Shown: piece by piece, positions 1 to 64,000 of the stretch
How the letters are laid out: each line of letters starts with the position of its first letter
Position numbering within the stretch: the stretch's first letter is position 1
NCBI GenBank assembly: GCA_949358305.1
Contig: OX442314.1
Coordinates: forward strand, 28,753,118-28,817,117
DNA: 64,000 nucleotides
Direction: 5' to 3'
DNA from: Strigamia acuminata
Taxonomy: Eukaryota > Arthropoda > Chilopoda > Geophilomorpha > Linotaeniidae
Made by a program: the position numbers and the translations under genes
The notes under the pieces: model-generated
Told to the model about the DNA's origin: nothing
The model's input: only the letters and a program-made list of their open reading frames with translations
Databases searched by the model: none

Positions 1-573
1 TTTCGAGTTGTTTTTCGGCCAGCGGCGGCGGACGGCCGGAACGGTATCGACCATCCACCAATCACCTGTTGCTGGTGTTGAATTGGCTTTCATTATTATC
101 TTCAATCTCACTTGGGGATTCTGGGAACCAAGACGGCACGGATGATCGGCTCATTGCGGCACGTTGGCTCAGAACGTTCCGCCATGACAGTTGCGATCTC
201 CGTAACGGCTGTGGTCCTATGATCCTCCCTAGTGGTCAGGAAGAAACGGCGGCGAGCGGTTTAAACACTCATCGCACTGCCGCTGCATCTCACATCGAAA
301 ACGTGCAACTGCTTTACCAGTCGTAGTTTTTCGATGGGACGTTATCAGGCGTAACTTCGAAGCAGACTTCCGCTCGCTCGAAGACTCCGCCGATATTGTG
401 AACCAGTGACGCAATGTGTTCTCACGCATGCGCGCTGACCGGACGCTGAGAAGCAGGTTTTACCGCGCTCTCGCGTCACTTATCTCAACTCCACTGTTGC
501 CAGCTGTTCCTTGAGTGATTTTTCTTCTACTTTAATTATTGGTATTAATTTTACTTTATTGATTTTGTTATAG

Positions 574-2568
574 AGACATTCGGGAGATCGCGAGGGTCGC
601 AAGTGGGAGTGGTGGTGCATTTGCCCCATTTGCGTGGGTCAGTGCTGGATAGTCCAGCCGAATACGTGTGAGGCGCCGTGCCAGAACTGTTTGGGTTTCG
701 GTCTCGTGCACTCCGCATTTCCGCTCCAGCGCTGGTTCCAACTGCACCAGTCTGTCCCGGGTGGTGATCGTTCTCGCCGGTCGGTGATATCGTGGGCAAG
801 CACCCCGAACTGGGAGACACGTCTGGATACACTGGCTAACGCCGGTTTCTCCCGCGACGCTCCCCCGGAAGACTACACGCCCGTGGTGGACTTCGACAAC
901 CCGCTCCCAGGTCCTTCTCGAGCCGCCCAGCCGACGAGGTCTAGGCCCAGGACGCGTGGCGCAGCAGCGGCAGGGCTAGCGCAGCCCACCCCGAAGCGCC
1001 AGCACGTCAACCAGCCAGGCAGTAAGTGGGGAGAGGTAGAGGCCGAGAAGCTGCGTGTTGCCATGGAGGACTGGCGAAAGCAAGTCCCCAACGCGACACC
1101 GGACCAGGAGCGATACCAGTCCAAACACACGCGCAAACGGATTAAGGAGAATGCGAGGAAGGCGCGCGCCGCAGCAGCGCAGAGACAGGCACTGGCAGAG
1201 GCCGAGGCCGAGGTGCGCTTGATGCGGGACGACACCGCGTGGGATGAGGGTTCGCAGAGCTCAGGAGGAACCGTCGCCCAGGATGTGCCTATGGAGACGG
1301 AGGCGGCTATCGACCGCCCCGAACCACCACCCACCTACTCACAAGCCATGGAGATGGAGCCGAGGCCGAGACGAGGCCCGATGACACCACCTCCCATGGA
1401 CACATCGGACACCCAGCAGGCAAATACGAGTATTGTGCCGCCAGTGGTGCCGACACCCGAACCAGTGGCGAGACAACTGCATGTGAGCGGTCTAGAGGGC
1501 TTGTCCCTTGGTGCCCGCGAACAGCAGCGGTCCGCCAAACTGGGACCAGCGACGAGCGGAACAACGCGGGAGGGTGGCGAGTCGGCGACGACCGCGACCC
1601 CCTTGGTTCAGGGTACAGTGGCGATCCTCGAACCGGATCTCTGCAACCCGCTACCAGGTATACGCTGGGAACCTCAGGGTACCCCGTACATCACTAGAGA
1701 GGGTATCATCAGCGGAGTGCCGCGCCTGGCCGCGGCATCCCCTGAGGTGATGAACCTCTGGTTAGCCGAGCTCAACCGGTGGAGGAGCCTCCATGTTGCA
1801 TTTGTGGATGCGTTCAGGAACGAGGCCCGAACGGCAACCGCTTTGGCCGTGATTCGCCTGAAAATGTACATGTCGCTCCAAATCCCGGCGACCGCGACCG
1901 AAACATCACGGCTGCGCCGATGGGATGAGATCGTGCGGGCATTGAAGGCCTGCTTGGGCGAATCCGTGCAGAAGTGGTACATGCTTCTCCCTCCGCCCAT
2001 GAGTGTACAGATGTGGCCGATTCGACCTGTGGCCAAAGTCGACGTCACTCCCGCCGAGCTGGCGAACGAGGCAGAGGACATGGAAGCACTGCTCGAGCCG
2101 CTCTGGGGCGAGCAACCTTCAAGGAAACCCCCTGCTACGATTGAGGAGTTCATGGAGACCCTCTCACCAGAGATCGGTACCCCACAAGGTCAGATGACCC
2201 CGGAGTCTCAATCGGAAGAGGAAACGGAAGCAAGGGCAGACGCCGCCATGCTCCTCTCCTCCCCGTGCGAAGACAGCGACGTTCCAGGTGACATCCCGAG
2301 GACGCCAGGCAGACCACACCGTTCCCGACGGAGGAAGGGAAGGAAGGCCAAGAAGTCTCGTACTTCTCCTTCGGCGTCAACATCATCCGCAGTAACGGAG
2401 GAAGGAGCCAGGCTGGCACCACTCCCCGAACCGCGCATGGCAGTTAGGGAGGCGGAGAGTTTCTCTCCGCCCCTTTTCGAGTCACCTGAAGTAATTGTCG
2501 TCAGCGACGAGGTCTCGCAAGAAACCTCGCACGAGGACCGACCATCGGAGGATGCGCCAGGCCCCTGA
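574..2568 (+). CDS. E0 terminal ORF, Cys-rich start, Pro/Arg-rich, unknown function
   Basis: About 664 residues. The frame is closed just upstream by a TAG (571-573) that is also the end of a good splice acceptor (T-rich tract then TTATAG), so I infer that the coding exon starts at 574 in phase 0; otherwise translation could start near 634. The first ~40 residues are Cys-rich (spacing C-x-C-x2-C-x3-C-x7-C-x3-C-x2-C), like a zinc-binding module. Then come a Pro/Arg-rich stretch, a basic helical segment (about 150-220), an acidic/Pro region, a helical core (about 390-480) containing W-YMLL-P, and a basic SRRRKGRK-type patch near the C-terminus. The core and the W-x4-P motif resemble ORF3 of G1 and G2, but the match is weak and the C-terminal domain of those proteins is missing. 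No signal peptide or membrane segment is seen. It is the last gene before the 3' LTR. Confidence 0.5.
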   Translation, partial: RHSGDREGRKWEWWCICPICVGQCWIVQPNTCEAPCQNCLGFGLVHSAFPLQRWFQLHQSVPGGDRSRRSVISWASTPNWETRLDTLANAGFSRDAPPEDYTPVVDFDNPLPGPSRAAQPTRSRPRTRGAAAAGLAQPTPKRQHVNQPGSKWGEVEAEKLRVAMEDWRKQVPNATPDQERYQSKHTRKRIKENARKARAAAAQRQALAEAEAEVRLMRDDTAWDEGSQSSGGTVAQDVPMETEAAIDRPEPPPTYSQAMEMEPRPRRGPMTPPPMDTSDTQQANTSIVPPVVPTPEPVARQLHVSGLEGLSLGAREQQRSAKLGPATSGTTREGGESATTATPLVQGTVAILEPDLCNPLPGIRWEPQGTPYITREGIISGVPRLAAASPEVMNLWLAELNRWRSLHVAFVDAFRNEARTATALAVIRLKMYMSLQIPATATETSRLRRWDEIVRALKACLGESVQKWYMLLPPPMSVQMWPIRPVAKVDVTPAELANEAEDMEALLEPLWGEQPSRKPPATIEEFMETLSPEIGTPQGQMTPESQSEEETEARADAAMLLSSPCEDSDVPGDIPRTPGRPHRSRRRKGRKAKKSRTSPSASTSSAVTEEGARLAPLPEPRMAVREAESFSPPLFESPEVIVVSDEVSQETSHEDRPSEDAPGP

Positions 2569-3310
2569 AAAGGCCGTGGTAGCTGCCTCGGTGGTGTGCT
2601 ACTAATTGTACAGACGACGGACCATTTCGGTCCCGACCTTTTATTTGTTTCCCTAGGATCTTGCCGCAACCGGTGAAACATGGACGTCCGGCCATGGAAG
2701 TGTTGCGCCTCGTGCGTCACCGACGCCGCACCACTCCCATGAGCGACCGGTGAAGGGGAAAAGCCATCTGAGGTTTCTCATCTGAGGACCTCCCGGCCCA
2801 TGGACCTAGGTCAGGTCCCGGCTGGTATTTTTGTAATATACGTTTTTTTTATTAATTCTTTCTTTGACACGATTTGTTTAACGTAAAAATTTTTTTTTTT
2901 CTTGAGAGGATTGACCAACCTCTCCCATCCTTGTTTGATTTACACATTTTTTTTTGTTTGTTTAGTCGTCATTACTATTCTTTCATCCCGGGTCTGTTAC
3001 GCTCAGACTCGGTGAATTGTTTTTTAAATTTGTATGATTTTCAATAGTTGATTTTTGTTTTCGGCCAATCTAGGCTTGGGTGAGTTCCGTTGTCCCGTGT
3101 TGCTACCATCAGGGGCGGGCGGTGCTGCAGTCTCCGGACGAGTGACACCGACCGCTAGCCCGATGCATGACGGTACCGTTACTCTCGAACTGACGGCGCC
3201 AGTCCGCATTCGGCAAAGGAAGTCTCGTGTTGTGTTTGCCTCGGCTCGCATGGCCCCGTTGGTGTTGTGTGTGGCCCCTGTGTTCCTTACCTTTTTCGGA
3301 GGGGGGGAGA
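2569..3310 (+). other. E0 3' non-coding region and polypurine tract
   Basis: T-rich DNA with no convincing gene. The last bases (about 3298-3310, GGAGGGGGGGAGA) are a purine run directly abutting the LTR start, as expected for the plus-strand primer of reverse transcription. Confidence 0.6.
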
Positions 3311-3896
3311 TGTGACCGTCAGGCCACCTGGGGTGACCTACGTCACTGCCACACACCACCATACGGCCCCAAGATCACCCCCTGATTGGGCAAGGTGATC
3401 TAGCCCGGGGGAAGGAGGGAGCTAGGTGGTGTGGGGAGGAGTTGCAGAGAGAGAGAGTGCGGGCACCGACCAGGCAGGTCGTGTGTTGACAGAGTTCCAG
3501 GGTGTTGTAGTAGACGAGGGGACAAGACGTGTCCCGGCTGAGAGGACTCTGCACTCCTTCCCATTCACCACAGCGATGCTCAGTATCTGGGTTTTCCACC
3601 CAATACAGCCTCCATGAGTGGTCACTGCGGGCTGTAGGTAAGTACAGCATGAATGTAACGTTGAACCGACCACGTCACCCATTGGGCTCGCGCCCAGTGT
3701 GTGACGGGTCGGTTGCCGGTGCGGCGTGCCTTTGTGGCACCCCTGCAACGGGTAACGGGATTCCCCATACCCCTAGACAACACAATAAAGGCCAACCAAC
3801 CAATATTGTGGGATTCCCCGTTATTTACGTGAAGTATGCGTCCCTACCCAGTGTTATCAGTCCCCTGACTACACTGGTGAGACCATAGCAGTCACA
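3311..3896 (+). repeat. E0 3' LTR
   Basis: 586 bp with terminal inverted repeat TGTGAC...GTCACA, preceded by a polypurine tract and containing an AATAAA signal at 3784-3789. Homologous but older fragments lie at 8159-8410 and 19707-19963. Confidence 0.7.
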
Positions 3897-3980
3897 AGGC
3901 GAAGAGGCGGTCGCCAGGTGGCCATGCCGTGGTAAGTAACTTTACCAAGGCATGGCCACCTGGTGGCCGCCTCTTCGCCT
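3897..3980. repeat. Long near-perfect hairpin
   Basis: Two 39-base arms (3897-3935 and 3942-3980) are reverse complements with three mismatches around a six-base loop. It begins at the base directly after the E0 LTR. Confidence 0.85.
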
Positions 3981-4039
3981 CATAGGTAAAAACGGCCCTG
4001 CACCGACAAATAAATATTCACTGGCACAGCACAGCCCGG

Positions 4040-4122
4040 TCGTTTCCAACATCTTCAATGTCGGTGATCCCATCGGCCACGAGTATGTCGAGTTTTTCAA
4101 TTCTCGTCCATTTCAAAATGCC
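4040..4122 (-). other. Short conserved antisense reading frame, unidentified (copy 1)
   Basis: Read on the minus strand, this encodes a segment containing WTRIEKLDILVADGITDIED. The same residues are encoded at 19207-19290. It could be a piece of an exon or of a transposon-encoded protein; I do not recognise the family, and the shared frame may simply reflect recent duplication. Confidence 0.35.
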
Positions 4123-4185
4123 TATTTACAAATTAATTTCACCTCGTCCATAGGATCCTCCTTCAATTCGTATCTCAATTTCTAC

Positions 4186-4464
4186 GTTTACATGCACAGA
4201 ATATTTCGAGTGAACCGAAATATTCCGTGTGCACAACTGTTATGTAAACAGGGATGACAAGGATTATTCGAGTAGTGAATAATCCCTTGCAGAAGGTTTT
4301 GAACTCGAACTATTTTTATTGCGCATGCACGCATCGCTTCCGGCACTTCCCCATTGGTTGAAAACCGAAAGTGATCACGAATTATTTTCTGCATGTAAAC
4401 ACAACAATTTTATTTTTTCACCACTCGAATTATTCACCACTCAAAATATTTGGTGTAAGTAAAC
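4186..4464. mobile_element. MITE-like element with ~27-bp inverted repeats (copy 1)
   Basis: The left end (GTTTACATGCACAGAATATT, continuing TCGAGTG) is an imperfect reverse complement of the right end (CACTCAAAATATTTGGTGTA, continuing AGTAAAC). A second copy lies at 19340-19527. No coding capacity. The adjoining LTR element inserted at its right edge. Confidence 0.6.
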
Positions 4465-4468
4465 ACAG

Positions 4469-4655
4469 TGTGACGCCCGGACGGCAGACTCTGACCACCG
4501 TCCAGCGTCCACTCCTTTACCGCAAGGGGGCGCCCCATTTTATTAGGGGTTTGCGGATTGGCTACCGCAAATCCCGTTGTACGCCATTTTGTTTATTGTA
4601 ATAAAATTCAGTCTTACCTTTACCTTTAACCTGATCGCATCGTAATTGACTCACA
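4469..4655 (+). repeat. 5' LTR of the Mag-like element
   Basis: 187 bp, appearing identical by eye to 7792-7978. It contains AATAAA and a GC-rich inverted repeat (GGGGTTTGCGG with CCGCAAATCCC). Bases 4656-4670 (TGGCGCAGTTGACAG) directly follow and resemble a tRNA-Ser primer binding site. Confidence 0.85.
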
Positions 4656-4696
4656 TGGCGCAGTTGACAGTTTTACCTACAAATTATGACTGATTA

Positions 4697-4915
4697 ACGA
4701 AACGAACGAAACGAAACGAACGAAACGAACGAACGAAACGAACGAAACAAATTACACGTGCGCGGTAACAAACGAAGCAAAACGAACGAAACGAACGACA
4801 CGTGCGCGGTAACAAACACGGTGCGAACGGAACGAGACGAACGAGACGACGTAACAAAAACGGTACGAACGAATGAACGAAACGGACGAAACGAACACGA
4901 TAAAAACGAACGCGA
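4697..4915 (+). repeat. (ACGAA)-type simple repeat in the gag leader
   Basis: Imperfect tandem units of ACGAA/ACGAAACGA fill the leader between primer site and gag. The reading frames that cross it are low-complexity artefacts. Confidence 0.8.
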
Positions 4916-4938
4916 TAATTACGGTACAAAATCTTGTA

Positions 4939-6306
4939 ATGGCGGAATTGGACGAGGCCACGCTGGCCGACCTTTTGAATTGTACGAACGCTGGTCTCTT
5001 GATGCGGTGTTCCCACGAAGAATTGCGCGCTGAAGTCGACGCGCGCGAGATCCCGATGATCGCCACAGCATCGTAGCAACTGTTGGCCGACGCGTTGGTT
5101 ACCGATAACCACGAAAGACGCGCCGCCGCCGCGCTTCTGCTGCCCGTCGATCCAGCTCTGGCCGCCGTGCCGCATCCGCTTGTTAATCCCGTTCCGGTCC
5201 TGAACCTCGTAGCCGACCTGACGGATTTGAAGGCAATTGTCGCTCTTTTGTCTGCCAAAATTTTAAACACCCCGGACCCGTTGCCTCCCACCCCGCCGCC
5301 CGCCGCTCCAATTGTTACGATCCCCGAGTTGCAGATTAAACACGGCCTGCATTCCGCAAAATTTCTCCAGCCCTTCTCCGGCTCTAAGACTGACGACGTG
5401 TGGCAGTTTATCCGCCGAATCAACAGGGCTGCGAAGATCGGCGGCTGGACGGAGGAAACGAAACTCATCCAGGCTAACGGTTTGCTTCGGGACCAGGCGC
5501 TGCACTGGTACACAATGCAGGGAGAGGCTTTCGACACGTGGGCCGAGTGGGAACACTCGATTACCGAGTTTCTCGGCGCCAACGAAACAATGTTCCAGTG
5601 GAAGGACCGAATGTACGCGTGTACACAGAAAAAGGACGAATCGTTGATCGATTACGCCGTTGCCAAGTTTGCATTAATCGAATCTACTAAGCGAAATTTT
5701 CCCGTGCAGTCCGAAGACATCGTTCTGATGGTTATCGAAGGAATATCGAACTATAATACGAAAAATAGCCTGTATATGACGAAGGACTGGCCGATTCCTG
5801 CCGTAATTAAATATATTTGCGGACTCGACAATATGTCGTGGCGACCGAGCGCCTCGGCCTCACCCACCCCGAAGTCGTCGGCCGTCGCCAATCGCGGACA
5901 GATGCCAGAATCGCCTACCGGCCAGTCAAAACGTAGCAATCCGAATGATTTCCAACGCGGCGACGACATCACGAAGACGCAGTGCTACCGTTGCCAAGCA
6001 TGGGGCCACACTACACACACTTGTCCGCGGCCCAGGACGTCCGACCCCGCTCCCGCTGAGCCCACTCCGCTCGTTTTATGCACATTTTACTCGAAATATC
6101 CGAGCACCGGATTCTCGATCGTCGACATATATGTGACGGAAGCGCAACGCACGGTCGAAACAATTTTCGATCAGAGGGCGAACGTGTGCCTGATTCGCAG
6201 CGATTGCATTTTGGACAAGTCGCAGATCCGCCCGAACGTCTCAAACAACCGGTTAAACGGTTTGAATGGCTCGGCAACCCCGATTGGCTATACCAGCGTG
6301 AACATT
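4939..6306 (+). pseudogene. gag: Gag and start of protease of the Mag-like element, broken
   Basis: The frame begins at ATG 4939 (MAELDEATLADLL) and is interrupted by an in-frame TAG at 5074-5076, then runs open to 6321. It contains a capsid-like helical domain (LQPFSGSKTDDVWQFIRRIN ... ALHWY, about 5370-5830), a CCHC knuckle (CYRCQAWGHTTHTC, about 5983-6024) and the start of a retropepsin-like domain. Where the catalytic D-[ST]-G-A is expected the sequence reads FDQRANVCLI, so the active-site Ser/Thr-Gly is lost. The frame is cut at 6312 by the foldback insertion. It is inactive as it stands. Gag/protease identity is fairly secure; the Mag-clade placement is inferred from Gag and the tRNA-Ser-like primer site. 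Confidence 0.75.
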
Positions 6307-6311
6307 AGGCT

Positions 6312-7172
6312 TGTGCGGTAATTTTTTTAGGTGTGTGCGGTGCGGTATTCGCAAAATACCGCAGTGAGTGCGGTATACCGCTATACCGCGTTTACCGCAA
6401 AAATACCGCATTTACCGCAAATACCGCGATTACCGCAAATACCGCGATTACCGCGATTACCGCAAATACCGCGATTACCGCAAATACCGCGATTACCGTA
6501 AATACCGCGATTACCGCAAAAATTAGTCGTTTTTCTCAATTTCTGGCACGGCGCTTCACCGCCTAACTAAGAACGTAATCAACAGCGCGACAACTTGTAA
6601 ACATTTGCAATTTCGGCCGTAAAATCACGTAAAAATCGAATTTTGTTGACGTGGAATTCGAATTGGTTGCTTTGAGTTGAGACGAACTTCGAAATGAACG
6701 TAGACGACGTCTACGTTCATTTCGATGTCGTCTGCTAGACGAACACGACGATCGAAATGCACAATATCAACATGATGGGCAGATGCTTGGATATTATCCA
6801 AGCATCTGCCCATCGTGTTTGATATTGTATTGATATTGTGTGTATTGATATTGTGTTGGTGTTGGCGAGTGCGTGTTCGTGCTGGCGAAACAAACACATG
6901 CTTGGATTGCTCGCCAACACGAACACACGCTCGCCAACACCGTGTGTTCGTTTCGGTGAGCGTGTGTTCGATTTTCGATATTCGTGCGGTATTTGCGGTA
7001 ATTTCGGTATTTCGGTATTTGCGGTATTTGCGGTAATTTGCGGTATTGTCCGGTATTGCGGTATTGTCCGGTATTGCGGTATTGCGGTATACCGTTTTGC
7101 GGTATTTTGCTGGATACCGCGGTGTTGGGTCCCAAAAAATTACCGCGGTGCGGTATACCGCTACCGCACACA
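6312..7172. mobile_element. Foldback-type element with (TACCGC)n arms
   Basis: 861 bp flanked by the duplication AGGCT (6307-6311, 7173-7177). The ends are TGTGCGGTA and TACCGCACA. The left arm is a tandem array built on TACCGCGATTACCGCAAA, the right arm carries the inverted version (GCGGTATTTGCGG...). The centre holds nested palindromes: 6690-6724 (17-bp arms, one central base) and 6774-6814 (20-bp perfect arms inside longer imperfect ones). No transposase. Removing the element and one target copy would rejoin the protease frame, confirming the boundaries. Confidence 0.8.
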
Positions 7173-7791
7173 AGGCTAGTGAACATTACCATCGGGAACG
7201 AACAGTTTCGTGTGAGCGACGTCGCCGTGCTTGACGAATCCCCGTACGAGATGCTACTGGGCACACCGTTTCGCGATAACGAACGTATGTCGTGGTGTAC
7301 CGAGTCGGGTGGCACAATCACCATATGAGGTAAGCCAACTTCATCAAACAAGAGGATGTATCTAGCCAGGTTCGCATGTGCAATTTTGTTACCTTGGCCG
7401 TCAACGCACCTCCTGGACCGAGTTCCGACGTCAAGTGCAACTTTTCCATTTCCGACGCCGCCGATGTTTCCGAGGACCTAGCTTCAGGCCCATTCCTTCA
7501 GCTTCTCGAACGACGCAACACGGCGCGCACGAACCTGCGCGCGCCCCAGACCCGCCAGAAGTCGCGCTTCAACGAGCACCGAAGGGAAGTCGTATTTGAC
7601 ATTGGGGACAGCGTGATGTACTCCAAGGGGAAGCGCGGATCGAAATTCAAGGAACTGTATTTCGTCAGCGAGCGACCGGGGAACAACACGTTTACTCTGG
7701 ACGACAGGAATCGAACTCGGACGGCTCACTGCCCGCAACTGAAGCCGTTTTTCCCGCAATCAAGGGACGATTGCCCTGCGTTGGGGGGGCG
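7173..7791 (+). pseudogene. pol: Protease end and integrase C-terminus of the Mag-like element
   Basis: After the foldback element the protease continues to a TGA at 7326-7328 with ESPYEMLLGTPF, the end of a retropepsin fold. From about 7376 a second open stretch encodes an integrase C-terminal barrel (FDIGDSVMYSKGKRGSKFKE ... LKPFF). About 2 kb of pol expected between these is absent, so a large internal deletion joined protease to integrase tail. The second frame runs on into the LTR to 7924. Confidence 0.65.
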
Positions 7792-7978
7792 TGTGACGCC
7801 CGGACGGCAGACTCTGACCACCGTCCAGCGTCCACTCCTTTACCGCAAGGGGGCGCCCCATTTTATTAGGGGTTTGCGGATTGGCTACCGCAAATCCCGT
7901 TGTACGCCATTTTGTTTATTGTAATAAAATTCAGTCTTACCTTTACCTTTAACCTGATCGCATCGTAATTGACTCACA
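7792..7978 (+). repeat. 3' LTR of the Mag-like element
   Basis: 187-bp partner of the 5' LTR, preceded by a G-run (TTGGGGGGGCG) acting as polypurine tract and followed by target duplication CACAG. Confidence 0.85.
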
Positions 7979-8158
7979 CACAGTAAAAGTGTTGAAGAGA
8001 GTTCGTACACTCGCTCTCGCTACTTCTCTTTGTGTTCTATTTTTTGCCAAATCAGCCATTGTATAGAATTTCTCTTAGTTATTTTCTATATCTAAACCCC
8101 GGGTTTCGGCATCATATGTTGCGGATGAAATTCAATTTTGTATTTGGAAATAGTCACG

Positions 8159-8410
8159 TGACCGTCTGACCACCCACGGCGACCTACGTCACTCCACACA
8201 CTGCTCACTGGCCCTAAGGTCATCCCCCTTGCGGGGTAGACTGGCCCAGATGGTAAGGAGGGAGCTGAGTGGTCGTGAGGAGAGCCAGAGAGAGAGGGTT
8301 TGGACAGCACAGGGAGAAGACGTGTGCTTGTGAGGTCCCGTAGCCAGCCTGAGCAGCAGTGCCCAAGTTGACTCTGCTCTGCTCCCATTCACCACTGTGA
8401 CGCTCAGTAA
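8159..8410 (+). repeat. Truncated E0-family LTR fragment (copy 1)
   Basis: Matches the first half of the E0 LTR: TGACCGTC, CGACCTACGTCACT, the AAGGAGGGAGCT block and CATTCACCAC. It sits upstream of DEG/ENaC copy A in the same relative place as 19707-19963 does for copy C, so the insertion predates the duplication. The DNA from 8411 to 8801 matches the copy C upstream region and holds no recognised gene. Confidence 0.7.
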
Positions 8411-8801
8411 CAGATGATGGAAAGAAGCACGCGCACACGTTGGTTTACATGAGAACAGTGATTTTATTATTCAAAAAACAAGATATGCTAATTTACGATT
8501 CCCCCTTTCACATCAAATACATTGTGGTTCGTCCAAGTGACCCCTGGCGACCAAACATGGCATCGCCTCCAATTACGCCCTTCTTCTCGTCCTTTTTAAA
8601 CGCCAGTTTCAACACATGAACGCCCCTAAATAAGCGGAACAGTGAACTGGATACAATATCAATGCAGTTTCTGTTTTATAATCTTTACCATTTGCAATTT
8701 AGAAAAATATTTGACACTTTTGTTTATCTGTCCTTGCTTTCAGCTGCTCTTTACACAATTGTGTGTGAACACACGGTTCGGTAGATTGTACAGAACTAAT
8801 A

Positions 8802-11471
8802 ATGCTGAAACGGAAACCGTTCCAGGCTACAATTCATCGACCAATTGTCATCTGTAGATACAACAAGAAGAGAAAAATCAGACAAGTCAGACATGAAAAC
8901 CCAGCTGAGCAAACTGAGTTTTTGGGATTGAACAAGTTGTGTGATCGTTCACGCAGCTCATTCTTCAAATTGGTTTGGCTTCTACTCGTCGTGGCTTGCT
9001 TCACTGCTTGTTTGGTACAAATTTACATACGGGTGAGCGTTTTCTTAGATGGGCCAATTACGCAGGAAGTAGAATTCAGACCACAAACATCTTTTTTATT
9101 TCCTTCGATCGCTCTACAAAGCATCCATCTTTATTACTTTATGACACATATCTCGGATGCAGAGAATGCAAGCAACAACACTTTTAACTTAGACGAAAGC
9201 GATGTCGAAGAATTGTGGACTACACTGGGTAGAATAAATTCAGACGACTTATGCGCAGTAAGTAAAAATAATACATTTTATACTTAGATCAGTGTTGAAA
9301 TTGCGATCATCATCATGAGACACTTTAAAATCACTATAATTGAAATAATTTTCCCCATTTGTTCCTGAGCTGGAAAACTTCACGTTGGGTCAGGAAAATC
9401 ATTTCGAAACTGATCTTAATTGTCAATTTAGAATAATCATGGAATATTGAAGGGCAATAAAACCTACGTTACTAAAGAGTAATCCCCATTAGAGTTTATG
9501 GAACCTTTCATAAAAGTTAACTGCCCCACGCCACGGCACTGCCTGGAAACTTAATACAGTTTTTGTTGTTTACGAATTTCATGTTGCATGTCATAATAAC
9601 ATGATGTGCAAACATAAGATGCATATCAAAAGCTGCTATTATTCCTTAAATAAGTGGGGCACATAATAGATTTCTGTTACTTTTCACAATTATTTTAATT
9701 TTTTATCACAACAATTTTATGATTCTAATATTTTTTCACAGATTTTTGTGAATAATGGAATAAATACCTCACTTTTTTTATTCATATTATTTTAAAAATA
9801 AAGTCAATAAAGTATGCATGAAAATATTTGTTTAACCTTGAAACATTTGATGAACACGAGTATTCCGATATTTTGGCTTGGGAATGTAATAACTAATAAT
9901 AAACTTTCTTTTACTAGGAAACAGGAAACACTGACTCTATGTGTGGAGAAAAACTTGATGAGATAATGACAGTAAACTTTATTAATACAGTAGCTGGAAA
10001 TTGTGTGATGCTTACTATGAGTAATATGAGGATTAAATCACATTCTTAAGAATGTTATTGTGATATAGTTTCTACAAGCTTCTAGGTTGAGTGCAAAATT
10101 ACATAGTTTGCTCTGATTAGAAGAGTTAGTTAAACCTTGCAAACACTGAAACAAAAGCATTTGCAAATTGAATAAAAGAAAAATGAAGGACGCGAATTCT
10201 AACTTCCGTCGATTCATACATAAGCCAGGCATTAGGTGATGGTTTGGTAACTGTAAAAGTTGGAATAACTGCCATGTGATGGGTGAAACTCAAAGTAATA
10301 AATACAGAAATAGACATCGTCACAGGTCAATTCAATTATTCCCACTACAACATGACTCTGATCAACGATCAGTTTCTTGTAGAAACCTGTTTACAATAAC
10401 GTTTGTAATCACAAATGCCCCGATTGATCAACAATTGCATAATTATAGATACAAAAATGGAATACGAAGGCCCATTCACTTCTGTTGAGTTGGAATGGAG
10501 CACTGCTACAGCTCCCTATCAAACACCATATCTATTTGTAAGGTTTAATGAGGAAAACGAGGAAAAAATAATGAAATTTAAAATGTTACTTTTAACTTGC
10601 AGTTCTCCCTCCACGGTGATGCATTCCGGCATGTTTATGACGGCCTCGTAGTATCTGAACACGTAAAAGCCGATTTTGATACAGAATACCGAATACTTGA
10701 AAAAGAGGTACAGTTAAACGATTTAAAATTAGAAATAAACGTTTTACAATACAAAAATAATGTCACCGTTATTTCACAAATTGTATGCAAAATATTATAA
10801 AACTTGTAAAAAATCAAATATCAGGATGGGATGGGCGGGGGACTCAAGGTTGATTGGAAATATTGGAATAGAATTGGGCACAGTATTCAACAGCAAAACC
10901 GTGAATCAAAAATTCAGTTTCAGAATTTAAATTTACCTCGCAATCCTTGTGCACCGGCAGAAGAAGTCATAACCTGCATAACCAAATGCTTGGACAAGTT
11001 ATTAGAAAAGAATTTAACTTGCAGGTAAGATTGCAATGCATTCATCCGGACGTGTACATGATCTCTCTCACTTTCTTTGCTAGGTTACCATTTTTCAATT
11101 CTACACTTCCATGGTGCGCCAGTCTTGAAGAAATTAAGGATGGATTTTTTGCTGGTTGGGAAGCAGCAATCGAAATGTTCGAAAATGTTAAGCCTTGTCA
11201 GTGTAAACGTAAATGTAACGAGATCAAATACACATTGAATAAGGAAACGGAGGCAAAAAATGATAACCCAAACAAAACAAGGTTGAGTTTCCTTTTTTCA
11301 GCTGAAACACACGAAACGATTACAGAGCGACAAATGTTCTCGCTTTCAGCTTTGTTCAGTGAAATTGGTGGAACCCTCGGTCTCTACCTTGGCATCAGCA
11401 TTATTTCACAATTGTTGATCTTGTTAGCTTTCTCCTCCGACTTTCATTTTCCAAGTTTAAACACTTTATAA
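8802..11471 (+). pseudogene. DEG/ENaC (pickpocket-like) channel gene, copy A
   Basis: Family role: trimeric, amiloride-type sodium channel subunits with two membrane helices and a large Cys-rich ectodomain. Exon 1 (8802-9257, 152 codons) has N-terminal LGLNKL, the first helix (about residues 49-75, FFKLVWLLLVVACFTACLVQ) and LFPSIALQS. Intron 1 is 9258-9917. Exon 2 from 9918 has TVAGNCVMLTMSN, equivalent to the G-x-C-Y-T-F-N region. Further exons end at 10537 (donor GTAAGG), start at 10603 (FSLHGDAFRHVYD), and run to 11024 with the Cys motif; a 59-nt intron (11025-11083) precedes the last exon (LPFFNSTLPWCAS ... ALFSEIGGTLGLYLGIS). GLYLGIS fits the G-x-S selectivity filter. Two extra bases just after the filter, relative to copy C, shift helix 2 and the tail, so the copy is probably inactive. 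Middle exon limits are approximate. Confidence 0.75.
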
Positions 11472-12330
11472 AACAATGAAAACCGCTTCAGTTAAGTTTT
11501 GAGAAGTCAATCGCTGCTCTTAAGAAACAAAAAGGTCCATCTGAAAGTGTAAAGTCATTGGCCAATTATTTTAGCAATATCTGAATTTAATATGCTGTTA
11601 CCGGTAATATGTTTACAGTAATACCGTAAGTTGCACTGTGGTACGGTGTACACTGCATAAAGTCTTCTGACACGAGGATAACCTACTTGCCAGGAAGATT
11701 AACTCTCTGGTTCAAAATGTCTACTGACAGGGAAATAAATGCAACTTATAAGTTGCATTTTGTGCGAGGATAATTATCCTCGCACAAAATGCCACTACAC
11801 ATAATTCGTCTATGCAAGACATATCTATATTATCAATGTTGTTCGCCGGTTTACTTTCAGCAGTGTGTTCACAGGCTGCCTTTCATTATATCCCCGAAGT
11901 ACAGTAATACAAATTCTTATGTTGTTGTAGTATGTACAATCAAATACTGTATTGATCAATTTTTTGAAACTGGTGATTTCCGTACGTGAATTTTTGCATT
12001 TTTTCCCATTTGGGCAGAGTTTAGTGCATTTTGCTTATTAAGATGAGAGGACCATTCTGGTGGACGCCATGACAAATATACATTAATACTAGAACCACAC
12101 AATTTTTTCTTAATATATTGGTAATACCATATACTTGTACGTTAAAAATTTTACGCTTTTTTGCTCAACTTGTCCTTTTCATTAAATATTCTCAAATCTT
12201 ATCTCTTTGTATGTAATTTTCTTCGCAATAAAATCTATGAAATAAAATAATAAACACCTACCTGGTAGAAAATTGTTAAATACAAATATGACGTCACGTT
12301 CCGATTGGTTCAGTCAATCAGTGAACTCAT
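11472..12330. other. 3' flank of copy A, no gene; two adjacent perfect palindromes
   Basis: Matches the flank of copy C (58449-58495 plus 60093-60643). Palindromes at 11737-11760 (24 nt) and 11755-11792 (38 nt, perfect) overlap and occur where copies A and C stop aligning. The site GTAT/GTAATT near 12210 is the empty equivalent of the element Y insertion at 60644. Confidence 0.7.
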
Positions 12331-12337
12331 CGACGAA

Positions 12338-12381
12338 CAAACGTCTAATCATTGTTATATATATCAATGATTAGACGTTTG
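12338..12381. repeat. Hairpin with 17-bp perfect arms
   Basis: CAAACGTCTAATCATTG (12338-12354) is the exact reverse complement of 12365-12381, with a TA-rich 10-base loop. It lies upstream of the MULE remnant and may be a terminal inverted repeat relic. Confidence 0.7.
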
Positions 12382-12530
12382 ATTGTTAAAAGTTGTTAAA
12401 AGTTTGATTGTTGGGTGTTGGGCCAGAATTATTGATCGTCAATTTTGATAGTAAAATTCTTAATGTTGGGTCGTGAATTTTTCCATAACTAATTTCCCAA
12501 GTTTTCTTTACAAAATGGCTGAAGAAAAAT

Positions 12531-12991
12531 GAAAAGGCGCGCCATGCACCAACAACGGCTTGGAGTCGACCAACAACAGCATTAAAACACACGAGACATT
12601 TCGGGAGAGACTGGCAATGGACATCTTTATTCATAAGTTGAAAGGGATGGTGAAATGATGGTCTTTGGAAAGGCACATGGAATCCGTCAATGTCAAGAAG
12701 TTTGCTCTTACTCCAACGGTTACCTTACAGCACTACACCGACGGTTACAACTGGAAACGAACAAAACCTAGCGTGATTGTCCGTGTACAAGGTAATGTTA
12801 AGTCTTACTATGTCACGGAAACGTGCACATGCCCCGTGTTTGCAAAAATTTATATTTGTAAACACATTGTTGGGATAGCTGTTATTGAGAACTTGCTTGT
12901 TGTGCTACCGGAGGCCAAAACCATTCCCCTTGGCCAAAAAAAAAAGCGTGGGCGCCCAGCTAAAGCGAAGAGGGCCTTGTGTACGCAGTGA
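12531..12991 (+). pseudogene. MULE (Mutator-like) transposase C-terminal remnant
   Basis: The frame reads CTNNGLESTNNSIKTH, typical of the region after the DDE domain of MULE transposases, meets a TGA at 12656-12658, and continues to 12991 with a SWIM zinc finger (CTCPVFAKIYICKHIVGIAV, pattern CxC...CxH) and an AT-hook-like tail (KKRGRPAKAKR). The catalytic domain is missing and more shifts occur upstream of 12531. No terminal repeats could be fixed. A dead fragment of a DNA transposon. Confidence 0.7.
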
Positions 12992-13018
12992 GAAGACAGC
13001 ATTATGATATTGAGATTA

Positions 13019-13195
13019 CGTGGGGGGTACTTTAGAAATTATTGGGGGTAAAATTGGTTGGGGGGCAAACACATTACTAGGGGGAAGTAAAGTTTGGGGC
13101 GGTTATTTAGTTTACACGGGGGGGTTTGATTGGGGGAAAATTTTATTCCACTTAGGGGCTAAAATTTAGTCAAAATGGGGGTGGTTTAAATCGGA
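13019..13195 (+). repeat. G-run array
   Basis: About nine runs of four to seven G, spaced roughly 15-25 bases, following the MULE remnant. It may be a decayed minisatellite able to form G-quadruplexes. The rest of 13200-13560 is AT-rich with no gene. Confidence 0.55.
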
Positions 13196-13562
13196 CCCAT
13201 AAATAAGTTATTAAAAAACAAAACTGTTCGTGACTTTTGGCCCATCCTGTACAGTACAACAGTGGTTTGCATTGATTGTTGCAAACACAACAATTACCAC
13301 TTTTCTATTCTGTATTTTATTTACATGGTCATGGAAAAAATTGATTCAAAGATCGACTAAAATAATTGATCATATGAGCACTAAAAATTAATGGTAAAAA
13401 AGAACTATAAAACTTGCTGTTTTTATGCAGTAATAAAATTACTTTTATATTGTTATTGTTTTGTACACGAATAAACAGGAATCAATTAGTATTTAATCCA
13501 CGTTGTGGTAATCTCAAAATATTATCACCACTTAGTAGATAAATTTATTTATTTCCTAATTA

Positions 13563-13735
13563 ATTTGGCTTGGCACACGCCAAGTCAGATCATGTGACCA
13601 AGGGCAGTAAACTTCCGTAGGCATATCTCACCCCAGGTTGTCTGGGGTGAAACGTTAATTAACCGTTTTGGTGCAACAAATTCTTTGTTGCACCAAAACA
13701 AGCTAATTGCGCAAGTTTTCTGCGCAATTTCGAAG
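13563..13735. repeat. Cluster of consecutive hairpins
   Basis: Four or more separate inverted repeats follow one another: TTGGC...GCCAA near 13567, ACCCCAGG...TGGGGT (13630-13648), the 33-base palindrome 13666-13698 with 15-bp arms, and TTGCGCA...TGCGCAA near 13708-13730. From 13736 to 14290 no gene is recognised. Confidence 0.65.
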
Positions 13736-14292
13736 CGTGCCCGGCGCTTGCCAACGCCGCAAACGGGACTCTTGATTTCAACTACCAACCTGCTCGCTTG
13801 TCACTGCTCTCCACAAAAGAGAAGTATTGACTGTGCTTTGATTCTAGTGAAATCGAGACCTCTTGCTTTCTTTGCTCATCGAGTAAAGACAGCCTTCAAT
13901 TACGCTTTCGCGTGAATTAGCCGCTGCTAATTTACGCCATCTTATCCTGTGTGAAGAAGTTCCCGCTCAACGTGAACCACCGCCATCGCGCTGATTCCCA
14001 TCGTCGCCATCGTCGCCATCGCCGTCGAACGAAGAGTAGGAAAAGTGCTCAACGTGAATCATCGTCTTCGTGGAAACACTTGTCTGCGTAGACCATCGTA
14101 CGTGTGAGTATTCGAAAAGACGACGCCGCCTTCGAAACAACTGACGTTATTAAACACGCCATTTTCGTGTTCCGCGTGCAACAATCTGTTGCGCGCTCTT
14201 TTCTACTATTTCTTTTACTTGGTTTTTTGTCAAAGCAGATACTTATTCTGGAAATTGACTGTAACGTCTTAAACGAAACACCCTGTATACAT

Positions 14293-14350
14293 TAAAAATT
14301 AATGGTAAAAAGCATCAAGTTTTAATGATGCTTTTTACCATAAATTTTTA
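14293..14350. repeat. Hairpin with 24-bp arms
   Basis: Arms 14293-14316 and 14327-14350 are reverse complements with one mismatch. The arm start (TAAAAATTAATGGTAAAAA) also occurs near 13384, suggesting related termini of a decayed element. Confidence 0.65.
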
Positions 14351-14521
14351 ATTAAAGAAATAAAATTGTTATCCGTTGTCATTATTTTACACTTAATCCA
14401 AATTTATTATACACTTAGAACCACTTGCTCCCAATTAAGCATCATAACTTATGGTTTACGACTTGCTGACACAAACTGTAAATTGAATACTTACCCGCCA
14501 TTCCTGAAACTATGTGCCAGC

Positions 14522-15217
14522 ATGCTGCAGCAAAAATGCTTTCGTCAAAGAAAAACATTTATTCGCAGATACAACACGAGACGACAGGTTAAACCTAGAC
14601 TGGAAAACAAGCTTATCAAACTGATTTTTTGGGATTGAACAAATTTTTTAAATTGGTTTGGCTTCAACTCGTCGTGGCTTGCACCACTGCTTGTTTGGTC
14701 CAAATTTACACACGCGTGAGCGTTTACCTTGATGGGTCAATAACGCAGGAAGTTGAATTCAGACCACAAACATCTGTTTTATTTCCTACGATCACTCTAC
14801 AAAGCATCCATATTTATTACTTAATGACATATATCTCGGATGCAGAAAATACAAGCAACAACACTTTTAACTTAGACGAAAGCAATGTCGAGGAAATGTG
14901 GACTACACTGGGTAGAATAAATTCAGACGACAGTACGTAAAAATATTCCATTTTATACTAGTACTTAAGCTTACATCAGTGTTGAATTTGCGGCCATCAT
15001 CGTGAGACACTTTAAAATCACTATAATTGAAATAATTTTCCCCATTTATCCCTGAGCTGGAAAACTTCACGTTGGGTCAGGAAAATCATTTCGAAACCGA
15101 TCATAACTGTCAGTTTAGAAAAATCATAGCGAATTGCAGGGCATTGAAACCTGTGTTACTAAAGAGTAATTCCGATTAGAGCGTTTATGGAACCATTCAT
15201 AAAAGTTAACTGCCCCA
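14522..15217 (+). pseudogene. DEG/ENaC copy B, exon 1 remnant
   Basis: The ATG at 14522 opens a divergent N-terminus; a one-base loss relative to copy A near 14610 puts the rest out of frame, with a stop just after. The membrane helix and LFPTITLQS region are readable at 14629-14935 (FKLVWLQLVVACTTACLVQI). The CDRSRSS segment before helix 1 and the splice donor region found in A and C are deleted. About 280 bp of intron 1 follows, and homology to the family stops near 15217 where retroelement DNA begins. No further exons are present. Confidence 0.75.
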
Positions 15218-15261
15218 CACCGGGTCCGCCATTTTCCTTTTAAAGTCAGCTAGCAATAGTT

Positions 15262-15278
15262 TACATCAGAAGTGGGAC
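15262..15278 (+). other. Probable primer binding site, tRNA-Leu-like
   Basis: TACATCAGAAGTGGGAC resembles the TCAGAAGTGGGAT core of tRNA-Leu primer sites and precedes a gag-like frame, so 15225-15261 may be the end of a decayed LTR. Confidence 0.35.
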
Positions 15279-15464
15279 AGACGAATTTAATGCGACGATA
15301 GATGAATTTATGCGACTGAACGGATAGACGAATTCTATGCGACGATAAACGAATTCCAGTAGACGAAACGAATAGATGAAAAAGTAGAAGGAAAAAGTTG
15401 AAGAAAAACGAGACGACGATTGTTTTTGTGACAGAAACGAAATTCGGGGACGACAAATAACTAC

Positions 15465-16256
15465 GTGGACGGTTCGGAAATCAAAGAGAGACGATTTGCT
15501 GAGACAACACGTGTTACGAGAAGGTTTGACCGAATTGCGATGGCCGGAACAAAGGCAATTTTAGAGAAGATGCAACGAGGAGAAATTCTTACAGTTAGCG
15601 AATGGATGGCAATTTTGAACCAGTGGATGCAAAAAGGGACGAAAGAAGTGAAGAACGCGCCAGAGTTACCACGTGTTACGAGTAGGTTTAACCAAATTAC
15701 AAACGAAAAGATGGTCGAATTGAAAGCAGTTGTAGAGAAGATATGACGCGGAAAAGTTCCAGAAGACAACGAATGGTTTAAGTTGAGGATCCGAGAGATC
15801 AAACCATTGTTACAAGCTCGTAACATTTTACCGCCAAAACAAAAGCTCGACATGATGTATTTGTTGCGGCAAACGGTGCGTACGGAGGCGGGAATCAAAG
15901 AAGAAGACGTAGATGAAGAAGAAGAAGACGAAAACGACGTAGAAGAAACGGGTCGTAACGAACATGTAATCGGGACAGGTCAAAATGGAGACGCAATCGA
16001 GACGAGTCGAGAGGAAATTGCGATTGGATCGGATCGAAACGAAGACGCGATCGAAACGAATCGAAATGAAGATGCGATTGCAAAGAAACCGGAAGAAGCT
16101 ATCAGAGAGATGAACGAAGAATCGGGCGATAAATTAGACGGCAATGATGAATTGTTTGCAGAAATCCTTGTAGAAATTAGATGCGAATTGTGGCCCATTA
16201 TCGGAAATCAAGTTCCGTGGGAACCCGAAGCGCTACTTCGTATAGGCATTGGATGA
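15465..16256 (+). pseudogene. Acidic Gag-like ORF with one internal TGA
   Basis: One frame runs from 15465 to 16256, broken only by a TGA at 15744-15746. The N-terminal half is helical and charged (MAGTKAILEKMQRGEI ... MMYLLRQTV). The C-terminal half is very acidic and has repeats around RNEDAIET. Its place after a possible primer site suggests the start of a retroelement gag truncated near 16200, but no zinc knuckle or capsid motif confirms this. A cellular origin cannot be excluded. Confidence 0.4.
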
Positions 16257-16330
16257 TTTTTTGCTTCGTGGGTTTCTCCATCGGGAAGAGTTCGGGCCAT
16301 CCAGTCGCAACGTCCATTATAACTAATATA
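16228..16330 (-). pseudogene. pol: Antisense integrase fragment of a G1-like element
   Basis: On the minus strand this encodes MDVATGWPELFPMEKPTKQK and neighbouring residues, nearly the same as the integrase core of G1 around 37630-37720. Only about 100 bp remain. Confidence 0.75.
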
Positions 16331-16452
16331 CAGGGTGAGTCAAAAATCTGGAAACACCTTTTTTTTCTTGAAAATGACCAAAGATATATCAATTCTATTG
16401 ATGTAGGCGTATAGGAAGTCAATGGTGTGCTATCCAGTGGTGACCTTAAATT

Positions 16453-16924
16453 TCCAATATCCTCCCAAAGTTGTGGCGGTGCATGAAAGTCAACCGCACC
16501 TCTCGGATCAATCAATCCATCGACCCAAGATGAGTTACACGACGAACCAGAAACCAGTGAAGCCGAATTCAGACGGCGAAGCCGACCCGAACCCGAGGAC
16601 GCAGCCAGACCGGCCCCGATGACATCTTTGCCGGTCAAGCGGTACATTCAGACCGTTCCCAAACTCAGGACCCACGGACACGTAATGAATTATTTTAGGG
16701 CTATTCTCTAGCCAACTCATTTTATAATTTAGTAGTTCATTTAACTTGCCAAATGTCGGCATTAGGCTTATGTATAACTAAGTATTGATTATATTGTTGA
16801 TAACAATAAACTGTAGTGTTTTGATAACTTTTCTTGTCTTGTATTTATCTCGTATTGTATTCACTGTTTATTGCAATCTATACCCGGTACCATTGTTAAA
16901 TGGGAGTTGTGGTCGTCACCGTCA
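16453..16924 (+). repeat. Degraded X-family LTR fragment
   Basis: Shares with the X LTR the blocks CCAATATCCTCCCAAAGTTG, CTTGCCAAATGTCGGCATTA, AACAATAAACTGT and the end GGGAGTTGTGGTCGTCACCG. It corresponds to the last quarter of the LTR. Between 16331 and 16452 lies CAGGGTGAGTCAAAAAT, resembling one end of a mariner-type element without a partner. Confidence 0.7.
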
Positions 16925-16975
16925 TACCCGGAACGCAGCACAAGTTACAGTAATAGAGAGGTTCTGCCAGTCGTA

Positions 16976-17177
16976 GGACGGGAACGGCTGACGCATGGAA
17001 AGCCAAAACGTCATCACTATTTGTGCTGACGTCATGGGGCGGAGCTAAGTTTCAGGTTGCATGCGGGAGCTTTGTTGTTTGCAACGTGTAATGGCGGGTC
17101 CAGACGTCGTTGGAGAACGTGTAAAAACAACGGCAACAGGTGGGCGGAGCTAACTCTACAAGTTGCCGTTCCCGTCC
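16976..17177. mobile_element. Possible small inverted-repeat element
   Basis: GGACGGGAACGGC at the left end and GCCGTTCCCGTCC (with a small shift) at the right are reverse complements. No target duplication could be fixed. Confidence 0.4.
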
Positions 17178-17321
17178 GACGCATGGGAGCGCTGCCTTTG
17201 TTGGCAATTAATTGAGTTTAAATAATCCATATTTTGTATCAAATATTAATGTAATGATTTAGCAAACAAAACTTGTAAAAGAACATGAAGAACAAAGCTT
17301 GTTACAAAATCCTATTTGGAC

Positions 17322-17461
17322 AATAACTACATACGGCGCACAAATTACATAGTGCAACTAGCGATGAAAACATGAATTGACATCGTTAATACTTTCTGCT
17401 GGTTTGAAGGCAAAGGTAATAACTACACGCAGCACACTAATAACATAGTGCGACTAGCCAT
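17322..17461 (+). repeat. Pair of 44-bp direct repeats
   Basis: 17322-17365 and 17418-17461 share AATAACTAC, GCGCAC/CACAC, ACATAGTGC and ACTAGC in order. No function seen. Confidence 0.5.
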
Positions 17462-17486
17462 ACAAGTTTTTCAATATCATGTTATA

Positions 17487-17707
17487 CTCAAAACCACTCC
17501 AACATCGATCTAATTCAGCCGGTTTACGCCTAACTGTGTACTGTGTTCTACTACGTGGAAAAGTAGTTCTGTGTCAAAGCATCACCTTTGTTGGTAATGT
17601 TGGTAATCGAGCACAATGTCTGGAGTTCGATTACAATTCTGGTGTTTTGGACTACTTTTTTGTGCCACTACACCAGTGAAATAGATCAACGTTGGGGTGG
17701 TTTTGAG
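17487..17707. mobile_element. MITE with TA target duplication
   Basis: The ends CTCAAAACCACTCCAACATC and the right counterpart ending GGGGTGGTTTTGAG are inverted repeats, flanked by TATA/TA. Its right subterminal part (CACTACACCAGTGAAAT) recurs in the elements at 43236 and 44105. Tc1/mariner-type mobilisation is inferred from the TA site. From 17708 to 18984 I see no gene and only short inverted repeats. Confidence 0.65.
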
Positions 17708-19050
17708 TATACAAGTAGTTGAAATATTTATTTTGTTTTGACACTTTCTAGTGTGTGTCAAGCAGGCAGGAAGCAGCACAAGCACGGCAAAATCTGCTCA
17801 GCAAAAACAATTTTAATATTCAGGTAGGAAATTTTTATGTTAACTTGCCAGTTCGGCAAAAGGTAGTGGTGAGCCCACATTCTTCAGGGAGAGACTCTAG
17901 ACCGGGCGCCATCTATATCAGATGCTCAGTCTTCAGTATTATGGCGGATTAATACAACAAATTAAACACAGTGGTCGATAACCAGTAACCTTGGCGACTT
18001 TCCTTGGTTGAATCAATTACCAAAATGCACTTTTCTATGCTCAAAAGCATTAATTAGCATAAATGAACCAATAGCACGCAAAAATGTATTACAAAATGCA
18101 TTGCAATCCATATATCCAGAAAGTTCCTGCGTTTAAGTCCATCCAGGATCAATCTAATGCTTAATTCACACTTGAACCACTTTTCTACATACATATTTAG
18201 TGACCCTACTTCTAGAAGCTCTTGTGTTTAAATTTGTTCTAAGTTTTCTACAACTCCGAACAAAACTTGATGTCACAACTCTAAATCACACCTCCATTCT
18301 ATTATGTGACTGGTCTTAGAGCAAATTTAAAACAAGATGGATTCCAATTGCCAATCCAACTTTTTAAGGCTGCTTTCAACATTAAAATAAATTAGGTACT
18401 TTTAAACGCTCGTTTTGGTAGAGAGTAAACAAGATTGCACTTTTTTCGGTGACTGCCAAAAAACATTAAAAATAACGTACTTTTCCTTCCAATATTAAAA
18501 AACAAAATATTTGTATACAAACTGATAGAGACTGGTTTCAGAATTTATAGAAACCTTTTTCATATGGAAAATAGCAGTTTTAGAGTTGGATCGGATAATT
18601 TGGCATCCATTATTGTTTTAGTGGTGCAGCACCACCTATACACCACCAAAACTGGTGCTACATAGGCCGGTCGTTGAAACAAACCAACAAACAAACAAAC
18701 AGTCATGTCAATCTAAATCATGAACTAAGGACACATATCTGTGTGTTATTTTTTTATTGATTCGGTGTTGTTTGCTGATTGGGTGACAGCAATCATGTGT
18801 CATGCATTGCTTGCCGACTAAGCAAGTTTGTTACTTGTTGTTATCCTAAAATACAGTGCAACTGATACAGTGTAACTGATATACAAAAAGCATTGGCGGG
18901 TTGGAAGCGGTACAGGAACAATAGCGGAATTAATAGGCGGCAAATTTATAGGTGTTGATTGTTTTCAGCTCTTTTAACGTCAATTCATGTCGTGTTTTTG
19001 CCGCAATTATTTCGTCCTGGAATTCTTCCGCCTTCGTTATATCGTTTCCA

Positions 19051-19205
19051 CAGTGCTGGACTGGCCCGGCGGGCTAACGGGAGTTTCCCGGTGGCCCGTG
19101 GCCGCTGTGGTCTGTCGCGGCCTGCTGTGGCCTGTTCCGACTTCATTAATTGTGGCCCGGACACCCAGATTTCCCGGCAATAAATTTGTTCCCAGTCCAG
19201 CCCTG
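19051..19205. mobile_element. hAT-type MITE with 8-bp target duplication
   Basis: 155 bp with ends CAGTGCTGGACTGGC and CCCAGTCCAGCCCTG (imperfect inverted repeats of hAT type) flanked by the exact duplication CGTTTCCA (19043-19050 and 19206-19213). The paralogous site near 4043 has a single CGTTTCCA, i.e. the empty site. GC-rich, no coding capacity. Confidence 0.85.
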
Positions 19206-19206
19206 C

Positions 19207-19290
19207 GTTTCCAACGTCTTCAATGTCGGTGATCCCATCGGCCACAAGTATGTCGAGTTTTTCAATTCTCGTCCATTTCAGAATCAATTG
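19207..19290 (-). other. Short conserved antisense reading frame, unidentified (copy 2)
   Basis: Counterpart of 4040-4122, encoding the same WTRIEKLDILVADGITDIED segment on the minus strand. Unrecognised. Confidence 0.35.
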
Positions 19291-19339
19291 TGCCTATTCA
19301 CAAACTAATTTCACCTCGCTCCAGTATCTCAATTTCTAC

Positions 19340-19527
19340 GTTTACATGCATGGAATATTTCGAGTGAGCCGAAATATTCCGTGTTCACAACTATCGTATA
19401 AACAGAGATGACAAGGATTATTCGAGTAGTGAATAATCCCTGGCAGAAGGTTGTGAACTCGAACTATTTTTATTGCGCATGCACGCATGATTTGATTTTT
19501 TCACCAAAATGTTTGGTGCATGTAAAC
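19340..19527. mobile_element. MITE-like element (copy 2)
   Basis: Begins GTTTACATGCATGGAATATT and ends with the inverted GGTGCATGTAAAC. Same family as 4186-4464, with an internal deletion. Directly followed by the segment that in copy 1 lies after the Mag-like element. Confidence 0.65.
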
Positions 19528-19706
19528 ATACTAAAAGTGTTGAAGAGAGTTCGTACACTCGCTCTCGCTACTTCTGTTTGTGTTCTATTTTTTGCCAAAT
19601 CAGCCATTGTACAGAATTTTTCTTAGTTCTTTTCAATATCTAAACCCCGGGTTTCAGCATCATATGTTGCGGATGAAATTCAATTTTGTATTTGGAAATA
19701 GTCACG

Positions 19707-19963
19707 TGACCGTCTGGCCACCCACGGCGACCTACGTCACTCCACACACTGCTCGCTGGCCCTAAGGTCATCCCCCCTTGCGGGGTAGACCGGCCCAGAT
19801 GGGAAGGAGGGAGCTGAGTGGTGTAGTGAGGAGAACCAGAGAGAAAGAGAGAGTTTGGACAGCACAGGGAGAAGATGTGTGCTTGTGAGGTCCCGTAGCC
19901 AGCCTGGGCAGCGGTGCCCAAGTTGACTCTGCTTTCCTTCCATTCACCACTGTGACGCTCAGT
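19707..19963 (+). repeat. Truncated E0-family LTR fragment (copy 2)
   Basis: Paralogue of 8159-8410, same truncation and position upstream of a DEG/ENaC exon 1. 19964-20378 matches the copy A upstream region. Confidence 0.7.
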
Positions 19964-21659
19964 GACAGATGATGGAAAGAAGCACACGCACACGTTGGTT
20001 TACATGAGAACAGTGATTTTATTATTCAAAAAACATGATATGCTAATTTACGATTTCCCCCTTTCACATCAAATAAACCTAACCATTTACATTGTGGTTC
20101 GTCCAAGTGACCCCTGGCGACCAAACATGGCATTGCCTCCAATTCCCCCCTTCTTTTCGTCCTTTTTAAACGTTAGTTTTAACACATAAACGCTCCTAAA
20201 CAAGCGGAACAGTGAAGTGGATACAATATCAATGCAGTTTCTGTTTTATAATTTTTACCATTTGCGATTTAGAAAAATATTTGACACTTTTGTTTATCTG
20301 TCCTTGCTTTCAGCTGCTCTTTACACAATTGTGTGTTAACACACGGTTCGGTATACGACGTATTGTACAGAACTAATAATGCTGAAACGGAAACCGTTCC
20401 AGGCTAGCATTCATCGACCAATTGTAATCTGTAGATGCAACAAGAAGAGAAAAATCAGACAAGTCAGACAAGAAAACCGAGCTGAGCAAACTGAGTTTTT
20501 GGGATTGAACAAGTTGTGTGATCGTTCACGCAGCTCATTTTTCAAATTGGTTTGGTTCCTACTTGTCGTGGCTTGCTCCACTGCTTGTTTGCTCCAAATT
20601 TACACGCGCGTGAGCGATTACCTTGATGGGCCAATTACGCAAGAAGTAGAATTCCGGCCACAAACATCTTTTTTATTTCCTTCGATCACTCTACAAGGCA
20701 TCCATATTTATGACTTACTTACATATATCTCGGATGCAGAGAATGAAAGCAACAACACTTTTAACTTAGACGAAAGCAATGTCGAGGAAATGTGGACTAC
20801 ACTGGGTAGAATAAATTCAGACGACTTATGCGCAGTAAGTAAAAATAATCCATTTTATACCAGTACTTAAGCTTACATCAGTGTTGAATTTGCGATCATC
20901 ATCATGAGACACTTTAAAATCACTATAACTGAAATAATTTGCCCCATTTGTCCTTGAGCTGGAAAACTTCACGTTGTGTCAGGAAAATCATTTAGAAACC
21001 GATCATAACTGTCAATTTAGAAAAATCATAGCAAATTGCAAGGCATTGAAACCTGTGTTACTAAAGAGTAATTCCGATTAGAGCGTTTATGGAACCTTTC
21101 ATAAAAGTTAATTGCCCCACACCACGGCTCTGCCTGGAAACTTAACACACTTCTTTAAACAGTTTTTGTTGTTTACAGATTTCATGTTGTTTGTAATAAC
21201 TGGAGTGTTCAACTCCATTGGTCAGTTTGACCATTTTGTTATTTTATGACGCGCTGCTCCCAGCGCCACCTATTTTAACTTTTTAATATATTCAGTTATG
21301 TTAATTTCCTTTAACCAACATGGCTGTCTTTTCTTTTACTCCAACGCATCCGCAATAATCAACTCGAGAAACACAATAATAACATAATGATTTTTTTGAA
21401 TAATGAGATAAATACGTCACTTTAAAAAAAAAAATTATATTATGCTTAAAATAAAGCCAATTAAGTATGCAAACATGCAGATATTTGTAAAACCTTGAAA
21501 CATTTGATGAACATGAAATATTGACTAAATCAGAGTATTCCGATATTTTGGCTTAGAAATGTAATAATAAACTGTCTTTTACTAGGAAGCAGGAAACGCT
21601 GGATCCTTTTGTGGAGAAGAACTTGATGAGATAATGACAGTAAACTATTTTAATACAGT

Positions 21660-21961
21660 TGTGGTGATTCAGCATCACCTGAAGAAGTAATTAGCGGTGA
21701 TTATTGTGTTACTAATACTCGCCACTAGAGCGCGCTAGAAATACCGACTAGACTGACTAGTCGCGTGTTTCTGCGAACCTGCATAATCAGAAGGATTTGC
21801 ATATGACGTCATTTCCGGTTAATATATATAGCCAATGCTTGACCGGAAACGACACTACAGTTACCACATTTCAGCAAGAGCACCATTTACCTCACCTTTC
21901 AGGCCGTTTCACGGATTGATCGAGGACCGGTGCCCGCTGACCATTTCAACTGTACAACAGC
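21660..21961 (+). repeat. G1 5' LTR, left part
   Basis: Matches 42219-42520. Begins TGTGGTGATT with a hairpin GGTGAT/ATCACC and holds further inverted repeats (GACTAG/CTAGTC, TTTCCGGT/ACCGGAAA). Interrupted at 21961 by element X. Confidence 0.9.
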
Positions 21962-23873
21962 TATGACGGTTTACAATGGCTATAAATGCCTATTTTCTAT
22001 CAAGAAAGCGCTGTTGCGCCAATATGATGGTATTTTTACAATATTCTGTGTAAAACTGATAAATGTCTAGAATAAAGTCATTTATGATGTTTCAAATACA
22101 AAGATGTTCGTTTATTAAGAATAAACACTAATTTCCACATGATACTAAAGTATCACGGCATAATTACGAAGATTCGTCTGCTAAAACCCGCATTTGTCAA
22201 TGCTCCATATTGCCACTAGATGGCGCGATCGCAATTAGCGATAAATTCGAATACGAACTTGAAAACCTCATGATTAAATATAAACGTATATTTAATCAAG
22301 TGAATAAATTGTGTTAAATATTAATATAAATATATATTAAATATCTGACATTGTTAAATACAATGTAACTTCCATTTCTGCGGGACAGAATGTTTAGCGA
22401 TCAATCGGTCAACCGATCAATCTGATTGGTGGAACCCATTTCCGGTCCTGGGTATCCAGTTCCGGTTGTAACAAGGATTAGCATAATTTGCATAAATGCT
22501 CCTCCGTATCCACTTCCGGTGATACGGGATTGGAGGGATTCGTGGAACCCATGTTCCAATTGGATGACTGGATTAATCCTTAAATCCAGTCAGGTTATAT
22601 AAACCCAAACAACCGGCCATTCTGCAGCTCTGTTTGATTATTTCTGTTTGGTATTGTTACTTAAGAAGTATGATTCGTTGTTCACGTAAAAAACCTTTTG
22701 GTTCTTTGTTGATTTATTCGCAAAGAACCGTTGCATGATTCTACAGAATCATGCCACCGCCGGCAATTGAAGTCGAAGTGCTGGGATTATTATGTTGCAT
22801 AAATGTTACAGTCTACGGTTGCGACGCCGAAGGAGAACCCGCCGTTGTGCAATTCAGTATCCTCCGGACAGGACCAAGTTGTCTTTTTCGGTATGAACGT
22901 ATTCCGTTACCACGAGTAGCATCGGTATTGTTGAGAATCGGTTCCTTCACCTGATGGTGCCAAAGCAGTCTGTTTTACAGTAACCACGAGTAGCACCAAG
23001 TGTTTGGCAAGCTGATTCTCATGGTATTCGATGCCAAAGCAGTCGGTCTATTATTAGTACCGCGAGAGATAAAACTGCTGTGCGGAGCCGCGAGCTATCG
23101 ACCCCTGTGTACGTGGTACCGTCAACCACTCGATGGACGACCGTGCTGCGACGCCGGGGACGCTTGATACCGTTCTGCATGGCAAGGCGTATATTCTAAT
23201 CGATGGCAATTGTGTGTTGCGACGGGAAGCTTAATCTTCATTTTATTTATAACAGAAAAACTTAAACTCGACAACCAGTTGGACCAAAATCAAGTCAGAA
23301 GACTTAATCTCATATTGAACTCAATATAACCGATAAGTTGACGACAACTTATTCCCGAAATATCTAAATAAGAATTCACAACGATATGAATTAAATATAA
23401 TTCATAAGTGGAATATTGATAAGTAAATGAATACATTTACTTACACCAATATCCTCCCAAAGTTGTGGCGGTGCAGACAAAGTCAACCGCAATGCTCAGA
23501 TCATTCGATTTATCGACGTGCGATAGTTTACACAGCGAACCAAGGAAACCAGCGAAGCCGTATCGGACTCCAGGACACAGCCATCCGGCTTAAGATGACA
23601 TCTATAATCAGGTCGAGCGATGGGGAAACCGCTCCCATATTCCAGACCCGTAGTGATATTATTCTAGGGCCAGTTGGCCAATTCTTTGTATAGTTTAATA
23701 GCTGATTTAACTTGCCAAATGTCGGCATTAGTCCTATGTATAATTTAGCTCATCCATATTGTTTGCCAACAATAAACTGTCTTGTATTTATCTCGTATTG
23801 TATTCACTGTTTATTTATTGCGATCTCTTCCCGGTACCATTGTTAAATGGGAGTTGTGGTCGTCACCGTCACA
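21962..23873 (+). repeat. X 5' LTR
   Basis: 1912 bp, rich in short perfect hairpins, e.g. GATTAAATATA/TATATTTAATC, CCGTATC/GATACGG, TGGAAC/GTTCCA, GACTGGATT/AATCCAGTC, GGTTCTTTG/CAAAGAACC, GCATGATTC/GAATCATGC, ATAAGTTG/CAACTTAT, AAGTAAATG/CATTTACTT. Its small ORF (67 codons at 22751) has no recognised domain. Confidence 0.85.
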
Positions 23874-23875
23874 CG

Positions 23876-23893
23876 TGGAGGTCCCACCGAGAT
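23876..23893 (+). other. X primer binding site, tRNA-Gln-like
   Basis: TGGAGGTCCCACCGAGAT starts two bases after the LTR and, with one mismatch, complements the 3' end of animal tRNA-Gln as I recall it. Element Y has the same site with a different single mismatch. Confidence 0.6.
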
Positions 23894-26800
23894 TAGGTTG
23901 CAATTAAATTCGATTGAATTGCAACAGTGAATATTGGAGATAAATATTTAACTAAAAGATTTAAGTTAAAAATAGACAGATTAAATTTTCAGTTTATATT
24001 TCCATGTGAAGAAGTTAAACTGATGAAATAGAAATACGTAGTAGATTTTCCTTCATTATTTTCGTTTGAAGATTTTAGGGATTTCAAAGACTACCACCTA
24101 ATCTCACACGTGGAGGTCCCACCGAGATTAGGTTGCAATTAAATTCGATAGAATTGTAAAAGTGAATTTTGAGATAAATATTTAACTAAAAGATTTAGTT
24201 AAAAAACAGACAAGTTTCAAACCATGTTTATTTTCTTGAGAAACACCAAAACAGTCCTTTAACTAGGAATTTCGGAAGTTATAGACCTATCACACGATCA
24301 CTGAAATAGGTTGCAAATTAATTCGATCGAATTGCAAAAGCGAATCTTGAATCCGATATTAACTAAAAAATTTTAGTTAAAACAGACAAATAGATTTTCA
24401 GTTTATATTTTCATGTGAAAAGTTAAACTGACGAAATGGAAACGTTTAGTGAACTCTCTTTACTATTTTCGTTCGACAATTTAAGGAATACGAAGTATTT
24501 TAAATAAGAAATCAAAAAGTTTCGAGTGAAATAAGAATACAGATATTTTTTTTCGAAGTTTGTTTTATTTCGAAAAGCTAAAAACATACAAGTTTAGAAG
24601 GCGGACTTCTTACGAATTTATCTTTCCACCTGAAAAGTTAAAACGAAGAAAACACCGCAACTATTTGGAAATATTTACAAGAAATTAAGTTTCTTGTAAC
24701 TGTACGTCGACACCGATAGCCAGCGACCACGCGCCATAGCAATACGCGTCGATCTCCGTATCAAACGCAGCAGGGAAGCTACTCAAACCTTCAACGCAAG
24801 GTGCGAACGAATGCTTGGAAATTATGGCGGACAACAGATAAAAGACAGCGGAGAAATGTTACAGAAGGTTCGTAGAGATTTATTTAAGTGTCGCGAACTA
24901 ATTTTTCCACTGCCATCGGTACCAAAGATAATTTAGTTGTTGGAGAAAAACAACACACTCCATTTCGCAGAAAAGATTTGCAAATCGAAATGAATATTAC
25001 CTTTATTTGAAGGAATTAACTATTTTCACAAAAAGTACATTTTTTCCTTCGGGACAATGGAAATTAAGAAAATATAAAATGGCGGCGAATGAAGTTGCCG
25101 ACCACATAGAATAGTATTTTTTACATTGAAAGTTACGAATCACGATAAACGCTTTCCCTCGGAAAAGTAAAAGGATTTCATTCAATCTTTCCTTTCGGAA
25201 ATTTAACAGTGTTTTAAGTTTCCAACGATATTTGGGTCTCCCAAATTTTGAGAATTTCTAAATGAAATTTAGCTGTTTGAAAAACAACGAATATTTTTAG
25301 TAATCTAATCGGACATTTTCCCACATGATTTCTTAAAACCGGAATAACAAATCCATTTGTGGCTATGAACTTTGCCACATGAAATATTTACGGAGCGAAT
25401 ATTTTTTGATTGGATTGAAGCTTTAAAATCAGATAGCTGATTTAAACGAAGAAAATAAGTTTCAAAGTAATTATTTTTCTTTCGGAAAAATCAAATAAAT
25501 CACCGCTGATGAAAAGTTGTATTTTTCCATTCGAAAAAACTAAGAATTGCACAAGATTTATCTTCTATTTTGAACATAGATTTTATTCGGAAAAGGAAAG
25601 ATTCTAGATACATTATTTTTCTCTAAAAATTAAGAATTTAGTCAATTTTCCTAAAGGTTAATGGAATGTCATCATATATTTCGTTCGTAATTTACGTGTT
25701 AAAGTTTAATCAGAAAAACGATTGAATATGTTTTATTTGCGATAAGTAAAAGAAAGGTTCTTTAAAAATGGAATTTCGATGCAAATCCCACAGTAAAGGG
25801 AATGTTATGTGTGAGCAATTAACGAAAAGTTGGAATAACTTCATTTTATTTCATTCAAAAGTAGTTGTGAAAAATCAATTTCAAATATTTTTCAAAGAAA
25901 AATTATTTTTATCGGAAAAAAGTAATTTACATGTCCTCGCGCGGACCGAGTAGTAAACTGCTTAATTGTGACATCGATACTGTTATTGTGTCACGTGTTA
26001 TACGGAATTCCAAACCAGTGAATTACGAATTTTGGCGCGATAGGAATAGAAGTTTGACAGTGAAAGTTCTCCAGATTTGTCTTTTCATTTGAAAAGTTCA
26101 AATTGAGGAAATGCTGCAGCAGATGAAGGTATTTACGACAATTGAGATTTAAATATTCTTTCATTCAAAAGATAAAAGATCTCTGCAAAAACATCTCGTT
26201 ATTAGAGATAAGGGGGACGAAAATTATTAAAACGAATAATCAAAGACACGTCCTTCGTAAATATCGCAAAGGAATAACTAATTGTGAAAACAATTGTCCG
26301 CTCAGGAAAAGTGGAATTTAGCTAGATATTTTCTTTCGAAAAATCAAAGCAATTGTCATCAAAAAAGAAAGATTTGATGAATAATTTTTACCCAAAAGTC
26401 TAAAGGATTGTCGAATAGTTTTCTCCCGAAAAACAAGTACACATTTGTACCAATAACTTTATCGTTTAAAGTAAAATTTCGAATATTTTCTTTTGGAAGA
26501 TTAGAGAATTAGATAATTTTTCTCGCAAAACAAATTTAAAGAATTTTAACGAATTTTTATTTGTTAAAAAAATTTGTTAAAAAAGGGGGAGATGGATGGT
26601 GAAAATTTATTTTTTCACACTCGAAAAATGGAATTTAAACCCGAAAAAGTAAAGACTTGGTCAAATTATTCTTCCTATTGGAAATGAATACACAATGTTG
26701 GGAATCGAAAATAGATTTCAATTACAAAGGAATGATTATTTGAACGATAATTGAATAAGAATAAGAAAAATTGAGAGTTTGAGAAAACTTTATTAAAAGT

Positions 26801-27397
26801 TGTGGTTGTAACGATATCACACACTAACGGAATAATTAAAAGAAAAATATTTTTTGAAGAAAAGTTATTTAATTATTTGGATTGGTAAAAATCCCAAAGT
26901 TCAAGAAGATTGAAGTAAGTTTATTTTATTTTCATTTGAAAAATACAATATTTTACGAATGTCTTCCCGAAGGAATTTTATTTTATCGGTAAAATTGAAT
27001 CTCGAAGGGAACGGACTTAGTAGAGAACTACTAAATAGATGTAACGTCCTTTATACCATTGGCCGACACTAACATCCGCCAATCAGAAGTTGGGAGATCT
27101 AGGGATCCCCAGCCCCCTGCTATTAAAGGAGGACCAGATCAGATACTGATCATTCGCATCCAGACCAGACCAGAAGACGTGTTCCAGAGTCATCTTGACC
27201 ACGCCGTCCCGATTTCAGTCACGATTCGAATTTTGTGTGCCGTGTAACCTGCAAAAGCTAACACGTGTCAAACAAACGCGAAGTTTAATTTTATTTTGTC
27301 AAAAGTAAAGTTTAGAAGTGTTTCTTGTTGAAAAGTGTATTATATTCGTCTTCTTTATAAATTAAAGAATTAAAATCGTCAGATTTTGAATTTTTTT
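23894..27397 (+). other. X leader: long AT-rich array of degenerate short hairpins
   Basis: No gene. Dozens of units of the form TTTTC-N2-6-GAAAA recur every 30-100 bases, often nested in longer stems (e.g. TCAGTTTA/TAAACTGA near 24400 enclosing TTTTCATGTGAAAA; TTACAAGAAA/TTTCTTGTAA near 24675; TTAGTAG/CTACTAA near 27020). About 23874-23915 is repeated almost exactly at 24108-24150. Confidence 0.6.
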
Positions 27398-27526
27398 ATG
27401 GCTCAAAAACCATTGAATATGATCGATCCAAAAGGAAATAATAAGCAGACAAACTTAAAATTTAAGTTCTGTACCACTTGGCGATCAAACAGAAAAGATT
27501 CCCGATCATTTTACTCTGTATTGTAA
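27398..27526 (+). CDS. Short 5' ORF overlapping the X main ORF
   Basis: ATG at 27398 after a T-run, 42 codons (MAQKPLNMIDPKGNNK...), ending TAA 27524-27526. The main frame, open from 27459, lies at +1 and overlaps it by 68 bases. Either one base was lost or gained here, or the main ORF is reached by +1 frameshifting. Confidence 0.35.
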   Translation: MAQKPLNMIDPKGNNKQTNLKFKFCTTWRSNRKDSRSFYSVL

Positions 27527-28880
27527 TCGTCATGGACTGGATAAAACCAAGTTTAAAAATATAATCGAAGCTTCAGACTATGTAAAAGCTAGGAACTGGC
27601 GAGATCGTACCCAATCTCAATCTTCACATCAAGATCCAGTACGGAATCCACAAACATACAGCCGAAACTTAGTGAATCAAGATTCTCATACTATGTTTCA
27701 AACATCCAGTAGGGGATCTAAGTTAGAAAAGTTTAAACCACCTAATTCGGTAGATAAGGGGGAAGAGAATTATAAACCTAATAATTCTCGTCCAGAGAGT
27801 TCGTTAACTAACCAGTCGGTTGTTCAGAACAAATTAAAACTCGTTTACAATCGAGATCAGCTAATTTCAGTTCGATATGCTAATCCAGCTGAAGCACAAC
27901 GATATGTGGCTAGCCTTAATCTGTCGATTAACCTACCGCTATCAAAAGAATTGGGAACCGTAAACAAAAGTTTTGGGCCACCAATATCAATGCAAAGGAA
28001 AGATATTCGGACTCCAAACAAACATTTGCAGTCAAATAACGTACAACAACGTGCCCGATCGCCGATCACAAACTCATGTTTGCGGACGTATGATTTGTCT
28101 ACCAAGAAGAGTCCCCAGCCAAGACAATTCTACCTAACGCCCATTTCAAATCGAAAAAAGGTCAAGCAAACTTTTCCCTTGAAAAAGTATTACCAACACG
28201 ATAATGAGAATGATTTTAAACCTAAAAAAGAAAGTTTTTTGACTAACCCACGGGAGATCCGGTATCAATTCGAACAGTATTGTAAACAATACCAGTTAAA
28301 TTCAGCTGAATTTAAAAATATAAACGAAGCGCAACAATTCGTATTTCGAAATCAATACCGTAACCAACGACTAAAACCCGTCCCAGTCGTCAATCTGACG
28401 GAGATACAACAATTTGCGTCTGGAAAGCAACCCTGCAATATCCAGAATAATTCATCTCAACGAGAGGAATTAAGAACTTCAAAAAAGCGTTTTCGGTCAC
28501 CAAGTCCAGCTGGTGATGAAGAAACTTCAAGTACAAACCAACATGTTCAAAAACTGACTGAAAACCCAGGTTTCCAATCATCAGTTCCACGACTTAGAGT
28601 CAAATATAGATCCCCTCGTTTGTTGCGGGATTTCACAATTCCAAATATGGGTCCTTTCCACGTATGGTTTTCCAATGAGGGTCCCATTCATGTATGGTTT
28701 TCCAGAGATGACCTAAAACAAAAAGTTGGGTCGTCACGGTCATTTACACTGCCAAGTCAGTACACTGTATGTAACTGCCCAAAGGAAAAACGTCGAAAGA
28801 AATCAGTACAGCAGGCTGAGAGATCTCGGAAATTCGCAAATATGCGAGCTCAATATTTAGCAAAGAATCATGTTGATTAA
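27459..28880 (+). CDS. X main ORF, basic Gln/Asn-rich protein with internal repeats
   Basis: Open frame of 473 residues; no ATG in the first part, so the start depends on the overlapping short ORF. The protein is basic and rich in Gln, Asn, Ser and Arg. It contains a repeated unit: HFTLYCNRHGLDKTKFKNI (about 27503-27560) matches QFEQYCKQYQLNSAEFKNI (about 28267-28325), and both continue with EA..(Y/F)V. Related EAQRYV and EIQQFA segments suggest more copies. The C-terminal part has two near-identical PFHVWFS/PIHVWFS motifs and a Cys/Lys-rich end. No capsid, zinc knuckle, protease or polymerase motif is seen. It may be a divergent Gag-like or RNA-binding protein that lets X use proteins supplied by other elements; that is inference. 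The following 600 bp (28881-29465) is AT-rich without a gene. Confidence 0.55.
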   Translation, partial: NLSSVPLGDQTEKIPDHFTLYCNRHGLDKTKFKNIIEASDYVKARNWRDRTQSQSSHQDPVRNPQTYSRNLVNQDSHTMFQTSSRGSKLEKFKPPNSVDKGEENYKPNNSRPESSLTNQSVVQNKLKLVYNRDQLISVRYANPAEAQRYVASLNLSINLPLSKELGTVNKSFGPPISMQRKDIRTPNKHLQSNNVQQRARSPITNSCLRTYDLSTKKSPQPRQFYLTPISNRKKVKQTFPLKKYYQHDNENDFKPKKESFLTNPREIRYQFEQYCKQYQLNSAEFKNINEAQQFVFRNQYRNQRLKPVPVVNLTEIQQFASGKQPCNIQNNSSQREELRTSKKRFRSPSPAGDEETSSTNQHVQKLTENPGFQSSVPRLRVKYRSPRLLRDFTIPNMGPFHVWFSNEGPIHVWFSRDDLKQKVGSSRSFTLPSQYTVCNCPKEKRRKKSVQQAERSRKFANMRAQYLAKNHVD

Positions 28881-29465
28881 CATGATATGATACACAAAGA
28901 TTCCCCGATTATAGTGTAAACAGAAAATCCTCTTCTAAAAATCATGACCTCTCTTCTAAAGAAAAGGGGGACAAAATATAAAGTTAAAATTAACAATTCT
29001 CGAAAAGTAATATTACAGTATTAAAAGACAACTAGTTTAAATTAAAATTAGTCAATTGTACAAAGAATACCAAGTGACTCCGGTCATGACAATTAAGGGG
29101 GACATTTTGATTCTTAAATTGTCAACTCTTATCATCTAAAAGCTATTTATTGTATATTTATAGCGATACATCTGACTAGGCATATGAAATAAATATTTTG
29201 TGATAACACAAATGATGATTTTATGTATGACGAAAGTTTCTTCAAAAAGAAGACTTGGAAATAAATTCTGGACTTGAATTTAGGCTATTAGAAAAGATTA
29301 TTTCGGCAGAAATCCAGAACTTAGATAATTCAAGTTAGTTTATGTAAACTCAAATTCGAAATTGGAAGTCACGGTATCTCCAAGATACATCAAGTCCGAA
29401 AATAGCATTTATGCTAATTAGGAGAATAACGAAAACTCTATAAAATATTATATAGTTGTGTTATT

Positions 29466-29475
29466 AAGGGGGATG
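29466..29475 (+). other. X polypurine tract
   Basis: AAGGGGGATG directly precedes the 3' LTR start. Confidence 0.65.
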
Positions 29476-31387
29476 TATGACGGTTTACAATGGCTATAAA
29501 TGCCTATTTTCTATCAAGAAAGCGCTGTTGCGCCAATATGATGGTATTTTTACAATATTCTGTGTAAAACTGATAAATGTCTAGAATAAAGTCATTTATG
29601 ATGTTTCAAATACAAAGATGTTCGTTTATTAAGAATAAACACTAATTTCCACATGATACTAAAGTATCACGGCATAATTACGAAGATTCGTCTGCTAAAA
29701 CCCGCATTTGTCAATGCTCCATATTGCCACTAGATGGCGCGATCGCAATTAGCGATAAATTCGAATACGAACTTGAAAACCTCATGATTAAATATAAACG
29801 TATATTTAATCAAGTGAATAAATTGTGTTAAATATTAATATAAATATATATTAAATATCTGACATTGTTAAATACAATGTAACTTCCATTTCTGCGGGAC
29901 AGAATGTTTAGCGATCAATCGGTCAACCGATCAATCTGATTGGTGGAACCCATTTCCGGTCCTGGGTATCCAGTTCCGGTTGTAACAAGGATTAGCATAA
30001 TTTGCATAAATGCTCCTCCGTATCCACTTCCGGTGATACGGGATTGGAGGGATTCGTGGAACCCATGTTCCAATTGGATGACTGGATTAATCCTTAAATC
30101 CAGTCAGGTTATATAAACCCAAACAACCGGCCATTCTGCAGCTCTGTTTGATTATTTCTGTTTGGTATTGTTACTTAAGAAGTATGATTCGTTGTTCACG
30201 TAAAAAACCTTTTGGTTCTTTGTTGATTTATTCGCAAAGAACCGTTGCATGATTCTACAGAATCATGCCACCGCCGGCAATTGAAGTCGAAGTGCTGGGA
30301 TTATTATGTTGCATAAATGTTACAGTCTACGGTTGCGACGCCGAAGGAGAACCCGCCGTTGTGCAATTCAGTATCCTCCGGACAGGACCAAGTTGTCTTT
30401 TTCGGTATGAACGTATTCCGTTACCACGAGTAGCATCGGTATTGTTGAGAATCGGTTCCTTCACCTGATGGTGCCAAAGCAGTCTGTTTTACAGTAACCA
30501 CGAGTAGCACCAAGTGTTTGGCAAGCTGATTCTCATGGTATTCGATGCCAAAGCAGTCGGTCTATTATTAGTACCGCGAGAGATAAAACTGCTGTGCGGA
30601 GCCGCGAGCTATCGACCCCTGTGTACGTGGTACCGTCAACCACTCGATGGACGACCGTGCTGCGACGCCGGGGACGCTTGATACCGTTCTGCATGGCAAG
30701 GCGTATATTCTAATCGATGGCAATTGTGTGTTGCGACGGGAAGCTTAATCTTCATTTTATTTATAACAGAAAAACTTAAACTCGACAACCAGTTGGACCA
30801 AAATCAAGTCAGAAGACTTAATCTCATATTGAACTCAATATAACCGATAAGTTGACGACAACTTATTCCCGAAATATCTAAATAAGAATTCACAACGATA
30901 TGAATTAAATATAATTCATAAGTGGAATATTGATAAGTAAATGAATACATTTACTTACACCAATATCCTCCCAAAGTTGTGGCGGTGCAGACAAAGTCAA
31001 CCGCAATGCTCAGATCATTCGATTTATCGACGTGCGATAGTTTACACAGCGAACCAAGGAAACCAGCGAAGCCGTATCGGACTCCAGGACACAGCCATCC
31101 GGCTTAAGATGACATCTATAATCAGGTCGAGCGATGGGGAAACCGCTCCCATATTCCAGACCCGTAGTGATATTATTCTAGGGCCAGTTGGCCAATTCTT
31201 TGTATAGTTTAATAGCTGATTTAACTTGCCAAATGTCGGCATTAGTCCTATGTATAATTTAGCTCATCCATATTGTTTGCCAACAATAAACTGTCTTGTA
31301 TTTATCTCGTATTGTATTCACTGTTTATTTATTGCGATCTCTTCCCGGTACCATTGTTAAATGGGAGTTGTGGTCGTCACCGTCACA
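29476..31387 (+). repeat. X 3' LTR
   Basis: 1912-bp copy of 21962-23873 with no difference noticed by eye. Confidence 0.9.
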
Positions 31388-31391
31388 CAGC

Positions 31392-31720
31392 CACATTTAT
31401 TTAGCGTAGCCAATCTACGCTAGAATAAATATTCGAACGATATTCGTTTAATTCGCACGAGAAAGCGAATTCTCGCGTGTTCATAATAACACGTGGAAAT
31501 ACCCTAGACAACAAACATAGACCACGCGTAGGACTAAACAATTGGATCCGCCATTGTTTAGCGGCAACTCGTATTCGCAGCCGAATCCGAGGACCAACAC
31601 AGGAAACATCTTGACTTATATTTGTATTAGTAAGCGTGTTTTAATAAAGCAGTATTTGAAATATATTGTATTCCCGAGTGTATTATTTATTATCTTTAAC
31701 CACAAAGTCGAATCACGACA
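31392..31720 (+). repeat. G1 5' LTR, right part
   Basis: Matches the end of the 3' LTR. Contains successive hairpins TAGCGTAG/CTACGCTA (31402-31422), AATTCGC/GCGAATT (31450-31471) and CGTGTT/AACACG (31476-31493). Ends CACGACA. Confidence 0.9.
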
Positions 31721-31722
31721 CG

Positions 31723-31740
31723 TGGGGGCCTGTCCGGGAT
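31723..31740 (+). other. G1 primer binding site, tRNA-Pro-like
   Basis: TGGGGGCCTGTCCGGGAT, two bases after the LTR, differs at two positions from the tRNA-Pro primer site known from gammaretroviruses. Confidence 0.7.
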
Positions 31741-31812
31741 AGATTTGCTAACCTTAAGACAATACTTTAAATAATAACCGGGATCTTTCGATCGATCATT
31801 ATATCGTAAGAA

Positions 31813-34657
31813 ATGACAAAAACTACCGCAGAAGATAGAAAAAGGCGTAACGACGAAAAGGATAGAAAAGAAGCCGAAGAAATCGAACGCCAAAAAGCGG
31901 AAGAAGCGAACCACGTGGAACCAGAAGTCGAGACTAACTCGACTAAAGTTTCAACGGAATCATCAAGTGAAAGCCTTCCCCTTGCAAGACAACTTCCGTT
32001 TACGGGAGGCGAATTCGAAGGATCAGGAAGCTCTCACGAAGAAAACGGACTAAATAAATCGTTCGAAAACCCTCGATTCGGATTGAAAAGCCCAAGACCA
32101 GTCGAAAAGGATCCCAGTGAAATGGATCTAATGACTCTTCTAAATAAAGCGGCAAACACAAGTGCCGCAATTATCAACGAGGCTGCCCGCGCAGACCAAG
32201 CAAGAACAGTCGCGTTAGAGAAGAAGAAAAACGAATTGATGGAAGATTTAGCCAGAGAGCATCGCGAGAAATTAGCTGCCATGGAACAGAGCTTGGCACA
32301 AGAACACCAAGCTAAACAAATGGCACTGGAGCGCGAGCTGGCTCGAGAATTGCTCGCGAAGCAGAAAATAATCGAACGAGAAATGGCAAAGGACTGCCAG
32401 ATCCGGCCGCCAAGCAACGGGTTAAGCCAGCATTCGGAGCCAAACTCCGTACAGAGCTCCCCAGAACGGTCTCACACAGCTAAGGAGCTGGTAGCCAAAG
32501 CAATAGAAGTAACTCGGGTAGCTTGCGCACACGGCATCGAGATCGACCAGGACAAGGATCCCTACGCAGAGCTAAGCCGAGTAATCGACCTAGTAAATCA
32601 GAGGACTGAAAAACGATCGGCAGATAACACGGCCAGACGCGGAGAGAAACGACGTCGGGTCGGAGCAGATCGACAACAGTCCGAGACAGGCGGCGAAGCA
32701 ACGTCAGACAGCGAAAGTATCGACTCTCAAGCATCTCACGGCAGTATCCGAGTCAACGGACTAGATAGCATCTTGAACGAATCGGACGAAGTCAAAGGAG
32801 AACTGTACGAGGCGTTTATACAGGATAGGAGGAATAATCAGGGCGCACAATCATGGGCAGTAAAAAACTCATTCGCAATGAAAACTGGCCAAACCAGTAA
32901 TAACAACCCAGGCGACCCTAACGCAGAACTAATCAGATGTATAAATCAGAAGAATCAAATACGCAACGAAGTAGGTCAAAATAAACTGGCCATGCCGACG
33001 CTCGAGGAGATTAACGCAGTTAAAAATCACCTCGAAAAGAAACACGCCGCCGAAGCGTATGCTGGGAGAGATTCCTACGTTTTTATCAAAAAAACGAACG
33101 AAGGCCTCACGGGGACCCGACTGGACGATCTGATACCGCCCGGAACAAAGTTGAGCCAAACCTCCGCTCCAGAGAAAGCGAACCCAGATAACTCAACCAT
33201 AGCGCAAGACCTCACGAATAACCCGAACACCGCGGGATCATCAGGGAAAACGTCGTTCCAACACAATCAGTTCGGACTGACGGGCAACGGTACGCATTAC
33301 CCAAGCCTCCCTTCCGACAATCCACGATCATCACCGCTGCTTAGTGAGACTGACTCGCTAAGCAACCAACTACGGACGATGAAAGACGAACTCCTTCAGG
33401 CCATGGACCAAAAACTTCAACAAAGCCGTGGCCAAGAGACCGAGGAGGACGATCGAAGCGAAGGATTGTTGAAACGTTACTCCGCAGACCGATGGCTGTA
33501 TTCTCGCAAGGATAACAACATCAAGTGGACGACCCTGAGACTAATTAAGTTCGACGGATCCTGGAACGCCGGCAACTTGTTTTTGGACGAAGTCGCCCTG
33601 ACGATTAATCGCTTAGGAGCGGAACCCGACGAAATGGTTGCACGCGGAATACCAGAAATGCTGATCAACCGGGCCCGAAACTGGTACGCTGATGTCCAAC
33701 CCCGAAACTGGGAAGATTTCGTCATAAAGTTCCACAATCAATATGGCGAGACGAGCCAAGAAATCCAGAAAAGAGTAAGCTCTATGAAGCAAGCTCCCGG
33801 GGAAACTCTGAGGGAATACGTACAACGAGCCGACAGCCTGTTCCGTGAAATGGACAAACCATTTGACCAACACGCTCAGAAAGCTCTCTTCGAACAAGGA
33901 CTAAACGAAACCGCAACCAAAGTCCTACGAGAAATGAACGCTCCTAAAGGGGATAATTTCAAAGCCATCCTAGCTTTCGTCGAGAAGAAACACACCGAAG
34001 TAAATGCTCGGTATAACGAAAATCTGACAAAAGAAGAGCGAGCTCTAGGAGTGGCCCGACAGCAACGAATACAGGAGCGCAGCATAGACTCCACTAAGCT
34101 GCTCCAATCGCGAAATTATCTAAACGGAAGTATAGAGCCACTCCCCTCAAAGAAAAACCAACAAGCTTCTAACCCTTTACCACCTCCGAATAAGGCCTAT
34201 CGCACGCAAACTAACGCCGCCGAGGAAAAGTCGGAAGACGAAGTAAGCGAAGACTGAGCAATTCTCGGAAAGCGATGAGGCTGACGAAGGTATCAACGAT
34301 GTGGTACACGCAAACATGGGGAAGGAACTGGCGCCCAGCTACCGACCTCAGATGAAGTCCAGAAAATCGGAACACCACAACCCGAAAACAGAGGCGACTT
34401 CCGAGAAGAAGGACTACCCCAAAAAACCTTTTGAGCGGGAGGGAAAGAAGAAAAGCCCTTGTAATTTCTGTAACGAAGACGGCCACTGGCGTCAGGCCTG
34501 CCCAAAACTGGCAAAGAAAAAAGCCGACGACAAGGCCGCAGAGCGTGAGGAGCTAGTGAAATTGCTCGCGAAGGAACAAGAAAAAATCTTGAAGGAACTC
34601 ACCGCCAAATTCGACAGTATGACAAAAAACTGGAACTCGCGGGCGGAACAAAAGTGA
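31813..34657 (+). CDS. gag: G1 Gag, with a one-base frame break before the zinc knuckle
   Basis: Structural polyprotein forming the particle. The first frame (31813-34257, 814 codons) has a charged start, a long heptad-rich helical segment (about residues 120-195), acidic and basic linkers, and a retrotransposon-gag capsid domain (about 560-760, e.g. IKFDGSWNAGNLFLDEVAL and WEDFVIKFHNQYGE). It stops at TGA 34255-34257. The next frame (+1), without a break in the acidic composition, carries the CCHC knuckle CNFCNEDGHWRQAC (about 34462-34503) and ends at TGA 34655-34657. In G2 capsid and knuckle are in one frame, so the break near 34250 is most likely a mutation; a second programmed shift is the alternative. 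Confidence 0.8.
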
Positions 34658-34674
34658 TTCCACATCCGCTCGCG
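34624..34674 (+). promoter_or_regulatory. G1 programmed -1 frameshift signal
   Basis: A_AAA_AAC (34624-34630) is in register with the gag knuckle frame, seven bases before a 10-bp stem (CGCGGGCGGA 34638-34647 with TCCGCTCGCG 34665-34674, one G-U pair). Slipping -1 leads directly into the pol frame, open from 34630, and bypasses the gag stop. This matches the textbook X_XXY_YYZ arrangement. Confidence 0.85.
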
Positions 34675-37600
34675 ATAACTTCGAAAACGATGGACCTTAC
34701 ACTGGTGGAAAAACAAATTAAAGAAATGAAAAAATTGTTGGAATTCTTCGAGGAAGCTGCCAACGAGGAAGTCACAACTCCAACCAAAAAACGGAAATTC
34801 GAAATTAGAGACGAAGACGGTATAGCCAACGCTTTCATGACTTTGCCGCTTGACCAAGGGGCCAATCCTCTTAAAAAGCGAATACTTCGTTGCAACCTAT
34901 CAACAGAAGCGAAGAGCGTACTGGCTAAAATACCAGTCTCTTTCGGCAAAAAGGTGTTAATGGGACTACTCGACTCGGGAGCGGATCAGTCGTTTATCTC
35001 CACCGACTTATTCGAATCACTCGAAGAAAAAATACAGAAAAAATTACGGGGAATGAACGAGAATATTCGAGTTCTTACAGCAGCGGGAGAAGTTAGAGCA
35101 GTGGGGACGTTATCAACCGATTTTGTATGGGAAGGAGGCACGATTAAGCATTTCTTCATCGTGTTACCAACCCGAGACACAATCCTGCTGATAGGAATGG
35201 ATTTGATGGAACGGATGAACATCCAGCCCAACCCAGTCACACGTTCGTGGAATTACATCGACAACCACGAGGACCCACGACTACCCATAATACCTCCGGA
35301 ACTCCTAGACAAAGCTAAGGACGACGAGGAATGGGGAGGAGGCGAAATTAAGAAGTTCATCCAAGACTATAATTTTAAGTCGTTTAATACTATCCTCCAA
35401 GAGGAGAATTTAATACATAATCTGGCCATGGACGCCAATCTTGGAGAAGAACAAACGAAACTCCTCGAGGAAATGCTCAAGAAGCACTCGAAGAACTTAA
35501 ATAAAGATCCAGGAAAGACTAGTTACGTAATGCACGAGATCGAATTGGTTACGGGAAAACCGGTGCGAGTACCTTTTAAAACTATGAATCCCCAAAAGAG
35601 ACATATCGTAAGAACGATGTGCAACGAGTTGCTCGAAAAAGGGATCGTGTCGCACGCCATCGGAGAATATGGAATGAGGATTGTCCTCGTCATGCGACCA
35701 GGCTCCGAACCGCGCCTCTGCATCGATTATAGACCTTTAAACGCCATAACCGTCATCGACCCCATCCAAATGCCGTCAATAGAAGCGATTCTACGGGAGC
35801 TCGCCCCATTTAACTGGGTCACGACCATGGACTTGTCCAAGGGTTACTGGCAGGTTGAATTGCGGGAAGAGGATAAAGAGAAAACAGCTTTTTGGGCACC
35901 ACAGGGTCGACTGATGTTTAATGTAATGCCCTTCGGGTTAGTAAACGCACCCGCCACCTTTCAAAAACTAATAGAAAAAGTTCTCGGCGATGCCTTACAC
36001 AAATACGCATGGGCTTACCTCGATGATATAGTCATAGTCTCCCAAACTTTTGAAGATCACCTGATACACGTGAATGACGTCATGGAGCGACTCACAAAAG
36101 CCGGTCTAAACATTCATCCAGGGAAAAGTAAATTTTGCCGCAAAGAATTGGCATTCCTGGGTTACACAGTCGGAACAGGTGGCCTATCCATCGACCCGAA
36201 AAAGACCCAGGCGATTAGCCAGTTCCCCGCCCCGGAAGATGTAAAAGGAGTCCAACGTTTCATGGGCATGGTGAATTTCTTCAATCGATTGCTCCCAAAT
36301 TTGGCAGACGTCGCGGCGCCCATCACAGATCTGTTACGCAACGATAAAGATTTCGAGTGGACTGACCACTGCGAAACATCGTTTAACAAAATAAAACAAA
36401 TGCTGATCGATGTAAAACGAATTCCCCTACCAGATCTTAATCGAGAATTCACTCTTCACACCGACGCCAGTCGAATTGGCCTAGGTGCTGCGTTGCTTCA
36501 AAAGCATGACATCGACGGAGTAGTGTTAGAGGTCCCGACGATGTTCATCAGCCGGAAATTACAAGCAGCCGAAAAGAATTATAATGCGACAGAGTTAGAA
36601 TGTCTAGCCGTCGTCTGGGCAATCCGAAAATTCAGACCATACCTGGAATTTACCAAGTTCAACGTACAAACTGACCACGAAGCACTAAAGTGGTTAATGG
36701 CGTTGAAGGAACCGTCCGGAAGAATGGCTCGCTGGCAGCTAGAATTAATGGCTTGTGACTTAATCATTGAATACCGACCCGGAAAATTCAACGTCGTAGC
36801 AGACGCCCTCTCACGAGCCCCAGCTTCAGACCCCGAAGACGAGACCGACTGCGGAGAGGACGACTCACGCCTCTTCTACTGTCCGAACCCCGTCCGAAAA
36901 TGGGAATTTAAAAAGCTAAACGAATTACCCAAGGAGAAACTCGAGTCAGGAGACCAGAATTATTACAGTTATTGGCTCCGAGCGTACCAGTCGGTCAAGG
37001 ACGCTCACCCAAATTATGAGCTAACAATAGAACCTCGAATCTCCGACAAGTACGTTCGAGCATTCGTCGCCCACGTAAGCAAGGGGACGAATAGCAAACC
37101 GCCCACCAGGGACGAATTAATAGCCGCCCAGATGGCAGACGACTTCTGTAAAACTTATCGAGACTTCATCACAGATAAAATATTTCCCGACGAGAATTTC
37201 GACGAAATCCAACGTGAAGAATTCGAAAGAGAAGCCTCCACGTACTTAATCGAGGATGGACTTCTACTAAAACACCACCCGAATTTCCGCGATGATCTGA
37301 CGGAGACAGGAACTTCGATGAAAGTCGTTATACCCAGGAGTCTGCTGACAAGGTTTCTGTGGATGGTCCACGGACACCCGCTCGCCGGACATTCTGGAGT
37401 GGCCAGAACGATCTACCGAGCAAATCAACTTTATTTCTGGCCAAAAATGACCCGAGATATTGTTCGTTTTATTCATCACTGCCCCAGATGCCAAGCGTGC
37501 AAGCCGAGGACGCCCAAGAACTACGAGAGAATCTCACTTGGCCCTTTCGCACCCTTCGATTGCTGGAGCGTGGATTTAATGGGCCCAAAACCCACGTCAT

Positions 37601-38736
37601 CCAATAAAAACAAATATATATTAGTAATCATGGATGTCGCGACTGGATGGCCCGAACTCTTTCCAATGGAGAGACCAACTAAGCAAAAAATCATTCGATG
37701 TTTGTACGAAGTGGCGCTTCATTTTGGATTCCCTCGAAAATTAATCTCCGATAATGGACCACAATTCGCGTCAAATTTGTATAAAGACTTCTGTAAAAAA
37801 TTCGACATCGAGACATCATATACATCAACCTATAATCCACGGGCCAATCCCGTCGAAAGGTTAAATCGCGATATAAAATATGCACTAGCAATTTTCACCG
37901 ATGTTCACTCCAGCTGGGACGAATATCTTCGTGAAATTGCCTTCAGCATCCGCACAACGATCTCAAGGAACCGCAAATTTTCTCCCGCGTTTCTAAACTT
38001 CGCTCGGGAACTCAGAGTACCCTGGGACCCACGAATACCGGAGGAAATACTGGAAATTGATCCTGAGAAGCCTCATATTTATGTCGACAGACTGGAGCAA
38101 ATAATTTCGGCCACTTATCAGCACATGATGTCACACATATTCGACATGAGAGATCGTATTAGCATTGCTGGAAAGGATCGGCCCTTCTGCAATTTTAAAG
38201 TCAATGACCTCGTCTGGAAAGACACACATATTCAGTCCAGCGCCGATAAGGGGATCCACGCAGGCTTAGCAGACAAACGCGACGGCCCGTACGTCATACT
38301 CGAAGCCCACGGCGGAAACGCTTTCAAGCTAAAAAGATTGGCAGATAACGTTAATTTTAGATCGATCCACGCCCGAGAATTAACTCCATACTTACCTGAG
38401 TTTCCTCAAGAGGCTTGGACGGAATATCAGACGAAACCAGCGAAAAATCCAATTATTCGCGACATGTTTTTAGATGAACAAACTGGCCCAACCAATTTAG
38501 TTCAAGATGAGTTACTCGAAGTGGCCGACGCCCCGGATGAGATTTCGGGGAGGGAGGAAATAGTCGCAGAATCTCCTAAAAAAGGAAAGCAATCAAACAA
38601 AAAGAAGACTACAGGAATCCCCAAACCTGATAAAATATACGGTATGCGCCGACACAAGCCAAACCCGTTCATAAAAGACGGGAAACTCGTCGGAAAACAA
38701 AAAGCGACTCCGGCCATTGTCTCAAACAATCGATAA
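34654..38736 (+). CDS. pol: G1 Pol: protease, reverse transcriptase, RNase H, integrase
   Basis: 1360 codons counted from 34654, made as a Gag-Pol fusion via the frameshift. Order: retropepsin with LLDSGADQSF (about 107), reverse transcriptase with YLDDIVIV (about 455), RNase H with TDASRIGLGAA (about 603), integrase HHCC zinc domain (HGHPLAGHSG ... CPRCQAC, about 903-950), DDE core with DLMGPKP (about 972), DNGPQF (about 1033) and NPVERLNRD (about 1067), and a C-terminal GPY-type module (DGPYVILEAHG, about 1211). All catalytic motifs are present and the frame is intact. The domain order (RT before IN, with a GPY module) is Ty3/gypsy. It is collinear with G2 Pol, with obvious similarity throughout. 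Confidence 0.95.
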   Translation: MIPHPLAITSKTMDLTLVEKQIKEMKKLLEFFEEAANEEVTTPTKKRKFEIRDEDGIANAFMTLPLDQGANPLKKRILRCNLSTEAKSVLAKIPVSFGKKVLMGLLDSGADQSFISTDLFESLEEKIQKKLRGMNENIRVLTAAGEVRAVGTLSTDFVWEGGTIKHFFIVLPTRDTILLIGMDLMERMNIQPNPVTRSWNYIDNHEDPRLPIIPPELLDKAKDDEEWGGGEIKKFIQDYNFKSFNTILQEENLIHNLAMDANLGEEQTKLLEEMLKKHSKNLNKDPGKTSYVMHEIELVTGKPVRVPFKTMNPQKRHIVRTMCNELLEKGIVSHAIGEYGMRIVLVMRPGSEPRLCIDYRPLNAITVIDPIQMPSIEAILRELAPFNWVTTMDLSKGYWQVELREEDKEKTAFWAPQGRLMFNVMPFGLVNAPATFQKLIEKVLGDALHKYAWAYLDDIVIVSQTFEDHLIHVNDVMERLTKAGLNIHPGKSKFCRKELAFLGYTVGTGGLSIDPKKTQAISQFPAPEDVKGVQRFMGMVNFFNRLLPNLADVAAPITDLLRNDKDFEWTDHCETSFNKIKQMLIDVKRIPLPDLNREFTLHTDASRIGLGAALLQKHDIDGVVLEVPTMFISRKLQAAEKNYNATELECLAVVWAIRKFRPYLEFTKFNVQTDHEALKWLMALKEPSGRMARWQLELMACDLIIEYRPGKFNVVADALSRAPASDPEDETDCGEDDSRLFYCPNPVRKWEFKKLNELPKEKLESGDQNYYSYWLRAYQSVKDAHPNYELTIEPRISDKYVRAFVAHVSKGTNSKPPTRDELIAAQMADDFCKTYRDFITDKIFPDENFDEIQREEFEREASTYLIEDGLLLKHHPNFRDDLTETGTSMKVVIPRSLLTRFLWMVHGHPLAGHSGVARTIYRANQLYFWPKMTRDIVRFIHHCPRCQACKPRTPKNYERISLGPFAPFDCWSVDLMGPKPTSSNKNKYILVIMDVATGWPELFPMERPTKQKIIRCLYEVALHFGFPRKLISDNGPQFASNLYKDFCKKFDIETSYTSTYNPRANPVERLNRDIKYALAIFTDVHSSWDEYLREIAFSIRTTISRNRKFSPAFLNFARELRVPWDPRIPEEILEIDPEKPHIYVDRLEQIISATYQHMMSHIFDMRDRISIAGKDRPFCNFKVNDLVWKDTHIQSSADKGIHAGLADKRDGPYVILEAHGGNAFKLKRLADNVNFRSIHARELTPYLPEFPQEAWTEYQTKPAKNPIIRDMFLDEQTGPTNLVQDELLEVADAPDEISGREEIVAESPKKGKQSNKKKTTGIPKPDKIYGMRRHKPNPFIKDGKLVGKQKATPAIVSNNR

Positions 38737-38914
38737 AAACAACCACAGGGGGGACACCTGTTACGTCCCACAATGCGTCTTAATTGGCCAAACCAATCAA
38801 AGATGACATGAGACTAATAGTTAACCTCTAACCCGACCCACACTTATCACTGTCATCTCCGACTAAGCAACGATCACCTCGAGACAGCCGTGAAATCAAA
38901 TTAGTTTCCGAAAA
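38737..38914 (+). other. G1 pol-ORF3 spacer with internal purine tract
   Basis: Ten bases after pol comes AGGGGGGA (38747-38754), then TGTTACGTCCC (38759). This looks like a polypurine tract abutting an LTR start, but no LTR follows. AATTAG before ORF3 (38899-38904) is a possible splice acceptor. Confidence 0.5.
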
Positions 38915-41900
38915 ATGAGAAATGATTGGAAGAAAGAAATTGAACGGGCCGTAAACAACGCTTCCGAGGATGACGATGAAGATCAAGTGGATTTGTTACA
39001 AATCATTGTAAACAACGAAGAGGGAAATTGGGACGAACCCAATGAACCCGATGTCCAACCCGACGTAAGTAAAAAATAGAAAAAATTCAATTATCGATAA
39101 TCAAAAATACGAAATAAGTTCGTGGACTGACCACAAACGAAGAAATAATTTAACTTTAAGTGACAAATTATCAAAATTAATCAAATACCGAAAGAAAAAT
39201 TAACTTCAAGACACGTGGTCGAAAAGCACATGGCCGACCATGACGCCATCTTGTGTTAGACGAAAGAATCTCTACAAAAATATGACAAATTAATCAACGA
39301 TCCTAATATATTTATTAATATTCTAATATTTAGGACGGATATCGCACTACGTGGGGGCAAATCGACCCGAAAAGAGTTTCCGCAGGCAGCTTATGGCGCG
39401 AAGTAATCCCCATACTGTTCCGACAAGCGCTCGAAGAAGCGGTCGACTTTGAACCATGGAAAATTCGCCTTTTATTGTCCCGTGCGATCAGCCGCTACTG
39501 GTCCAGCCAGCAAACGTTGATCCACTACATGCCGCGCCAATATCAAGCAGCTTTACGGGCAGTTATCTCGAGAAATATGGACCCGCCAGCGCCAATCCCG
39601 AATCCACTAATCCGAGCCGCCTTTCCTGACGACCAGCGAGGATGGGACGTTTACGAACAATGGCGCGACGCCGAAACAGATGAAGAAAAACACCAGATTC
39701 ATATGGCATATTACGAAGAAGTAAGGCGGACCGCACATGACGAGGTTTTCAATTATCTACAGCCGGACGGTTACTCGACCGAGGAAATCAGGTTTTGGCT
39801 CCTTCAGATCCGCGAAGACCGGCCCGACCGCCCAGATTGGAGACCGAGACACGGTTTCATCACCTCGCAACGAGCAATGCATCAATTGCATTTTTTGGGC
39901 TTCTTTGGTCGCAAACGCCAGAAGGCCGAGAAACGTCTCTCCAACGAGCACGACGAAGCAGGCTGCTCAGCGAAGAAACCATGCCTGGACAAGCCAAGCA
40001 CTTCCAGCAGCGCGCAGAATAAGAAACCCGCGACAGAGAAACGCCTGGCCAAACCAAGCGCTCTCTCTCGCCTGGGAAAGACGGAGATCCCACAAACATC
40101 GCGATTTCAATCCAGGGATGCCCCGTCAACCAGCCGAAGAAGAGAAAATGTACGCGAACGCCCCGACCGCCGAGAAGATCAACGCCGACGCGATAGGAAC
40201 CAAGAAAATTGGGACGATTATCGTAGAAATTACTTCCGACGGCGGGAAGAAAACAAGGAATCCTGGAATAGACACCGAGAGGAGTTCCTGCGCGAACGTG
40301 ATGAAAGAGCCCGACGTGAACGAGAGAACCTCCGTCTACAAGACGAACGAAGAAGGAGAGGATCGGAGAGTCGCGCACGTTCATGGAAAGCGTATCGTGA
40401 AGAAGAAATTCGACAGCGAGATAGGAGGCGCTGCGAAGATACACGATCAATTCGGGACAGTCCCGAACCAATGAAGATCGACGATGAGGTAATTATCGAC
40501 GAGGTCCCCGAGCAAAAGAAGATGTATACTCAGGCGGACCTCCTCGCGGTAGTTATGCAATACCAACAAATGCAGCCGAAACCAGTCTACCGCCCGACTC
40601 CCTCGACCGCCTCGAGTCTAGAGACGGCGCCAAGTGCTTTCATCAAGCCGGAACTCTCGCAGACGAGAAGCGTAACATCCAGCGTCAGCCTCCCAAGCGC
40701 CTTTCGCAAGAAAGTGATAATCGGCGCACCGACACTGAGTTCTGAAGAACAACTCAGACATCGAGAAGCTCGCTTTGGACCGGCCAAAGTCGAACCTCTC
40801 CCAACTATCCCCGAAGCCTCAACTTCAACGAGAACTCCAATCGTTTGGGACAAGCCCGAACCGGAAAAATCAAGACGTCTGGTCAGATCTGTGCCTCAGC
40901 CAACGACATCCACGGGACCCAATCCGATGTTGCCAGCCCCAGCAGTCATCCAAGCCTCGACTCCAATCAACCCTTCGGAGGTAACGTTGCAACAGTTTCT
41001 GGAGGTAACGACCGTGGAGCAAGCTAGAGCGCTTTTGTGCGAGATGGACTCCTACCAACAAAACGTGATCCAAAACGTCATCACGAACCTTCAGCGGATC
41101 TCGATTGAATATACGCAGAACAAAAATCGGGATCATCCAAATTGGAATACGAGGATCGTGGTTGCCATTACCGACTTGATGTCGATTTTGCTGGCCGCCG
41201 CCACCTTCCGAAACGCACGTGTTGCTGTGGCAGCCTGGATCGTGGTGGCCCACGAGGGTTTCCAAGTCCCGCCGGCTCTCGTAGACAGCTGGACCCGCCT
41301 AGTGCCCTCTGCGGCAGTAATTCGAGCCCAAATGGTGGCCCAGGACCCGGATCCAGAGACCTCCTATCAGAACGTTCGAGCGATCATCCAACACCCACGC
41401 CCGTCGTCTTCAGTGACCACACCCGTCGTGGAAACTCCGGCTCCCAGGGATCCGACGCCTCCTCCTCCGCCTCCGCCGAAGGAAAATAGACCTTCCGAAC
41501 CACTGGCCGAACCAGTCTCGCTCAAAAAGAAGGAAACAAAAGGAAAATTGCTCCGCCCAAAATCGAGCATGAAAGCTTCAAAGACGGCCGAACCTCAGAT
41601 CGCCGCCAGACTCCGGATGTACTTCCCGGGGTTGTCCTTGACGAAGGATACTGAAACAAAATTACTCCAAACCCCAGACCGTGGCTATTCTCTTTATGTC
41701 TGGATGAAGAACGCTATCGAAGCTGGAGCCGGAGGCGATCGCTTCATCCAGCATCAACGACTACTCCGAGCCCATCGCGCGCCAACCAGCATTGCCGAGG
41801 CCCAAAGAATCCATCACACCAATCAGGGAATGTCGCCCTTTTTGCCGCCAATTTGGGCCCACGAACGAACGGGGAATCCGCTGGAAGCGCCAGGTCACTT

Positions 41901-42024
41901 ACGTTTCTACTTGAACGAGAGCGAAGACCCCTCGGACTACTCTTCAAAATTGACCACATCTCCCAACCTGGACGAACCAAGTTCGGAAGATAAGCCAAGT
42001 TACGCCGATAACTTGAAGAAATAA
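38915..42024 (+). CDS. G1 ORF3: spliced accessory protein, RE/RD-rich, unknown function
   Basis: Two exons, 38915-39064 and 39334-42024, joined in phase 0, giving about 946 residues. Exon 1 (ATG 38915) is acidic. Exon 2 has AGSLWREVIP and an SRAISRYW motif (about 70-100), W-RP...SQRAMHQLHFLGFFG (about 220-245), an Arg-rich RE/RD/RR block (about 313-433) like those of SR-related proteins, Pro/Ser linkers, a helical core (about 605-710: EQARALLCEMDSYQ, ALVDSWTRLVP), poly-Pro (about 759) and a C-terminal domain (about 806-946: RLRMYFPG, IQHQRLLRAHRAPT, NESEDPSDYSS). The same motifs in the same order occur in G2 ORF3. There is no signal peptide, membrane segment or Env-like feature, although the gene is in the env position. 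An RNA-binding or RNA-export role is inferred from composition only. Confidence 0.75.
39065..39333 (+). other. Intron in G1 ORF3
   Basis: GTAAGT donor, TTCTAATATTTAG acceptor, 269 nt, phase 0. The reading frame meets TAG 12 bases into the intron, so unspliced RNA cannot encode the full protein. It contains AT-rich sequence only. Confidence 0.75.
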
Positions 42025-42218
42025 TTAATTACATATTCATAACGAGAAGACTGTCTTCTCTAAAAAACCCTGAAATTATTTATGTATCAATTTCAAGAAT
42101 GTAAAATATTTTGTTCATCATTCATCATTATTTAATAAAAAGATTATTTATGATTAAAGATACTGCTCCACCTTTATTTAAAGGGGGGGCCCCGATGATT
42201 TATTCTCGGGGAGGGACG
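42025..42218 (+). other. G1 3' non-coding region and polypurine tract
   Basis: AT-rich, then AAGGGGGGGCCCCG and finally TCGGGGAGGGACG (about 42206-42218) directly before the LTR. Confidence 0.6.
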
Positions 42219-42849
42219 TGTGGTGATTCAGCATCACCTGAAGAAGTAATTAGCGGTGATTATTGTGTTACTAATACTCGCCACTAGAGCGCGCTAGAAA
42301 TACCGACTAGACTGACTAGTCGCGTGTTTCTGCGAACCTGCATAATCAGAAGGATTTGCATATGACGTCATTTCCGGTTAATATATATAGCCAATGCTTG
42401 ACCGGAAACGACACTACAGTTACCACATTTCAGCAAGAGCACCATTTACCTCACCTTTCAGGCCGTTTCACGGATTGATCGAGGACCGGTGCCCGCTGAC
42501 CATTTCAACTGTACAACAGCCACATTTATTTAGCGTAGCCAATCTACGCTAGAATAAATATTCGAACGATATTCGTTTAATTCGCACGAGAAAGCGAATT
42601 CTCGCGTGTTCATAATAACACGTGGAAATACCCTAGACAACAAACATAGACCACGCGTAGGACTAAACAATTGGATCCGCCATTGTTTAGCGGCAACTCG
42701 TATTCGCAGCCGAATCCGAGGACCAACACAGGAAACATCTTGACTTATATTTGTATTAGTAAGCGTGTTTTAATAAAGCAGTATTTGAAATATATTGTAT
42801 TCCCGAGTGTATTATTTATTATCTTTAACCACAAAGTCGAATCACGACA
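42219..42849 (+). repeat. G1 3' LTR
   Basis: 631 bp, TGTGGTGATT...CACGACA, uninterrupted; it provides the empty target site for element X at about 42521. Followed by duplication CAGT. Confidence 0.95.
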
Positions 42850-43235
42850 CAGTAGCTGGAAATTGTATGATGCTTACTATGAGTAATACAATGATTAAAT
42901 AACATTCTTAAGAATGTGATTGTGACATAGTTTCTACAGGCTTCTAGATTGAGTGCAAAATTACAGAGTTTACTCCATGAAAAAGAGTTAGTTGAACCTT
43001 GCAAAAACTGAAATAAAAGCATTTGCAAATTGAATTAAAGAAAAATGAAGGACGCGAAGCGTAACTTCCGTCGATCCATAAATAAGCCAAGTTTTAGGTG
43101 AGGGTTCGGAAACTGTAAAATTTGGAATAAGTGCCATGTGATGGGCGAAACTCAAAGTAAACAATACAGAAATGTGTTGCGATATTAAATAAATGATCGT
43201 TTATTTATATTAGCGATACACATTTTGTATCTATA

Positions 43236-43642
43236 CTCTTTCCACACTCAAGAGTGACCCTGGAAGCTTGGCTTTCATTGGCCGAGCCATTTCACTTGTG
43301 TAGTGATACATAAAACAAGACCGAAAACACCAGACTCAATACAAAATTCAAATAACATGTGCTTTCTAAACAAAGCAAGCACTAAAATTAAAAACAATTC
43401 GTTTAAAAACAATTCGTTTTTAATTATAAACACCATAAAACTATTTTTCAAAGATGGAAAACATGTTTTATTAGGTAATAACATTAAATGTACATAATTT
43501 AAAGCATTATTATTCAGGAATAGACTAAAAAGCATAGGGAACTACTTTTCCTCGTAGCAGTAGTTCCATTGCAGTTCTGAGTAATTGGACTAGGCCAATG
43601 GGAGCCGAGCTTCCAGGGTCACTCTTGAGTGTGGAAAAAGAA
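43236..43642. mobile_element. MITE with ~45-bp inverted repeats and TA duplication
   Basis: The ends share CCACACTCAAGAGTGACCCT in opposite orientation and continue GGAAGC and GGC..ATTGGCC. Flanked by TA (43234-43235, 43643-43644). The inner part (ATTTCACTTGTGTAGTG ... AAACACCAGA) matches the MITE at 17487 in reverse orientation. Confidence 0.75.
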
Positions 43643-44104
43643 TAGTGAATTGCTCTTTGAGATCTAATTGTAGAATCCATTTTGGATACTGAATTGCATT
43701 GGATTAGCTTTGTTTTAAGTTAGGTCAAAGTTAATCCTTAAACATCCTTAACATGGAAAAAAGCAACAATTTTTTTGGCTGGTATTGTACACTACGTACA
43801 TACCAGAGTGTGGTACATACTGTTACATTTCCCAGGCCATGTTGTCTGCCTGAAACTCTGCGCATTGGAAAATTATACCTCTCTGAAACTGGTAGTTGCA
43901 ATGTAAAGTACAGCCGTGGTCATAAAAATCGTCCCAGTCCAGCTTGAAACACACTTGCAGAATGAGCGATTTCAGCTGTATCCACCAGGTATTGCAAAAA
44001 CTCACTAATATGTTGTGACAAATTTATTAAATTTAAATGATTTCACTCAATCATCTAAACACATGATGTGAAGGTGAGTAACATCATTTGAATGTCAATT
44101 TGTC

Positions 44105-44245
44105 ACTATACTCTTGTTGCACTCAAAAAGGGCCCTCAGTCCCATTCGTCGAGACATTTTACTGGAGTAGTGATCCGAAAAAATAGATCCAAACACCAGA
44201 ATTGCAATTCATGTACAGACATTGTAATCGATTGCCTAGGTAAGG
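44105..44245. mobile_element. Partial relative of the TA MITEs
   Basis: Contains ATTTTACTGGAGTAGTG and AACACCAGAATTGCAATTC, the reverse complement of the 17640-17680 region of the MITE at 17487. No matching right end found. Confidence 0.5.
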
Positions 44246-45332
44246 GCCACCATTTCAACAATAACAAACATGAGTTTTACATTTATATGTGCATTAAACT
44301 TGATTTCATAAATCAATGTATAATGTTGATGCCATACCGTACTAGTTTACAACGAGGCCCTTCTTATTTGTACAACCGTCCGTATATCCAGTCTATCCAA
44401 ATAGTTTCACTTTGCATAAAGTGGTCTTACGAAGTGACAGTATTTATCACTCTACAAAAGGAGCATTACCAAATAGACATCGTCGTAGGTGAACATAATT
44501 TTTCCCACTAGAACACAACTCTGATCAACGATCAGTTTCTTGTAGAAACTTGTTTACAATAACGTTTGTAATCACAAATTTTCCGATTGATCAACAATTA
44601 CATAATTGTAGATACAAAAATGGAATACGAAGGCCCATTCACTTATGTTGATTTGGAATGGAGTACTGCACCAGCTCCCTATTCAACAGATAGTCTATTT
44701 GTAAGGTTTAATGAGAAACCAAGGAAAAAATAATGAAATATAAAATGTTACTTTAAACTTGCAGTTCGCTCTTCACGGTGATTCATTCCGGCATGTGTAC
44801 GACGGCCTTGTAGTATCTGAACACGCAAAACCCAATTTTATTACAGAATACCGAATACTTGAAAAAGAGGTACAGTTAAACGATTTAAAATTATAAATAA
44901 ACGTTTTACAATACAAAAATAATGTCACCGTTATTTCAAAAATTGTATGCAAGATAATAAAACTTGTAAAAAAATCAAATATTAGTTTGGGATGGGCGGG
45001 AGACTCAAGGTTGATTGGAAATATTGGAATGGAATTGGGCACAGTATTCAATAGCAAAACCGTGAATCAAAATTTCAGTTTCAGAATTTAAATTTACCTC
45101 GCAATCCTTGTGCACCGGCAGAAGAAGTCATAACCTGCATAACCAAATGCTTGGACAAATTATTAGAAAAGAATTTAACTTGCAGGTAAGATTGCAATGT
45201 ATTCATCCAGTTCCAGACGTGTAGATGATCTCTCTCACTTTCTTTGCTAGATTACCATTTTTCAATTCTACACTACCTTGGTGCGCCAGTCTTGATGAAA
45301 TTAAAGATGGATTTTTTTTTGGTTGGCAAGTA

Positions 45333-46397
45333 TGTGGTGACCTCAAATATTCCTATTTGAGTGCGCACCATATTTCCAAATTGTCTTATAAACATATTCA
45401 ACAAGCTTATATGTTTTGTTTCAATGTAAATTGAAATAAAATATATATTAATCAAATATAAAACAAGACACAATATTACCCAAATAATATTGTGTTTTGC
45501 AGCAAGTTTTGGCCCAGCAACAGCGTCAACCAATCGCGCTGCAGCGTGCATTGCTTTGATGATGCTGCTAGGCGTGTGCCTGGGCGGAGCATCCCTTCCC
45601 CTCGCGCGTGCCCGGCTCAATTGTTGCACACGACCCGAAGGCGGCCGTGTGTGATCTTTGTGCAACTCGTCATCTGCGCAGCTTTTCTGAGCAGATTCAG
45701 GAGTAAGCCAAACGGTTTTGGCCCACTCTTCCCGCATTCTTGATTCTGCTTCCAAACCATTCACATCTGTGTCAAACTTATGCCAACCATTGCTAAGTGT
45801 GATCTGTGATATCTGGAAGAGTTGAGATTCATTGCTGGTCCGTGCCAACTGTACGGAATAGCGCCCTTCTGCTTGAATTACTACGCGTAATTTAAGCCAT
45901 TTCTGTGTGGGAATTGACATTGAGCTTGCTCTGTCAATTTGAAGGCTTTGTGTCGAGTTTAACTCCACAAAGCAATTTGTGTAAAGACCGATTGTTACGT
46001 CGAGCTTGCTCCGTAATAATCGAATCGCTGTGTGCAAGACGTATTCTCGTGTCGAGCGTGCTCCACGAGGATTTTTAGTATATTCAGCAACGTATTTTAG
46101 CGTCGAGTTTACTCCGCTAAAATCCCGCGCTCACACGACGCCGTCGACGCCATCTTGGAGCCAACGGTCAACTGTGAGTGTATATTTGAAGAAGAAGCCA
46201 GATCGACCCCAAACATTTTGAATAATACCTCCTTTGTATTTTGAACAATTAAAGCTATCTAATTTTTCCTTTACTCTGTGTAAAATCATTCCCCTAGACA
46301 AACATTTGGCCACAGAGTAGAAGTCCTGTACGGCATCTCTACGACGATTACTTGATAAGTCTCCTCGATTTATTAAGTAAAAACCCGGATCGCCGCA
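45333..46397 (+). repeat. G2 5' LTR
   Basis: TGTGGTGACC...GATCGCCGCA. Starts with hairpin CTCAAATA/TATTTGAG and carries the five-hairpin array at 45912-46122. A long antisense open frame (45273-46037) crosses it; I see no family in it and treat it as non-coding. Confidence 0.95.
45912..46122 (+). repeat. Five-hairpin array in the G2 LTR
   Basis: Hairpins at 45912-45939, 45946-45972, 45990-46021, 46046-46069 and 46095-46122. Each has the apex CGAG(C/T)(T/G)T..CTC (itself a small GAGC/GCTC-type stem), but the lower stems differ: AATTGAC/GTCAATT, CTTTGTG/CACAAAG, TTACG/CGTAA, CTCGTG/CACGAG, TTTTAGCG/CGCTAAAA. The array is repeated in the 3' LTR at about 57650-57860. Confidence 0.85.
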
Positions 46398-46399
46398 CT

Positions 46400-46417
46400 T
46401 GGGGGCCCAGCCGGGAT
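46400..46417 (+). other. G2 primer binding site, tRNA-Pro-like
   Basis: TGGGGGCCCAGCCGGGAT, two bases after the LTR. It shares TGGGGGCC and CCGGGAT with the G1 site and differs at three positions from the classical tRNA-Pro site. Confidence 0.65.
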
Positions 46418-46489
46418 TGTTTTGATTGTTAAAATCCGATTTTTGCGAAAAGATCCTTTATTTCCATTGTTCTTTTTCAATTTGACAAA

Positions 46490-49387
46490 ATGGCGACGCC
46501 AATGCAAATTGTAAAACGACAGCGAGGTCGACCAAGCACTCAGAAACGAGCAGCGACGGTTTTGCCGGCTCTCGAGCCTGAAATGCTTGTGGAGAAAATT
46601 ATTTCCGAGGAAATAACACCAATTCCAGATCCGAAACAACTTAAGGATGCTGAAAATGAAGTTGCTCGAGCCCTGAGCGCATCGAGTGCGAGTTCTCACG
46701 AACAAGAACTCCCGCCACTTCCACTGGAGGAAGTGGAAAATACGTTACGTGAAATGGAAAGTGAATCGTCTCACGAATCACCTCCTCGCATGACCATGCT
46801 GGATGCTTTGAGAAATCAAGCACGCCAGGATGGCGCCCAAATAACGGACGACATGACGGTGGAAGAGATTCATCGCGCCATGATACGACTTCACACTGAC
46901 CGAGCCGTTTCAGATTTAAAATTTGAAGTGGAACGGAAAGAAGCAGAGCTTCAACAACAAAAAGCGGAGGTTGAGCTCCAACACATGGAACTCAATCGAC
47001 AAAATGAGGAATTTCTAGCCCAAAAAGCTAGAGAATACAGATTAAAAGGTGAAGTGGAAAATCTTTCTAAAATGAATGTTAGAAATGAACTTTCAATTCG
47101 CTCACACCAAGAGGCGCGAAAACAGCTCGAGCTTACCAAAAGTAAGCTGGAGCAGAAAAATAAAGAACTGATTGATTTGGCAGACCACTACCAACGCAAT
47201 CATAATCAACTAGTGAGATATGCTGCTGAATTAGACACACGTGCTAAAACACAGCGTACTCGCGAAAGTAATATAGCTAAGCGTGAAGACGAGATTTTCC
47301 ACTCGCTGGATCAACCCAGTACGAGCGGACAAGTCAAGTCTAGCGGCCCTGCTAAGCGATCACAACCAGAAGAATCGCAAAATCAAATAAATGAGAATGA
47401 AATTCTCCGAGCTGATTTGTTGCGCGCTCAAGAAGAGCTTGCAGAAATGAAAGATCGTTTGCAAGCAAGAAATTATACTGACCAATTGGTGCAACCAGAA
47501 ATGGCTGCGCCAACTGTCCCTATTTTGACTCCCGAAACAATAACAATTTCTGTTGTTTCAGAGTTAAGTAGCCAATCTGGATTATCAAGTGATGACGACC
47601 AACGTTCGCGTCGTCGCCATCGCTCAAAAAGAAAACGTCCTTCAGATTCTGAGGAACGGAGAGCTGATCGCAATCCGCTCCCTGGTAATCGAAACCCTAT
47701 TTTTCACAATAGTGACCGACTGTTGGGAATGGTAGACGATCGAAACAGACGACATGAAACAGGTATTCACGTTGCCCGAACGATACCACTGGCTCAGCAG
47801 CAAGATTCGTCGAAAAGAAGTCGACGAGACACCAATCCAGCACGCGAACCGCCGGACGGACATGAAAGCCCGCCAGGTGGGGGTCAGTATAGAAGAAATC
47901 CACCAGATGGAGGAAATCCAGATGGACACGGAGATGGACCACCTGGAGGTGGACGCCGACCGCCAGACGATGGTGACGGCGACCCACCCGACCCACCTGA
48001 AACGCCACATTTCAACACGCCTTCAAATTCACAATCTGATTCAAGGTCGGATTCTGATGTGAATGCGCAACAAGAACGCGATAATCGACATCGATCTCAT
48101 CGACGTCGACATCGAGGCCACTCTTCTCGGCGTAATACTCATTATTACACTGCTGAGGAAATAGATCGATTATTAGCTGATCGTCGATCTTCTGATCGAT
48201 CTGACGCTACTGCCGATAATGCTGACATTGCATTACGACAGAAAATTGCACAATACACTGCCAACAACTGGACTCACGATCTAGTTGATGAAAGAAATAT
48301 CAGATGGGATCACATTAAACCCGCTTTATTCGATGGAGAATGGGAAGCTGGATCCACTCTTTTAGATGAAGTTTTACGAATTTCAAGGTTGAATGGCATT
48401 GCATGTCACACTGCTTTGAAAAGAGTAGTACCAAAAGCTCTTATAGACCGAGCTGAGAAATGGTTTTATTCTAAACAATTTCAAAATTGGAACCACTTTG
48501 TAGAAGAATTCATGACTGAGTATGGAGAGTCAAGTGAAGACTTACTACAAATGTGGGATAATCTTTCTCAAAATAAAGGCGAAAGTCTTCGCTCTTATTT
48601 AAGAAGGACTGAGGATTTATTGGTCACTCTCCCTTATACGATGGGAGACGCAGCCATTGATCGTCAATTCCGTCGTGGATTGACAGATTATTCAAAAAAT
48701 GTTCTGCTTTCAGTACGAGCACCTTATCCGGGTGGTTTCGCTGAATTAGCCAAATTTATGCGAGCTAACCAGATAAGAATTGATGAGAATTATAAAGCTT
48801 ATCTACCAGCTGATGAAAAAGTTGCGTACGCTAAGCGACAGCAACGGAGAAAGGAGTTGGCTAAAGACACCCGTTTTGCTAACACCCCTCTTTTGCAACC
48901 CCCAAAACGAGGAGATTTTTTGGCAGAGACTGCCAAGGAATCGAAAAAGGGATCGGATGGAAATAATCCTCATCCAACCCCTAAAGCTCACTTAGCTGAA
49001 GTGACAGAAATGGAAACTGCTTCTGAACCAGAGAAATCTGACTCGGAACCAGAAAGTGAGGCAGCAGCTGCATTATTAGCCCGTAATAACGCAGTAGCAA
49101 GAAAATTTGGACCAAAAATGGCACCTAAAAACGTTACTTTTGGTTCACCAAAGACAGACGCGCTCAGTAGATCGAAGTCGCCGACCCCTAAAAAGGACGA
49201 AGCCAAACGTTCGAGTTCGCCTTCGCCAAAAGTCGCGAAATCGCCTGCTACTGACCCGTGTAATATTTGTAAAAAATTGGGACATTGGGCTAAAGAATGT
49301 CCTGACAGAAAATCGAGCAAAGACAAGATTATAGAAGAGTTCGAGAAATCGATGAAATCAATCGGCGAACTTCTAAAAAACTTGTAA
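46490..49387 (+). CDS. gag: G2 Gag with N-terminal AT-hook-like motif
   Basis: 965 residues in one frame from ATG 46490. Residues about 9-20 (KRQRGRPSTQKR) look like an AT-hook, unusual for Gag. A long coiled coil spans about 137-270, then an acidic and Gly/Pro/Asp-rich linker (DGHGDGPPGGGRRPPDDGDG), Arg/His/Ser-rich stretches, a capsid domain (about 595-785: WDHIKPALFDGEWEAGSTLL, WNHFVEEFMTEYGE), a Pro/Ser/Lys linker and a CCHC knuckle CNICKKLGHWAKEC (about 923-936). It ends at TAA 49385-49387, inside the frameshift signal. Longer than typical gypsy Gag (about 300-500) because of the N-terminal half. The capsid is clearly homologous to G1. Confidence 0.92.
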   Translation: MATPMQIVKRQRGRPSTQKRAATVLPALEPEMLVEKIISEEITPIPDPKQLKDAENEVARALSASSASSHEQELPPLPLEEVENTLREMESESSHESPPRMTMLDALRNQARQDGAQITDDMTVEEIHRAMIRLHTDRAVSDLKFEVERKEAELQQQKAEVELQHMELNRQNEEFLAQKAREYRLKGEVENLSKMNVRNELSIRSHQEARKQLELTKSKLEQKNKELIDLADHYQRNHNQLVRYAAELDTRAKTQRTRESNIAKREDEIFHSLDQPSTSGQVKSSGPAKRSQPEESQNQINENEILRADLLRAQEELAEMKDRLQARNYTDQLVQPEMAAPTVPILTPETITISVVSELSSQSGLSSDDDQRSRRRHRSKRKRPSDSEERRADRNPLPGNRNPIFHNSDRLLGMVDDRNRRHETGIHVARTIPLAQQQDSSKRSRRDTNPAREPPDGHESPPGGGQYRRNPPDGGNPDGHGDGPPGGGRRPPDDGDGDPPDPPETPHFNTPSNSQSDSRSDSDVNAQQERDNRHRSHRRRHRGHSSRRNTHYYTAEEIDRLLADRRSSDRSDATADNADIALRQKIAQYTANNWTHDLVDERNIRWDHIKPALFDGEWEAGSTLLDEVLRISRLNGIACHTALKRVVPKALIDRAEKWFYSKQFQNWNHFVEEFMTEYGESSEDLLQMWDNLSQNKGESLRSYLRRTEDLLVTLPYTMGDAAIDRQFRRGLTDYSKNVLLSVRAPYPGGFAELAKFMRANQIRIDENYKAYLPADEKVAYAKRQQRRKELAKDTRFANTPLLQPPKRGDFLAETAKESKKGSDGNNPHPTPKAHLAEVTEMETASEPEKSDSEPESEAAAALLARNNAVARKFGPKMAPKNVTFGSPKTDALSRSKSPTPKKDEAKRSSSPSPKVAKSPATDPCNICKKLGHWAKECPDRKSSKDKIIEEFEKSMKSIGELLKNL

Positions 49388-49420
49388 GCGCGCATCCAGA
49401 CGGTCTAGTGGATGCGACGC
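49375..49420 (+). promoter_or_regulatory. G2 programmed -1 frameshift signal
   Basis: A_AAA_AAC (49375-49381) in the gag frame, followed by the gag stop and a stem CGCATCCA (49391-49398) with TGGATGCG (49409-49416), extendable by GCG/CGC around one bulged base. The pol frame is open from 49381. It is the same heptamer as in G1, with a different stem sequence. Confidence 0.85.
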
Positions 49421-52400
49421 CTACCGCCTCGGAAAATGAACTAACACCATCTCAAATTTTAGATGAATTTTTAAATACACAGATTAAATTAGAATTAGAA
49501 AATAATTTAATATTTCCAAAAATTGATGTTTCCAGTTTAAGGCTCGTGCTGCAAAATGAAAACATCACTGAAGAATTTTTTAAAGAAAAAGTTCAACAAA
49601 TAAAAGTTGATTGGGAATCTAAAATAAAAGATGCTGTTATTTTACTAGATGAAAAAGCTAGGCCAACACCTGAAATTACTGATAGATCAGATAAAATTGA
49701 TTTACCTGGTCTTGACGAATGCATTGAAAAATTAATGGCTACAACGCTAGTCACTAATGATTTATTGGACGAATTACCATTGGATCCGCCGATAGAAATT
49801 AAGCCACCGCGACGTTTTAAATGCAAGTACGCGGACATACCAAACAGCAATGATTTGCCGACGATTCGATTGCAGACGGCAAACGGTATGATAACAGGGA
49901 TGTTAGACTCTGGAGCTAATCGAAGCTTCATGGCCTACTCCGTAGTAATTTCGCTGAAACTGGAAGATGAAATTCGACCAATTGGACCGGATGTGAGAGT
50001 TACGACTGCTTCAGAAGATGTAGTCCCTGAAGGAACTCTCCTACTTTCTTTTGCGTGGACACACGGGATGTTAAGTCATCCATTCATAATTTTAAGAAAT
50101 AAATATCCTATTATTTTATTAGGATGTGATTTCATGAATCGACTCAATATTCAATCGAATCCTAAGACCATGTCTTGGAATTTTGTCAAGTCTTTGAAAA
50201 AAGATTTACCTTTTGTTCCTCAAGCGATTCTTGATCGTTATCAAGAGTTCCTTGATCCACCCGAAGAAATCATGAAACGCGACTTTATTAAAGCAAATCA
50301 CATGAAAGCTGGTTCCGCCACTGCATGTCAAGCTAAAGTTGCCGATGAAGAAAATATAGTACAAAGACTTGTTAGCGACGCTAATTTCTCAATGGAAAAT
50401 AATTTAATGCTTGAAAAAGTATTAAAGAAACATGAAAAGATTTTATCACGCCGACCAGGTAGAACACACCTCGTTAGGCATGAAATTAAACTGGACACTA
50501 AAGTTCCAATTAGAGTTCCGTTTAAAAGCGTAAATCCACAGAAACGTGAAATTATCCGTCAAATCTGTCAAGATATGTTGGATAATGGGTACGTCGAACA
50601 AGCCACTGGAGACTATGGAATGCGAATAGTTCTAGTGATGCGTCCGGATTGTGATCCGAGACTCTGCATTGATTTTAGACCACTCAATGCACATACATTA
50701 TACGACCCTCCTCAAATGCCCAGCATTGAGGAAATCTTGCGAGAACTCGGAAGATTTGAATGGGTCACAACGATAGATTTGTCAAAAGGCTATTGGCAAA
50801 TAGAGGTTCATCCGAACGACCGTGCTAAAACTGCGTTTTGGAGTCCTTTGGGTCGACTACAGTTTCGAGTCATGCCCTTTGGCCTCATAAATGCGCCGTC
50901 AACTTTTCAAAAGTTGATAGAAAAAATTTTGGGGGATGCCTATCGAAAATTCGCATGGGCATACCTCGATGATATAATTATTATATCAAAAAATTTTGAA
51001 GAACACATGAGTCATCTAGAAGAAATTCTGAGTAAACTTGAAAATGCAAATCTTCATGTTCATCCAGAAAAATCGAAATTTGGCAGAAAAGAATTAACTT
51101 TCCTTGGTTACAAGTTAAGTGTTCAAGGAGTTAGTGTCGACCCTAAAAAAGTCGCCGCCATTAAAGAAATGCCAGCTCCTTCAAATTTGAAAGAGTTGCA
51201 AAGATTTTTGGGAATGGTGAACTTTTTTCACCGATTACTCAAGAATCTGGCAGTCATGACAGAACCTCTACGTCCTTTACTCAAAAAGGATGTGGAATTT
51301 ATTTGGTCAGAAATCCATCAAGAAGCTTTTGATCAAATAAAAGATGCTTTAACGAATGCAGAAACAATGGCCATGCCTGATTTGACAGAACCATTTATTG
51401 TGCATACCGACGCCAGCAGAAAAGGACTAGGCGCCGCGCTTATGCAAATGAGGGAAATTGATGATCAAAATATCGAAGTGCCTTGTGTTTATGCCAGCAG
51501 AAGTTTGCAACCTGCTGAGATAAATTACAGCGCCACAGAATTAGAATGCCTTGCGGTAATCTGGGCATTACGCAAATTCCGACATTACTTGGAATTTACA
51601 ACATTCATAGTAAGGACTGACCATCAAGCATTAAAATGGTTGATGCAGTTAGACGAACCTGCCGGAAGGCTAGCGCGTTGGCAAATGGAGCTAATGCGCT
51701 ACTCTTTCGAAATACAATATATTAAAGGTCCACTAAATGTTTTAGCGGATGCTTTATCCAGATCACCGATTGACAAACCGGAAAATCCTGAAGATGATGG
51801 AGATAATGATGAATTATTATCTTACTGTCCATCACCGCAACGAAATTGGAAAATGGGAAAATTTCATGAACTTCCTGTCTCCACGCTGGAGGAAAAGGAA
51901 GATCACGAATTCGTCAACTACTGGACTAAAATTTATGACCCCTCTGAGGAATCAGATGACGTCATAAAAGCGCAAATTTCAAGGAAATTTCAAGTTCCTT
52001 CGTCAAATGTTTTAATAAAAGCATTTGTCGCCAAAATTGTAGAACGTCTTGATTGTGAACCTCCCACAAGGGAAGACATAATTAAGGCCCAAAAAGAAGA
52101 TAAAGTTTGCCAATTAATGCGTAATTTTTTAAATTGTAATCAATTTCCGCCTGACGTCACAACGCGACTCCAGAGGAAACAATACAGAAAACACGCAACC
52201 ACCTTCTTAATTGAAGATGACTTATTAATGCAATTTCATCCCACAATGTCTGATGAATTGGGGGAGGATGGGAGAGCACTCAAAGTTTTTGTACCTCAGT
52301 CATTGAAGTATAAAATTATTTGGCTAATGCATGGCCACCCACTTTCTGGCCACCCAGGAATTGCAAGGACTCTTTATCGAGCACGCCGAATTTATACCTG

Positions 52401-53856
52401 GAAAGGCATGAAATCGGACATTACGAGATTCATTCGACATTGCGAGCGTTGTCAAGCTTGCAAACCTCGAACGAAAGGACAAATTGAAGCAGCGCAAATG
52501 GGTCCTTACAGCCCATTTGACTGTCTAAGTGTTGATTTGACCGGCCCGAAACCTCGGACGCGCAAAAACAACACACATATTTTAGTCATACTTGACGTGG
52601 CAACTCATTGGCCAGAATTATATCCAATGTGTAACCCCACTGCTGGAAAAGTAGCAAATTGCATTTATCACCTTTCCATGAGCATGGGATTCCCTCGTAA
52701 AATTATTTCTGACAACGGCCCGCAATTTCGTGCCCAAGTCTTTAAAAAATTTTGTGAAAAGTTCAAGATGGTTCCAACACCAACTTCAACGTATCACCCA
52801 CAAGCTAACCCGGTTGAAAGGGTTAACCGTGACATCAAATATTTGGTTGCAATTTATTCATCTGTTCATTCCAAATGGGACGAATATTTGCGTGAATTTG
52901 CATTTAGTTTGAGAACTACGGTGACGAGAGGAAGAGACTTCTCTCCCGCATTTCTTAACTTTTTTCGCGAACTCAGAGTACCTTGGGATCCAAGAATACC
53001 TGAAGGAATTTTGGTCGTAGATCCAAAAAACCCACATTTATACGTGCAAAAATTAGAAGCCGTTATCGCCGAAACATATCAGCACATGATGTCACACGTG
53101 TTAGATTTGCGTAGACGAGTTAATCTTAAAAAAGAAGGTGAGAAGTTCTCCAATTTTAAATTAAACGATTTAGTTTGGAGAGATTCTCATGTTTTGTCGA
53201 GCGCTGCCCGCGGCATTGCAGCTGGCATCGCTGATAAAAGAACAGGACCTTATGTAATAACCAAAGTATTACAGGGAGGATCGGTGGAATTGAGAAAGCT
53301 GGTAAACAACGAAATATTTCCAGCTGTCCATTCGTCTGAATTAACTCCGTATTTCCCGAGTTTCGATCAGGAAGTATGGTTAGAAGGCGAGGAAGTCGGT
53401 CAAAAGACTGAAAATATAATTAACACGTTAGATGACGATGAATTAAAGAAAATACCTGTCGATAATTCATCCAAACCACAAATGGAGTCAGACCTTGTGA
53501 ATAACGACGTTGAACTTCGTGACAGTTTCAAAAAGCTTGAAATTGCTAAAAAATTAAATAAAAAGGTGTTTTTAGAAAAGAAACAAAAAACATCTGAAAT
53601 AAAAGACTCATCTGACTCAGTCTCCGATGACAATGAAGACGGCGATTTAAATACAATAAATCCCTCGCCGACAAAGAGATATAATCTTTGGACTCGTAAA
53701 CCGAGAGGAAAAAACAACATGTGTCTTCTCCCCTCGATAACCTCGAGATCCAGGGATCAGCCGTATGACGTAAGGAGCAATTCCCCAAGCCATACGCAAA
53801 CCAATCAAACAATAAGATTGGATGACGTCACTAACCGCGACGTTACCCAAACGTAA
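49408..53856 (+). CDS. pol: G2 Pol: protease, reverse transcriptase, RNase H, integrase
   Basis: 1482 codons counted from 49408, reached by -1 frameshift. Protease MLDSGANRSFM (about 166), reverse transcriptase YLDDIIII (about 518), RNase H TDASRKGLGAA (about 668), integrase zinc domain HGHPLSGHPG ... CERCQAC (about 974-1020), DDE residues in DLTGPKP (about 1043), DNGPQF (about 1101) and NPVERVNRD (about 1136), GPY-type module TGPYVITKVLQGG (about 1280), then a charged, less conserved tail. All motifs are intact. Close in length and order to G1 Pol; DNA is more AT-rich than G1, so the two families have been separate for some time. Confidence 0.95.
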   Translation: MDATPTASENELTPSQILDEFLNTQIKLELENNLIFPKIDVSSLRLVLQNENITEEFFKEKVQQIKVDWESKIKDAVILLDEKARPTPEITDRSDKIDLPGLDECIEKLMATTLVTNDLLDELPLDPPIEIKPPRRFKCKYADIPNSNDLPTIRLQTANGMITGMLDSGANRSFMAYSVVISLKLEDEIRPIGPDVRVTTASEDVVPEGTLLLSFAWTHGMLSHPFIILRNKYPIILLGCDFMNRLNIQSNPKTMSWNFVKSLKKDLPFVPQAILDRYQEFLDPPEEIMKRDFIKANHMKAGSATACQAKVADEENIVQRLVSDANFSMENNLMLEKVLKKHEKILSRRPGRTHLVRHEIKLDTKVPIRVPFKSVNPQKREIIRQICQDMLDNGYVEQATGDYGMRIVLVMRPDCDPRLCIDFRPLNAHTLYDPPQMPSIEEILRELGRFEWVTTIDLSKGYWQIEVHPNDRAKTAFWSPLGRLQFRVMPFGLINAPSTFQKLIEKILGDAYRKFAWAYLDDIIIISKNFEEHMSHLEEILSKLENANLHVHPEKSKFGRKELTFLGYKLSVQGVSVDPKKVAAIKEMPAPSNLKELQRFLGMVNFFHRLLKNLAVMTEPLRPLLKKDVEFIWSEIHQEAFDQIKDALTNAETMAMPDLTEPFIVHTDASRKGLGAALMQMREIDDQNIEVPCVYASRSLQPAEINYSATELECLAVIWALRKFRHYLEFTTFIVRTDHQALKWLMQLDEPAGRLARWQMELMRYSFEIQYIKGPLNVLADALSRSPIDKPENPEDDGDNDELLSYCPSPQRNWKMGKFHELPVSTLEEKEDHEFVNYWTKIYDPSEESDDVIKAQISRKFQVPSSNVLIKAFVAKIVERLDCEPPTREDIIKAQKEDKVCQLMRNFLNCNQFPPDVTTRLQRKQYRKHATTFLIEDDLLMQFHPTMSDELGEDGRALKVFVPQSLKYKIIWLMHGHPLSGHPGIARTLYRARRIYTWKGMKSDITRFIRHCERCQACKPRTKGQIEAAQMGPYSPFDCLSVDLTGPKPRTRKNNTHILVILDVATHWPELYPMCNPTAGKVANCIYHLSMSMGFPRKIISDNGPQFRAQVFKKFCEKFKMVPTPTSTYHPQANPVERVNRDIKYLVAIYSSVHSKWDEYLREFAFSLRTTVTRGRDFSPAFLNFFRELRVPWDPRIPEGILVVDPKNPHLYVQKLEAVIAETYQHMMSHVLDLRRRVNLKKEGEKFSNFKLNDLVWRDSHVLSSAARGIAAGIADKRTGPYVITKVLQGGSVELRKLVNNEIFPAVHSSELTPYFPSFDQEVWLEGEEVGQKTENIINTLDDDELKKIPVDNSSKPQMESDLVNNDVELRDSFKKLEIAKKLNKKVFLEKKQKTSEIKDSSDSVSDDNEDGDLNTINPSPTKRYNLWTRKPRGKNNMCLLPSITSRSRDQPYDVRSNSPSHTQTNQTIRLDDVTNRDVTQT

Positions 53857-54066
53857 CTTCCGGTATTTGAACTGATCACTTCGCGTCTGAGTTCACTTCG
53901 ATCTCACACGTGTGCTAAGTGCTCATCCCCAAAAAACCAAAAGCGAAACAACTGGATTATTTCAACGGGATTCTTCAATTGTAAGTAGTTTTTTCTTTGG
54001 AATTTTCCAAGGAAAAACTAATAAATTAATTTTCGTTTTTCTTTTCCATTTGGATTAGTCGTTCAA
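53857..54066 (+). other. G2 pol-ORF3 spacer with candidate 5' UTR intron
   Basis: GTAAGT at 53981 and a pyrimidine-rich acceptor ending TTAG at 54058 define a 78-nt candidate intron eight bases before the ORF3 ATG. It suggests that ORF3 mRNA has its own 5' exon, or that 54058 is the acceptor for a long subgenomic splice. Confidence 0.55.
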
Positions 54067-56898
54067 ATGGAAGGAGAGGAACCGAAAGAAGGAAGCGAAG
54101 CCGGCGCCAACAGCCTCGAATTAGAAACAAATTCGACGCTGCTTGGTTCCGCAAATACTTCGACATCCGTGGATGTCACCGAAGAGTCCGCCGAAGCGTC
54201 CGCTGAAGCTCAAGCCGCTCTGGCCGACGCTGCTGCCCGTTTGCCAGTCACGCCGCCCCAGCCCCGACTACGAGGAGGCCTATTCGCCGATCCAAACGGC
54301 GAAACTCGTGCACAGAGACACGACCGGGTAAATAATTTAAAATAAAATTACCTTTCAGTCATGAAAAGTAATTAAAAGTGCATTTTCACTCAGAAAAAGC
54401 AAAAAGTTCGTTGGTAACGCCTTCGCAAGAAGGCGCCGCCATTATTATCATCAGATGGCGCTGTGTCTCGTTTTTGAGGCGTTGCTACGGTAACGCTCCA
54501 ACATTGAAACATGGCCGTCGGAAACAACGTTTTTCACGATTTTTCAAATATTTTGAAAAATTTAACGAATCTAAACCGTCGAATGAAATCTCACCCGTGA
54601 TTTTATTCACTGAAAATTCGGAAATAATTATTTTACACGAAAAAATGGATTTTAATTATTTCTTTGAATATTTTACAGATCATCCAGCTTCGGGAGACGC
54701 ATCTCGAACTGCACCCCGATGTTCCGACAGCTCCTGGTGTCTGGCGACACGCTTTGCCACCGGAGATCATAAAGTCTAAAGGACGATTGACGTTTTGGGC
54801 GGCCCGCCACAAATTCTCCAAAGCCTTAAACAAGCGATGGGGAACGAAGTTTTGGATCGCCTATTTAATCGATGGATTTGGTCATCGCGACGCCCTCGAA
54901 TGGGCAATAAAGCGCGACACCTTCGGACCACTACGAAACGTGTTGCTCGACTTCGCCTTCGTAGTGATCGCTCAAGAAACGCGAGACCATCGCCGTTACT
55001 TCAACGCTCCTGCGTGGGAGCGTCGACAGATTCTAGAGGACATTTTCCAACGCTTGGACCAAACCAAAGCCGAGGTTGTGCGCCTCTACCACGAATCTTT
55101 CCGTGTAACCACAGACGGAAAGAAACGTTGGGTGCCGACATGCCAGTCGGAAATGCATCAACTAGCCATGGGCGGATGTTTCCATGCTGATTTCGTGCCA
55201 AACCCGTATCCAGAGCCTGAGCCCCGGGTACAGGTCGCTTCCACCATCCACGTGGTGCCACCGCGCTCCACGTCGAGGTCACGATCATCGAGGTCGCCCT
55301 ACAGTGGCCGTCGCTCCTCCCCAACACAGTCGTCGGGGGAAGGCGCCATTGGAGGGTTACCTCCACTCCAGAAGGCTCGTCATCGCTCACATCACCGACG
55401 CGAGTCGACGCCGCCAAAAAGACATTCAAAGTCCGTTTCGAGACACTCGTCCCGAAGCCGACCTCGAGTGCAATCGCGCCAATCTTCCACGAGGAGTTCA
55501 CTCTCGTCGCGTGAAGAACGATCCAACGCTTCACAGCTTAACGCTTCCTCCTCCGGTCGGATTGACTGGTCGGACGAGATAGCGAAAGAAGATCAACGCA
55601 TCGCCGCATTGCAAGCCGGTCAAGGAGACGTCAACACCTCTTTGCCGTTCGCTTGCCGTCCAGTCACCAGCGACATGCGACCAGACCTATCAGTGCCCGT
55701 GCCACAAGTGACATCGGTCATCCGTTTTGAGGGATACGTCTCTCAAGAACCATTTCCCGCACAGGAGTGCGCTGATCTCTGGAGGCGATTCTCATCGTTT
55801 CCCCAGACAGCCCAAGCAATGTACCTCGCACATCTGGACGAATACCAACTCGCTCAGATCCGCGAAGGTGAGAAGGAGTGGCAATGGCTTGCGCGACAGC
55901 TTGCGTCGTGCAAGTTTGACAAGCAACTGCAACGGACGCTGCAGAAGATGAACAGGAAGTTGTCGGAGGGACTTCTTCGAATCCTGTTCCAAGGAGTCTT
56001 TCCCGACCCACAGATTGCTCTGGTGGCCGCCACTCGATTGTGGACCGTGCCGTTAGGGCTTCCACGAGCCTTGCTGGACGATTGGGAGTCAGTTCGCCCC
56101 GATCCTCCAACGATGCTCGCCGAATTGACGCAACAAGCCGAGGCGACTGGCGAAACTCCGGCTGGATCCGCCATTCGACTACGGCAGGAATGGGCTACAC
56201 TGAAGCAGCAGCGCGCAACGGAACGAGCCACCGCCCGTCCCGCTGGCGCACCACCGTCATCCGCAGCTCCACTCCACGCTGCCATCACGGCAACGTCGAG
56301 TGTTTCCTGTGCAACCGAGGCACCGAGTTGCAACATCTCGTCTCCGATGGAGTGGCTCGACAGCGACGATCGCGAGTTCGTCGTGCCTGTGGCCAGCGGT
56401 GCCAGACCAAAGACGCGCACCCCGGCTTCGCGCAGATCCAGATCCCTCTCGATCTGCAAAAAGTCGCCGCCACCACCGCCACCGCCAAAGGATTCGCCAC
56501 CGAGAGATAGGGGATCAAAGATGGCCACCTACCTCACCGCCTATCAACGTTTGCGCTCATTATACGCCTTTTGCTACATAACGAGCGCGACGAAAACGAT
56601 TCTCCAGAACAGCGAGGATTTATGCAACCGAGTCCTCGCGTGGCTGGAAAACCACATCAAGGAACAACAGCCGTGGATCCTACATCAACGCCTGGTGTTC
56701 GCCCGAATTACGCCTCAAGACCTGCAGGAGTATTTCGAGATGGGTTTTGGACGAAGGGATGGTGTGGACCGCATAAAGCAAGTGTGGCTCCACATCAACC
56801 CTGGTTTCCGGTCAGGACCAAACGCCGGCCGATCTTTGTGCACCGTCACAGAGCACAAAGATCCAAACGATCATTCAACGGACATGTTGCCTAAATAA
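54067..56898 (+). CDS. G2 ORF3: spliced accessory protein with SR-like region
   Basis: Exons 54067-54327 and 54679-56898 join in phase 0, about 826 residues. Exon 1 (87 codons) is acidic and Ala/Ser-rich. Exon 2 has TAPGVWRHALP and SKALNKRW (about 100-130), RWVPTCQSEMHQLAMGGCF (about 238-256), an SR-dipeptide-rich block (about 275-375: STSRSRSSRS, HSSRSRPR), a helical core (about 448-565: AQAMYLAHLDEYQLAQI, ALLDDWESVRP), poly-Pro (about 682: KKSPPPPPPPKD) and a C-terminal domain (about 700-826: YQRLRSLYAF, ILHQRLVFAR, EHKDPNDHST). Each block aligns with G1 ORF3 in order. No Env features. SR-like regions bind RNA or splicing factors in known proteins; function here is unknown. Confidence 0.75.
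54328..54678 (+). other. Intron in G2 ORF3
   Basis: GTAAAT donor and TATTTTACAG acceptor, 351 nt, phase 0, with early in-frame stops. Same position relative to the protein as the G1 intron, i.e. shortly before the conserved W-R motif. Confidence 0.7.
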
Positions 56899-57070
56899 TT
56901 AGGGAACATGCCCATTCATTGAAAATAATTCCTTTTTTATTTTTTTTTACTGTAATAAAAAAGAATAAATATCCTGTTCCATTTCTACTTTGAAACCTTG
57001 TGTATTTATTCCTATACTTACCTGTCTCTTTTTGGAAAAGAATAAGATTCTTTCTTAAAAGGGGGGGAAG
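56899..57070 (+). other. G2 3' non-coding region and polypurine tract
   Basis: T/A-rich, ending AAAAGGGGGGGAAG (57057-57070) directly before the LTR. Confidence 0.75.
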
Positions 57071-58135
57071 TGTGGTGACCTCAAATATTCCTATTTGAGT
57101 GCGCACCATATTTCCAAATTGTCTTATAAACATATTCAACAAGCTTATATGTTTTGTTTCAATGTAAATTGAAATAAAATATATATTAATCAAATATAAA
57201 ACAAGACACAATATTACCCAAATAATATTGTGTTTTGCAGCAAGTTTTGGCCCAGCAACAGCGTCAACCAATCGCGCTGCAGCGTGCATTGCTTTGATGA
57301 TGCTGCTAGGCGTGTGCCTGGGCGGAGCATCCCTTCCCCTCGCGCGTGCCCGGCTCAATTGTTGCACACGACCCGAAGGCGGCCGTGTGTGATCTTTGTG
57401 CAACTCGTCATCTGCGCAGCTTTTCTGAGCAGATTCAGGAGTGAGCCAAACGGTTTTGGCCCACTCTTCCCGCATTCTTGATTCTGCTTCCAAACCATTC
57501 ACATCTGTGTCAAACTTATGCCAACCATTGCTAAGTGTGATCTGTGATATCTGGAAGAGTTGAGATTCATTGCTGGTCCGTGCCAACTGTACGGAATAGC
57601 GCCCTTCTGCTTGAATTACTACGCGTAATTTAAGCCATTTCTGTGTGGGAATTGACATTGAGCTTGCTCTGTCAATTTGAAGGCTTTGTGTCGAGTTTAA
57701 CTCCACAAAGCAATTTGTGTAAAGACCGATTGTTACGTCGAGCTTGCTCCGTAATAATCGAATCGCTGTGTGCAAGACGTATTCTCGTGTCGAGCGTGCT
57801 CCACGAGGATTTTTAGTATATTCAGCAACGTATTTTAGCGTCGAGTTTACTCCGCTAAAATCCCGCGCTCACACGACGCCGTCGACGCCATCTTGGAGCC
57901 AACGGTCAACTGTGAGTGTATATTTGAAGAAGAAGCCAGATCGACCCCAAACATTTTGAATAATACCTCCTTTGTATTTTGAACAATTAAAGCTATCTAA
58001 TTTTTCCTTTACTCTGTGTAAAATCATTCCCCTAGACAAACATTTGGCCACAGAGTAGAAGTCCTGTACGGCATCTCTACGACGATTACTTGATAAGTCT
58101 CCTCGATTTATTAAGTAAAAACCCGGATCGCCGCA
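57071..58135 (+). repeat. G2 3' LTR
   Basis: 1065 bp, same as the 5' LTR except for one base noticed. Contains the second copy of the five-hairpin array. Confidence 0.95.
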
Positions 58136-58729
58136 AGTAGCAATCGAAATGTTCGAAAATGTTAAACCTTGCCACTGTAAACGTAAATGTAACGAGATCA
58201 AATACACATTGAATAAGGAAACGGAAGCAAAAAATTATAACCTAAACAAAACGGGGTTGAATTTCCTTTTTGCAGCTAAAACACACGAAACGATTATAGA
58301 GCGACAAATGTTCTCGCTTTCAGCTTTGTTCAGTGAAATTGGTGGAACCCTCGGTCTATACCTTGGCATCAGCATTTTCACAATTGTTGATCTCATTAGC
58401 TTTCTCGTCCGACTTTCATTTTCCAAGTTTAAAGACTTTATAAAATAATGAAAACCACTTTAGTTAAAGTTTGAGAAGTCAATCGCTGCTCTTAAAGGTC
58501 ATGGGAAGAAAAAAATAAAAATTGAGGAGAAGATTATTTATGTCATTATTAGACCAAATCCATTGTTTATACGTGTTCAATTGTTTCGAGATTGTTATAT
58601 CGTTCGTTTAAACGTTGGAAAATTCTCAAATGTCCTCCATTTTTAGTTTTCGAAAGTTTCCAAAAGTTGCCGTTGGTGGCGCTTCTTATGACGTCATTGG
58701 CGACAAATAAGCAGCTTTTTAGCATGAGC

Positions 58730-58892
58730 TTGGCTTCATTTAAGAGCTACGAAATTTTTTTTCCAAATTTGACAATACTGTTACGTTATTGGGATTTTAA
58801 TATTCAGTAAATATTCCAATTTGCTATTTGGTGCGTGTGTATAGGTTCAAAAGAACTAATAATAAATTTTCGTAGCTCTTAAATGAAGCCAA
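58730..58892. repeat. Nested inverted repeat
   Basis: TTGGCTTCATTTAAGAGCTA with its reverse complement at 58865-58892, inside the TTAA element. Confidence 0.7.
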
Positions 58893-58927
58893 GTAAACAT
58901 CTGTAATGCAGGGAAGCATTACATATA

Positions 58928-59230
58928 AAGGCTCGTTTATATTGTTGCGAAATTTAGCACGCAAAATGGTCGCACCCAAAAATTCACACGAAAAAATTTG
59001 CTTCTCATGTTCTCAATGAAGCAAAGAGAAGTGATAAAGTTGGTTACGACATATGCTATCTCATCTGTCATTGGCCAACGCGTGCAAACTTTCCAAGCAA
59101 ATCAAAAAAGTAGACTTCAAGTCTACTCTGAAATTTCGCGTGCGCAGGGTTGCCACACAAACTTTCACGCGCGAAATTGTGGCGTTCGCATCAATTCGAA
59201 CGCAATTTCGCAACAATGTAAACGAACCTT
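58928..59230. mobile_element. Nested MITE with TA duplication
   Basis: 303 bp; ends AAGGCTCGTTTATATTGTTG and the inverted CAACAATGTAAACGAACCTT, flanked by TA. GCGAAATT follows the left repeat and pairs with AATTTCGC. Confidence 0.7.
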
Positions 59231-59423
59231 TAGACTTCTAAACCCTGTCCCTCTGTCCGATTGAAATTCTCTGAAAATATCTTTAATTTCAATTTTTTTT
59301 TCTAAAGAATTTATATGGAAATTATAAATGTCTCCAGAGAATTTCTGGGGAAATATCTGTAATTTCCTTAGAAATAACATAGAAATTTCCAGAGATTTTC
59401 TCTGAAGATGACCACATGTTTAA

Positions 59424-59510
59424 TTTTTTTATTTAATTTTTTTTTTTTTTAATTTTTTTTTTTTAATTTTTTTTTTTAATTTTTTTTTTTTAATTTTTTT
59501 TTTTTTATAA
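59424..59510 (+). repeat. (AATTTTTTTTTT)n low-complexity tract
   Basis: Seven or so T-runs separated by AA, inside the TTAA element. Confidence 0.85.
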
Positions 59511-59588
59511 GTTTCCGTTTTCCGGGATTTAACTCGTCGCAAATGCGCGATGTAGAGGTCACGCAGAAAGTCTGTCTGCCCCAAGTAT

Positions 59589-59649
59589 ATTCCATGAAAA
59601 TTACGGAAATGGCGTCATGATGACGTTATTTCCGTAATTTTCATGAAAT
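59589..59649. repeat. Hairpin with ~29-bp arms
   Basis: ATTCCATGAAAATTACGGAA and its inverted counterpart ending TTTTCATGAAAT, centred on GTCATGATGAC. Confidence 0.75.
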
Positions 59650-61227
59650 AAAACGGCTAAAACTGCACTAAAACCGGTTTATTAATTCAACCGGAGGTCG
59701 GAGAAATCTGATTACACCTTAAGTTACTAATATAGGTATGGTGAATTTAATGCCGTTGTCCGTTTGGCTCTAGCGGCTATAGTTTTTGCGGAATCGTTGA
59801 CGACGAACGGACAGACGGACAGACAGAGCCGTTTCATGAGACTTTCTAAACATAAAGTTTAGAAGTTTAAAAGCTGTTTGTTTGTAGTCGATGACGTCAT
59901 AAAAAGCGCCACCAACGGCAACTTTTGGAAACTTTCGAAAACTAAAAATGGAGGACATTTGAGAATTTTCCAACGTTTAAACGAACGATATAACAATCTC
60001 GAAACAATTGAACACGTATAAACAATGGATTTGGTCTAATAATGACATAAATAATCTTCTCCTCAATTTTTATTTTTCTTTTCCCATGACTTTTAAGAAA
60101 CGAAAAGCTCCATTTGAAAGTGTAAAGTCTTAGGCCAATTATTTTAGAAATATCTGAAGTTAATATGTTGTACCTAATACAGTAAGTTGCACTGTGGTAA
60201 CGTGTATCGTATATACTGCAAAACGTCATCTGACACGAGGAATAACCTAGCTCAAAATGTCTACTGACAAGGAAATCAATGCAACTTATCCACTCTGTGT
60301 TTAGAATTGATGTACTTTCAGCAGATATGTTCACAGGGTGCCTTGCTCATTACTGTGTAGAGTGTATACACCCAAAGTACAGTACTTATACTGTATATTC
60401 TTATGTTGTTGTAGTGTGTATAACCATATACTGTATTGATCAATTTTTTGAAACTGATTGTCGTACATGATTTTTTGCATTTTTTCCCATTTGGGCAGAC
60501 TTCACTGCATTTTGCTCATTTCTTAAAACGCCAATTAGAAATTTCTTAATATATTGGTAGTATACTTGTACGTTAAAAATTTTATGCTTTTTTGTTCAAC
60601 TAGTCCTTTTCATTGAATATTCTCAAATTTTATCTCTTTGTATTGTGACGGTTATAAAACCGTATTTTCCCAGATTTAACACCAGATGGCGCTATTTTGA
60701 CTAAAAGCGCGCATTTTCGAATGAATTGCGAGAATTATAATTAATTGTTGGAATGACGTGAATAAATATAAATTATTTATTAAACATGATAAAAGTATTA
60801 TTTACTTGAATATTGATTCTACCGAATCAATATTATATTTTATATTTACGTGTTGAAGAGAACCAATCGGACTCTTTCGGACCCAGTCTATATTAGGTCC
60901 AGACAAGTGACCCACGAATCCGCGGATTCTGACGTCTGATTGGCTAACGCTAATCCTTCTGTTCTAAAGAACTATATAAGCTCTGGTTTTCCACCAGACC
61001 TTCGGCTTGTTTTCTGTATGTTTGTATGTATTGTTGGTTATCGTTTGATTTCTCTCTTTCTTATCGACACATCAGGCCCCCTCGTTGTCTCAGTCAATAT
61101 GTATTCATTACTATTGTGCTATTCTTCGTTGTAGCGTCATTTCGGGAAGACTAACTCCGGTAACCAAATAGTCCCGTAGCGCTAGCCAGCTGTTCTAAGG
61201 AGCAGTAGGATTTCGTACGATGGCTTA

Positions 61228-62177
61228 CCCAGGTAAAAAAAATCTGCAGAATTCTGCAGAAAGTTTGCCAGCAGAAAAAATTCTGCAGAAAATCAATTCC
61301 AACAGAGGTAAAAAAAAAAGTAAAAGATTTAAAAGTAAAAGATTCTGCAGAATTCTGCAGAAAAAATGACATCCGAAAAAATTTGCCAGAAAATCTTTTT
61401 TCTCTGCAGAATTGTGCAGAATAATTGTACGCCAAACGAAAGGGTAGCCAATGCTGGAAATCTCGTACGGGCAAAGATTTTGGATTTCAAAATCCTTGAA
61501 ATCTCATGAAATCTTGGAAATCCTGGAAATCTTTAAAATTTCATGAAATCCTGGAAATCTTAGAAATCCTGAAAATCCTGGAAATTCTGGAAATCTTATA
61601 AATTGTCTTGCTATTTGGTGTAAATTAAACTTTATTTATTTAAACTTTTTATTTAAATCTGAGACTATTTGAAAATTTAAAAACATTTCGGAAAAAGTAA
61701 CTATATAAGAGAAGTTATGCATTCAAATAGTATAAGCTATACAAGCCTAGTGGATAGAGCACTGGTCTTTAGAACAATGGATCCCGGGTTCAATTCCAAC
61801 AGAGGTAAAAAAAAAGTAAAAGATTTAAATAAAGATAAATAAAAATGTCAATAAAACATGCAATTTGTGTTAATAACAATGAAAACTAATTGTTGAATAT
61901 GGGTTGTAAAAGAAACTAAATGGCTGTATATGGTAAAAAAAAAATTTGAGTTAGTGTAAAACATTTACAATGTATTACAAGTATGTAAATCTGTTTTTTT
62001 TTTCTGCAGAATTCTGCAGAATTTGATACTTTTTTCTGCAGAAAATGCTTTCTGCAGAAAATATTCTGCAGAAAAGGTTAACATTTTTCTGAAGAATTCT
62101 GCAGAATTTGGTAAGTTTTTCTGAAGAAAATTTTTCTGCACAACATGCAGAATTCTGCAGAACCTTTTTCTCCTGGG
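61228..62177. mobile_element. Inverted-repeat element built of CTGCAGAATTCTGCAG units
   Basis: 950 bp with ends CCCAGG and CCTGGG flanked by TA. Both arms are made of repeated, self-complementary TTCTGCAGAATTCTGCAGAA units. The centre has a GAAATCCTG-type short tandem array (about 61455-61605) and a tRNA-like segment. No transposase. Confidence 0.65.
61740..61832 (+). repeat. tRNA-derived SINE-like segment
   Basis: TAGTGGATAGAGCACTGG resembles a tRNA A box and GGGTTCAATTCC (61787-61798) a B box, about 35 bases apart, followed by an A-rich tail. The tail sequence (CAATTCCAACAGAGGTAAAA) is duplicated at about 61295. It cannot fold as a full functional tRNA by eye. Confidence 0.55.
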
Positions 62178-63138
62178 TAGTATATCGCTCATGCACGGGA
62201 TTGATTAACACCGTTAAACAAATATCAAATTATATGATCGGTGATAGTCGCATCTATCTGCGCGATTCTCCGATCATAGGTCAGATGCTCTGCCAGAGCA
62301 CATATACGGGAAGTCAAACCCGTCAAACAAATGCGGGCAAACCGTTTTCCCAGGGTTCCGATGCAGTGCATTGGCCCTTCCGTTAAGTAGGCAAGACTTG
62401 CCTGAGGTCGGTAAAAGCCTTATTCACAGGCGACGCACCGGGTTGGTGGCCCGTGAGCAATTGCATTCATACCTTGCGCTAAACAAACACTCGGGTATTG
62501 GTAATGCCGATCTGGTAGTCCCCCAGGAACTGTTTACCCAGTGGTTGGTACCACTGAAAGTGACTCGTCGCAGAAAACAAATACCCGGCGCCTGATCACG
62601 AGATCTTGTCGTCGTAAGGCATGCTGGCGGATGGAGTCTCAACAACTCCCGCGATGGTCCCCTCGACTGTCGTGACTGTCCCCGCCCATAGAATAACAAT
62701 ATAACAATTCATTTGTTATATTACACTAATATTGTTTATTGATTTGAATACGGAATATTCTAATGAATATTCCCGACTAAATACGAAGGACTCTTCGTAT
62801 TAATAGATATCCGAGCTGCGGGACCGAATACGTCTCCGTAGCGCTAATTGTGACGATGCCGCAAAGTCAGCCGCACCACTCGAACAGCATCGCCCGGATC
62901 CTCAACCAGTGTAGCCGCCGTTACACTTATCCAGAACCCCAACCCAGTTGTAATGTTAATAAACATGTAATTATATCGCGCAAAACCGTAAGTTGTATTA
63001 TTTCGTTGTATTTCCATTTGACACATGAATTCGTAGCTTATCTCGGTTAGGTTGTTACTAGGTGTAGTGACGTCTTGTTTAAACCGATTTATCTCTTATA
63101 ATGGCTAATTATTCAGCCAAAAGTAGAATCGTCACAAG

Positions 63139-63156
63139 TGGAGGTTCTACCGAGAT
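63139..63156 (+). other. Y primer binding site, tRNA-Gln-like
   Basis: TGGAGGTTCTACCGAGAT, two bases after the LTR, one mismatch from the expected complement of tRNA-Gln and similar to the X site. Confidence 0.6.
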
Positions 63157-63847
63157 AAGGCTGCAAAATTCGAGTGAATTTTGGGAATTGTACGCGTGTT
63201 TATGAGAATTCGAATAGTGTAACTTTTACGGTGATTTTTGTGTGTAAAATAAGTTTCGAACGAAATTTATTTTCGTGTCTAATATATTTTATTCTGTTTT
63301 AAGCTTTTACAAGATAATAATTGTAATTCATTTGCATTTCCGATTTTCCGTCGAAGAAATTGTATGTTTTAACAAACTAATAATTTCCCACCGCGTGGTC
63401 AGGCCTAATGATCAGACCACGAGAATTGGAAAATCTTGCCCGAACTTGTCGTTGTTACGTCCGCCCGTGAAACGTCGATTCGCCGTCGTCGATTCGAGAA
63501 ACCACGTGGTTGGGCCTAATACGAAAAGTTCAAAGTTTCATAAGGAATTCTAATTCCATCATGTATCCGTAGTCTGTTTATTTAAATAACTGTATATTAC
63601 TTGAGACTTCGAGTAAAACTAATTTTATTTGCCCGAATAAAATGAAAAGGAAAATTCACATTTTCCGAAGGAAACTCAAATATGAATTCTATTTTATCGG
63701 TTGTTTTAATTAAACAACCAAACGTTTAATTCTACTTGAGATTTCAAGTTAAACCTAATTTTATTCGCGTGAATGAAATACAGAAATTAAAATTTATATT
63801 TTATTTCAAAACTGGTTATTCTACTTACAAACCCGATATACATTGAA
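63157..63847 (+). other. Y leader, hairpin-rich, no gene
   Basis: Contains CGTGGTC/GACCACG, GGTTGTTT/AAACAACC and TTTTC..GAA units as in the X leader. Confidence 0.5.
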
Positions 63848-64000
63848 ATGTTTGGTCCAAGTCATGATTTTAAGTCGTTAAAATCCAAATCTACGAATGG
63901 AATGCCGTTTGATTTTAGTGAAGACATTTTCGCTACCGAGTTGCCTAGCGACCAGAAGCACGGTGTTCCGCCGAGAAGCCACCGAGAACCAAACGTTTCA
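63848..64000 (+). CDS. Start of the Y ORF, truncated by the window end
   Basis: ATG at 63848 opens a frame of 51 codons (MFGPSHDFKSLKSKSTNG ... ELPSDQKHGVPP) that is still open at the end. The PSDQ...P stretch loosely recalls PLGDQTEKIP near the start of the X ORF. Too little is present to assign a function. Confidence 0.45.
   Translation, partial: MFGPSHDFKSLKSKSTNGMPFDFSEDIFATELPSDQKHGVPPRSHREPNVS

Follow-up and report, generated by a model that had tools for sequence, protein, structure and literature searches.

The analysis of G1 and G2, two Ty3/gypsy-type elements, showed that ORF3, located after pol in each, is a real third gene of a gypsy clade and is not an envelope gene. The gene structure was observed in both elements; the gene is spliced, as was proven for G2 from its genomic copies and is presumed for G1. 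This ORF without envelope features is kept by selection in two families whose pol proteins were 48% identical. Positions are those of the window, which is the whole 64-kb stretch of DNA that was analysed, and genomic copies were searched for in an assembly of 237.5 Mb in 157 contigs.

G1 spanned positions 21660-42849 and G2 spanned positions 45333-58135. They are young Ty3/gypsy-type elements with LTR pairs 100% (G1) and 99.9% (G2) identical; the LTRs had the form TG...CA, and each element was flanked by a short target duplication (CAGT for G1 and AGTA for G2). According to Pfam matches, both pol genes encoded protease, RT, RNase H and integrase in the gypsy order. A nested LTR element (21962-31386) interrupted the 5' LTR of G1, and the 4-bp duplication CAGT of G1 was located at 21656-21659 and 42850-42853. 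A primer-binding-site-like TGGGGGCCTGTCCGGGAT was found at 31723, just past the second part of the G1 5' LTR. The features of the two elements apart from ORF3 were as follows:

21660 to 21961, plus strand: G1 5' LTR, part 1, before the nested element; it starts with TGTGG and is 100% identical to 42219-42520.
31387 to 31720, plus strand: G1 5' LTR, part 2 (31387-31721 corresponds to 42516-42850, 100% identical).
31813 to 34257, plus strand: G1 gag (PF03732, E 1.8e-10), with the zinc knuckle in another frame.
34654 to 38736, plus strand: G1 pol, with protease, RT, RNase H and integrase (Pfam).
42219 to 42849, plus strand: G1 3' LTR, paired with the 5' LTR and 100% identical to it.
45333 to 46397, plus strand: G2 5' LTR, 99.9% identical to 57071-58135; AGTA flanks both ends of the element.
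46490 to 49387, plus strand: G2 gag with zinc knuckle (PF03732, E 2.9e-9; PF00098, E 2.1e-4).
49408 to 53856, plus strand: G2 pol (Pfam matches), 48% identical to G1 pol.
57071 to 58135, plus strand: G2 3' LTR, 99.9% identical to the G2 5' LTR.

The frame arrangement of G1 gag and pol was read in the window copy (34244-34660). The gag frame stopped at 34257, the zinc-knuckle part was in a second frame, and pol was back in the first, so that translation of capsid, nucleocapsid and pol apparently requires two changes of frame. The nested element inserted into the G1 5' LTR had identical LTRs of 1.9 kb and contained a 473-aa open frame (27459-28880) with no convincing Pfam match. At their right ends (42850 and 58136), G1 and G2 apparently sit in pieces of one older repeat, with matches to 9987-11523, and AGTAGC occurs at the right end of each. 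A target preference of the two elements is possible, judging from these two cases.

The ORF3 genes were organized as follows:

38915 to 39064, plus strand: G1 ORF3 exon 1, 50 aa, acidic; it starts with ATG, is open to a GTAAGT donor and was intact in 28 of 30 fetched copies.
39065 to 39333, plus strand: G1 ORF3 intron, 269 nt, phase 0, GT...AG, with a YY1-like GACGCCATCTTG at 39242.
39334 to 42024, plus strand: G1 ORF3 exon 2, 896 aa, with N domain, Arg-rich linker, helical core, poly-proline stretch and C domain.
53981 to 54058, plus strand: G2 leader (5'UTR) intron, 78 nt, GTAAGT...TTAG; its junction was present without the intron at three genomic places.
54067 to 54327, plus strand: G2 ORF3 first coding exon, 87 aa, acidic.
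54328 to 54678, plus strand: G2 ORF3 main intron, 351 nt, phase 0; its junction was present without the intron at eight places, and a YY1-like core is at 54453 on the minus strand.
54679 to 56898, plus strand: G2 ORF3 last exon, 739 aa, with N domain, RS-rich linker, helical core, poly-proline stretch and C domain.

The joined ORF3 proteins had 946 residues in G1 and 826 residues in G2. A preliminary description of this DNA had placed a two-exon gene at 38915-42024 in G1 and at 54067-56898 in G2, with a phase-0 intron at an equivalent place. Both coordinates were correct, both main introns were in phase 0, and their aligned positions agreed to within one residue. G2 had the further leader intron at 53981-54058, which was removed in three copies. 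The first in-frame Met of the last exon was residue 66 in G1 and residue 159 in G2, but the conserved N domain began at residue 4-5 of that exon; therefore, the upstream exon is required.

Splicing of the G2 gene was recorded in its genomic copies. When a 22-base pattern joining the exon ends was searched with at most one mismatch, the main-intron junction (54327/54679) was found without the intron at eight genomic places, four exact and four with one mismatch, while the reversed pattern, used as the control, had no match in the genome. At the same tolerance of at most one mismatch, the donor border with the intron kept was found at 72 places. The leader intron had been foretold from its splice sites, with the first base one off, before its junction was searched; the junction was found at three places in the genome, of which two matched exactly and the third had two mismatches next to it.

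Seven intron-less G2 loci (L055-L061) were read, with two of the eight main-junction places left out. The main intron alone was missing in L055-L058, both introns were missing in L059 and L060, and the leader intron alone was missing in L061. The upstream DNA was colinear with the end of pol in all seven, which indicates that genome-length RNA was spliced and then reverse-transcribed and inserted. The frame across the junction was followed in four of the seven loci (L055-L058); it was open to the locus end in L055, L057 and L058 (592 aa) and stopped after 293 aa in L056. In a tree of 19 G2 copies the spliced ones were scattered, with at least three losses of the leader intron and at least four of the main intron, as counted by parsimony without regain on a tree with some poorly supported nodes. 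Part of this pattern of separate losses could also have arisen by recombination or gene conversion. The doubly spliced L060 (G000:C1:46099813) was also without about 520 bases of the last exon (55223 to 55747), by a deletion or a further splice.

For G1, the spliced junction (39064/39334) was found at no genomic place, against 108 intron-bearing borders. The comparison of spliced places (0 of 108 for G1 and 8 of 80 for G2) gave a Fisher p of 0.0009, with copies treated as independent though they are not fully so. The G1 intron had seven length values of 266-282 nt, which did not differ by triplets (28 of the 30 fetched copies); exon 1 varied by one codon, and one last exon differed in length by three codons. 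The earlier claim of a spliced gene was thus proven for the G2 ORF3 intron by exact genomic losses (eight places for the main intron and three for the leader intron), and for G1, with no spliced copies, we infer splicing from homology and from the non-triplet changes of intron length. Because the intron border was kept at 72 places in G2 and 108 in G1, most integrated copies came from unspliced RNA, though the G2 sites work; with 8 of the 80 G2 places spliced, intron retention is leaky. Since some copies come from RNA that was spliced before reverse transcription, splicing has left a record in the genome, and the use of splice sites can be followed from DNA alone.

Alignment of the joined ORF3 proteins of G1 and G2 gave a score of 121, compared with 50.8 ± 7.0 for shuffled sequences, and was reached by 0 of 300 shuffles. 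The N domains scored 99 (shuffled 37.0 ± 6.7) and the C domains 88 (shuffled 31.6 ± 5.8), each reached by 0 of 500 shuffles. The core pair scored 56 (shuffled 33.6 ± 6.2), which was reached by 4 of 500; the off-diagonal pair of G1 core and G2 C domain scored 44 and was likewise reached by only 4 of 500. BLASTP aligned the C-terminal part alone, with 24% identity and an E value of 5e-4 (0.006 with other settings). The last exons were about 25% identical in the alignment, far below the 48% of pol. On these scores the two ORF3 proteins are homologous, clearly in the N and C domains and weakly in the core. The homology claimed in the preliminary description was therefore above chance (0 of 300 shuffles), with a weak core (4 of 500). 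Chance similarity was rejected for the whole proteins; the core pair alone did no better than the off-diagonal pair.

Other regions were searched for relatives of ORF3. A 664-aa GC-rich open frame at 574-2568 of the window had no Pfam match; judged by eye, part of it looked helical and bore a vague resemblance to the ORF3 core. It was not counted as a third homologue: its score against G1 was reached by 0 of 300 shuffles with the alignment mostly in Arg- and Pro-rich stretches, and that against G2 by 9 of 300. In a pattern search of viral contigs, 2 and 11 stretches matched and none was confirmed as an ORF3 relative. Open frames at four loci that follow other RT matches (L039-L042) were read by eye, and none looked ORF3-like. 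At one of these loci (L041:482-1867; G000:C1:62614800-62618600), a 462-aa open frame resembled SUMO proteases; its best PDB sequence was SENP1 (E 2e-4, residues 270-444), and Pfam gave nothing. The position downstream of an RT match was an unexpected place for an Ulp1-type protease.

Among the best-scoring genomic matches, which alone were scored, the G1 last exon was open throughout in 51 of 51 and the G2 last exon had no internal stop in 54 of 61. Between G1 subfamilies, dN was 0.017-0.034 and dS was 0.15-0.30, with a ratio of about 0.09-0.14 in a set that excluded L027 (out of register). The ratio was 0.145 for the closer pair L023/L024 and 0.20 for L022 compared with the window G1, which had ten differences. 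In G2, dN/dS was 0.10-0.14 for the window copy against seven others, after exclusion of one copy that was out of register and three that contained a stop. By these ratios, the ORF3 codons are under purifying selection in both families. Exon 1, donor and acceptor were intact in 28 of the 30 fetched G1 copies; in the G1 copies L023 and L036 the upstream coding exon was lost and the last exon was still open. The G1 intron differed by 1.9% between two subfamilies, against a dS of 0.15. This slow change was rejected as a sign of constraint, because the subfamilies are mosaics and neighbouring parts of pol and exon were equally close.

The first coding exon of ORF3 was acidic in both elements. The G1 linker was Arg-rich, with 18 Arg in residues 301-360 and 21 in residues 361-420 (39 in total), and the G2 linker was RS-rich, with 8 RS/SR pairs in residues 241-300 and 7 in residues 301-360 (15 in total). 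Hydropathy analysis of the N terminus showed no hydrophobic stretch and no signal peptide. The best 19-residue mean hydropathy was 1.84 in G1 (joined residue 658) and 1.22 in G2, which means that no membrane anchor is shared. A Pfam search with both last exons at E up to 1 gave no family (no Env, Gag, RNA-binding or DNA-binding domain), and a search of PDB sequences at E up to 1 gave none. The ORF3 protein matches nothing in the searched libraries (Pfam and PDB sequences).

ORF3 as an envelope was rejected, as it has no hydrophobic N terminus, no shared membrane span and no Env profile match in Pfam. The preliminary description had likewise denied an envelope, a signal peptide and a membrane helix. 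The first two statements agreed with the libraries (neither Pfam families, Env and Gag included, nor PDB sequences matched) and with hydropathy (no signal peptide, N terminus acidic); no strong match to a known Env, Gag or host protein was found in Pfam or among PDB sequences. The third was roughly true: the G1 19-mer with a mean of 1.84 speaks against it, while the G2 value of 1.22 shows that such a helix is not shared. Structure prediction, which had also been proposed there, gave a helical bundle for the core in a two-sequence AlphaFold model (pLDDT 70.7, pTM 0.57), and the model of the whole G2 last exon was unusable (pLDDT 33). The fold of the core model had no significant match in PDB or BFVD, where matches were generic. 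In the literature searched, with most subscription journals and Repbase outside its scope, no description matching the ORF3 protein was found.

Two motifs were shared by the regions upstream of the ORF3 genes:

38789 to 38881, plus strand: candidate internal promoter of G1 ORF3, with CAAACCAATCAAA (38789) and GATCACCTCG (38872).
53797 to 53883, plus strand: candidate internal promoter of G2 ORF3, with CAAACCAATCAAA (53797), TGACGTCA (53823) and GATCACTTCG (53874).

With both strands of the 64-kb window searched, CAAACCAATCAAA had two occurrences (38789 and 53797), as did GATCACYTCG (38872 and 53874). The two motifs were 83 bases apart in G1 and 77 in G2 and lay ahead of ORF3, near where pol ends; the CAAACCAATCAAA of G2 was still within the pol frame. 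When one mismatch was allowed, the 12-base core AAACCAATCAAA had two further sites in the window. Of 30 G1 copies, 28 had the first motif and 27 the second; in G2 the counts were 10 and 12 of 12 copies. Local DNA alignment of the two upstream regions was reached by 10 of 1000 shuffles (15 of 1000 with other gap costs). The octamer TGACGTCA was present in the G2 candidate promoter and in the G1 LTR (42363, close to a TATATATA stretch), and was common in the window (10 copies versus 1.2 expected). Both main introns contained CGCCATCT, a YY1-like core with 9 copies in the window versus 1.1 expected. We take the spacing of the upstream motifs to be CCAAT-box-like, and CCAAT box, CRE and YY1 are names that we presumptively apply to the window motifs. 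The two shared motifs, about 80 bp apart and picked after the sequence had been viewed, suggest an internal promoter of ORF3; they could serve splicing instead. The spliced copies, which came from genome-length RNA, argue neither for nor against such a promoter.

By analogy with Rev and CERV, ORF3 may be a regulator that acts in the nucleus on the RNA of its own element and is made from spliced RNA; this is the reading that we favour, tentatively and with somewhat less than even confidence. Rev is a regulator made from spliced RNA that acts on unspliced RNA. The ORF3 protein comprises about 830-950 residues, with an acidic start, N domain, basic linker, small helical core, poly-proline stretch and C domain. 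It would be translated from spliced mRNA and act in the nucleus, where the basic linker (Arg- or RS-rich) might bind element RNA. It would favour unspliced genomic RNA by holding back splicing and/or by carrying the RNA out of the nucleus, and part of its supply might come from the internal promoter at the end of pol. As most integrated copies keep their introns, something would favour unspliced RNA in packaging. Basic and RS-rich stretches occur in structural and DNA-binding proteins too, and the intron retention could be simply inefficient splicing in which ORF3 plays no role. A bolder version, which we regard as rather doubtful, is that a large, independently promoted spliced gene replaces the envelope and that the introns act as a switch, in a Rev-like loop arisen apart from lentiviruses and CERV. 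Spliced RNA would then give ORF3 protein, and later RNA would be kept unspliced for packaging; for this version, the regulatory gene has three exons in G2, and the introns are present in genomic RNA.

In the main rival reading, ORF3, expressed early from the internal promoter, would bind DNA and switch on the LTR, a transactivator like Tas. CAAACCAATCAAA and GATCACYTCG, 83 and 77 bases apart, occurred in the window solely upstream of the ORF3 genes, TGACGTCA was present at the G2 site and in the G1 LTR (42363) near TATATATA, and the first coding exon was acidic in both; foamy viruses drive Tas from an internal promoter (PMC3185757). However, Pfam showed no DNA-binding domain, the alignment of upstream DNA stood out only moderately from shuffled sequences (10 and 15 of 1000), and the 12-base core had two further window sites at one mismatch, and we consider a Tas-like role unlikely. 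A poly-proline stretch is a kind of site bound by adaptor proteins. Its presence in both proteins, together with their size, their position after pol and a core predicted to be all-helical (pLDDT 70.7), would suit a role in the virion or in assembly, ORF3 being a further structural protein that aids packaging or cell-to-cell passage without an envelope; we judge this improbable.

Foamy virus Bet acts against APOBEC3 (PMC3185757), and ORF3 might similarly counter host silencing by piRNA, siRNA or a restriction factor. The identity of about 25% in ORF3 versus 48% in pol is the arms-race pattern of accessory proteins, but selection within each family was strongly purifying, and such a role appears distinctly improbable. 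A degenerate or unusual envelope fusogen would explain the env position and the single hydrophobic 19-mer of G1 (mean 1.84). This stretch was not kept in G2 (1.22), the N terminus was not hydrophobic, long stretches of the protein were highly charged, and no match was found in Pfam at E up to 1 or among PDB sequences, so that a fusogen is very improbable. Hardly credible is the reading in which the intron is unspliced and exon 2 either forms a gene on its own or is open by chance. Exon 2 is indeed open by itself and G1 had no spliced copies, but exact intron losses refuted this reading for G2, the first in-frame Met of exon 2 comes at residue 66 (G1) or 159 (G2), well after the start of the conserved N domain at residue 4-5, and dN/dS was low.

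An ORF after pol is commonly taken as env-like, as stated in a study of bdelloid rotifers (PMC5408684). Extra ORFs downstream of pol that are often not envelopes were described there for LTR elements and resemble ORF3 in this respect; their types included paramyxovirus-type F, GDSL, DEDDy, TM and coiled-coil. None of these rotifer-type domains was found in the G1 and G2 last exons by Pfam at E up to 1. The sORF1 and sORF2 of the Drosophila MDG1-group (PMC11952523) are likewise accessory non-Env genes of Ty3/gypsy elements; however, they are small and sORF2 has a membrane span, whereas ORF3 has more than 800 residues and no shared span. Non-envelope ORFs after pol (rotifers, PMC5408684) and accessory ORFs (MDG1-group, PMC11952523) were thus already known. 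The layout of the foamy virus internal promoter and Tas (PMC3185757) resembles that of ORF3, whose candidate promoter sits toward the 3' end of the element, ahead of the accessory gene; unlike G1 and G2, foamy viruses are retroviruses with a real Env too.

A further likeness was with CERV of the Ty3/gypsy-related Cer1 of C. elegans, a non-Env protein made from spliced RNA of an element whose genomic RNA retains introns (PMC10309623). Its spliced nuclear product is needed for export of unspliced Cer1 RNA, and by that account CERV, like ORF3, has no obvious relatives outside its host group, a likeness drawn from description. CERV has exons 1-3 and the frame in common with gag and contains H, M and G domains (PMC10309623), whereas ORF3 has its own coding exons past the pol stop and a different layout. 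If the regulatory role is true, ORF3 would be an independent answer to a difficulty common to retroviruses, the export and packaging of intron-containing RNA.
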